From Thiomargarita sp. (lineage in GTDB: Bacteria; Pseudomonadota; Gammaproteobacteria; Beggiatoales; Beggiatoaceae), in contig DYPD01000030.1 of NCBI GenBank assembly GCA_020720115.1, positions 1 through 38,200 of the forward strand: DNA of 38,200 nucleotides, written 5' to 3'. A program made the position numbers and the translations under genes. Shown here one piece after another: positions 1 through 38,200 of the stretch (position 1 is its first letter; each line of letters begins with the position of its first letter). Under the pieces are notes generated by a model that did not search any database, was not told the DNA's origin, and saw only the letters and a list, made by a program, of their open reading frames with translations.

Positions 1-72
1 CTAGGAATGCTAGGTAAAGCCGCGTGATTGTTGGCTTTGTGGGATGGGGTGAAACAAGGGGAAATAAGAGAG

Positions 73-149
73 TGGCGCCCTGAACAGGAATCGAACCTGT
101 GACCTTCCCCTTAGGAGGGGGATGCTCTATCCTTCTGAGCTACCAGGGC
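73..149 (-). tRNA. tRNA-Arg (anticodon CCT)
   Basis: On the minus strand this folds as a complete cloverleaf. The 7-bp acceptor stem pairs GCCCTGG with TCAGGGC, with one G-T pair. The D stem is GCTC/GAGC, the anticodon loop is CTCCTAA, and the T arm is ACAGG-TTCGATT-CCTGT. The anticodon is therefore CCT, which reads AGG arginine codons. The discriminator base is G and the 3' CCA is encoded in the DNA (positions 73-75). The gene stands alone, with no second tRNA beside it. Confidence 0.96.
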
Positions 150-158
150 GTGGCGGGG

Positions 159-187
159 ATTGTACTAGAGTTTTGCTGCTGCATGAA
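159..187 (-). promoter_or_regulatory. candidate promoter of tRNA-Arg
   Basis: On the minus strand a TACAAT box (159-164) lies about 10 bases before the tRNA 5' end. A weak TTCATG box (182-187) sits 17 bases further upstream. The spacing suits a sigma-70 promoter with a very short leader. The -35 match is poor, so this is a suggestion only. Confidence 0.4.
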
Positions 188-307
188 ACCACATCGGCAG
201 CAGCTAGATGGTGGGTGGGATTTTAGGGCTATGGAATTTTTTGCAAAATTTCTCAGATAAAGTGCCTGATTCTGGGGTATCAGTTTCAGTTAATAATAGC
301 CAGGCGT

Positions 308-1795
308 TTATGGTTTAAGTCCTTGATAATTTTCACAATACCAAGGGTAAAAAGCGCGTATTTGAGTGCCGTCGGGGGCTTGTACTGAGACGGGTGCTAG
401 TGCGTTGCATTGCTTGAAGGCGTGGCTAATCTGTTGCGGTAAGTCTGCAATGCTGTTGACAAATAAGGCGTTGCGTCCGGTTTCTTGGGTCATGGACGCC
501 CAGAGATCGAACTGGGTGAAGCGCCGTTGCTGATCGTTGCCGCTGACATAGACGGGTATTGGGGCGTTTTGGCTTGCCCAATAATAGGCGAGTTCGCTGC
601 CCAGTTGATAGTAGGTGACTAAGAGAAAATCTACGGTTTTTGGGGCTTGCCGCGCCAGTTGCGCCACTGGTTCGCGCCAATAGCGCATTTTTTTTAAGCT
701 GTCTTGCTTGGCGCTCAAACCCAGGGCGTAAGGAAAAAAAGTCGCTAATACGCCGATCAAATACACCACTATGCCGATAGACAGGAGTGTTTTTTGCCAG
801 CTTTTTAGCTGTTCTAGGTGTCCGGCAAACAGCAGCAATAAACCTATGTAAGCAGGCGCAGGCCAGTTAAGCTGCACTTTGCTGTGCAGGGCTTTGAGTA
901 GGAAAAATCCTAGCGTGAGCCAGGCTGTTGCCCACAGCAGGCGGTGCGCAGGCGCAGCGGGTAAGGGCACAACTTTGGGCAACCAGAGCAGCGCCACCAG
1001 CGGCGATAATGCGAGCCATTGACCGCCGATAAATTCCCAGAAATCTCCCCAATTGTAGTCAGCCGCTTCTGCAAGTCCTTGTACATGTCCCGCTTCGTGA
1101 CGCAGCATGATCCAATCGTGTTGTGCATTCCACAGCAACATGGGACTCATGCAGGCAAATAACACCAGCAAACCCAGCCAAAAATGCGGCTGGCGCAAGG
1201 TGGCGCGTCCGCGCTCGGTTAGCAACAGCCCGCCGCATATCCACAGCGGCAGCAAGCCGATGCTGAGTTTGCCCAAGGCGCCGACGCCGATGCTGACGCC
1301 GAAAGCGTACCAAGCTAGGGGTTGGGCGCAGTAGAGCGCCCGATACGCTGCCCACAGTGCCAGTGTCCATGCCAAAAACAAAGGGGCGTCTGTGCTCATG
1401 GCGTGGGTGGGAATGAAAAACATCGGCGTGCTCAGTCCTAAAAACACTGCCCACCAACCCGCAGTGCGGCTGTTCCAGAGTTCTGCGGCAAAATAGCGCA
1501 ACGCGACCAAAAAGCCGCAATAGAGTAACCAGCCTGGCAGCCGTATTGCCCATTCTGCGTCGCCAAACAGATAAGTGCTGGCGGCGATGAGCCAAGCGAC
1601 CAGTGGTCCTTTGGTGGCGTAGCTCCAATCTAAATGTTGCGCCCAGAGCCAGTATTGGGCTTCTTCAAAATGCAGCTCAACGCCGCCCCAGTGTAGCAGC
1701 AGCCAGCGCAACAACAGCACTGCTACGCACAGCAGCAGCAGCCAGCGCCCGTCAGGTGGGGCAAAGCGCACGGAAAAACGAGGAAAAAACTGCAT
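308..1795 (-). CDS. membrane glycosyltransferase, family 39 (ArnT/PMT-like)
   Basis: A 495-residue polytopic membrane protein that resembles the bacterial PMT_2/ArnT group. These enzymes move a sugar from a polyprenyl-phosphate donor onto a lipid or protein on the periplasmic side. After the first membrane helix comes the acidic loop motif EEAQYWLWAQHLDWSY, followed by KGPLVAWLI. This matches the catalytic acidic loop of the family. At least ten hydrophobic segments follow, then a soluble C-terminal tail of about 120 residues. The ATG at 1795 was chosen because it follows the glgX stop codon by one base, which suggests translational coupling. A longer frame reaching 1915 would lie inside glgX. 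The acceptor cannot be told from sequence; the link to GlgX may be only an operon arrangement. Confidence 0.85.
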   Translation of the reverse strand: MQFFPRFSVRFAPPDGRWLLLLCVAVLLLRWLLLHWGGVELHFEEAQYWLWAQHLDWSYATKGPLVAWLIAASTYLFGDAEWAIRLPGWLLYCGFLVALRYFAAELWNSRTAGWWAVFLGLSTPMFFIPTHAMSTDAPLFLAWTLALWAAYRALYCAQPLAWYAFGVSIGVGALGKLSIGLLPLWICGGLLLTERGRATLRQPHFWLGLLVLFACMSPMLLWNAQHDWIMLRHEAGHVQGLAEAADYNWGDFWEFIGGQWLALSPLVALLWLPKVVPLPAAPAHRLLWATAWLTLGFFLLKALHSKVQLNWPAPAYIGLLLLFAGHLEQLKSWQKTLLSIGIVVYLIGVLATFFPYALGLSAKQDSLKKMRYWREPVAQLARQAPKTVDFLLVTYYQLGSELAYYWASQNAPIPVYVSGNDQQRRFTQFDLWASMTQETGRNALFVNSIADLPQQISHAFKQCNALAPVSVQAPDGTQIRAFYPWYCENYQGLKP

Positions 1796-1796
1796 G

Positions 1797-3914
1797 TTAA
1801 AGGGGCGCAGCCAGGGCTGTTTCTGCGACTGTGCTTTCAAATACCACCAGCGTGCGCGGCTTGACCTGATAAACGGCTTGCGCAATCGGACGTTGCGCGG
1901 TGGGCAACACGGCATCCAAGGGCGCGGCTTGTCCGGTGTCCACTGCTAAACACCATTGGCGTTTGGATAGCGGCGGTAGTGTTATCTCTAATGTGCCTTC
2001 AGACATGTTCATAAACACATGCAAATCAGCTTCTTGTGCGTCTAAGCCCACCAGCGTAAAGCCCAGCACTCGGGCAGTAGGATCGTCCCACTGGGGTTTT
2101 TCCAGCTTTTTGCCGTGCCATGTAATGTCGGCTGCGCTGTTGTTGCTGCTTTTACCGGTTAAAAAACGCCGCCGCATGAGGCTTGGGTGGCGTTTACGCA
2201 GGGCGATGAGGGCGCGGGTAAAACCGAGCATAGCCTGATTTTTTTCCAGCAAATTCCAATCAAACCAGTTCAATTCGTTGTCTTGACAGTACGCATTGTT
2301 ATTGCCTTTTTGACTGCGCAAAACTTCGTCGCCCGCCCACAGCATCGGGATACCTTGACTGAGTAGCATCAACGCCATGAAATTTTTTGCCTGCTGGTGA
2401 CGCAGGCGCAGGATGTCAGGTTCTTGCGTATCGCCTTCCACTCCGCAGTTCCACGTCAGGTTGTCATTGTGTCCGTCACGGTTGCTTTCGCCGTTGGCTT
2501 GGTTGTGTTTTTGGTGATAGCTGACCGCGTCGTACAGCGTGAAACCATCATGGCAGGTGATGAAATTGATGCTGTTAATCGGCAAGCGTCCGCTGGGTTG
2601 GTAGAGATCGCTACTGCCGCTTAAGCGTGAGGCGACTTCGCCAATCAGTCCTGGATCGCCGCGCACGAAACGGCGCATCAGGTCGCGGTAGCGCCCGTTC
2701 CATTCTGCCCAGCGAAAGCCTGGAAAACCACCGACTTGATAAAGCCCGCCCGCATCCCAGGCTTCGGCGATGAGATGCGCACGGCTTAAACTGCTGGAAA
2801 ATTCAATCGCCCAGGTGACGGGGGCATGGTACATGGGATTACCGTCCTCGCCGCGCACCAGCGCACTCGCCAGATCAAAGCGGAAGCCGTCAACGTGCAT
2901 TTCGTTGACCCAATATTCTAGGCAATCCACAATGAAATTCGTTACCAGGGGATGATTGCAGTTGAAGGTGTTGCCGCAGCCGGTGTAATCGCGGTAAATA
3001 CGCTTATCTAGGGCATCTAGGTGGTAAAAAATTTCGTTGCCCATGCCTTTGAAATTAATGAAAGGTCCGGTGGCGCCGCCCTCTGCCGTGTGGTTAAACA
3101 CTACGTCCATAATCAGGCTAATGCCGGCTTTATGCAGGGCTTTGACCAGATCGCGGAATTCGTTTTTGTGCGTTCCGGCTAAAGGGGTGACGCAATAATG
3201 CGGGTGCGGGCTAAAAAAGCTGTGGGTACTGTATCCCCAATAATTGCTCAGTCCGCGCTTTGCTACGCTGTCTGGCACATCCTGAACGTCAAATGCCATG
3301 ATCGGCATTAACTCTACCGCTGTAATGCCAAGTCTTTGTAAATAAGGAATTTTTTCAATAATGCCGGCAAAAGTGCCAGGATGCTGCACGGTCGCTGAAG
3401 GGTGACGGGTAAAACCGCCCACATGTAGCTCATAAATAATGTGTTGCTCTGAAGGATGTGCCAGCGGCTCGTCGCCTTCCCAGTTATAGCCATCCGGTTC
3501 AGCGACCACAATGGCACGCATTCCGGGCGTAGCGCCGGTTTCCGTGCAATTTTGTTCGCGCTGCCACAAGACATCGGTCACCGCCCGCGCCCAAGGGTCG
3601 AGTAATTCCTTCTGTGGATTAAAACGTGCGCCGCTTTGCTGCGTGTTGCTCAGACCTTCCATGCGCCAGGTGTAATGCACCCCAACCGGCAGTTTTTCTA
3701 CAAACACATGCCAGAAAAAAAAGGTACGGTGCTGCTCTGGATTAAGCTGGACAATTTGCAGCGGTTTAGGACTGTCAGCCGTTGCATACAACAGCAACTC
3801 GACTTGCGTCGCTTGTTGGCTAAACACACAGAAATTTACCCCGTCAGGATAAGCTTTTGCGCCTGGCGGATAACGCTTGCCAGGAAGAATGCGATAGGGC
3901 GGAACAGTGCTCAT
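1797..3914 (-). CDS. glgX: glycogen debranching enzyme GlgX (isoamylase type, GH13)
   Basis: A 705-residue enzyme that hydrolyses alpha-1,6 branches of phosphorylase-limited glycogen in the cytoplasm. Residues from about 10 to 110 form the N-terminal carbohydrate-binding (CBM48-like) part, with the start PYRILPGKRYPPGAKAYPDG. The GH13 barrel follows. It carries MDVVFNHTAEG (region I), DGFRFDLAS with the nucleophile Asp, LIAEAWDAGG with the acid Glu, and ITCHDGFTLYD with the transition-state His-Asp pair. Length and motifs are normal for GlgX/TreX-type enzymes. It lies directly upstream of the family 39 glycosyltransferase. Phosphoglucomutase, the next enzyme of glycogen use, is encoded at 7.3-9.0 kb on the other strand. 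The ATG at 3914 starts a typical GlgX N-terminus, although its ribosome binding site is weak. Confidence 0.96.
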   Translation of the reverse strand: MSTVPPYRILPGKRYPPGAKAYPDGVNFCVFSQQATQVELLLYATADSPKPLQIVQLNPEQHRTFFFWHVFVEKLPVGVHYTWRMEGLSNTQQSGARFNPQKELLDPWARAVTDVLWQREQNCTETGATPGMRAIVVAEPDGYNWEGDEPLAHPSEQHIIYELHVGGFTRHPSATVQHPGTFAGIIEKIPYLQRLGITAVELMPIMAFDVQDVPDSVAKRGLSNYWGYSTHSFFSPHPHYCVTPLAGTHKNEFRDLVKALHKAGISLIMDVVFNHTAEGGATGPFINFKGMGNEIFYHLDALDKRIYRDYTGCGNTFNCNHPLVTNFIVDCLEYWVNEMHVDGFRFDLASALVRGEDGNPMYHAPVTWAIEFSSSLSRAHLIAEAWDAGGLYQVGGFPGFRWAEWNGRYRDLMRRFVRGDPGLIGEVASRLSGSSDLYQPSGRLPINSINFITCHDGFTLYDAVSYHQKHNQANGESNRDGHNDNLTWNCGVEGDTQEPDILRLRHQQAKNFMALMLLSQGIPMLWAGDEVLRSQKGNNNAYCQDNELNWFDWNLLEKNQAMLGFTRALIALRKRHPSLMRRRFLTGKSSNNSAADITWHGKKLEKPQWDDPTARVLGFTLVGLDAQEADLHVFMNMSEGTLEITLPPLSKRQWCLAVDTGQAAPLDAVLPTAQRPIAQAVYQVKPRTLVVFESTVAETALAAPL

Positions 3915-3955
3915 AGGAAAAATTTTCCAGTCATCAAAAGGTAGCGCAAGCGTAA

Positions 3956-4687
3956 TTAAGTATAGGATTTATCATGGGCTTTAGCCCAATCTTGCACGAA
4001 TTGCTGCGCATTTTCCTGTTCTCGTAGGAAATGTTCGCGCATTTTTTCCGCATCAAAGTTTAAAAAAGTGCCACCTAATTCAAAGTGATGAATAAACACC
4101 TTGCCCACTGCATAAGTCAAAGTACCAGCGATAGCGGGCAGGCTGATAAATTTCAGCAAAGGGAAAAAACCGCCCATCGTGTAGATAGTCATGCGCCCTA
4201 AAAAGCCGGTGTTTACGCCACCGAACACAGCGGCTAAATGGATGCTGCCAATTTCCCTCGAAAACGGCTGCTTATAATAAAGGCACAAACGACTGAGCAT
4301 ATTTAACTGAACGCCAGTAATGGTCAGAATGTCGAGCCAAGGAAGCGGGATAAAACCCAGCGTGATGCTCCAAAAAACGTGATCGCGGACGATTCTTTCT
4401 GCTTCTTTGGTATGTTCCAGATTTTGCTGAGCCAATGCTGCCAACGCCGCCCTCGCCATTTTCGGAGATATGTCTGCTGAGGGCAGCACTGTGCCCGCTG
4501 CTAAAGGTTTTGCCAGGAATGACGGCATTTGCACCTCTTCATCATCCTCCTCTTCCGCCGCCTCTACAGTGGCGTTTGGCGCGGCTGAAGCGGTATTTTG
4601 TGCGGCTGTATCGGTCGCTGAGGCTTCATACAAACGGCGGCGGCGGCGCACCGGTCCGGCGGAAGTGATTGGCGTATCTTCATCCAT
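3956..4687 (-). CDS. DUF697 membrane protein (paralogue 1)
   Basis: A 243-residue protein of unknown function. The first 75 or so residues are low in complexity, with an arginine run (VRRRRRL) and an acidic run (EAAEEEDDEEV). From about residue 95 comes a DUF697-type domain with WSITLGFIPLPWLDI, GVQLNMLSRLC and a C-terminal TYAVGKVFIHHFELGGTF motif. Glycine-rich hydrophobic stretches suggest membrane association. The C-terminal motif is almost the same as ALGKVFIQHFESGGTF in the protein at 5631-6161, so the two are paralogues. The ATG at 4687 has a GGGAGA site upstream; a longer frame to 4798 lacks one. DUF697 domains often occur with GTPases or in envelope proteins, but the role here is unknown. 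Confidence 0.82.
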   Translation of the reverse strand: MDEDTPITSAGPVRRRRRLYEASATDTAAQNTASAAPNATVEAAEEEDDEEVQMPSFLAKPLAAGTVLPSADISPKMARAALAALAQQNLEHTKEAERIVRDHVFWSITLGFIPLPWLDILTITGVQLNMLSRLCLYYKQPFSREIGSIHLAAVFGGVNTGFLGRMTIYTMGGFFPLLKFISLPAIAGTLTYAVGKVFIHHFELGGTFLNFDAEKMREHFLREQENAQQFVQDWAKAHDKSYT

Positions 4688-4885
4688 AGCTATTCTCCCG
4701 TTGTGTAGGCAGGAATTGATTTTAATGTTGCTCTTAATCAGGTTTTGAGGACATCTGGGTTCTGGCATGATAACCGTTTTGCCATAGCAGAGTGTCACGA
4801 AATACAGTCACTAGCAACGGCGGAAAAACCGACCAAAACCCGCTGTTGTGCAGCCAATGAATACGCCGGGCAGCCAGGCTATTAG

Positions 4886-5467
4886 TTACAAGCGGTCAGC
4901 GCACAAAAATTGCCAGTTTATACTCAAATCGCCGAATATACCCACAGGCGTCGGTTCTTCCAGACCAAACATATCCGGCACAGCATAATGCCCTTGCACA
5001 TTCAAACGGTAAACCATGAGCCAACGTTCGCTGGGGTTGACGAGCCAGTATTCACGCACGCCATGACTTTGATACAGATCGCGCTTGGTATTCATGTCTC
5101 TGAGCGCGGTGGACGGCGACAGCACCTCAATAATCCAATCCGGCGCACCGCGACAGCCTTTGTCGTCTAGCTTAGTTTTGTCGCAAATCACCGAAATATC
5201 GGGCTGCACCACAGTGTCAACTTGCTCGTCAGCTTCGTCCGCTTGCGGCAGGCGCACGTCAAAGGGCGCGATATAAGGCTCGCAAGGTGTGTTTTGCAGG
5301 TAATTACTGATTTGCCGATACACTTCCCCGACAATTTTCTGGTGAATCCGCAACGGCGCGGTCATGGCATAGGCTTTACCGTCAAGCAACTCCCAACGCT
5401 CGTCTTCTGGCCATCGGCAATAATCGGCATAGGTCAAATGATTTTGCAATTGCAGCGCAATGTTCAC
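4886..5467 (-). CDS. Uma2 family protein (DUF820, PD-(D/E)XK nuclease fold)
   Basis: A 193-residue protein of the Uma2/DUF820 family, which is abundant in cyanobacteria and sulfur bacteria and is classed as putative restriction-type endonucleases. The family pattern is visible: YCRWPEDERWELLDG near the N-terminus, then VQPDISVICDK and APDWIIEVLSPST, followed by DMNTKRDLYQSHGVREYWLVNP. The Asp of PDISV, the Glu of IIEVLSP and the Lys of TKRDLY fit the PD-(D/E)XK active site. The start is GTG at 5467, supported by a GAGGAG site about six bases upstream. Genes of this family are mobile and usually have no fixed partner. This one separates two DUF697 paralogues. The biological substrate is unknown. 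Confidence 0.88.
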   Translation of the reverse strand: MNIALQLQNHLTYADYCRWPEDERWELLDGKAYAMTAPLRIHQKIVGEVYRQISNYLQNTPCEPYIAPFDVRLPQADEADEQVDTVVQPDISVICDKTKLDDKGCRGAPDWIIEVLSPSTALRDMNTKRDLYQSHGVREYWLVNPSERWLMVYRLNVQGHYAVPDMFGLEEPTPVGIFGDLSINWQFLCADRL

Positions 5468-5630
5468 ACGTTCTCCTCAAAATACCGAACCAAGATTCCT
5501 ATCTGCTTTTCATAGCCCGCCATTAATCCCGCTGGTTGCCGCGATTCAACACCGGCGTATGGTGCGCCTGTCATGGGAATGTGGCAAAATGTATTCTAGC
5601 TAAATTTAACTTTCATGTGGAGATTCAAAG

Positions 5631-6161
5631 ATGAGCGAACCAACAGCCGCAACCGCAACACCTGACGAAACCCTGGCAGCCGCCGAACAATTGACTCATG
5701 AACAGCAGGCGCTGGGCGTGGTGCGCAATTATATGCTGGGCACTATGGGCGCTGGTTTAGTGCCCTTGCCCTTTGTAGATATTACGCTGGTCGGCGGTAT
5801 TCAGTTAAAAATGCTGCACAGTTTGGCGCAGTTGTACGGACAAGCGTTTAGTAAAGAGGTGGGTAAATCCATCATCGGCGCTTTAGTCGGCGGTGTGTTG
5901 CCAGCAGCGGCTACGGGCAGCCTGGCAAAACTGATTCCTGGCGTTGGCACTGTGGCGGGGATGGTCAGCATGTCGGCACTCAGTGGCGCAGCAACTTATG
6001 CGCTGGGTAAGGTGTTTATTCAACATTTTGAATCAGGCGGCACTTTTCTGACTTTTGAGCCAGACGCAGTGCGGGATTATTTTGCCGAAGCGTTGGAAGA
6101 AGGCAAAAAAGTCGCGGCAAACCTGCGCAAAACTGAAGCCAGCGCAGACCCTATGAAATAA
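5631..6161 (+). CDS. DUF697 membrane protein (paralogue 2)
   Basis: A 176-residue protein with a DUF697-type domain from about residue 30 to 150. Visible landmarks are GAGLVPLPFVDITLVGGIQLKM, a glycine/alanine-rich hydrophobic region (GALVGGVLPAAATGSLAKLIPGVGTVAGMV), and the closing TYALGKVFIQHFESGGTF. The hydrophobic middle suggests insertion in or contact with the membrane. It is shorter than paralogue 1 because it lacks the charged N-terminal extension. A TGGAG site precedes the ATG by eight bases. It is divergent from the Uma2 gene, and the ParA-like ATPase gene starts 46 bases after its stop, so those two may form an operon. Function not known. Confidence 0.85.
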   Translation: MSEPTAATATPDETLAAAEQLTHEQQALGVVRNYMLGTMGAGLVPLPFVDITLVGGIQLKMLHSLAQLYGQAFSKEVGKSIIGALVGGVLPAAATGSLAKLIPGVGTVAGMVSMSALSGAATYALGKVFIQHFESGGTFLTFEPDAVRDYFAEALEEGKKVAANLRKTEASADPMK

Positions 6162-6207
6162 CCTCGGAGATAGCGCCACTGGTTTGCCAGCGGCGTTATT
6201 TTGTGTC

Positions 6208-7218
6208 ATGAGCGCCTCTTTGATAAATCCGCCTGCCGATACCGCAAATCCGCCGCATTATGTGCTGACTTTACAAGAGCTTGCGCAGGTCTGCCAGTGC
6301 GCAACCAATGTGTTGGCAAAGGCATTTGATAAACACGCGCTGTATCATTTGCCAGGGGGCAAATTAGGCATTCCGCCGCTGCTGGTGCGGGCTTATTTGC
6401 AGTCTCGCGGGGTGAATTACAGCTTTTTGATTGTGGCGCATGTCAATCTGCGCGGCGGCGTAGCAAAAACCACCAGCACTGTGGCTTTGGCAACTCGTGC
6501 GGCTCAGTACGGCTTCAAAACCTGCATTCTCGATTTGGATTCTTTGGGCGCGGCTTCTTTGGCGTTTGACAGTCTGGCGGGTAGCGGTGATCCGGTGTTT
6601 CACGATCTCTGGCGGCAACCGCAGCCGCATGTGTCCACTGCACTCAAGCGGCTGGACGAGTTTCTGTATTTGCTGCCCTCCTCGCTGGATAATGGCTTGC
6701 TCGATAGCGAATTGCGTGATCCGCTACAGCAGCGCGAAGCGGTGTTTCGAGTCTGCCAAGCTTTACAAGAGAGCGGCTTTGATTTGGTGGTGATTGATTG
6801 CCCACCAGCACTGGGCGCAGGAGTTATTTCTACCCTCTGTGCAGCCGATGCGATAGTGATACCCGCCGCTGGCGATCTCTTCTCTTTCAGTGGCTTAGAA
6901 GCAACTTTGCGGGAAATCCAGCACATTTGCCAGACCTTTAATCTGGAATTACCCGACGTGCGGGTATTACCGATCCGTTACCAGGAACACGAAAAAATCT
7001 CCACTGCCAGCCTGCGCCGCTTACAAGAAGAATATGCAGACTACCTATTACCGCTACAAATTCGCAGCAGCACCCTGTTTGATCAAGCCCTGGAAATGCG
7101 CCAAAGCGTATTTGCCAACACGCGCAAAAGCACAGCGCGAGAGGATTACGACCAATATGCCCGTATCTTGCTGGGTATTGATGCTGCGTGTCAGTCCCTA
7201 GTTCCACCCAATAACTAA
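6208..7218 (+). CDS. ParA/MinD-like ATPase with N-terminal HTH-like region
   Basis: A 336-residue protein. Residues from about 20 to 65 (LTLQELAQVCQCATNVLAKA and following) look like a helix-turn-helix, as in the larger ParA proteins that repress their own gene. The ATPase part starts near residue 75. It has a deviant Walker A, NLRGGVAKTTST, a switch I DLDSLGAASL, and a Walker B DLVVIDCPPALGAG. The usual signature lysine at the start of KGGxGKT is replaced by arginine. No parB gene or obvious centromere repeats follow, so this may position a protein complex rather than DNA. ATG 6208 was chosen; a TTG at 6184 is possible but less likely. Translation may be coupled to the DUF697 gene 46 bases upstream. 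Confidence 0.85.
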   Translation: MSASLINPPADTANPPHYVLTLQELAQVCQCATNVLAKAFDKHALYHLPGGKLGIPPLLVRAYLQSRGVNYSFLIVAHVNLRGGVAKTTSTVALATRAAQYGFKTCILDLDSLGAASLAFDSLAGSGDPVFHDLWRQPQPHVSTALKRLDEFLYLLPSSLDNGLLDSELRDPLQQREAVFRVCQALQESGFDLVVIDCPPALGAGVISTLCAADAIVIPAAGDLFSFSGLEATLREIQHICQTFNLELPDVRVLPIRYQEHEKISTASLRRLQEEYADYLLPLQIRSSTLFDQALEMRQSVFANTRKSTAREDYDQYARILLGIDAACQSLVPPNN

Positions 7219-7255
7219 CGGCATTAAAAATCTTAGGCTCTGAGGCTTGGCATAG

Positions 7256-8977
<1,722 letters not shown>

Positions 8978-9003
8978 ATATAATTCAGTTATACAATAAG
9001 AAG

Positions 9004-9037
9004 CCTGGCAGCTTTGCAAAAGCTGTCGGGTTTTTTT
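9004..9037 (+). terminator. rho-independent terminator after pgm
   Basis: A 12-bp stem pairs CCTGGCAGCTTT with AAAGCTGTCGGG, with two G-T pairs. It is followed by seven T residues and starts 27 bases after the pgm stop codon. Confidence 0.9.
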
Positions 9038-9075
9038 ATTTAAGGAACTCTGTACGCCTATAAGCATTAAACAGT

Positions 9076-9414
9076 TTATTGATAAACGTAGGATTCGCCA
9101 CCGCACACAGAAATAGCATCATGCACTAATTCTGAATCATCATCAAATACAGCTTTGAAATCATAGCCACAATCAGGACGACCATCAGTGATGGTAATTT
9201 CTACGCTTTCACCTGGGGGTAATATGTCTGTACCCAGAATGTCTGCTTCCCAGGCTTGAGTGCTGGGCGGAGAAGCATAAAAATGGGTTATATTTGATCC
9301 CGTGCCATTGGTTAAGGTAAAGGTCACTGCTTCGTATTCTTCAGCTAAAACAGAAACGCTACTTGCCAACAAAGAAACCGCAACAGCGGTACGCACAAAA
9401 CGCATAAAATTCAT
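9076..9414 (-). CDS. small secreted protein of unknown function
   Basis: A 112-residue protein with a clear signal peptide: MNFMRFVRTAVAVSLLASSV, with probable cleavage after VLA before EEYEA. The mature part is about 88 residues and acidic. It has two cysteines (in PDCGYDF and SVCGGES) that could form a disulfide. The pattern of a TNGTG-type loop, an aromatic FYASPPS strand, W.ADILG, a PPGESVEITI strand and a YDFKAVF strand recurs in small periplasmic beta-sandwich proteins of proteobacteria. I know that pattern only as uncharacterised. The ATG at 9414 was chosen for its GAGGAA site eight bases upstream and because it starts the signal peptide. It ends convergently with pgm. Confidence 0.72.
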   Translation of the reverse strand: MNFMRFVRTAVAVSLLASSVSVLAEEYEAVTFTLTNGTGSNITHFYASPPSTQAWEADILGTDILPPGESVEITITDGRPDCGYDFKAVFDDDSELVHDAISVCGGESYVYQ

Positions 9415-9715
9415 GAGCAAATTCCTCAAAAAAGGGGATAAAGAGACAATATTGAGCTGATTTTCGTACTGACGCACTAACACTTCATGCGTTTCTAAAT
9501 AGTAATGAGCAGCATAAGATATTGCAATATCTAATCAAGGACATCGGCTGCAATGCTTCGGCAAACTCGGCACAGGAAAGAACTGTTAAAGGCTATAAAG
9601 AGAACACCAATTAATTGTACGACACACCTGACAGGCTTCTAAAACCTGTCAGGTCTTAACCGCACGCCCCGCACAACTGAAACCTTATTCCTATCTGCCT
9701 TTTGCAAAAGACGCC
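9415..9715. other. intergenic region between purM and the small secreted protein gene
   Basis: About 300 bases without a supported gene. It holds the presumed promoter of the leftward secreted-protein gene, the downstream region of purM, and a strong inverted repeat at 9626-9654 that is listed separately. No RNA gene was recognised. Confidence 0.6.
9626..9654. repeat. 10-bp perfect inverted repeat (ACCTGACAGG) downstream of purM
   Basis: ACCTGACAGG at 9626-9635 pairs exactly with CCTGTCAGGT at 9645-9654 around a nine-base loop. Neither strand has a long T run after it, so it is an imperfect terminator for purM at best. It may be one copy of a dispersed palindromic element. Confidence 0.6.
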
Positions 9716-10765
9716 TTAGACAAAAGCAACGCTGTGGCTTGCGTCTGCTACCACTTCGCCCAGTAGCCAAGCGCATTCGCCGGTGCTTTGCAGCAGGTCT
9801 AGCGCCAGCGGTACTGCATCTTGAGGGAGGCAAATGACCATGCCGACGCCGCAGTTAAAGGTGCGGCGCATTTCGGCATCGGTGATGTTGCCTTGGGTTT
9901 GTAACCAGGCAAACAGTGGCGGTAAATTCCAATTGCGTAGATGGATGTTGACGCCGAGGGCGTCTGGCAATACGCGGGGGATGTTTTCTGTGAGTCCGCC
10001 GCCAGTGATGTGTGCCAGCGCGTGTATTTCAACTTGGGCGATTAATTTGAGTAGGGATTTGACGTAGATGCGTGTGGGTTCGAGCAGGGCGCTGCCAAGG
10101 CTGCGTTTGAGGGGATCGCCGGGGAGTGGGCTATTGAGATCGGCGTGCGAAATGTCTAGGAGTTTGCGAATCAGCGAGTAGCCGTTGGAGTGTGCGCCGC
10201 TGGAGGCGAGTGCGACTAGGGCGTCGCCGGCTCGCACTTGTGAGCCATCAAGAAGTTTGGCTTTTTCCACGATGCCGACACAAAAGCCTGCTAAATCATA
10301 GTCTTCGCCTGTATACATGCCAGGCATTTCGGCGGTTTCGCCGCCAACTAAGGACATGCCCGCTTGTTCGCAGCCGACGCCTATGCCTTGAATAACTTGA
10401 GCGGCGATCTCTAGGTCGAGTTTGCCGGTGGCGTAATAGTCGAGGAAAAACAAGGGTTCAGCGCCCTGTACGATGAGGTCGTTGGCGCACATGGCAACCA
10501 GGTCTATGCCAATGCTGTCGTGTTTTTGTAGCTGCATGGCGAGTTTGAGTTTGGTGCCTACGCCGTCAGTGCCGGACACCAGCACCGGATGCTGGTAACG
10601 GTGTAGGGGGATTTCAAACAGAGCGCCAAAGCCGCCTAATCCAGCGAGCACTTCGGGGCGGCGGGTGCGGGCGGCTATGGGTTTGATGCGTTCGACGAGG
10701 CTATTGCCGGCGTCAATGTCTACGCCAGCATCGCGGTAGCTGAGGGAGTGAGTAGGTGTTGTCAT
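9716..10765 (-). CDS. purM: phosphoribosylformylglycinamidine cyclo-ligase (AIR synthetase)
   Basis: A 349-residue cytoplasmic enzyme that makes aminoimidazole ribonucleotide from FGAM with ATP, the fifth step of purine synthesis. Family marks are [20 protein letters not shown] at the start, [51 protein letters not shown] and, near the C-terminus, [15 protein letters not shown]. Length is standard. It is the last gene of a leftward run with envC, 27 bases upstream, and dusA. purN, its common partner in gammaproteobacteria, is absent next to it. Confidence 0.97.
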
Positions 10766-10792
10766 AAGATTTTAGTGTGTGGTTATGGGGGT

Positions 10793-11929
10793 TTAGGGAG
10801 TTTTTTGTAGCCAAGCCAGTGGGTCTAACGGCGTTCCTTGTTGGCGTAGTTCAAAATAAAGTGCGGCTTGTTGACTGCCACCACTGTTGCCGACGCTGGC
10901 GATGACTTCGCCGCTTTTTACCGCGTCGCCGACTTTTTTGTACAGGCTTTGGTTGTGTCCGTACAGGCTCATGTAGGTGTTGTCGTGTTCGATGATCAGT
11001 AGTTGTCCGAAATTGCGAAACCAGTCGGCGAAAATCACGCGCCCGCTGGCAACTGCCTGTACTTTGGCGCCGGTTTGGGCGGCAATCAGCAAACCTTGCC
11101 ATTGTAGCGAACCTATGCCTCGCGCATCGCCAAAACTCTGTAGTACCTGTCCTTCCAGGGGCCAGGGCAGGTGCTTTTGCAATTGCGCAAAGGCGATATA
11201 GTCGGTGTCTGGTGGCAATCCCAGGGCTTTTATGTGTTGCAATGCGCGGCTCAGGCTGCGCTCATCTTCTTGTAATTCTTTCAATTTTTTGCTGTGTCCG
11301 CGGTAATCCTGGTCAAGTGCTTGGAGGATTTTGCGGCGCTCTAGGTTGCTGCTTTCCAGGTCTTGTTTTTGCGCTTGTTGTTCTTGTTGTAAGCTGCTGA
11401 TGGCGCTGGTTTCTTGCTGAATGTCTAAGTCGAGAATTTCGAGCCGTTCGAGGGCGTTGCTGATGTCGGTGATGCGCTGGGCGCGGGCGCGATTGAAATA
11501 ATCGTAATAGGTTAGGGTGCGCCCGACAGTGGCGGGGTCTTCTTGGTTAAGCAAGATTTTTAAGTAATCCTGACGCCCGATAATGTAAGCAGCGCGAATT
11601 TGCCGTGCCAGGTTTTGCTGTTGTGCGCTGAGTAATTGTTCTTGCACTAGGCGCTCGTCGCTGAGTTCTTGATGGCGACTTTGCTTGCGCTGCAATTCTT
11701 TATCTAATTCTTCCAATTGTGCTGCCAGGTGCCCGATGTGCCGCTCGGCGTCCTGCAACTGGCGGTGTAAATGCCCGTAGCGGCTGCGATTGTCTTCAAT
11801 TTGGCTTTGCACCGCTGCAATGTCGTGTTGCACCGTTTCTAATTGCTGCGGTTTATCTGCGGCGGTGGCGTGCACAAAAATGCCAAAACCCAGCGCAAGC
11901 ATAGCAATCCAAAAGATTTTTTTCTGCAT
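10793..11929 (-). CDS. envC: murein hydrolase activator EnvC (degenerate LytM/M23)
   Basis: A 378-residue periplasmic protein. The signal peptide is MQKKIFWIAMLALGFGIFVH, with cleavage near ATA. A long glutamine-rich coiled coil covers about residues 25-230. A C-terminal LytM domain follows, with GRVIFADWFRNFGQLLIIEH, SLYGHNQSLYKKVGDAVKSG and VGNSGGSQQAALYFELR. The last motif has YFE where active M23 peptidases have HxH, so zinc-dependent catalysis is not expected. EnvC of E. coli shows the same loss and activates amidases AmiA/AmiB at the division septum. The ATG at 11929 starts the signal peptide and lies seven bases after the dusA stop. It probably belongs to the patZ-dusA-envC-purM operon. 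Confidence 0.93.
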   Translation of the reverse strand: MQKKIFWIAMLALGFGIFVHATAADKPQQLETVQHDIAAVQSQIEDNRSRYGHLHRQLQDAERHIGHLAAQLEELDKELQRKQSRHQELSDERLVQEQLLSAQQQNLARQIRAAYIIGRQDYLKILLNQEDPATVGRTLTYYDYFNRARAQRITDISNALERLEILDLDIQQETSAISSLQQEQQAQKQDLESSNLERRKILQALDQDYRGHSKKLKELQEDERSLSRALQHIKALGLPPDTDYIAFAQLQKHLPWPLEGQVLQSFGDARGIGSLQWQGLLIAAQTGAKVQAVASGRVIFADWFRNFGQLLIIEHDNTYMSLYGHNQSLYKKVGDAVKSGEVIASVGNSGGSQQAALYFELRQQGTPLDPLAWLQKTP

Positions 11930-11936
11930 ACTGTGC

Positions 11937-12971
11937 TCAACAAGGAGCGTCGGGCGCAGCAAGCCTGGTTGCAGACACCCCTGCCGCTGCGGTTTGCAGC
12001 ACTTCCACGCCCGCGCCCGACAGGTGGGCGTGTTCGCTGATGTAACGTCGCCAGCGCCGTGCTCCGGGCACGCCCTGAAACAAGCCCAGCAAATGGCGGC
12101 TTAAATGGCTTAGATAAAGTCCTTGTGCCAGTTGTGTTTGCGCATAGGGTATGAATTGTTCAAGGATGTCCTGCCGAGTGGGTAGCGGATGCGCGTCGCC
12201 GTAATAGCGCCCGTCTACCTGCGCTAACCAGTAAGGATTCTGATATGCCTCGCGTCCGATCATCACGCCATCTACCTGTTCCAGTTGCGCATCCACTGTT
12301 GCCCAATCCCGAATGCCGCCGTTAAGACTGATGTGCAACTGTGGAAAATCTTTTTTTAATTCATGTACATATTCATAATACAGCGGCGGAATTTCGCGGT
12401 TTTCTTTGGGACTCAAACCCTGCAACCAGGCTTTGCGGGCATGAATAATAAAAATTTTACAACCCGCCGCCGCAAGCGTATGCACAAAGGCGTGCAAAGG
12501 CGCATAGCCTTCTTGATGATCAATGCCAATGCGGGTTTTCACTGTCACTGGAATTTGTACCGCGTGGCGCATCGCCGCTATGCACTCCGCCACGCGCTGC
12601 GGTTCTGCCATTAAATAAGCACCAAAACGACCTGATTGTACACGATCACTGGGGCAACCGAGATTCAGATTGATTTCGTCATAGCCCCAGTCCTCGCCGA
12701 TTTTCGCGCATTGCGCGAGTTCCATTGGCACGCTGCCGCCTAATTGCAGCGCCAGCGGACGCTCTGCTGGATGAAAGTCCAGAAACCGCGCCCGCTCGCC
12801 GTGCAAAATTGCGCCCGTCGTGACCATTTCCGTATAGAGCCAAGCGTGGCGCGTGATCAGCCGCAAAAAATAGCGTTCGTGCCGATCAGTCCAATCCAAC
12901 ATAGGCGCAATGGCAATCCGCCGCGTTCGCGCACAGTCGGCAAACTGGCTTAAATTTTCTGATAAGTTCAT
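11937..12971 (-). CDS. dusA: tRNA-dihydrouridine synthase A
   Basis: A 344-residue flavoenzyme that reduces uridines 20/20a in the tRNA D-loop. Motifs are IAIAPMLDWTDRHERYFLRL at the N-terminus, LQLGGSVPMELA for FMN binding, INLNLGCPSDRVQSGRFGAY with the catalytic Cys of GCPS, VKTRIGID, FIIHARKAWLQGLSPKENRE and the phosphate-binding SLNGGIRDW. The extended RKAWLQGLSPKENR loop is typical of DusA rather than DusB or DusC. The C-terminal helical tRNA-binding region includes SRHLLGLFQGVPGARRWRR. Its start codon follows the patZ stop by 29 bases. Confidence 0.96.
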   Translation of the reverse strand: MNLSENLSQFADCARTRRIAIAPMLDWTDRHERYFLRLITRHAWLYTEMVTTGAILHGERARFLDFHPAERPLALQLGGSVPMELAQCAKIGEDWGYDEINLNLGCPSDRVQSGRFGAYLMAEPQRVAECIAAMRHAVQIPVTVKTRIGIDHQEGYAPLHAFVHTLAAAGCKIFIIHARKAWLQGLSPKENREIPPLYYEYVHELKKDFPQLHISLNGGIRDWATVDAQLEQVDGVMIGREAYQNPYWLAQVDGRYYGDAHPLPTRQDILEQFIPYAQTQLAQGLYLSHLSRHLLGLFQGVPGARRWRRYISEHAHLSGAGVEVLQTAAAGVSATRLAAPDAPC

Positions 12972-13000
12972 AAATCGTCTAAAAAATAATCAGACTTCAG

Positions 13001-15679
13001 TTAGAGAAATTTATGCACCAGCGTTAGATTTCTGTCGTCTGGGTCAACTCGTGTGCTAAAGCCAAGTTTTTGCACGAGTTTTAACATGCCGAAGTTGTTG
13101 CTTAAAACCTCGCCTTCCATAGATTGCAAGCCGCGAGCACGGGCGGCGTCCATGAGGCTGCTCATGAGTTTGTGCGCAAAACCGCGTCCTTGCCAGGCGT
13201 CAGCCACAACGATGGCAAATTCACAACTGAGTCCGTCGGGGTTCATGGTGTAGCGAGCAACGCCGAGTTCGACTTCGTGCCCATCCATTTGGGTAACAGC
13301 AATGAAGGCCATTTCTCGGTCGTAGTCAATTTGCGTGAAGCGTATGAGCATTTCTGGCGTCAATTCGTTAATTGACTGTATAAACCGAAAGTATTTGGCT
13401 TCATCGGAAAGGTTTTTCACAAAATCATGTTCGATTTCTGCATCTTCAGGGCGAATCGGGCGAAGGGTGATATTGCGCCCGTCGGCTAGTTGCCAGTGGT
13501 TGACCAGGTGGTTGGGGTAAGGATAAATCGCCATGTGTGCGTACCGGTCAGCCGAGGGAATGTAGTAATCCACTACCACTCGTGCGTCTACTGCGACTAT
13601 GCCTTCTTCGTCGGCAATCAGCGGATTGATGTCTATTTCGCGTAGCCAAGGCAGTTCGCAGACCATTTCCGAAACGCGCAGCAACACGTTTTCCAACGCC
13701 TCCATCTTGATCGGCGGCATTCCGCGAAACTCTTGCAGGATTTTTTTGACGCGGGTGCTGTTGATCAGCGTGCGCGCCAAGTAGTGGTTGAGTGGTGGCA
13801 ACGCGACGGCGCGGTCGTTGATGATTTCGACGCTGACGCCGCCCGCGCCAAAGGTGATGACGGGACCAAACACCGGATCGCGGAACATGCCAACCATGAG
13901 TTCGCGCCCGTTACGTTTACGGCTCATGCGCTCGACGGTCACGCCATCCATGCGGGCATCGGGGCGGCGCCTTTGCGCTTCAGAGATGATTTCGTTAAAG
14001 GTGGTGCGGATAGATTGCGCATTGCTTAAGTTGAGGCGCACGCCGCCCACGTCGGATTTGTGCGGGATGTCGGGTGAGTTGATTTTCATCGCCACTGGAA
14101 AGCCAAGCGACTCAGCCAGCACCAGAGCTTCGTTGGGGGTTTTGGCAATGGCTGTGCCGATGATGGGGATTTGGAACGCACCGAGCAGTGCTTTGGATTC
14201 CATTTCGGAGAGGACTTTGCGCCGCTCGGTTAAGACGCTTTCGATGATGATTTGTGCGCCTTCAACATCAGGTCCGGCGGAGTGTCCAAGTGAACCAGGG
14301 GTTTGTACCAATAATTTTTGGTTGCGATGGTGCGCGGCTAAATAGCTGAAGGCTTCAACTGCGGCTTCGGGGGTGCGAAAATCCGGCAGGCGGGCTTGGC
14401 TAAAGAGATCGCGGCTGCTTTGCACTTGGCGTTTGCCCATCCAACAAGTCAGTATCGGTTTGGAAGAACGATTCGCCACATCCACCACCGCCTGAGCAAT
14501 CTCTAAAGGCTGCGTCACCGCTTGCGGCGTCAGTATGACCAACATCCCGTCTACCTGACTATCTTGCAACGCCAGTTCGAGCACAGTGCGGTAACGCTCT
14601 GCACCGGCATCACCCAGCAAATTCAACGGGTTGCGATAGTTCCATTGCTGCGGCATAGCCTTTTTCAGCGCAGTGACATTGGTACTGCTGAACTCGGCAA
14701 GATGGATGCGCAAATCCAGCGCACGGTCAGCCGCCATAATGCCCGGACCAACGCCGTTGGAAATAATCAACAAGCGACTGCCATAGGCTTGATAACGAGA
14801 CGCCAAAGTAGTGGCAGTGGCAAAAATCTGCCCGAAGTTTTCCACCCGCACCACCCCCGCCCGTTGCAAAGCAGCGTCAAAAGCAGCGTCTTTATTCAGC
14901 AAGGCACTGTGCTGGTGCGTGCTGCTTTGGGTATCCAGATCGTAACGCCCAGACTTCAACACAATGACCGGTTTCATACGGGCAGCAGCACGCAAGGCGC
15001 TCATGAAATTGCGGGCATGATGAATGGTTTCGATATACAAGATGATGCTGCCGGTTTGCGGATCAAAGGCGAGATAATCCAACACCTCACCAAAGCTGAT
15101 GTCAATCGCATCGCCCAACGACACCACTGTGGAAAAACCCACATCGTTGAGTTCTGCCCAATCTAAAATCGCAGTACAGAGCGAACCCGATTGGGAAACC
15201 AGGGCTAAGTTGCCAGGTTTTAAGCGATTTTGTGTAAAAGTCGCGTTGAGTCCCAACTGCGCCCGCATCAAACCCAGGCTATCGGGACCTAAAAAACGCA
15301 GGCTGTAGCCCTTAGTAATGCCAACCACCGTTTGCGCCAGCTTGGCGCTGACTTTACCCGCATGAACAAAGCCACCGGTTAAGATAATCGCCGTGTGAAT
15401 ACCGTGTTCACCGCAACTTTCAAGGATTTCCGGCAACTCCTGTGCTGGAGAAGCAATAACTGCTAAATCAACAGGTTGCGCAACTTCTTTAAGGTTGGCA
15501 TAAACTCTCTGTTCCAAAATCTTTTTATGTGTTGGACTGATCGCGTACAATGTGCCCTTGTACTCGCCCTCCAGTAAGTTTTTAAATGCAATAGTCCCGA
15601 TAGCGCCGGTTTCTTCCGAGACACCGAACACAGCAACCGAACGCGGGATAAACAATGTGCTTAAAAAATGTCGGCTCAT
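13001..15679 (-). CDS. patZ: acyl-CoA synthetase (NDP-forming)-like / GNAT protein acetyltransferase fusion (PatZ/Pka type)
   Basis: An 892-residue protein with the same architecture and length as PatZ (YfiQ), the lysine acetyltransferase of enteric bacteria. Residues from about 1 to 130 form the CoA-binding Rossmann domain (FIPRSVAVFGVSEETGAIGT). The succinyl-CoA-synthetase-like region follows, with LVSQSGSLCTAILDWA. An ATP-grasp part spans about residues 490-710 (MKINSPDIPHKSDVGGVRLN, FGAGGVSVEI). The C-terminal GNAT domain from about residue 735 has the acetyl-CoA loop VADAWQGRGFAHKLM. In relatives the synthetase part is regulatory and the GNAT part acetylates enzymes such as acetyl-CoA synthetase. 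The ATG at 15679 has AAGGAAAG just upstream. It is the first gene of a four-gene leftward run. Confidence 0.92.
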   Translation of the reverse strand: MSRHFLSTLFIPRSVAVFGVSEETGAIGTIAFKNLLEGEYKGTLYAISPTHKKILEQRVYANLKEVAQPVDLAVIASPAQELPEILESCGEHGIHTAIILTGGFVHAGKVSAKLAQTVVGITKGYSLRFLGPDSLGLMRAQLGLNATFTQNRLKPGNLALVSQSGSLCTAILDWAELNDVGFSTVVSLGDAIDISFGEVLDYLAFDPQTGSIILYIETIHHARNFMSALRAAARMKPVIVLKSGRYDLDTQSSTHQHSALLNKDAAFDAALQRAGVVRVENFGQIFATATTLASRYQAYGSRLLIISNGVGPGIMAADRALDLRIHLAEFSSTNVTALKKAMPQQWNYRNPLNLLGDAGAERYRTVLELALQDSQVDGMLVILTPQAVTQPLEIAQAVVDVANRSSKPILTCWMGKRQVQSSRDLFSQARLPDFRTPEAAVEAFSYLAAHHRNQKLLVQTPGSLGHSAGPDVEGAQIIIESVLTERRKVLSEMESKALLGAFQIPIIGTAIAKTPNEALVLAESLGFPVAMKINSPDIPHKSDVGGVRLNLSNAQSIRTTFNEIISEAQRRRPDARMDGVTVERMSRKRNGRELMVGMFRDPVFGPVITFGAGGVSVEIINDRAVALPPLNHYLARTLINSTRVKKILQEFRGMPPIKMEALENVLLRVSEMVCELPWLREIDINPLIADEEGIVAVDARVVVDYYIPSADRYAHMAIYPYPNHLVNHWQLADGRNITLRPIRPEDAEIEHDFVKNLSDEAKYFRFIQSINELTPEMLIRFTQIDYDREMAFIAVTQMDGHEVELGVARYTMNPDGLSCEFAIVVADAWQGRGFAHKLMSSLMDAARARGLQSMEGEVLSNNFGMLKLVQKLGFSTRVDPDDRNLTLVHKFL

Positions 15680-15859
15680 CTTTCCTTAAACTCTTAAGTT
15701 CTGCGACTTACGCATGGCGTTCGTGTCATCCCTAATACAGCCATCCAAAACACATGTAAAAATAATAGACTGCGTTATATTTGCTAAAGTCTACCAAACA
15801 GCTAAAGCACAACGAGTCAGTCGGGATAGAGACTAAAACCGCCAGTTTTTAGGCAACCC

Positions 15860-15946
15860 GTGCGTAACGCCAAGTGGATTTATGAAGGGCAAATGGATTT
15901 TACAGATGCTGATGCCATTGCCTTAATTCCTTATATAATAGATTGA
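15860..15946 (+). pseudogene. short coding-like remnant, unidentified
   Basis: A GTG-initiated frame of 28 codons ends with the coding-like stretch YEGQMDFTDADAIALIPYII before TGA. The frame is open back only to a TAG about 50 bases upstream of the GTG, and no ribosome binding site is seen. The composition resembles the C-terminus of a real protein, so this may be the tail of a lost gene. I cannot name a family. Confidence 0.25.
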
Positions 15947-15959
15947 ATTTAAAATTTGC

Positions 15960-15979
15960 GGCGGTTTTTCATAACCGCC
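15960..15979. repeat. hairpin GGCGGTT / AACCGCC
   Basis: A perfect 7-bp stem (15960-15966 with 15973-15979) around a six-base loop. It stands 14 bases after the stop codon of the short remnant at 15860-15946 and has no T run, so it may be a decayed terminator of the lost gene. Confidence 0.4.
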
Positions 15980-16185
15980 TGCTTATTCCGGTACGGTATT
16001 TGAAAACGCAGGCGCTAGGCTATAGCAATAAGGACAAAAGGTTGCGCTGGTTTCTGGTACGAGGATAAACAATTCTGCCATCATTTATCTGCTGCTGACT
16101 GGTGATTGTTATAGTAAAAAGGTATTGAGTAACGAGGCGTTTTTGGCTTTGGCAGGGCGCCACTTAAGCCTGTAAATCATTGATT

Positions 16186-16200
16186 GCACAAATTTTGTGC
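16186..16200. promoter_or_regulatory. palindrome GCACAAATTTTGTGC before the FGE-like gene
   Basis: Seven bases on each side of a central T are exact complements. The site lies 23 bases before the chosen GTG start, so it could be an operator or an mRNA hairpin. No binding protein can be assigned. Confidence 0.35.
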
Positions 16201-16223
16201 GTAACGCGAATGAGAGAACCAGT

Positions 16224-18221
16224 GTGTCTATAGAAGATAAAGCCCAAGCGGAAGCCAATCGTCTGGTAGAGGAAATTGACCAGTCCCAGGCTAAAGCAAA
16301 AAGCCCAAATGCGGTCAAAAGAGCCGAGGCACAAAAGCTGATAGCTGAGATCAACCGTTTACAGGTAGCGGCAATTCGTGATCAGGATTCAGAAAAAGCC
16401 CGCCAAGCCAAAGCAGAAACCAAACATTTGTTTGAAACACAGTTTGCTTACGTTCGCGCTAAACAGCAAAATGCCCGCGAACAATTGAATCGCTTAATGC
16501 AGGCTAAACAGCGTTATGATTTAGTGCAAAAACAAGGCACGGGCAAACCTGATCCTAAATTACAGCAACAACTCTTGCAGCTTATCAAAGCCAAAAAAGA
16601 AGAATTTGTGCGTCTGAATCAGGAAGCAGACACGATCCGCCAGCAAGCCCAACAAAAATCTATTATTTTAGGTGAAACGCCAGGTTCATTTGAACACGAA
16701 GCGATCACTAAAGCCCAAGCCGAAAACACCAGCTTAACTGAACGCGCTAAAGCTGAAGCAGAAAAGCTGATCAGCGAAGTCACTCGGCAAAAACCCAAAG
16801 ATTCCTCTGATAAAGCCGAAGAAGTTGGCAAAATGATTGCCGAAATCAATCGCCTACAAATGGCGGCTGAACAGGGCATATTATCTGAAAACGAAACCGC
16901 GCAATTAGAAGAACGCATCAAGCGTGTAGAATCCAAGCAACGTGAATCACGCGATCAGATTAACCAACTGACACAAGCAAAAATCAAATATGAATTAGCG
17001 CTGGCGCGTTCTGCAAAGGCTAAAGATGAAGAAAAAACGCGCCGTGCGCAAGATGAAAAACTACAAAAAGAACTCAATTCTCTGATTCAGAAAAAAGAAG
17101 ATGAACAGCGCCAACTCATGCAAGAGTTAGAATTGATTCGTATGCGTTCAGAGCAAGAAGCCGCTTTATTGAAAGCCCAGCGTGACGCTGCCCGTGCCCT
17201 AGCTGAACAGCAAAGCCAAGATGACGACGAAGACAAACCGCGTTCAGGCAAAAACAAGTTGTTGCTCGTTATGCTGGTGTTGCTTATCTTAACAGGCATA
17301 GGCGTGGGCGGATTTTTTGCCATGCCACAACTGAAAAATCTCCTAAATCCGCTGCAAACCAGCAAAAGCGAGTCTTCCCCCGCTGCCACACCAGCATCGC
17401 GCACAAACGTGGAAAAAACGCAAAAACCCGAGCTTGCTCCAGAATCCAGCCAACCCGAAGCAAGCGTCAGTAAAGTCAGACCAGGTGCTGAGTTTGCTGA
17501 CCGTTTACTCACTGGTGGACAGGGTCCAGTGATGATACAGTTACCGAGCGGCTCTTTCTTAATGGGCAGCCCCGATTATTTACCTTATTCCGACGAACGC
17601 CCGCAATTTCAGGTGACTTTGCAGGGCTTTTCTATTGGCAAATACGAGGTGACTTTTGATGATTATCAAAAATTTGCCCGCGCCGCCAGTCGGCGTTTTC
17701 CTGACGACAACCATTGGGGACAACAAAACCGCCCAGTGGTTAATGTGACCTGGGATGAAGCCAACGACTATACCCAATGGTTGACCCAGCAAACGGGTAA
17801 ACAGTATCGCTTGCCCAGCGAACGAGAATGGGAATACGCCGCGCGTGCAGGCACGACTGGGCAATTTTGGTGGGGCAACCGTCTGGATAAATCGCCCGTC
17901 AGAGCCAATTGCGGCGTCTGCGGGAGCGAGTGGGACGGGATAAAAACCGCACCTATTGGTCAATTTCCCGCCAATGATTTTGGCTTACATGATGTGATTG
18001 GCAATGTTATGGAATGGACGCGCAGTTGTTATCACGTTGATTATGCAGGTGCGCCAGCAATTGGCAATATTTGGGAAAGCAATGCAGATTGCACGCAGTA
18101 CATGGTGCGTAGCAGTGCTTTTAATACTTACAAGCGTGATATTCGGATCACCAGAAGACAGCCCTTTAACCCTAAATCCCGCGCTAATAATCTGGGATTT
18201 CGTGTCCTACGGGTTGATTAA
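16224..18221 (+). CDS. coiled-coil / transmembrane / FGE-sulfatase-modifying-factor-like protein
   Basis: About 665 residues. Residues 1-320 are a charged coiled coil (rich in E, K, Q, A) made of two related halves of about 150 residues. Compare AEINRLQVAA with AEINRLQMAA, and QLNRLMQAKQRYDL with QINQLTQAKIKYEL. A single membrane helix, LLLVMLVLLILTGIGVGGFF, lies near residues 345-367. A Ser/Pro/Glu-rich linker follows, then an SUMF1/FGE-type domain (about 435-665) with GSFLMGSP, RPVVNVTWDEA, YRLPSEREWEYAARAG, GNVMEWT and NNLGFRVL. Predicted topology puts the coiled coil in the cytoplasm and the FGE fold in the periplasm. The two active-site cysteines of formylglycine-generating enzymes are absent from the RSSAFNTYKRDIRITRR region, so catalysis is unlikely and ligand or protein binding is more plausible. 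The GTG at 16224 was chosen for a GAGAGA site seven bases upstream; a GTG at 16197 is the alternative. The next gene follows after 11 bases. Confidence 0.85.
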   Translation: MSIEDKAQAEANRLVEEIDQSQAKAKSPNAVKRAEAQKLIAEINRLQVAAIRDQDSEKARQAKAETKHLFETQFAYVRAKQQNAREQLNRLMQAKQRYDLVQKQGTGKPDPKLQQQLLQLIKAKKEEFVRLNQEADTIRQQAQQKSIILGETPGSFEHEAITKAQAENTSLTERAKAEAEKLISEVTRQKPKDSSDKAEEVGKMIAEINRLQMAAEQGILSENETAQLEERIKRVESKQRESRDQINQLTQAKIKYELALARSAKAKDEEKTRRAQDEKLQKELNSLIQKKEDEQRQLMQELELIRMRSEQEAALLKAQRDAARALAEQQSQDDDEDKPRSGKNKLLLVMLVLLILTGIGVGGFFAMPQLKNLLNPLQTSKSESSPAATPASRTNVEKTQKPELAPESSQPEASVSKVRPGAEFADRLLTGGQGPVMIQLPSGSFLMGSPDYLPYSDERPQFQVTLQGFSIGKYEVTFDDYQKFARAASRRFPDDNHWGQQNRPVVNVTWDEANDYTQWLTQQTGKQYRLPSEREWEYAARAGTTGQFWWGNRLDKSPVRANCGVCGSEWDGIKTAPIGQFPANDFGLHDVIGNVMEWTRSCYHVDYAGAPAIGNIWESNADCTQYMVRSSAFNTYKRDIRITRRQPFNPKSRANNLGFRVLRVD

Positions 18222-18232
18222 GGAGTGCCTTA

Positions 18233-18742
18233 ATGAAAATCAGCGAAGAACTGAAACGCCGGATTCGCTTACTCGAAGAAGAGCAAGAACGGCAATCGGA
18301 AGATTTAACCACTTTGGAGCAGTTGCGCGATCTTGCCAGTATCGAAGAACTGGAACAAGAATTAGCAGCCATTGACTCCAATATGCCCATCTCCAACAAA
18401 ACGCGCGACACGGTGCGCAAGAATATTGATTTAAGCAAAGAACCCCTATTAATTCCCGACGAAGATGCACCGTTAGCACACATAAAAGAAGAACATGATA
18501 TTGATCTATCAATGGAAATGTTGGGGCAGCATAAAAACCAGTCGCAAGTGCAACAGGGCTATGTGGTCTGCTTGATGTTTAATATCAGCACCCCTAGTGA
18601 ATGGTCTGAAGAAGCCGGCGGCGGCTGGCGCGGCAAAGGCATGGGCACAAGCTACAATAACCGTGCTGATGCCGCAAAAATTTTGCAGCAACTTAAACAA
18701 AAATGGCCTGATTACCCAATTGAATTGCGCCAGGTGAAATAA
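18233..18742 (+). CDS. hypothetical protein with N-terminal coiled coil
   Basis: A 169-residue soluble protein with no signal peptide or membrane helix. Residues 1-50 are a heptad-rich coiled coil (ELKRRIRLLEEEQERQ, then EELEQELAAID). A polar, acidic linker follows. The last 60 residues form a compact domain, YVVCLMFNIS, then a glycine-rich loop GGGWRGKGMGTSYNNRADA, then a helix ending LKQKWPDYPIELRQ. I do not recognise the family. It starts 11 bases after the FGE-like gene with a good AAGGAG site, so the two are almost certainly co-transcribed. The shared coiled-coil character suggests the products may pair. Confidence 0.78.
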   Translation: MKISEELKRRIRLLEEEQERQSEDLTTLEQLRDLASIEELEQELAAIDSNMPISNKTRDTVRKNIDLSKEPLLIPDEDAPLAHIKEEHDIDLSMEMLGQHKNQSQVQQGYVVCLMFNISTPSEWSEEAGGGWRGKGMGTSYNNRADAAKILQQLKQKWPDYPIELRQVK

Positions 18743-18788
18743 TCCAACGAGGGCAATACAGCGTTGTAGAGAAGTTTTTCAGTACAGC

Positions 18789-18821
18789 TTGACTTACGAC
18801 ATAATATGTACCATATTATGT
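18789..18821 (+). promoter_or_regulatory. candidate promoter and operator of the yjfI-pspA operon
   Basis: A TTGACT -35 box (18789-18794) lies 17 bases before CATATT (18812-18817). A perfect 10-bp inverted repeat, ACATAATATG at 18799-18808 and CATATTATGT at 18812-18821 with a TAC centre, covers the spacer and the -10 region. This placement fits an operator whose occupant blocks RNA polymerase. No sigma-54 GG-N10-GC element, as used by classical psp operons, was seen here. Confidence 0.5.
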
Positions 18822-18846
18822 TTAACTTCATTAACGGGAGGATAAG

Positions 18847-19278
18847 ATGACCAATCAAGAGAAATTAGCTGAATTACAGGTAGGCTTGGATGGTGCAGTT
18901 TCAGAACTGGGATTAGAGTTCAAAGCAGAACTCATTAAAGGCAATGACGTCAATGAAAATGTAATACAGGTCATTGTTGATGAACGCGAAGAATTTCCAG
19001 TTTATGTCACCGTAGATAGCGGCCAAATTCTGTGCGTCTCACACCTATGGACAGAACAGGAAGTTAAGCCAGAAAAACGCACTGAAATGCTTGATGCGAT
19101 GTTGACTATCAGTATTCCTATGCCCTTATCTGCTTTTTCTAAACTGGGTAATCAATATCTAATCTTTGGTGCATTAGGCAAGCGTGCACCAGTTAATGAA
19201 GTCATTGAAGAAATTGCAACATTAAGCGAAAACACCCTAACAGCGGTTGAGGAATTCGCTACCTATCTTAAATCCTGA
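18847..19278 (+). CDS. yjfI: YjfI family protein (DUF2170)
   Basis: A 143-residue acidic cytoplasmic protein of the DUF2170 family. E. coli YjfI, its relative, is encoded just before YjfJ, a PspA/IM30 protein, and the same order is seen here. Recognisable parts are QVIVDEREEFPVYVTVDSGQ, LCVSHLWTEQEV, MLDAMLTISIPMPLSAFSK and the C-terminal NTLTAVEEFATYLKS. There is no signal peptide or transmembrane helix. A strong GGGAGG site precedes the ATG. Its molecular role is not established; by context it may help or regulate the PspA-like protein 48 bases downstream. Confidence 0.88.
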   Translation: MTNQEKLAELQVGLDGAVSELGLEFKAELIKGNDVNENVIQVIVDEREEFPVYVTVDSGQILCVSHLWTEQEVKPEKRTEMLDAMLTISIPMPLSAFSKLGNQYLIFGALGKRAPVNEVIEEIATLSENTLTAVEEFATYLKS

Positions 19279-19326
19279 GTGAATGCTCAAGGATTTTGGC
19301 TGTTCACAGTATAACGGGAGGCAGTT

Positions 19327-20037
19327 ATGGGCTTTTTCAGCAAACTATTTACCGCCGTGCGCGGCGCCGCCAGCGAAGCAGGAGATGCACTCATTGATCC
19401 GCAGGCAATACGCATTTTGGAACAGGAAATCCGTGACTCCAAACAAAGTTTGGATCAAGCAAAAGAAAACCTGACCAAAGTGATCGCACAACAAATGGCA
19501 GTAGAACGTGATGTAAAACGTCTACAAAAAACCCTATCTGAATACGAAGGCTACGCAATACAGGCTTTAGATAAAGGCGACGAAGCATTAGCAACCGAAA
19601 TTGCTGATAAAATCGCCGACATCGAAAATGAACTGGAAGCACAACAAAGCGTGCTGAATGGTTTCAAAAACAGCGTGTCTAACCTGAAACACACCATTAA
19701 TGACACCGAGCGTAGCGTGAAATCAATGGAACGTGAGATCAACGTGGTGAAAACCACTGCTAAAGTCAATGAAGCTAAAGAAGTAGCAGCCGCGCAATTT
19801 TCCGGCACCACTTCTTCTTTACGCAATGCAGCAGAATCTCTTGAGCGCGTGAAAAAACGTCAACAAGAGCGTACTGATCGCATGAATGCCGCGTTACAAA
19901 TGCAGCGCGAAGAAGCGGGTGACGGTTTACAAGACAAACTTAAAGAAGCCGGGATTATCAGCGCCAATGCGTCTAGCAATTCAGTATTAGAACGTCTGAA
20001 ACAACGTCGTCAACCGAAAGACCCCATTAGCCAATAA
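19327..20037 (+). CDS. PspA/IM30 family protein (YjfJ-like)
   Basis: A 236-residue, almost wholly alpha-helical protein. PspA/IM30 proteins are membrane-binding relatives of ESCRT-III that coat and stabilise a stressed inner membrane. The N-terminal amphipathic part MGFFSKLFTAVRGAASEAGD and the following DALIDPQAIRILEQEIRDSK are family features. A long helical hairpin follows to about residue 190 and ends in SLERVKKRQQERTDRMNAA. The C-terminal tail SVLERLKQRRQPKDP is basic. It shares the yjfI transcript and has a strong GGGAGG site. A terminator follows at 20148. Classical pspB, pspC and pspF genes are absent here, so it belongs to the YjfJ-like branch. Confidence 0.93.
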   Translation: MGFFSKLFTAVRGAASEAGDALIDPQAIRILEQEIRDSKQSLDQAKENLTKVIAQQMAVERDVKRLQKTLSEYEGYAIQALDKGDEALATEIADKIADIENELEAQQSVLNGFKNSVSNLKHTINDTERSVKSMEREINVVKTTAKVNEAKEVAAAQFSGTTSSLRNAAESLERVKKRQQERTDRMNAALQMQREEAGDGLQDKLKEAGIISANASSNSVLERLKQRRQPKDPISQ

Positions 20038-20147
20038 ACAGCACAAGAGATGAAAACATAAGGATTTTATAACTTTTAGCATGTCCGGTGTTTAACTTCA
20101 ATCAATGACATAATGAAGATAAATACTGGGGTAAAATCCTACAATTT

Positions 20148-20183
20148 AAGATAACTCCTGCTGAAAAAGGCGTTATCTTTTTT
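20148..20183 (+). terminator. rho-independent terminator after pspA-like gene
   Basis: AAGATAAC (20148-20155) pairs with GTTATCTT (20172-20179), followed by a T run. It lies about 110 bases after the pspA stop and 25 bases before the next start codon, so it could also act as an attenuator for the next gene. Confidence 0.65.
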
Positions 20184-20207
20184 GTTTTTAAACTGGGAAC
20201 AACCTTT

Positions 20208-20540
20208 ATGGGCGATTTACCCAAAAACTGGCAACATTCCGAAAAAAGCCTGAAAGCCGTACAACTGGCTTTTGAATTTAATCAGCATATTTCTGATGCT
20301 ATTCGTCAGCAAGCTAATGAACAGGGTTTAAGTGCTTCCGATCAAATCCGCCAAATTATTGGTTTACAACCGAAAAAACCCATCCGTCCGCGCTTAACTG
20401 TGTCTCTATCAGAAGAAGATTACCATTACTTGAGTCAGAGGTATACTCTTCCCATTGACGACAAAGCTGCGATTCGTAAAGCCATTGCGGCTGAACTTAT
20501 CGCATTTTCCGAAGCACAACTGACCACAGATCACACATAA
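20208..20540 (+). CDS. small protein with two ribbon-helix-helix-like segments
   Basis: A 110-residue protein without signal peptide or membrane helix. Residues from about 17 to 52 (AVQLAFEFNQHISDAIRQQA, then LSASDQIRQIIGL) and from about 60 to 100 (PRLTVSLSEEDYHYLSQRY, then DDKAAIRKAIAAELIAF) each show the strand-helix-helix pattern of CopG/Arc-type DNA-binding proteins. Two such units in one chain would form a single-chain dimer. This is pattern recognition, not a family assignment. It lies between the pspA-like gene and a tiny membrane protein gene, so it is a candidate local regulator, perhaps of the palindrome at 18799-18821. Confidence 0.7.
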   Translation: MGDLPKNWQHSEKSLKAVQLAFEFNQHISDAIRQQANEQGLSASDQIRQIIGLQPKKPIRPRLTVSLSEEDYHYLSQRYTLPIDDKAAIRKAIAAELIAFSEAQLTTDHT

Positions 20541-20591
20541 CAAAACAGCCATGCGCCTGCCTAGCGCATCACTGTTTGAGGGGGCTGACGC

Positions 20592-20774
20592 TTGAACCTT
20601 CATTTCTTAAACAACAAAAAAACCTGGTATCTCTTTGCCATCATCGCTGCTGGTCTTGCCGTGCTTTATATGCTTTGGTGGTTGTTTAGCGTGATTGTGC
20701 AAATTCTAGTCTATGCAGCAATCATTTTGGTCATTTATCTGGTATTGAAAAAACAAGGTTGGCTAAAGAAATAG
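20592..20774 (+). CDS. tiny two-helix membrane protein
   Basis: A 60-residue protein. After a short polar start (NLHFLNNKKTW) it is almost wholly hydrophobic, with two predicted membrane helices (YLFAIIAAGLAVLYMLWWLF and VIVQILVYAAIILVIYLVL) and a basic end, KKQGWLKK. The start is TTG at 20592, supported by GAGGGGG about seven bases upstream. It follows the preceding gene by 51 bases. Small membrane proteins often accompany PspA-like genes, so a role at the inner membrane is plausible, but no family was recognised. Confidence 0.65.
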   Translation: MNLHFLNNKKTWYLFAIIAAGLAVLYMLWWLFSVIVQILVYAAIILVIYLVLKKQGWLKK

Positions 20775-20921
20775 CCCTGTTATTTATTTGCAGACTTGTT
20801 CTACTGCTTCCCTACTTTGACCACAGCCTAGACTGGAGGTGGGTATCCCTGGCTTATGTGGAAGGATTAAGCGTCTATACGAAAATCAGTTCATCAAAAA
20901 CATGGAGATTTCCGATAAACC

Positions 20922-21815
20922 TTAATGCGCTTGTTCTGCAATGCCCCGTTGTTTTAAGCTATCCAGTATTTCTTTTAAGTTTGCATAATCTTCCACTTTT
21001 GCTGGCACTAAGCCAGTGACGTCTTTTTGAATGGATTGCAGCACTAAAAGTCCTTCGGGCGTATTACCTATGGCATAGAGCGCTTCACGCATTGCCTGTA
21101 CTTCGGTTTCTGGAAGCTGTTTGCTGGCAACAAACACATGTTCAGAAATCTCTGGTGTCCATTGTAATAATTGCAAGCCTCTTTCTTGAAACTTAAAATA
21201 GATTTCTTCTTTGACTGCACCTACGTCAAATTCCCCCATCAAGACGCTGAGTGCAACGCTTTCGTGATTACCCAGAAACTCATGTTTAGATAACCTATCT
21301 ACATCAATGCCCGCTTGATGCAACATGTAGCGGGGAACTAAATGACTCATGGTTGAATGTGGTGAACCAAAAGCAAAGCTTTTACCTTTCAATTCTTCCA
21401 AGGTTTTGAAATGATTTTGTGGTCCCATGATGAGAGCGCCACGAAAAGTGGGTTTACCATTAATTTCTAAACGTGCTAACAGTGGATTGTTGTGAGTTTC
21501 CAGTAATTCTACATAGGATGAAGGTCCCATATAAGCAATATCTGGTTGATCCTTGCTTACTGCTTCAATATGAGTGGCATAATCTTTAGCAACTTGAATT
21601 TCCACTGTTTTATGCAGCGTCTTAGTCAGGTAATTTGCCAGTGGGGTGAATTTTTTAACCACTTCCTGGGCGCTCACATAGGGATGAATTCCTAAAATCA
21701 AAGTATCTTTTGCTTGTGCTACCTGGCTACCGCTGCCCAACAAGGTGGCAATAAACACGCAAGCAAATGTCTTGAAATGGTTACTGAGATGAAAAGGTGA
21801 ATGGAAAAGCTGCAT
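20922..21815 (-). CDS. PhnD-type phosphate/phosphonate ABC substrate-binding protein
   Basis: A 297-residue periplasmic binding protein. The signal peptide includes FACVFIATLLGSGSQVAQA, with cleavage before KDTLILG. The fold marks of the PhnD/PtxB family are clear: LILGIHPYVSAQEVVKKFTP, PDIAYMGPSSYVELLE, LKGKSFAFGSPHSTMSHLVP and VGAVKEEIYFKF. These proteins bind phosphate, phosphite, phosphonates or other small anions for import, and some serve as input modules for sensors. No permease or ATPase gene is adjacent, so it is an orphan. The ATG at 21815 has an AGGAGGA site upstream. It follows the VWA gene by 71 bases on the same strand. Confidence 0.88.
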   Translation of the reverse strand: MQLFHSPFHLSNHFKTFACVFIATLLGSGSQVAQAKDTLILGIHPYVSAQEVVKKFTPLANYLTKTLHKTVEIQVAKDYATHIEAVSKDQPDIAYMGPSSYVELLETHNNPLLARLEINGKPTFRGALIMGPQNHFKTLEELKGKSFAFGSPHSTMSHLVPRYMLHQAGIDVDRLSKHEFLGNHESVALSVLMGEFDVGAVKEEIYFKFQERGLQLLQWTPEISEHVFVASKQLPETEVQAMREALYAIGNTPEGLLVLQSIQKDVTGLVPAKVEDYANLKEILDSLKQRGIAEQAH

Positions 21816-21886
21816 ATAAATCCTCCTGACAAAGGGGTATTTTTGAGTATTCCTAGAACAATTGCATGAGTGCGGGTTCATTTGGC

Positions 21887-23740
21887 TTATTTAAGCTTCT
21901 GCGCCAGCGATACTAAGCCTAAAAATTCGCCGCGATAGCCGAAGGGATCGTCGCCGCGGGCGCTACGGGCTAGTTGTAAAATCTCTGTAAAACCAAAGTC
22001 TTGCAGATATTGCCCGCCGCGTAGCAGTTGCCCGAAAGCGGCGACGGCGGCGGCGAAGCGAAAGCGTTCGTCGCTGCTGTCGCTGGTTAAAATGCTGTCA
22101 CGCAGCAATGGGTATTCCAGTAGCTTGCTGCTGTCGCTGTCGGGTTGTTTGTAGCGTAGGCGCAGGAAAGCCAGTTCGTTGCTGTGCGGGGGTTGCTTGT
22201 CTGTGGCGTTTTCGTAGCGCAATGCGGGCAGGCGCTCGCCGCCGCTGCCGACTAAGGCGAGTTCGTAGAGCGCGGTAACAGTATGACCAGCGCCGATTTC
22301 GCCCGCGTCTATTTTGTCGTTGGCAAAATCTTCGCGTTTGAGTTGGCGGTTTTCGTAGCCGATTAAGCGGTATTCGGCGACAGCGGCGGGATTAAATTCA
22401 ACTTGAATTTTCACGTCTTTTGCCAGGGTCAAGAGGGTTGCAGCACGGGCTTCGACCAGCACTTTTCGCGCTTCGTTGAGCGTGTCAATGTAGGCGTAAT
22501 TGCCGTTGCCAACGTCAGCCAGTTGTTCCATGAGTTGGTCGTTGTAATTGCCGCTGCCAAAGCCCAAGGTGGTGAGCGCAATGCCGCTGTCGCGTTGCTG
22601 TTTGACCAATTCTTTCAGCGCCTCGAAATTCACAGTGCCGACGTTAAAATCGCCGTCAGTTGCCAGCAATACGCGGTTGATGCCGTCTTGGATAAAGCCT
22701 TGTCGCGCCAGGCTGTATGCCAGTTGGATGCCTTGCCCGCCGTTGGTTGAGCCGCCGGCGCTGAGGCGTTCTAGCGCCGCTTCAATAGTGGCTTGCTGAT
22801 TGCCAGCGGTGGGTTCGAGCACGACGCCTGCTGCACCTGCATAGACCAGGATGGCAACTTTGTCGCGTGCGCTCAGTTGTTTGCTGAGTAATTTCAGCGA
22901 AGCTTTCAGCAATGGCAGTTTGTCAGGCTCGTTCATTGAGCCGGATACATCAAGTAAAAACACTAGGTTAGCCGGCGGCAGCTTGGTTTCATCGAGTTTG
23001 TAGCCTTGAATACCTATGTGTAGTAAATGGGTTTTGGCATTCCAAGGCGTAGGCGCGATTTGCGTGAACACGCGAAATGGCGGGTCTAGGGTGTCTGGAG
23101 TCGGGTAGCCGTAGTCAAAATAGTTGATCAGCTCTTCGGTGCGCACCGCGTCTTGGCGTGGCAGTTGTCCGGCATTTAACAGGCGCCGCACATTGGAATA
23201 AGCGCCTGTGTCTACATCTATGCTGAAAGTGGAAACAGGCATTTCGCGTACTGATTTGAGCGGATTATCGTCAAAATGCGCGTAATTTTCTCGATCTTCT
23301 GCTAATGGCTCTGGTGCAAACCCCTTTTCTATTCCTCGGTAAGCGGGTGCAGGCGCGGCTCGCGTCGCCGGACTGATAGTGCTCATGGGCGCACCAACCG
23401 CTTTCGACTCGTCTTTAGCGGTTGCGGTCTCTGCGCTGCCCGCGTCCGCCTGCGGCGGTGTTGCCTCGCAACCTTGCGCATCTACCCGTGTATTTGCTGC
23501 CATGTTGGGGCATTGATCGAGAAAATCCGCCACGCCGTCGTTGTCGCTGTCTAGCGGACAGCCGATTTTTGCGCCGGATAAATACACCCCGCCAGCGATT
23601 TCTGCGGCTGTGTTCTGTGGGCACTGATCTTGGGTGTCAGCGATGCCGTCACCGTCGCTGTCTTGCGCCGTCGGTGCGCTCGCGCCTGCGGGTAAACTGA
23701 ACACCAACCATAAAGGCACAGCCAGGTATTTAAGCAACAT
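21887..23740 (-). CDS. secreted VWA-domain protein (YfbK-like) with thrombospondin type 3 repeats
   Basis: A 617-residue exported protein. The signal peptide MLLKYLAVPLWLVFSLPAGA is followed by two thrombospondin type 3-like calcium-binding repeats, DSDGDGIADTQDQCPQN and DSDNDGVADFLDQCPNM. A Pro/Ala linker comes next. Then comes the YfbK N-terminal domain (SVREMPVSTFSIDVDTGAYS, EELINYFDYGYP), a VWA domain with an intact MIDAS site (LLDVSGSMNEPD, GGSTNGG, ATDGDFN), and a C-terminal DUF3520-type domain ending GEFLGLVSLAQKLK. YfbK-like proteins are usually about this length, but the calcium-binding repeats are an addition. Function is unproven; metal-dependent protein binding at the cell surface or in the periplasm is likely. 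The ATG at 23740 has a GGAGAA site. Confidence 0.9.
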   Translation of the reverse strand: MLLKYLAVPLWLVFSLPAGASAPTAQDSDGDGIADTQDQCPQNTAAEIAGGVYLSGAKIGCPLDSDNDGVADFLDQCPNMAANTRVDAQGCEATPPQADAGSAETATAKDESKAVGAPMSTISPATRAAPAPAYRGIEKGFAPEPLAEDRENYAHFDDNPLKSVREMPVSTFSIDVDTGAYSNVRRLLNAGQLPRQDAVRTEELINYFDYGYPTPDTLDPPFRVFTQIAPTPWNAKTHLLHIGIQGYKLDETKLPPANLVFLLDVSGSMNEPDKLPLLKASLKLLSKQLSARDKVAILVYAGAAGVVLEPTAGNQQATIEAALERLSAGGSTNGGQGIQLAYSLARQGFIQDGINRVLLATDGDFNVGTVNFEALKELVKQQRDSGIALTTLGFGSGNYNDQLMEQLADVGNGNYAYIDTLNEARKVLVEARAATLLTLAKDVKIQVEFNPAAVAEYRLIGYENRQLKREDFANDKIDAGEIGAGHTVTALYELALVGSGGERLPALRYENATDKQPPHSNELAFLRLRYKQPDSDSSKLLEYPLLRDSILTSDSSDERFRFAAAVAAFGQLLRGGQYLQDFGFTEILQLARSARGDDPFGYRGEFLGLVSLAQKLK

Positions 23741-23851
23741 GAGTTTTCTCCAGAAGTAGCAAGACCAAAATGTCTTGTGTAGATTGTGCAACAAATGCGG
23801 CGCTAAACCAATCACTAAAAGCTTGTGCGTGCCGGTCTGACAGCGCAGAAA

Positions 23852-23874
23852 AAAAGCCGCATAATGCGGCTTTT
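23852..23874. repeat. terminator-like hairpin between divergent genes
   Basis: AAAAGCCGCA (23852-23861) pairs exactly with TGCGGCTTTT (23865-23874) around a three-base loop. It has the A-stem-T form of a bidirectional terminator, yet the VWA gene and murJ both read away from it. It may be an attenuator in the murJ leader or a relic of a lost gene. Confidence 0.6.
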
Positions 23875-23934
23875 CGCTATTTCACAGTGGCGTTTTAAGC
23901 CATTTTCCCGTTTTTACCTTAAGTGAGTCTATTC

Positions 23935-25482
23935 ATGAGTTCTCGTTTGCTGAAAGCATTAGGCGTAGTCAGCAGTTTGACCTTTGTTTCCCGTATTCTC
24001 GGCTTTGTGCGTGATATGGTCATCGCTCACAGCTTTGGCGCGGGCACCGGCGCGGATGCTTTTTTAGTGGCGTTCAAAATCCCCAATTTCATGCGCCGCC
24101 TGTTTGCCGAAGGCGCTTTTGCGCAAGCCTTTGTGCCCGTGCTGAGCGCCTACAAAACCCAGCGCGAACACACCGAAGTGCAAAATTTGGTCAACCATGT
24201 AGCAGGCACTCTAGGCAGCGTTTTGTTCGTGATCACGCTGTTAGGAATGCTGGCAGCACCTGTGCTGGTACTGCTGTTTGCCCCAGGTTTTTTCGCCGAC
24301 AGCAGCAAATTTGCCCTCACTGGCGAAATGCTGCGCATCACTTTTCCCTACATTTTTTTCATTTCCCTGACCGCTTTTGCTGGCGCCATTCTCAATGCTT
24401 ACGGGCGCTTTGCCGCACCCGCACTGACCCCAGTGCTGCTCAATCTGTGCCTGATCGCCGCCGCGCTCTGGTGGGCGCCGCACTTTAACCCACCGATTTT
24501 GGCGCTGGCGTGGGGCGTGTTGATTGCAGGCTTAGTACAGTTTCTTTTTCAACTGCCGTTTCTGCTCAAGCTACAACTGCTGCCCAAACCCATTGTGCCC
24601 TTTGTACACCGCAACCAACCACCGCACGAAGGCGTACAGCGCATACTCAAACTCATGTTACCCGCCGTATTTGCCGTATCCGTCACGCAAATCAGCCTCT
24701 TGATTGACACCCTGATGGCGTCTTTCCTAGCCACCGGCAGCGTTGCCTGGCTTTACTACTCAGACCGGCTACTGGAATTTCCCATTGGCGTGTTCGGCGT
24801 CGCACTGGCAACCGTCGTGCTGCCCAAATTATCGCGCCAAGCCGCAGCCGATCAGCAGCAAAACTACAGCGATACCCTTAACTGGAGCCTGCGTTGGGTG
24901 TTTATCATCGGTTTGCCCTGCACACTAGGACTCATGCTACTGGCAGTGCCTATCATGGCAACATTGTTCCAACGCGGCGAATTTAACGCCACCGACGTCA
25001 GCATGAGCGCCCGTAGCCTAATCGCCTACAGCCTCGGCTTAATCGCCTTTGTGCTCATCAAAATTTTAGCCTCCGGCTTTTTTGCGCAACACAACACCAA
25101 AACCCCCATGCGCATTGCCATCATCGCCATGCTCAGCAATATCGGCATGAATTTACTCTTTATTGTGCCGCTGGCGCACGCAGGTCTGGCACTTGCCACC
25201 GCACTGTCTGCCAGCCTAAACGCCACCTTACTCTATGTGCATTTGCGCCGCGAAAATCACTTCCAACTCCAACCCGGCTGGGGACGGTTTTTCTTGCGTT
25301 TGGGATTAGCGAGTACCGCAATGAGCCTAGTGCTCTGGTGGGGTGTACCCGCCGCTCACTGGTGGGAAAACGCCGGAGAAATGGCGTGCGCCGGGCAATT
25401 GAGCCTATGGATAAGCGCCGCCGCAGCGGTTTATTTAGCGGTGCTCTGGCTCAGCGGCTTGCGCCCAAAAATGCTGCTTTAG
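23935..25482 (+). CDS. murJ: lipid II flippase MurJ (MviN)
   Basis: A 515-residue polytopic inner-membrane protein that flips lipid II for peptidoglycan synthesis. Family features include LKALGVVSSLTFVSRILGFV, RDMVIAHSFGAGTGADAFLV and FKIPNFMRRLFAEGAFAQAF at the N-terminus. The central TQISLLIDTLMASFLATGSV, YYSDRLLEFPIGVFGVALAT and FQRGEFNATDV are also present. About 14 hydrophobic helices are visible. It is monocistronic in this window: ribF and ileS, which often follow or lie near murJ, are absent. The ATG at 23935 starts the canonical MurJ N-terminus; a GTG at 23923 is the alternative. Confidence 0.97.
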   Translation: MSSRLLKALGVVSSLTFVSRILGFVRDMVIAHSFGAGTGADAFLVAFKIPNFMRRLFAEGAFAQAFVPVLSAYKTQREHTEVQNLVNHVAGTLGSVLFVITLLGMLAAPVLVLLFAPGFFADSSKFALTGEMLRITFPYIFFISLTAFAGAILNAYGRFAAPALTPVLLNLCLIAAALWWAPHFNPPILALAWGVLIAGLVQFLFQLPFLLKLQLLPKPIVPFVHRNQPPHEGVQRILKLMLPAVFAVSVTQISLLIDTLMASFLATGSVAWLYYSDRLLEFPIGVFGVALATVVLPKLSRQAAADQQQNYSDTLNWSLRWVFIIGLPCTLGLMLLAVPIMATLFQRGEFNATDVSMSARSLIAYSLGLIAFVLIKILASGFFAQHNTKTPMRIAIIAMLSNIGMNLLFIVPLAHAGLALATALSASLNATLLYVHLRRENHFQLQPGWGRFFLRLGLASTAMSLVLWWGVPAAHWWENAGEMACAGQLSLWISAAAAVYLAVLWLSGLRPKMLL

Positions 25483-25854
25483 CGTACCCAAAGTCAAGCC
25501 GCTATAAAGTCGCCATGTTAGCCTCTTTATAAGAAACTCACGCAGTTAAGTGTTGAATTTCTTTATGTGGAAAATCATGGTTTTTAAGTCAAACACTCCT
25601 ATATACCTGCTATTTTAGAATATTCTATTTTTCAATATATGCTTATATTATTCAGTAATTAAGGGCTATCAAAGTACAGCTATTTCAAATTAAATGTTTT
25701 AGTAAGCAAAATATACAATTTTTAGCCGCTCTCAGTATAGAATACTCATACCCACGTTCCGTTTGTTATCATGGGAAGGCTAACTTTCAGTTCGCCCGCG
25801 TGCTTATCTTTGCTGTGCCAATCTTAAATTATCCTAACAAGGAGCGGCTGAATT
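25483..25854. other. AT-rich intergenic region before the PP2C phosphatase gene
   Basis: About 370 bases with no coding sequence recognised. A 7-bp inverted repeat (25503-25509 with 25525-25531) shortly after murJ could be a weak terminator. The middle is AT-rich and probably contains the promoter of the phosphatase gene, but several TA-rich boxes compete and none stands out. Confidence 0.55.
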
Positions 25855-27228
25855 ATGCACATTAAACAATGGCTTTGGGAGATACTCATGCCTGATTCTA
25901 TACTCGCACGTCAGCATCGCTTGCTGATTTTGTTTATGATTATTCTGCTTGCCTTTATGGTAATTGCGGGCACGCTTATAGTTTCACAGCAACGTCATTT
26001 GCTACTAGAAGATGAGCATAAACGTGCGCAACTTGAATTAGACCTTATTAGCCAGTTCATTTCTGACTCTTTTTTACGCCGTGATTATTCAGCGGTAAGC
26101 CAATTTTTACGCAATTGGAGCGAGCAACGAGAACAAATTGTAACGCTCAGCGCGACCTTAAAAAACAGTTTTGAACTCATCAGCTATCAGCGTAAAACCC
26201 CAGCGGTCAATAGCTTTCCAGTGCAACAAACCCTGACTTTCTCCAGTGGCAATAGCATCACTTTATCCATTACCAACGATATGCTGGGCATTGAAACCAT
26301 TATTGTTAAGCTTGATCAACAATTAGTGCTTATGTTTATTGCTATCGTAGCGATACTTGGCATCATGCTCTGGATAACTTTAACCCACATTGCACTGAAT
26401 CCGTTAAATGCAGAAATAGTGCAACGCACTGGGCAGCTTAATCAAGTGATAACCGAAAATCTGCGCATGGGCGCAGAGTTACAAGTCAGTCGCCGCTTGC
26501 AACAAATGGTACTGCCTACGCAACAAGAATTAAATCAAATAGAAGAACTGGATATTGCTTGTTTTATGGAGCCAGCAGAAGAAGTTGGCGGTGATTACTT
26601 TGATGTCTTACAACACGATGGAAGAATTAAAATCGGTATTGGCGATGTGACCGGACATGGTTTAGAAAGCGGCGTGTTGATGTTGATGGTGCAAATGGCA
26701 GTACGCACCCTGCTTGCCAACGGTGTGACTGACCCAAAAGCCTTCATGGAAGTGCTCAATCAGGTTGTGTTTGACAATGTGCGACGCATGAAAAGCGATA
26801 AAAACATGACCTTAGCCCTGCTAGATTACTGTGCTGGGCGGCTAAAATTTACTGGGCAACACGAAGAAATCCTATTAGTACGAGCCAATGCCAAAATCGA
26901 ACGTATTGACACCATTGATATGGGTTTTATGGTCGGTCTGGAAAAAGACATCAGCAGATTTATTGAACAAGCCGAATTAATGCTGGCGCCAGGTGACGGT
27001 ATTGTGTTGTATACCGACGGCTTGACCGAAGCCCGCAACGGGACAAAAAAACCTTATAGCCTGGAGCGTCTATGCAAGATTGTCAGTGAAAACTGGCACT
27101 TACCTTCCAAAGCTATCCAGCAAGCGGTCATCAGCGATCTTTATCTATTTGTTGAAGGAGAAAAACTGCTAGATGATGTCACTCTTTTGATTATTAAACA
27201 AAAATCTGCTTTTGCTGAGGCAGGTTAG
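25855..27228 (+). CDS. membrane-bound PP2C/SpoIIE-family serine phosphatase
   Basis: A 457-residue protein. Two membrane helices (ILFMIILLAFMVIAGTLIV near residues 30-48, and LMFIAIVAILGIMLWITLTH near 160-180) enclose a periplasmic domain of about 110 residues. The cytoplasmic part starts with a helical linker and MGAELQVSRRLQQMVLPTQQ. An RsbU/SpoIIE-like PP2C domain follows, with EEVGGDYFDVL, IGDVTGHGLESGVLM, LYTDGLTEARNG and LLDDVTLLII. The metal-binding aspartates are present, so it should be an active phosphatase. Such proteins usually dephosphorylate an anti-sigma-factor antagonist, but no such partner is nearby. Two starts are possible: ATG 25855 (AAGGAG ten bases upstream) and ATG 25888 (GGGAG seven bases upstream). 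Confidence 0.92.
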   Translation: MHIKQWLWEILMPDSILARQHRLLILFMIILLAFMVIAGTLIVSQQRHLLLEDEHKRAQLELDLISQFISDSFLRRDYSAVSQFLRNWSEQREQIVTLSATLKNSFELISYQRKTPAVNSFPVQQTLTFSSGNSITLSITNDMLGIETIIVKLDQQLVLMFIAIVAILGIMLWITLTHIALNPLNAEIVQRTGQLNQVITENLRMGAELQVSRRLQQMVLPTQQELNQIEELDIACFMEPAEEVGGDYFDVLQHDGRIKIGIGDVTGHGLESGVLMLMVQMAVRTLLANGVTDPKAFMEVLNQVVFDNVRRMKSDKNMTLALLDYCAGRLKFTGQHEEILLVRANAKIERIDTIDMGFMVGLEKDISRFIEQAELMLAPGDGIVLYTDGLTEARNGTKKPYSLERLCKIVSENWHLPSKAIQQAVISDLYLFVEGEKLLDDVTLLIIKQKSAFAEAG

Positions 27229-27325
27229 GGAGTGTTTGGTGGTGCGGCAATGAGGTGGCTAACCGCTGGGTGTGTTGTCCTGCGTTGCTGGCATTAGCCT
27301 GTCCAAATGCAGTGAGGGGCGGTGC

Positions 27326-27360
27326 GTGCTAGGCGGGCGCTTAACGCTCCCGCCTAGCAC
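27326..27360. terminator. strong hairpin between convergent genes
   Basis: GTGCTAGGCGGG (27326-27337) pairs perfectly with CCCGCCTAGCAC (27349-27360) around an 11-base loop. It lies between the PP2C phosphatase gene and the yciK-like gene, which converge. No T run follows on either strand, so termination may be weak or factor-assisted; it could also be a dispersed palindromic element. Confidence 0.55.
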
Positions 27361-27366
27361 GCTCCC

Positions 27367-28116
27367 TTACAGGCTGCATTCAAAAGTTTGTCCATTCTGT
27401 TGGCGGCTGTCGCTGCTCATCAAATAGAGATAGGTCTGCATCAAAGCCTCTGGTAGCGGCACCTGATCGGGGGTTTCGCCTGGATACGCCTGACGACGCA
27501 AGTCGGTCAGCGCCTTGCCCGGATTAATGCTGTTGACACGCACGGGCGTATTGGCTTCCAATTCTTGCGCTAACATCAGCATCAAACCTTGCAGCGCCCA
27601 TTTCGAAACGCCATAAGCGCCCCAGTAAGCTTTGGCTTGCTGTACCTGATCAGAAACGGTAAATACCAGCGAAGCATCCGCGGATTTTTTTAGCAACGGC
27701 AAGCAGGTTTGCGTCAGCATAAAGGGCGCATTGAGATTCACTTGCAACACCTGATACCAGCGTTCCACGCTGTAATGCTCAAAGGGCGTCAAACCGCCTA
27801 GCAATGCAGCATTATGCAGTATGCCATCAAGCCGCCCGAACACCTCTTCCAGACGCTCGGCGAGCATTTCATAATCCTTGTAACTGGCGCCTTCTAAATT
27901 CAGCGGATAAATCGCTGCTTGGGGTCCGCCAGCCTGTTCTATTTCGTCATAAACCTGTTCCAGCTTGTGCGTGGTGCGTCCCAACAAAACCACCGTCGCT
28001 CCGTGTTGTGCAAAGGCTTTCGCCGCTGCACGTCCGAGTCCTGCGCCTGCGCCAGTGACGAGAATGATGCGGTCTTGCAATGCCGCCGGATTGGATTGGT
28101 AAGCCTGTAATAGCAT
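27367..28116 (-). CDS. yciK: YciK-like short-chain dehydrogenase/reductase
   Basis: A 249-residue cytoplasmic oxidoreductase of the classical SDR fold. The cofactor-binding loop is VTGAGAGLGRAAAKAF, and ATVVLLGRTTHKLEQVYDEI indicates NADP(H) preference. NNAG is replaced by HNAALLGG, as in the YciK group. The active site comprises Ser in VFTVSDQ, and Tyr-x-x-x-Lys in AYGVSKWALQ. The C-terminal half includes VRVNSINPGKALTDLRRQAYP. E. coli YciK is the closest well-known relative; its substrate is not known. It is divergent from the DUF2726 gene. The ATG at 28116 gives a standard length. Confidence 0.92.
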   Translation of the reverse strand: MLLQAYQSNPAALQDRIILVTGAGAGLGRAAAKAFAQHGATVVLLGRTTHKLEQVYDEIEQAGGPQAAIYPLNLEGASYKDYEMLAERLEEVFGRLDGILHNAALLGGLTPFEHYSVERWYQVLQVNLNAPFMLTQTCLPLLKKSADASLVFTVSDQVQQAKAYWGAYGVSKWALQGLMLMLAQELEANTPVRVNSINPGKALTDLRRQAYPGETPDQVPLPEALMQTYLYLMSSDSRQQNGQTFECSL

Positions 28117-28305
28117 ATAAGCTCCTGATTTTTATGATAGGCAAAAAACTTAATAAATCAATTAGTTGAATAACGCACCCTAATCAGAATGCGGCTTTTC
28201 AATGTGTAAATAATGACACAATGTACAAAAAAACTATAATGCAAGGTTTTCCGCCCTAGGCTCTGTTGCAAGGGCGCTTATTCTCCTTAACCCGAAACCC
28301 AAAAC

Positions 28306-28815
28306 ATGATGCACACTAGCTTAATCACCCTGTGGCTGGCAGGATTTGGCGCTGCACTCTTATTCTTATTCTTGACCCTTTGGTTTGTCCGGCGTAGAAA
28401 ACCTTCTTGTTTTCCTTATGAAAAACAGGCGGTGCTCTTTACCCCCGCAGAGCGGGCTTTTTTTGTTATCCTAAAAGAAGTTGTAGAATCGCAGTTTCTC
28501 ATTTTCGGTAAAGTGCGGCTGGCAGATGTTATCAAAACCCGCTCTGGTTTAACGCCTGAGATACAGCGTCGAGCCTTTTACAAGATTACCAATAAGCATC
28601 TGGATTTTGTGATTTGTCGGGTAAAAGATTTAAGCGTGATTGGGGTTATTGAACTGGATGACCGTAGCCACGATTTGCCACAACGCCAAGCCAGAGACAG
28701 CTTTGTAGACGGTGCTTTGGCGGCGGCACGCATTCCGATTGCGCATATTAAGGTGCAACGGCACTATTCTAAAGCCGCTTTACGCGCCGAATTAGCCCAA
28801 CGCTTAGGTATTTAA
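28306..28815 (+). CDS. DUF2726 protein with N-terminal membrane anchor
   Basis: A 169-residue protein. One N-terminal helix (LITLWLAGFGAALLFLFLTL), followed by VRRRKP, should anchor it in the inner membrane with the rest in the cytoplasm. A DUF2726 domain follows, with LFTPAERAFFVILKEVV, FGKVRLADVI, FDFVICR-type spacing in KHLDFVICRVKDLSVIGVIE, then ELDDRSHDLPQRQARDSFVD and AARIPIAHIK. The Asp/Glu and following positions resemble a PD-(D/E)XK nuclease core, which is how the family is usually viewed. Activity is not demonstrated. It starts at an AAAC-ATG context with only a weak ribosome site and lies 52 bases before the antiporter gene. Confidence 0.85.
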   Translation: MMHTSLITLWLAGFGAALLFLFLTLWFVRRRKPSCFPYEKQAVLFTPAERAFFVILKEVVESQFLIFGKVRLADVIKTRSGLTPEIQRRAFYKITNKHLDFVICRVKDLSVIGVIELDDRSHDLPQRQARDSFVDGALAAARIPIAHIKVQRHYSKAALRAELAQRLGI

Positions 28816-28867
28816 GCGCCTCCTGCCGCTTGCGCGGAGGATTGCCCCAAAAAGGATTTCTAACGCC

Positions 28868-30070
28868 ATGACAGACACTGTTGCAGTGCAGCCGATAGTG
28901 ACAAGCTCTTCGGTGTTTTTTCTCATGTTTGTCATTTTCACCGGCTCGGCACTGACCGCAACCCTGGCTTTGTACGCCCGCCAAACCATGCTAGTTGGCT
29001 ATATTTTTATCGGTATTGTGTTAGGACCTTGGGGACTGGCGCTGGTTAATGATGAAGACACTCCAAAAATCAAAGATATAGCCCACATAGGTATTGTTTT
29101 CCTGCTGTTTTTACTCGGACTCAACTTAAAACCGGGCAATCTCATTCACATGCTCGGCAAAACCACGCAATTGACGCTATTCAGCTCTCTTGCCTTTGGC
29201 GCCTGCGGCTTTGGCGTCGGTTTGCTGTTTGGCTATACCCCCCTAGACAGCCTGCTGATCGGCACTGCCATGATGTTTTCCAGCACCATCTTGGGCTTAA
29301 AACTGCTACCCACCACCGTTTTGCACCACAAACGCACCGGCGAAATAGTCGTCAGTGTGCTGCTGCTGCAAGATTTATTGGCAATTCTAGTGCTGATGAT
29401 CCTTAAAGGCAGTAGCAGCGGTAGCAATCTGCTGACGGATATGTTGATTTCGATTTTTTCTCTGCCGCTACTGATCGCTTTTGCTTGGGGATTTAGCCGC
29501 TATTTGTTACTGCCGCTGATTCAGCATTTCAGCAAAATGCAAGAATATATTTTTCTCACTGCTGTAGGCTGGTGCTTGGGTATAGCTGCATTGGCGGAAA
29601 CTTTCAAATTGTCGCATGAAATCGGAGCTTTTATTGGCGGCGTGGCGCTGGCGGGCAGCCCTATTGCCTTATTTATTGCAGAAAGCCTCAAACCCTTGCG
29701 GGATTTTTTTCTGGTCATGTTTTTTTTCACTTTGGGCGCCGGACTGGACTTAAACAGCCTACCGCCGATCATCCTACCCGCCACCACCCTGGCGTTGCTA
29801 ATGTTGGCGCTCAAACCCTATGTGTTTAGTCGGCTACTGATCGGCTTAAAAGAACCGCAAAATGCGCCAGAAATAGGATTTCGTTTGGGACAAATCAGTG
29901 AGTTTTCTTTATTGATTGCGGTGTCTGCCAGCGATTTGCGCGTTATCAGCGGTTCGGCTTCTTATCTTATTCAAGTGGCAACTGTGCTCACTTTTATCTT
30001 ATCGTCTTATTTAATTGTCATGCGCTATCCTACGCCTGTTGCTATTTCGGACGCATTGCGCAAAGATTAG
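28868..30070 (+). CDS. CPA2-family cation/proton antiporter (Kef/YbaL-like, no RCK domain)
   Basis: A 400-residue inner-membrane protein with about 12-13 hydrophobic helices. Characteristic stretches are VGYIFIGIVLGPWGLALV, IGIVFLLFLLGLNLKPGNL, FSSTILGLKLLP, VSVLLLQDLLAILVLM, LSHEIGAFIGGVALAGSPIA and FTLGAGLDLNSLP. These match the sodium/proton exchanger fold of the CPA2 group. KefB/KefC and YbaL carry an extra C-terminal nucleotide-binding RCK domain that this protein lacks, so regulation by NAD(H) or glutathione is not expected. Ion selectivity (K+ or Na+) cannot be told. It may be co-transcribed with the DUF2726 gene. Confidence 0.9.
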   Translation: MTDTVAVQPIVTSSSVFFLMFVIFTGSALTATLALYARQTMLVGYIFIGIVLGPWGLALVNDEDTPKIKDIAHIGIVFLLFLLGLNLKPGNLIHMLGKTTQLTLFSSLAFGACGFGVGLLFGYTPLDSLLIGTAMMFSSTILGLKLLPTTVLHHKRTGEIVVSVLLLQDLLAILVLMILKGSSSGSNLLTDMLISIFSLPLLIAFAWGFSRYLLLPLIQHFSKMQEYIFLTAVGWCLGIAALAETFKLSHEIGAFIGGVALAGSPIALFIAESLKPLRDFFLVMFFFTLGAGLDLNSLPPIILPATTLALLMLALKPYVFSRLLIGLKEPQNAPEIGFRLGQISEFSLLIAVSASDLRVISGSASYLIQVATVLTFILSSYLIVMRYPTPVAISDALRKD

Positions 30071-30193
30071 GTTTAAACGGATTTTTCGCCAATCGGTTCT
30101 CTAAATTTCCATAAATAACCAGATGTCAGCGCACATAAATTAAAAAAATCCGTTTTTTCTGCGTATTTCTCGGTAAAACCGCTAAAAACTGGC

Positions 30194-30222
30194 TTTGCAG
30201 CGGGGGATCTAGTCGTTATAAT
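30194..30222 (+). promoter_or_regulatory. candidate dnaN promoter
   Basis: A perfect TATAAT (30217-30222) lies 37 bases before the dnaN start codon. A weak TTTGCA box (30194-30199) sits 17 bases upstream of it. This suggests dnaN is transcribed from its own promoter here. Confidence 0.5.
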
Positions 30223-30258
30223 CCATAGATTCAACTGGCTTCGATTAAGGCTCAAGTT

Positions 30259-31374
30259 ATGCACTTTGAAATTTCTCGACAGGCGCTCTTATCACCCTTG
30301 AAAATGGTGTCTGGTATTGTGGAGCGCAAACAAACGCTGCCCATTTTGGCAAATGTCCTCATCCGCGTAGAAGGTGAGCTACTGCATTTTACGGCGACCG
30401 ACACGGAGCTGGAAATTTCCTGCGCAGCCCCCATTGAAAGCGATTTCAACGGAGCAGGATCAACCACCTTGCCCGCACAAAAGCTGTTCGATATTTGTCG
30501 TTCTTTAGGCGATGGTTCGGTTATTCAAATGAACCAAGAAGAAGATGGACGCGCCCTGATTAAATCTGGACGCAGTCGTTTTACGCTCTCCACCTTGCCT
30601 GCTGAAGATTATCCTTCCAGCGAAGAAATTCAAACCAAGCTGAGTTTCAGCTTGCCGCAGCAATCCCTCAAATTCCTTTTAAGCAAAACGCAGTTTGCAA
30701 TGGCACAACAAGATGTGCGCTATTATTTGAATGGCTTATTGCTGGATATTCGCGCCGATAACCTCACTGTGGTTGCCACTGACGGACATCGCTTGGCGCT
30801 GGCAGAACAAGCCTGCGAAATTGCCTTGGAAGCCCCGGAACAAGTGATTCTGCCGCGCAAAGCTGTGTTGGAAGTCTCGCGCATTCTCGAAGACAATGAA
30901 GAGCCAGTACAAATCACCTTGGCAACTAATCACATCCGCTTTGAATTGCCTGGCGGCATCACCCTCACCAGCAAATTGATTGACGGGCGTTTCCCTGATT
31001 ATCGCGGTGTATTGCCCGCCCATAATACGCAGTTGTTGACGCTCAATTGCGTACAATTTAAGCAGGCGCTTAATCGTGCGGCGATTCTTTTGTCCAACGA
31101 AAAACACAAGGGCGCACGCCTCAAACTCAGCAACAACTTGCTGGAAGTCAGCGCCCACAATCCCGAACAAGAGCAAGCGGAAGAAGAACTGGATGCAGAA
31201 TACCAGGGCGAAGCACTGGAAATTGGCTTTAGCATCCTGTATTTGATAGACGCACTCAATGCAGTGGATACCGAACAGGCGGAATTGTATTTTTCTGATC
31301 CCAACAGCAGTTGCCTGATTTGTCCGCAAGGTCAGGACAAAGTAAAATACGTTGTCATGCCCATGCGTCTGTAG
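30259..31374 (+). CDS. dnaN: DNA polymerase III beta sliding clamp
   Basis: A 371-residue protein whose homodimer rings the DNA and tethers polymerase III. Three repeated domains are visible: MHFEISRQALLSPLKMVSGI with RKQTLPILANVL, FAMAQQDVRYYLNGLLLDI with VATDGHRLALAEQ, and the C-terminal NAVDTEQAELYFSDPNSSCL ending in the family terminus YVVMPMRL. A short acidic/Gln stretch (PEQEQAEEELDAEYQG) lies in the third domain. dnaN usually lies between dnaA and recF; here its neighbours are an antiporter and an ABC ATPase. A terminator follows, supporting a single-gene unit. Confidence 0.98.
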   Translation: MHFEISRQALLSPLKMVSGIVERKQTLPILANVLIRVEGELLHFTATDTELEISCAAPIESDFNGAGSTTLPAQKLFDICRSLGDGSVIQMNQEEDGRALIKSGRSRFTLSTLPAEDYPSSEEIQTKLSFSLPQQSLKFLLSKTQFAMAQQDVRYYLNGLLLDIRADNLTVVATDGHRLALAEQACEIALEAPEQVILPRKAVLEVSRILEDNEEPVQITLATNHIRFELPGGITLTSKLIDGRFPDYRGVLPAHNTQLLTLNCVQFKQALNRAAILLSNEKHKGARLKLSNNLLEVSAHNPEQEQAEEELDAEYQGEALEIGFSILYLIDALNAVDTEQAELYFSDPNSSCLICPQGQDKVKYVVMPMRL

Positions 31375-31399
31375 TCAGGTGCTTATGCCGCCTCGCCGC

Positions 31400-31429
31400 A
31401 AAACCGCCGCCTCAACTCCGGCGGTTTTT
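31400..31429 (+). terminator. rho-independent terminator after dnaN
   Basis: AAAACCGCCG (31400-31409) pairs with CGGCGGTTTT (31419-31428). The T run is short but is followed by another run of six T bases at 31433-31438. It lies 26 bases after the dnaN stop. Confidence 0.85.
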
Positions 31430-31483
31430 CCGTTTTTTGTCCAGCTTTAATTTACCTGTACGCTTGTTTGACAAGCCACCATC

Positions 31484-32242
31484 ATGACTACCGCTATTGA
31501 AGTGCTCAATATTCGCTTTGCTTATCCTGGCTGTCCCTTGACTTTAGACAATGTTCATTGGCAAGTGCAGGCGGGAGAGTTTATCGCCCTGGTCGGACCT
31601 AACGGCGGTGGCAAAAGCACCTTGCTGAAAATCATTTTAGGATTACTTAAACCCCAGCAAGGGCAGGTGCGCGTGTTAGGTGCGGCAGTTGAGAAAGGGC
31701 GTGCGCATATTGGCTATGTGCCACAGTTTGCTGATTTTTCTCGTGATTATCCCATTTCGGTAGAAGAAACCGTGCTCTTAGGGCGTTTGGGTAAAACCCG
31801 CACCTGGCTTGGCTACAACCGCCAGGATCACGCCATTGCGCAGCGCGTCATGCAAGAAACCTATGTAGCTGAATTGAGTCGCAGACGTTTAAACACCTTA
31901 TCCGGCGGACAATTGCAGCGCGTGCTCATCGCCCGTGCGCTGGCGTGCGAGCCAGAAATTTTGATTCTCGACGAGCCAACTGCAAACATTGACATGCGCA
32001 CCGAAGAAGATATTTTTGATTTGCTCAAAACCTTTAACCAGCGCATGACCATTATCGTGGTGTCGCACGACATCGGCTTTATTTCCAGCTATGTACAGCG
32101 CGTGGCTTGCTTGAATAAAACCCTCATTTGCCATCATACAGACGCGCTCAATGGCGAACTCATCCAAGAAGTCTATGATCGGCATGTGCGCTCGATTCAT
32201 CATCAACATGCCGCGCATTTCGCCTGCCCGCTCTCGCCATAG
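31484..32242 (+). CDS. metal-type ABC transporter ATP-binding protein (ZnuC/MntB-like)
   Basis: A 252-residue cytoplasmic ATPase. Walker A is LVGPNGGGKSTLLK, the Q-loop is IGYVPQFADFSRDYP, the signature is LSGGQLQRVLIARAL, Walker B is EILILDEPTANID, and the switch His is in IIVVSHDIGF. The start pattern and the FADFSRDYPISVEETVLLGRLG region resemble the zinc/manganese family of importers. The C-terminal tail is His-rich (DRHVRSIHHQHAAH), which fits metal handling. No permease or binding-protein gene is beside it, so its partners must be elsewhere or lost. aroC follows after 27 bases. Confidence 0.9.
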   Translation: MTTAIEVLNIRFAYPGCPLTLDNVHWQVQAGEFIALVGPNGGGKSTLLKIILGLLKPQQGQVRVLGAAVEKGRAHIGYVPQFADFSRDYPISVEETVLLGRLGKTRTWLGYNRQDHAIAQRVMQETYVAELSRRRLNTLSGGQLQRVLIARALACEPEILILDEPTANIDMRTEEDIFDLLKTFNQRMTIIVVSHDIGFISSYVQRVACLNKTLICHHTDALNGELIQEVYDRHVRSIHHQHAAHFACPLSP

Positions 32243-32269
32243 CGCCCTCATGCGCAAGGAATCCTCACT

Positions 32270-33376
32270 ATGTCAGGAAACTCGTTTGGAAAGCTCTTTT
32301 CTGTCACCAGCTTTGGTGAAAGTCACGGTGCTGCCATTGGTTGCATCGTAGACGGCTGCCCGCCTGGACTGGCGCTGTGCGCAGCGGATTTACAGCAGGA
32401 TTTAGATCGGCGCAAACCCGGACAATCGCGCCACACCACTCAGCGCCGTGAAGATGACCTGGTGAAAATCCTCTCTGGCGTATTTGAAGGTAAAACCACA
32501 GGCACACCGATTGGTTTATTGATTGAAAACACCGATCAGCGTTCAAAAGATTATTCTCAAATTAAGGATCGTTTCCGTCCGGGGCACGCTGATTACACTT
32601 ACCAGCATAAATACGGCATCCGCGATTATCGCGGCGGCGGACGCTCTTCCGCACGAGAAACCGCCATGCGCGTTGCCGCCGGCGGAATTGCCAAAAAATA
32701 CCTGCGCGAACAGCACCAAATTCAAATCCGCGCCTATTTAGCTCAACTGGGGCACATCAAAACCGACGAACAAGCGTTAGACTGGGCGCAAGTAGAACAG
32801 AACGCTTTTTTTTGCCCCAACGCCGAAAAGGTTGCACAACTAGAAAACTACATGGATGATCTGCGCAAAGCGGGCGATTCCATCGGCGCAAAAGTCACAG
32901 TAGTTGCCAGCGGCTTGTTTCCAGGCTTAGGCGAGCCTATTTTTGACCGACTTGACGCCGACATCGCCCACGCGCTCATGAGCATTAACGCAGTAAAAGG
33001 CGTAGAAATTGGTGACGGCTTTGGCTGCGTAACCCAAAAAGGCACGCAACACCGCGATGAATTAACGCCCGAAGGTTTTCTCAGCAACCACGCTGGCGGC
33101 ATACTCGGCGGCATCTCCAGCGGGCAAGAAATTATCGCCCATGTTGCACTCAAACCCACTTCCAGCTTACGTTTACCCGGACGCAGCATTAACCTACAAG
33201 GCGAGCCAGTTGAAGTGATTACCACCGGACGCCATGATCCTTGTGTGGGCATTCGCGCCGTGCCCATCGTTGAAGCGATGCTGGCACTGGTGCTGATGGA
33301 CCATGCGCTACGTCAGCGAGCACAAAACCAGCATGTCACCCAGGTGACACCGGTTATCCCCGGAGCCGTATGTTGA
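32270..33376 (+). CDS. aroC: chorismate synthase
   Basis: A 368-residue cytoplasmic enzyme that converts 5-enolpyruvylshikimate-3-phosphate to chorismate with reduced FMN, the last common step of aromatic synthesis. The three family signatures are intact: [20 protein letters not shown] at the start, [20 protein letters not shown] in the middle, and [20 protein letters not shown] near the end. [17 protein letters not shown] is the typical N-terminal basic loop. Length is standard. An AAGGAA site precedes the ATG at 32270. Confidence 0.98.
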
Positions 33377-33415
33377 TGATTTTTCTATTCATAAACCCAC
33401 AGCGAGGTCAAATCC

Positions 33416-33613
33416 ATGAGTGATGTTGAAGCACAGGTGCTGGATATTTTGAAACAATTTGGCGGCGAGTCCTCCATGTTTTTAATCACCAACCCCGACA
33501 GCCCTTGGGGAAAACTGGGCAATGCCGCCGCCTTAAAAGCCGCAGTAGAAGCACTGATCGCCCAAGGCGCAGTCGAACACGACGCCGGCAACGATGTGGT
33601 AAAAGTCAAGTAA
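33416..33613 (+). CDS. small hypothetical protein, possible winged-helix fold
   Basis: A 65-residue protein without signal peptide or membrane helix. The order is an N-terminal helix (VEAQVLDILKQFGG), a loop, two helices (NAAALKAAVEALIAQGAV) and a C-terminal hairpin (VEHDAGNDVVKVK). That order fits a minimal winged-helix DNA-binding fold, but this is a fold guess from pattern only. A GAGG site precedes the ATG, 39 bases after aroC, so it may share the aroC transcript. Family not recognised. Confidence 0.65.
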   Translation: MSDVEAQVLDILKQFGGESSMFLITNPDSPWGKLGNAAALKAAVEALIAQGAVEHDAGNDVVKVK

Positions 33614-33631
33614 ATCAGTAGCCTGTATAGA

Positions 33632-33660
33632 TTGGCTGGGTGCGATTCGCACCTATCCAA
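33632..33660. repeat. interrupted hairpin in the intergenic region
   Basis: TTGG and CCAA (33632-33635 and 33657-33660) enclose a second stem, GGTGCG at 33639-33644 with CGCACC at 33648-33653, around a three-base loop. It lies 20-50 bases after the small-protein gene. No T run follows. It may be a weak terminator or a repetitive palindrome. Confidence 0.4.
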
Positions 33661-33710
33661 CGAAGTGCATTGGAGATGTCTAATTTTTGTTACACGCCAC
33701 AGGAACGTGC

Positions 33711-34250
33711 ATGAACATCGAAACTCAGAACAGTCTCATAGAAGAAATTCTCGCTACCTGGCAAGACCGGATCGGCGATGACTATCTGGGTTACCGGGGG
33801 CACGTCTACCGCATGTTCAATTTCTGCTTGGCACTTTATCCCTGTACCGAGGAAGAAAAAACCAAGTTGGCGATTGCCGCCTGTTTTCACGATATAGGGC
33901 TTTGGTCAGCGCATACCGTAGACTACATTCCGCCTTCAGTGGCTGAAGTAAAGCAATACTTATCTGACACTGGACAACAAGCATGGTCTGAAGAAATCGG
34001 TCTAATGGTCGAAATGCACCACAAGGTGCGCACATACAAAACAGACCGCTATCCGCTGGTAGAACTGTTCAGAAAAGGCGATTTGGTTGATTTCTCGCTG
34101 GGTTTCTTCAAGTTTGGCATTTCCCCCGCCTATGTGCGCGAGGTCAAGAAAGCCATCCCCAATAATGGCTTTCACCGCTTTCTCCTGAAAGGCGCACGCG
34201 AGTGGTTTGCAAAGCATCCGTTCAGTCCGCCTCCCTTCATGAAATGGTAG
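33711..34250 (+). CDS. HD-domain protein (predicted metal-dependent phosphohydrolase)
   Basis: A 179-residue cytoplasmic protein. The HD pattern is visible: His of YRGHVYRMFNFC, the HD pair in AIAACFHDIGLWSA, His residues in EMHHKVRTY, and a distal Asp in FRKGDLVDFSLG. These residues would bind metal and hydrolyse a phosphate ester or a nucleotide. The C-terminal part (FKFGISPAYVREVKKAI) lies outside the common HD core. The substrate is unknown. The ATG at 33711 has an AGGAA site upstream; an in-frame start at 33687 is less likely. It is followed by toxin-antitoxin remnants. Confidence 0.85.
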   Translation: MNIETQNSLIEEILATWQDRIGDDYLGYRGHVYRMFNFCLALYPCTEEEKTKLAIAACFHDIGLWSAHTVDYIPPSVAEVKQYLSDTGQQAWSEEIGLMVEMHHKVRTYKTDRYPLVELFRKGDLVDFSLGFFKFGISPAYVREVKKAIPNNGFHRFLLKGAREWFAKHPFSPPPFMKW

Positions 34251-34373
34251 CGCATAGCATTCTATCCAGTGTGTCGCCAATCCTGCCGCAACCAATTAAC
34301 GCTGAAAGAAAAAACAAAGGCTTTCTAGGTGGTGGTGCAAAAAATAAGCAAGAAATCTTAGAGGAAATACACC

Positions 34374-34632
34374 ATGAACCTTGCGCAAACCATCCAACAA
34401 CACGTTGCCAACTTTCCGCCGGAAAAACAGGCAGAGGTTTTGGATTTTGTTTTTGGAACAAAGACTGAAACACCATCCAAAAACAGAGGTTCTACTGAAA
34501 CCGGAAAATCCACTTAAATTGCTGCTGGAATCGGATTTCGTCGGCTGTGCCGACAATGAAGAAACCCGGCTTTCGCAAACGTACAAAACGGAATTGACCG
34601 AAATTCTTGAGGAAAAGCATGGTTATCGCTGA
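34374..34632 (+). pseudogene. frameshifted DUF2281/VapB-type antitoxin
   Basis: The N-terminus MNLAQTIQQHVANFPPEKQA followed by EVLDFV is typical of DUF2281 antitoxins. The natural continuation, FLEQRLKHHPKTEVLLKPEN and onward to EILEEKHGYR, is in a different frame. The frame changes in a T-rich stretch at about 34443-34457, a likely site for replication slippage or a sequencing error. In the starting frame translation ends early, at about 47 codons. A GAGG site precedes the ATG. The original stop overlaps the start of the downstream toxin gene, as in intact vapBC pairs. Confidence 0.8.
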
Positions 34633-34824
34633 TACCGGTTTTTGGGTGGCGTTAGCCTATCCGAAAGATGCGCATCATGCCTTGGCGAAACAGCGCTTGG
34701 CTGAATTAGCGGCGCAAGATGAGCGCTCGATCAGCGCGATTTTCGTACCTACCGTTGGAAAAATCATCAGCCGTTTGAGAATTTGTTGTTGGCGCCAAGC
34801 CAAAGAACACAAAACAGCGCCTAG
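34619..34824 (+). pseudogene. internally deleted VapC-type PIN toxin
   Basis: The start MVIADTGFWVALAYPKDAHH is a standard PIN-domain N-terminus with the first active-site Asp. The end, in another frame from 34729, reads DQRDFRTYRWKNHQPFENLL, a standard VapC C-terminus. The middle of the protein, about 80 residues including the central acidic active-site residues, is missing. The junction is near 34715-34728. Read in its starting frame the product is about 73 residues and would be inactive. It overlaps the frameshifted antitoxin gene by 14 bases. Confidence 0.82.
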
Positions 34825-34836
34825 TGAATGTCCCTG

Positions 34837-36858
34837 TTAAAACTGGCAACTATGGACTAGATGTATGCCGACTAATTCGGTTTTCCCTTTGAGTTGAACT
34901 GTGCCAACGCTTTCGGTTTGGTAATGCTCATCTAAATGATGCAAAGTGGAATCGCCAATCAGAATGCGGCAGGCGTTTTCTGCATCAAGGGTTTTATCGA
35001 AGCTTTCTAGCCGCGCAGCAATATTCACTGTGTCGCCTAATACGGTATATTCCTGACGATCTTCGCTGCCAAGTGAACCGGCGATGAGGGGACCAGTGAA
35101 AATACCAACGCGCATCCGGATCAGCGGTAAACCTTGCTGCGCCCAGGTTTGGCGCAGTTGTTCCAATTCCGTGCGCATGACGAGGGCGCAGTTGACAGCG
35201 TTGCGGGCGTCGCGGGCGATGTCGGCTCCGTTGGCGCTAGGAATAGGAACGCCAAATACCGCCATGACCGCATCGCCGATGAATTTGTTCACCTGTCCAT
35301 GATGGTCTTCAATGATTTTCACCATAGTGCTCATGTATTGATTGAGCCAGTCCATTAAAACTTGCGGCTCCATCGCTTCAGACACTGTGGTGAAGTTTTG
35401 TAAGTCGGTAAATAACACAGTAGCAGTTAAGCGTTGAGACACCAAACGCCCGTCGTTGAGGTATTGATCACGGGATTCCCAGATAACATTTGCCACTTCT
35501 TTAGAAACGTGCTTGCTAAAAATATTCATAAGTGCAGTGCGCTCGTGACGACTACGGTAGGCATCGTAGGCAGTGACAACAGTGATTGCCGCTAACCAGC
35601 CCAATGCGGGGGCGACTAGCAAAAGCCACCAGCGCAGTTCAAAAGCCAGATAAACACCGCCGCCTAGCAGCAATAACCCGCCCAGGCTAAGGGCAAACAG
35701 CCGCCCAAATGAGTTCGTCCACACACACGCCAATGCGCCCAGCACGCACCAAAACCAAATCCAGATTTGTTCTTCCGTTTCATCCCAGCTTTTGAGCCAG
35801 GTTGCTTGACCCTGCATCCAAGACAGCAATTGGCTGGTTGCGTAAGCATGAACCGCCGCGCCCGCAATGCGCTGTTCGCCTTTGAGCCAGCGTCCGTAAG
35901 GCGTAGAGAGAAAATCCGGCGTAGCTTCAGCGCGCGTGCCGATAATAACGATCTTGTCGTGTACCCATTTTGGATCAAACTCGCCTTGCAACACTTGGGT
36001 TAAGGTCGCGCTGGGAAACTCTTGTGGAGCACCTGGATAGTTAATCAAAAATTGGTAACCGCCCAGATCGCTTTCGACATAACCGCCAAAATCCGCCGGC
36101 AAGGGCGGCGGTAAAAGAGCGTGCAGGGCGCTGGGCTGCTGAGTTTTGGTATCAAAACCGGCAAAACCCATACCTTCGGGTAGATTTTGTAAATAGATGC
36201 CGTCTTGAGCCGCATAACGATTGACCAGCTTCAAGCCGAAATATTCATACCAATTCCCCAGCCCATCATCCATAAACAACAGCCCGCGCCGCACCAAGTA
36301 GCCAGGATCATAGGTCACATCGTTAAAAGTAATCTGATCTGTGCCTTTCAGCGCCGGCGGCGGCGCAACATCCGCACCCAGAGCGCCATCTTTAGCGCCG
36401 AATTTCATAATACCGACAATAGAAGGATGCTCCCGCAGCAGCTTCTCCAACCGCTCATACCCCGCCCCCCTGTTGTAAGGCACTGGCATATCACGGTACA
36501 AATCCAAGCCAATCGCACGCGGCTTATAACGCAGCAAATTTTCCAACGCTTGCGCCAGATGCTCATCAGAAAGCGGCCAACCCCACTCGCGCTGATCCGA
36601 ATCCGTAAGCCAAATTAGGCTAATATGCTGATTAATCGGCTGTTGTTGAGCGTGCTGCGCCAACATCAGATCGTAAGCAGTCAACTCCAAGGTTTGCAAA
36701 TAACCCAAGCCACGCAGGGTTAAAACCGAAGCAAACACCAAATGCGCCAGCAACAACGCCATAAAAAGCTGATTACGCCACAGATATTTATAGCAAACCC
36801 CTATGGGCAGGGCGACTTGTGTGAGCCAACGGAATGCGAACATAATGCTGCTTTTCAT
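34837..36858 (-). CDS. CHASE2 sensor-adenylate/guanylate cyclase (class III)
   Basis: A 673-residue membrane receptor. A first helix (LFMALLLAHLVFASVLTLRG) leads into a periplasmic CHASE2 domain of about 290 residues, with SLIWLTDSDQREWGWPLSDE and YKPRAIGLDLYRDMP near its start and KIVIIGTRAEATPDFLSTPY near its end. Three membrane helices follow (about residues 365-440), then the class III cyclase domain from about residue 477. Both metal-binding Asp positions are present (VLFTDLQNFTTVSE and NKFIGDAVMAVFG), as are the Lys of NKFIGD and the Asp of YTVLGDTVNIAARLES that favour ATP. It is therefore a probable adenylate cyclase responding to an extracytoplasmic signal. It is convergent with the VapC remnant. 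Confidence 0.95.
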   Translation of the reverse strand: MKSSIMFAFRWLTQVALPIGVCYKYLWRNQLFMALLLAHLVFASVLTLRGLGYLQTLELTAYDLMLAQHAQQQPINQHISLIWLTDSDQREWGWPLSDEHLAQALENLLRYKPRAIGLDLYRDMPVPYNRGAGYERLEKLLREHPSIVGIMKFGAKDGALGADVAPPPALKGTDQITFNDVTYDPGYLVRRGLLFMDDGLGNWYEYFGLKLVNRYAAQDGIYLQNLPEGMGFAGFDTKTQQPSALHALLPPPLPADFGGYVESDLGGYQFLINYPGAPQEFPSATLTQVLQGEFDPKWVHDKIVIIGTRAEATPDFLSTPYGRWLKGEQRIAGAAVHAYATSQLLSWMQGQATWLKSWDETEEQIWIWFWCVLGALACVWTNSFGRLFALSLGGLLLLGGGVYLAFELRWWLLLVAPALGWLAAITVVTAYDAYRSRHERTALMNIFSKHVSKEVANVIWESRDQYLNDGRLVSQRLTATVLFTDLQNFTTVSEAMEPQVLMDWLNQYMSTMVKIIEDHHGQVNKFIGDAVMAVFGVPIPSANGADIARDARNAVNCALVMRTELEQLRQTWAQQGLPLIRMRVGIFTGPLIAGSLGSEDRQEYTVLGDTVNIAARLESFDKTLDAENACRILIGDSTLHHLDEHYQTESVGTVQLKGKTELVGIHLVHSCQF

Positions 36859-36974
36859 CAGTGCCTACCTAAATCCTGTAACAGAATTTTTCTTTCTATT
36901 ACAGTTATTTAATGAAATTTAGCTAGGCTTCAGCAAGATGTATTCCAAGGCTTGGAAAATTTTAAGGAGCTATG

Positions 36975-37292
36975 ATGCGTTTACAAGTGAGAGTGGCTAA
37001 ACAAGAGTATCCCGTAGAAATTTATGAAGAATTTCTTGCAGAAAGCAGCGCTTTTTTTGCCAAAATCGAAGCAGATATGGCACAAGGCTGGCAAATGGGG
37101 CGCGAATGGGTTGAACAACCGGACGTCACTTGCCGTTGCCAAATCGTCGCTGACAAATTACTGACAGCCTTAGAGCAAGAGAATAAACCCATGATTTTGC
37201 TGATGGCGGGTTACATTTTGCACAAAATGCCCAGCGTTACGGGCGTGGACATTGATACATCAGGGGAAATGCAGGAAACTCGATTTTTTTGA
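36975..37292 (+). CDS. hypothetical protein
   Basis: A 105-residue acidic soluble protein. The N-terminal strand MRLQVRVAKQEYPVEIYEEF is followed by helical parts, with VEQPDVTCRCQIVADKLLTA and the hydrophobic helix MILLMAGYILHKMP, and a short charged tail, SGEMQETRFF. I do not recognise the family. A strong AAGGAG site is correctly placed for the ATG at 36975; an adjacent ATG at 36972 is too close. It is divergent from the cyclase gene. Codon use looks normal for the neighbourhood. Confidence 0.72.
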   Translation: MRLQVRVAKQEYPVEIYEEFLAESSAFFAKIEADMAQGWQMGREWVEQPDVTCRCQIVADKLLTALEQENKPMILLMAGYILHKMPSVTGVDIDTSGEMQETRFF

Positions 37293-37317
37293 GCAGCTTG
37301 GACACCAGCGGAGATTA

Positions 37318-37416
37318 ATGCAACGGCAGTTTTTGCGTAAAGCCTCTTTGAAAGGTAGGTTTCAACTCAGTGGTGTCTCTTGTGATGCGGTGGCAGAATT
37401 TATGCGTTACGTTTAA
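37318..37416 (+). CDS. possible small protein, 32 residues
   Basis: A short frame that begins MQRQFLRKASLKGRFQLSGV and ends DAVAEFMRYV, with a GGAG site six bases before the ATG. It lies 25 bases after the previous gene and is basic at its start. It could be a real small protein or the end of a decayed gene; nothing else supports it. Confidence 0.3.
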   Translation: MQRQFLRKASLKGRFQLSGVSCDAVAEFMRYV

Positions 37417-37540
37417 TCACCGCGTAACATCGGTTAGGTATTTGGTTTCCTGGAAATCGCCCAGCCAATCGCGCAATTTTATGTAGCCTAACTACATGCG
37501 TAAATAATCAGATTGCTGTTAATCAGCATGAGCTATTCTC

Positions 37541-37902
37541 TTATCCAGTTACATTTGCCACAAGTTTCAATTCTGCGGCAATGCCATGCAAGCGTTTATC
37601 CATTGTCCACAATAAAACGCCCGTCAAACGTGCGGATGCCAAGAGTGACACATCAACAATTCCAATGCCTCTGCCCATCAGCCTGTTCTCTTCAATAAAA
37701 TGCAGAACATCACCCGTTTCTCCACAGCGAGCAATGCGGATAGCAAATCAAGAATTTTCTGCCGGTTGTGTAAATATCCGCAGGCTAACTCGCCAATAAT
37801 CAGGGAATAACACATCACTTGTCCTTGCTCAAGCAAGTTTGCCAAGTATGCGTTATGTTCGCGGAAGTGATTGATCCACACCGATATATCCACCAAAATC
37901 AC
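37541..37902 (-). pseudogene. frameshifted VapC-type PIN toxin
   Basis: Starting at GTG 37902, the protein reads ILVDISVWINHFREHNAYLA, then SLIIGELACGYLHNR and KILDLLSALLAVEKR. After that the frame changes near 37695-37715. The rest, DVLHFIEENRLMGRGIG, VDVSLLASARLTGVLLWTMD and KRLHGIAAEL, is in another frame. Together they form a complete VapC of about 120 residues with the expected Asp and Glu residues, broken by a one-base loss (or two-base gain). The GTG lies one base after the antitoxin stop. Unless a sequencing error is involved, the toxin is dead. Confidence 0.85.
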
Positions 37903-37903
37903 C

Positions 37904-38026
37904 TTAAAGCTCCTGGCGGCGGGGAATGTCGGCAAGCTGTTTTTCCAAACCGCCCAGTGCGGCCAACTGACCGGCGGCTTGCAGGGGGTTTTGAGTTTGA
38001 CCGGTAAACAAAACAATCACCTGCAT
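37904..38026 (-). pseudogene. antitoxin remnant upstream of the broken vapC
   Basis: A frame of 40 codons from ATG 38026 contains NPLQAAGQLAALGGLEKQLA and ends DIPRRQEL. This closing pattern is common among small antitoxins paired with VapC. Coding-like sequence continues upstream of this ATG in the same frame (GIIKIPDHYRARVTG, up to about 38072), then meets TAA. This suggests the true N-terminus was lost to a nonsense change. One base separates its stop from the toxin start. It could also be a short functional protein, but the upstream similarity makes decay more likely. Confidence 0.55.
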
Positions 38027-38097
38027 AGAGCCGGTCACGCGGGCGCGGTAGTGGTCTGGAATTTTAATTATTCCGTCTTACGCGACCGCTTGAAAGG

Positions 38098-38200
38098 GTA
38101 AAGGCTTTTAGAAGTCGAAATCCAAGAGGGGTCGCGCATTGGTAAGGTATTAGACTTGTTGCGACATAAATCCAGTAAAAATGCGGAGTTCGAGAATATA
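38098..38200 (+). other. open, coding-like stretch running off the window end
   Basis: From about 38098 one plus-strand frame stays open to the window end. It contains LLEVEIQEGSRIGKVLDLLR and then HKSSKNAEFENI. No ATG with a ribosome site is seen. It may be the beginning of a gene that continues outside the window, or chance. Not identified. Confidence 0.25.

Follow-up and report, generated by a model that had tools for sequence, protein, structure and literature searches.

The six consecutive plus-strand genes at positions 16224-20774 of the window (the whole stretch of 38,200 nucleotides analysed here) form two units. The first unit, at 16224-18742, stands apart from the other and encodes g1 and g2, a membrane-anchored pair of coiled-coil proteins belonging to this bacterial family. 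The second, at 18789-20774, comprises yjfI, pspA, a tandem ribbon-helix-helix (RHH) gene and the gene of a small membrane protein (Table 1). From the sequence, we consider it likely, with a probability of about 0.6, that the second unit is a YjfI-PspA envelope-stress system controlled by a dedicated tandem RHH regulator, probably a repressor, at its own palindrome. Our computations show the identity of the genes, the co-occurrence of the RHH gene with yjfI, and the conservation of a box before yjfI. The initial annotation listed the same six genes at the same positions, and all six are real.

Table 1. Features of the two units (window coordinates).
Feature	Position	Strand	Description
g1	16224..18221	+	665 aa: duplicated cytosolic coiled coil, one transmembrane segment, predicted periplasmic FGE/PvdO-like domain; membrane orientation inferred; start at GTG 16224 preferred (mechanical ORF opens at 16197)
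g2	18233..18742	+	169 aa: short N-terminal coiled coil, small C-terminal domain (residues ~105-169)
Promoter-like site before yjfI	18789..18817	+	TTGACT-17-CATATT, 9/12 consensus
Predicted operator	18798..18822		Two GACATAWTATGTC-type boxes with one base in common; no strand
yjfI	18847..19278	+	DUF2170, CesT/Tir-chaperone-like (fold assignment from PMC10948618 and PMC11237479)
pspA/yjfJ	19327..20037	+	PspA/IM30 (ESCRT-III-like) effector, PF04012
Terminator-like hairpin with T-run after pspA	20148..20179	+	Found by eye and as inverted repeat I6; absent from the consensus-scan list
Tandem RHH gene	20208..20540	+	110 aa; predicted dedicated regulator of yjfI-pspA
Two-helix membrane protein gene	20592..20774	+	60 aa

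Of the 42 family genomes, the 14 with yjfI (DUF2170) all have the RHH gene and the 28 others all lack it, a split for which common descent accounts in part. It adjoins pspA on the 3' side in 9 of the 14 genomes and lies elsewhere in 5. We regard the RHH protein, which the initial annotation named without assigning it a role, as the family-wide partner of yjfI-pspA. This tie across the family, unlinked genomes included, is new here. A sample of the class revealed the RHH gene in 13 of 369 genomes, 11 of them outside the family, and in 10 of these 11 yjfI lies within the fetched stretch. In G272, a genome with the RHH gene, no yjfI was found in 10 kb, which counts against the main reading.

The 110-aa protein had been described as double RHH-like, and this identity is upheld by model matches and by weak RHH_1 hits in the family alignment. 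Pfam gives no confident match to the protein alone; 4 of the 14 family members in the RHH alignment match RHH_1 weakly (best E 0.013), and weak RHH_1/NikA-like matches occur among relatives of the window protein. The structural model (mean pLDDT 67.6) has two helix-helix pairs, with the strands unformed in the single chain. Its seven best matches are F-plasmid relaxosome chains, AvtR, and single-chain Arc (Z 5.2-5.7 over 75-89 residues). We take the relaxosome chains to be TraY, and both these and AvtR to be tandem RHH proteins. The helix pairs of the model, the structure matches and the weak hits in relatives point to two strand-helix-helix units per chain. The window protein thus shares its predicted helix arrangement with TraY-type chains, AvtR, and single-chain Arc, whereas the sequence relation consists of weak hits, and the target and the genomic setting differ. 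Residues Q19 and R62, within the predicted strands, are invariant in all 25 RHH proteins.

Between g2 and yjfI lies a perfect 10-bp inverted repeat with a 3-bp spacer (18799-18821), which was absent from the initial annotation. The palindrome is GACATAWTATGTC, with the core CATAWTATG, and the window operator has cores at 18800 and 18812, in boxes with 1 and 3 mismatches to it. The core occurs at most 160 nt upstream of yjfI in 14 of 14 family genomes. In 500 shuffles this number averaged 0.058 of 14 and never exceeded 2, and among the remaining upstream regions of these loci a single one of 146 had the core. An independent test outside the family, done with the motif already fixed, found the core before yjfI in 10 of 10 cases and the exact 13-mer in 7, two of them in loci of 65-68% G+C. 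Among the cores in the 11 outside-family loci, 20 of 21 are at yjfI. Information per column is 1.69 bits in the box and 0.25 in the flanks, a comparison that is anchored on the best match and hence flattering to the box. No box was found within 200 nt before g1 in any of 7 genomes.

In 16 of 24 cases the box includes the -35 consensus TTGACA. The box overlaps a -35/-10 pair in 24 of 24, a figure without weight as a test because only the surroundings of the box were scanned and some pairs match the consensus at just 8 or 9 of 12 positions. Promoter-like sites number 9 in the region and 8.0 in shuffles, so TTGACT-17-CATATT is by itself no evidence. Genome-wide, one-mismatch boxes are not above the reversed-pattern control, with 3 against 6 in the own genome and 103 against 97 in the 18 genomes searched, and a wider regulon was rejected on this ground. 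This result counts against the main reading, as do the 1 and 3 mismatches of the window's boxes. Exact boxes occur at 8 sites in the 42 genomes (6 at the yjfI promoters of 4 genomes, 2 in genomes lacking yjfI), against 4 for the control. The 5 unlinked RHH loci have no box at up to 2 mismatches within 1.5 kb on each side, and hence give no sign of autoregulation.

The assignments of yjfI to DUF2170 (PF09938, E 2.5e-27; match to the solved DUF2170 protein 8q8o, E 2e-8) and of pspA to PspA/IM30 (PF04012, E 2.3e-41) were confirmed. The DUF2170 gene is directly followed by the PspA/IM30 gene on one strand, as in the CesT/Tir-PspA (YjfI-YjfJ) dyad, and this arrangement is present in all 14 family genomes having DUF2170. 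There is no pspB, pspC, or pspF beside pspA in the window, and so no classical Psp arrangement (pspABC/pspF, sigma-54) there. The terminator-like hairpin separates pspA from the RHH gene in the window, which counts against the main reading. The gene of the 60-residue membrane protein is present as annotated and is not unique to the window: of the 9 genomes in which the RHH gene and pspA are neighbours, 7 have a hydrophobic ORF of 56-79 aa after the RHH gene. This count includes the window, but neither an 86-aa hydrophobic ORF there nor one of 95 aa in G016. The window protein shares 64% identity with its counterpart in the same genus and 21-36% with the others. A search for plasmid copies gave no match for yjfI or the RHH gene.

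According to the available sections of Ravi et al. 2024 (PMC11237479), an RHH gene is the last gene in some CesT/Tir-PspA operons of their second group. The window has the DUF2170-PspA dyad in common with these operons, as well as the late RHH gene of their spermine-synthase group. It differs from them in that a small two-helix membrane gene follows and that neither a spermine/spermidine-synthase-7TM nor a DUF350 gene was found among the genes scanned with Pfam (16224-23815 and 25855-36858). A scan of 9 proteins, which came from 5 of the 11 outside-family loci, gave Spermine_synth, DUF350, or an ion channel in 4 loci. We found no operator or regulatory link named for such operons in those sections of PMC11237479, and, beyond its RHH gene, no RHH regulator or operator of PspA/YjfI in our searches of the open-access PMC literature. 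The bac operon (BacA-BacB) of Pseudomonas aeruginosa encodes a DUF2170 and PspA pair, as does the window, and BacA has been suggested to act negatively on its own operon (PMC10948618, sections available). Its transcription appears sigma-54-dependent according to the same sections, whereas in the window the promoter is sigma-70-like, with a palindrome at it, and a tandem RHH gene is present. Escherichia coli yjfIJKL shares the yjfI-yjfJ pair with the window, and a one-base deletion in its promoter accompanies strong up-regulation in heat-evolved strains (PMC12492005, sections available). Unlike in the window, the core is absent upstream of E. coli yjfI and throughout a 6.7-kb stretch, the best 13-mer within the 233 nt before yjfI has 5 mismatches, and the annotated neighbours include no RHH gene; this is the single RHH-less control dyad (n=1).

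We infer RHH binding, repression as its sign, the inducing signal, and the role of YjfI in the following scheme. The tandem RHH protein, a single chain whose two RHH motifs would form a pseudo-dimer, would bind GACATAWTATGTC at the sigma-70-like yjfI promoter and most likely repress yjfI-pspA. Membrane stress would lift this repression, PspA would polymerise on the damaged inner membrane, and the chaperone-like YjfI would probably couple the state of PspA to the regulator. One could instead suppose that some other regulator binds the palindrome, or that an alternative sigma factor uses it as an unusual promoter element, and that the RHH protein acts elsewhere. The 5 of 14 family genomes where the RHH gene does not adjoin yjfI-pspA would fit this, as would the TTGACA within the box. 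We nevertheless find it quite unlikely, because the RHH gene and the dyad have identical distributions in the family, all 10 dyads located outside the family by way of the RHH gene have the core, the box is palindromic, as one would expect of a dimeric or pseudo-dimeric binder, and E. coli yjfI lacks it.

Regarding the first unit, g1 is a coiled-coil, transmembrane, and FGE-like protein as annotated (PF03781 FGE-sulfatase, E 1.2e-50; a hydrophobic segment; two coiled-coil repeats), and g2, which starts 11 bases past g1, is its coiled-coil partner. No Pfam family above the cut-off and no NCBIfam model matches g2, and in the sets searched its C-terminal domain occurs only in the window's family of large sulfur bacteria. 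The best fold match of this domain (Z 4.0, with many Rubisco small-subunit rows) is too weak for naming, and homology of the g2 N-terminal helix to the g1 coiled coil (hhalign probability of just 10%, P 0.003) is a lead only. The C-terminal domain of g1 matches the fold of PvdO (5hha, E 1.4e-32), shared with the formylglycine-generating enzyme. For the comparison of cysteines, we relied on our assumption of which human FGE residues are catalytic. The g1 stretch aligned to the human cysteines reads RSSAFNTYKR and is cysteine-free in 9 of 9 aligned rows, so that the catalytic pair near the C-terminus is missing from g1 in alignment with the human enzyme. Unlike FGE, g1 has these cysteines replaced and the domain fused to a membrane-anchored coiled coil, and its extracytoplasmic FGE-like domain probably binds rather than catalyses. 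The domain was also considered as a target of a diversity-generating retroelement (C-type-lectin/FGE fold), but the template repeat was not found: the last 162 bases of g1 have no second copy in the own genome, the next best match being 16 bases.

The initial annotation joined both units into one stress module, in which the membrane-spanning FGE-like g1 would sense a periplasmic signal and relay it through its coiled coil to the PspA-like protein; g2 might take part in the relay. The grouping does recur in relatives, so the condition under which the initial annotation would have put it down to chance does not hold. Seven of the 42 family genomes, all in one rpoB clade, have the g1-g2 pair, which adjoins yjfI-pspA in 3 of the 6 clade members having both. 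The block g1-g2-yjfI-pspA-RHH recurs in G041, and G002 has g1-g2, a second FGE gene, and then yjfI-pspA, while the 14-15 kb compared at these loci share no further window gene of at least 90 aa. Such linkage spans rpoB end branches of 0.21 and 0.29 changes per column (inteins were rejected as the source of the RpoB insertions, the NCBIfam matches of three RpoB including no intein model). The architecture of g1 would also suit a protein that crosses the membrane once and has its coiled coil in the cytosol. The grouping is not obligatory, however: in G003 (same genus), G016, and G018 the units lie on different contigs, at least 2 kb from contig ends, and G017 keeps g1-g2 without a DUF2170 or PspA match, which contradicts an obligate six-gene module. 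What accompanies g1 in 7 of 7 genomes is g2, rather than PspA. Moreover, g1-type proteins, with a single or double coiled-coil repeat, are present in 37 of 42 family genomes (our own reading of the match list, hits over 400 bits), against 14 for yjfI, and the box sits between the units. A single six-gene module is therefore unlikely.

A neutral neighbourhood, in which unrelated units were kept together or brought together again by chance, is a more serious contender, which we would still put short of even odds. The linkage is missing in half of the possible genomes, and in a sister genome g1-g2 is flanked by relatives of the same two window genes (13001-15679 and a VWA gene) without yjfI. Against this, the block persists in G041 and G002 over the branch lengths given above, while the stretches compared contain no other window gene of at least 90 aa. 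Since the units separate in three genomes, G017 lacks the dyad, and the box is at yjfI but not before g1, g1-g2 is not an obligate sensor of the dyad; it is sometimes beside the second unit and may have an assisting role for it.

Across the family, g2 and g1-type proteins co-occur in 33 genomes, with 4 having g1-type only, 1 g2 only, and 4 neither (Fisher P 0.003, phylogeny and completeness ignored). The neighbours of the single-repeat g1 relatives (one member per cluster scanned) include a carbon-nitrogen hydrolase gene (22 of 33 loci), rsmH (13 loci), and, in fewer, tldD and Mur-ligase genes. As a pointer to function these neighbours were rejected, since they probably reflect mere chromosomal position. 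A PspA-like gene lies about 4 kb from two single-repeat relatives in G038, an observation that we judge weak.

The control by a dedicated RHH protein might extend further, although we hold this to be rather unlikely: Gammaproteobacteria would have a second, general phage-shock wiring, with a stand-alone tandem RHH repressor on GACATAWTATGTC boxes at a sigma-70 promoter and YjfI releasing or capturing it by the amount of membrane PspA. Such a system would be analogous to PspA-PspF control but would work without PspF, and large sulfur bacteria would have added their own coiled-coil/FGE-like membrane pair to it. For YjfI-PspA systems, a link to biofilm formation in P. aeruginosa (PMC10948618) and a proposed part in the heat tolerance of E. 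coli (PMC12492005) have been described. How such systems are switched on is little understood, and a regulator gene with a predicted DNA site makes this directly testable. The RHH gene and the box together provide a sequence handle for genomes using such wiring, and the results on g1-g2 mark the lineage-specific part of the module initially proposed.

All six plus-strand genes that the initial annotation had described in a row in the window are indeed present at the positions given. They form two units: the pair g1-g2, and the set yjfI (DUF2170), pspA, a ribbon-helix-helix (RHH) gene and a membrane protein gene. A profile of the second repeat of the g1 coiled coil recovers both repeats, g2 could be assigned to none of the named protein families, and the assignments of yjfI and pspA are clear. 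The small protein proposed to be double RHH-like is most likely a tandem RHH protein, judging from its AlphaFold model (two helix-helix pairs, mean pLDDT 67.6) and structural matches. The best of these are F-plasmid relaxosome chains (which we take to be TraY), AvtR and single-chain Arc, with Z of 5.2-5.7, and the next stands at 3.6. A terminator-like hairpin separates pspA from the RHH gene in the window, and small hydrophobic counterparts of the 60-residue protein occur 3' of RHH in 7 genomes, window counted. On the far side of g1-g2, the window and G003 (a genome of the same genus) carry a VWA/YfbK-type gene. The genes in between differ: yjfI-pspA-RHH-small membrane protein-PhnD in the window, and a HAD hydrolase, a weak HIT-domain match, ExbD and TonB in G003. 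The window's own genome (G000) has two more PspA-like genes, of which the one on contig C130 adjoins a 2201-residue reading frame.

Coordinates of the genes in the window and of related features in the genomes compared (G, genome; L, locus; C, contig)
Feature	Location	Strand	Description
g1	16224-18221	+	duplicated coiled coil, one hydrophobic segment, FGE-sulfatase domain
g2	18233-18742	+	without named family
yjfI		+	DUF2170
pspA		+	
RHH gene		+	110 residues
Membrane protein gene		+	60 residues
VWA/YfbK-type gene, window	21887-23815		
VWA/YfbK-type gene, G003	L065:8849-10741		
PspA-like gene	G000:C130:16953-17597		
PspA-like gene	G000:C18:7888-8526		
Second FGE gene, G002	L069:7368-8897		coiled coil, membrane segment, FGE
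Second FGE gene, G016	L066:7755-9227		coiled coil, membrane segment, FGE
Region at yjfI cassette, G003	L051:1619-6996		

The order-level search reached 42 genomes, every one from a single family. The named relatives of the window's genome group are the large sulfur bacteria Thiomargarita, Thioploca and Ca. Venteria, the latter placed in Thiotrichales by NCBI. The RHH gene occurs in exactly the 14 family genomes with yjfI (adjoining pspA in 9, unlinked in 5) and in 0 of the 28 others, an association whose Fisher value of 1.9e-11 is overstated because the genomes are related. All 14 share a common box, GACATAWTATGTC, in otherwise diverged sequence 5' of yjfI, and a perfect inverted repeat, ACATAATATG-TAC-CATATTATGT, lies between g2 and yjfI. 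The core of the box, CATAWTATG, precedes yjfI in 14/14 genomes, a count that is not independent by itself because the motif was defined on those same sequences. In 500 shuffles, an average of 0.058 of the 14 had the core and never more than 2, and it occurs in 1/146 of the remaining upstream regions of these loci. The window's 38.2 kb hold two cores only, both upstream of yjfI, and its own boxes are imperfect. In 16 of 24 genomes the box includes TTGACA, and a -35/-10 pair overlaps a box in 24/24, which is a description rather than a test since the scan was confined to the box surroundings. One-mismatch boxes showed no genome-wide enrichment over the reversed control, either in the window's own genome (3 vs 6) or over 18 genomes (103 vs 97), and no box was found near the unlinked RHH genes.

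As an independent test, with the motif already fixed, we searched 369 genomes of the class with the RHH profile. Thirteen matched, 2 in the family and 11 outside it, and stretches of 7-10 kb were compared around the latter. Ten of these loci carry yjfI, 9 of them with pspA by profile. The core precedes yjfI in 10/10, the exact 13-mer in 7/10, and two boxes stand 15-18 bp apart in 7/10; altogether, 20 of the 21 cores in the 11 loci are at yjfI. In the eleventh locus (G272), neither yjfI nor a box with up to 2 mismatches was found. The one RHH-less dyad checked, E. coli yjfI, has no box.

The six genes had been proposed to form a single envelope-stress module, with g1 as a possible sensor relaying to the PspA-like protein. 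The same-strand g1-g2 pair was found in 7/42 family genomes (window, G003, G016, G041, G017, G002 and G018), which make up a single clade (support 100/100) in a 27-genome rpoB tree. Nine genomes (G014, G015, G019, G020, G021, G031, G032, G033 and G034) have RpoB frames of 1490-2115 residues that carry large in-frame insertions around positions 370-400, 1070-1106 or both of the model; no NCBIfam intein model matched in the three frames scanned. yjfI is present in six of the seven genomes with the pair, and the proposed grouping holds in part. The units are contiguous in the window and G041, and linked in G002 with a second FGE gene between them, whereas they lie on different contigs, at least 2 kb from contig ends, in G003, G016 and G018, and no DUF2170 or PspA match was found in G017. 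Among window genes of 90 residues or more, the 14-kb G041 locus matches just five, g1, g2, yjfI, pspA and RHH (E 1e-10 over half the length); therefore the block was kept while its surroundings changed. In G002 and G016 alike, a second FGE gene directly follows g1-g2, an arrangement that points to expansion by tandem duplication. Before the yjfI cassette, G003 encodes a hybrid histidine kinase/adenylate cyclase and a 641-residue protein assignable to no Pfam family.

g2 or its C-terminal domain occurs in 34/42 family genomes, and g1-type proteins in 37/42 (counted by hand from the match list). A conserved g2 peptide pattern searched across 84,980 species genomes gave 23 confirmed loci. The records bear Thiotrichales names, apart from a 'Dichelobacter' and a 'Gammaproteobacteria bacterium' that were matched to family genomes G016 and G031. 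In the 369-genome class sample, g2 matched 5 genomes, 4 from the family, and the fifth by the coiled coil only (E 8.9e-4). Single-repeat g1 relatives adjoin a carbon-nitrogen hydrolase gene in 22/33 loci, often with cell-wall genes near. Directly upstream of such relatives, 12 loci (including L213, L207 and L202) encode a protein of about 270 residues, coiled-coil and membrane-spanning, that resembles the g1 coiled coil without the FGE domain. The FGE-like domain of g1 is closest to PvdO and, unlike the formylglycine-generating enzyme, lacks its cysteines. We therefore read the g1-g2 pair as a putative family-specific membrane scaffold or binding pair; a functional link to PspA is possible.

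Ravi et al. 2024 (PMC11237479) describe CesT/Tir(DUF2170)-PspA operons, some with an RHH gene last, and the RHH loci outside the family resemble the operon kind described there. Spermine_synth, DUF350 or ion-channel genes were found in 4/5 of the outside loci sampled. For BacA, PMC10948618 reports a crystal structure, a suggested negative effect on its own operon and an apparent sigma-54 dependence, and PMC12492005, on heat adaptation of E. coli, connects higher yjfIJKL expression with a promoter deletion. Our search of open-access PMC papers found none that describes an operator for an RHH protein at YjfI-PspA genes. The joint pattern of RHH gene and box is what a dedicated regulator and its operator would leave, and the position of the box at the promoter suggests that RHH may repress yjfI-pspA. 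Counting against this reading are the lack of genome-wide enrichment of one-mismatch boxes, the imperfect boxes of the window, the absence of boxes near unlinked RHH genes, the single RHH-less dyad available for comparison and the hairpin between pspA and RHH. The window would pair an already known PspA dyad with a switch predicted to serve it alone, beside an optional family-specific membrane pair.
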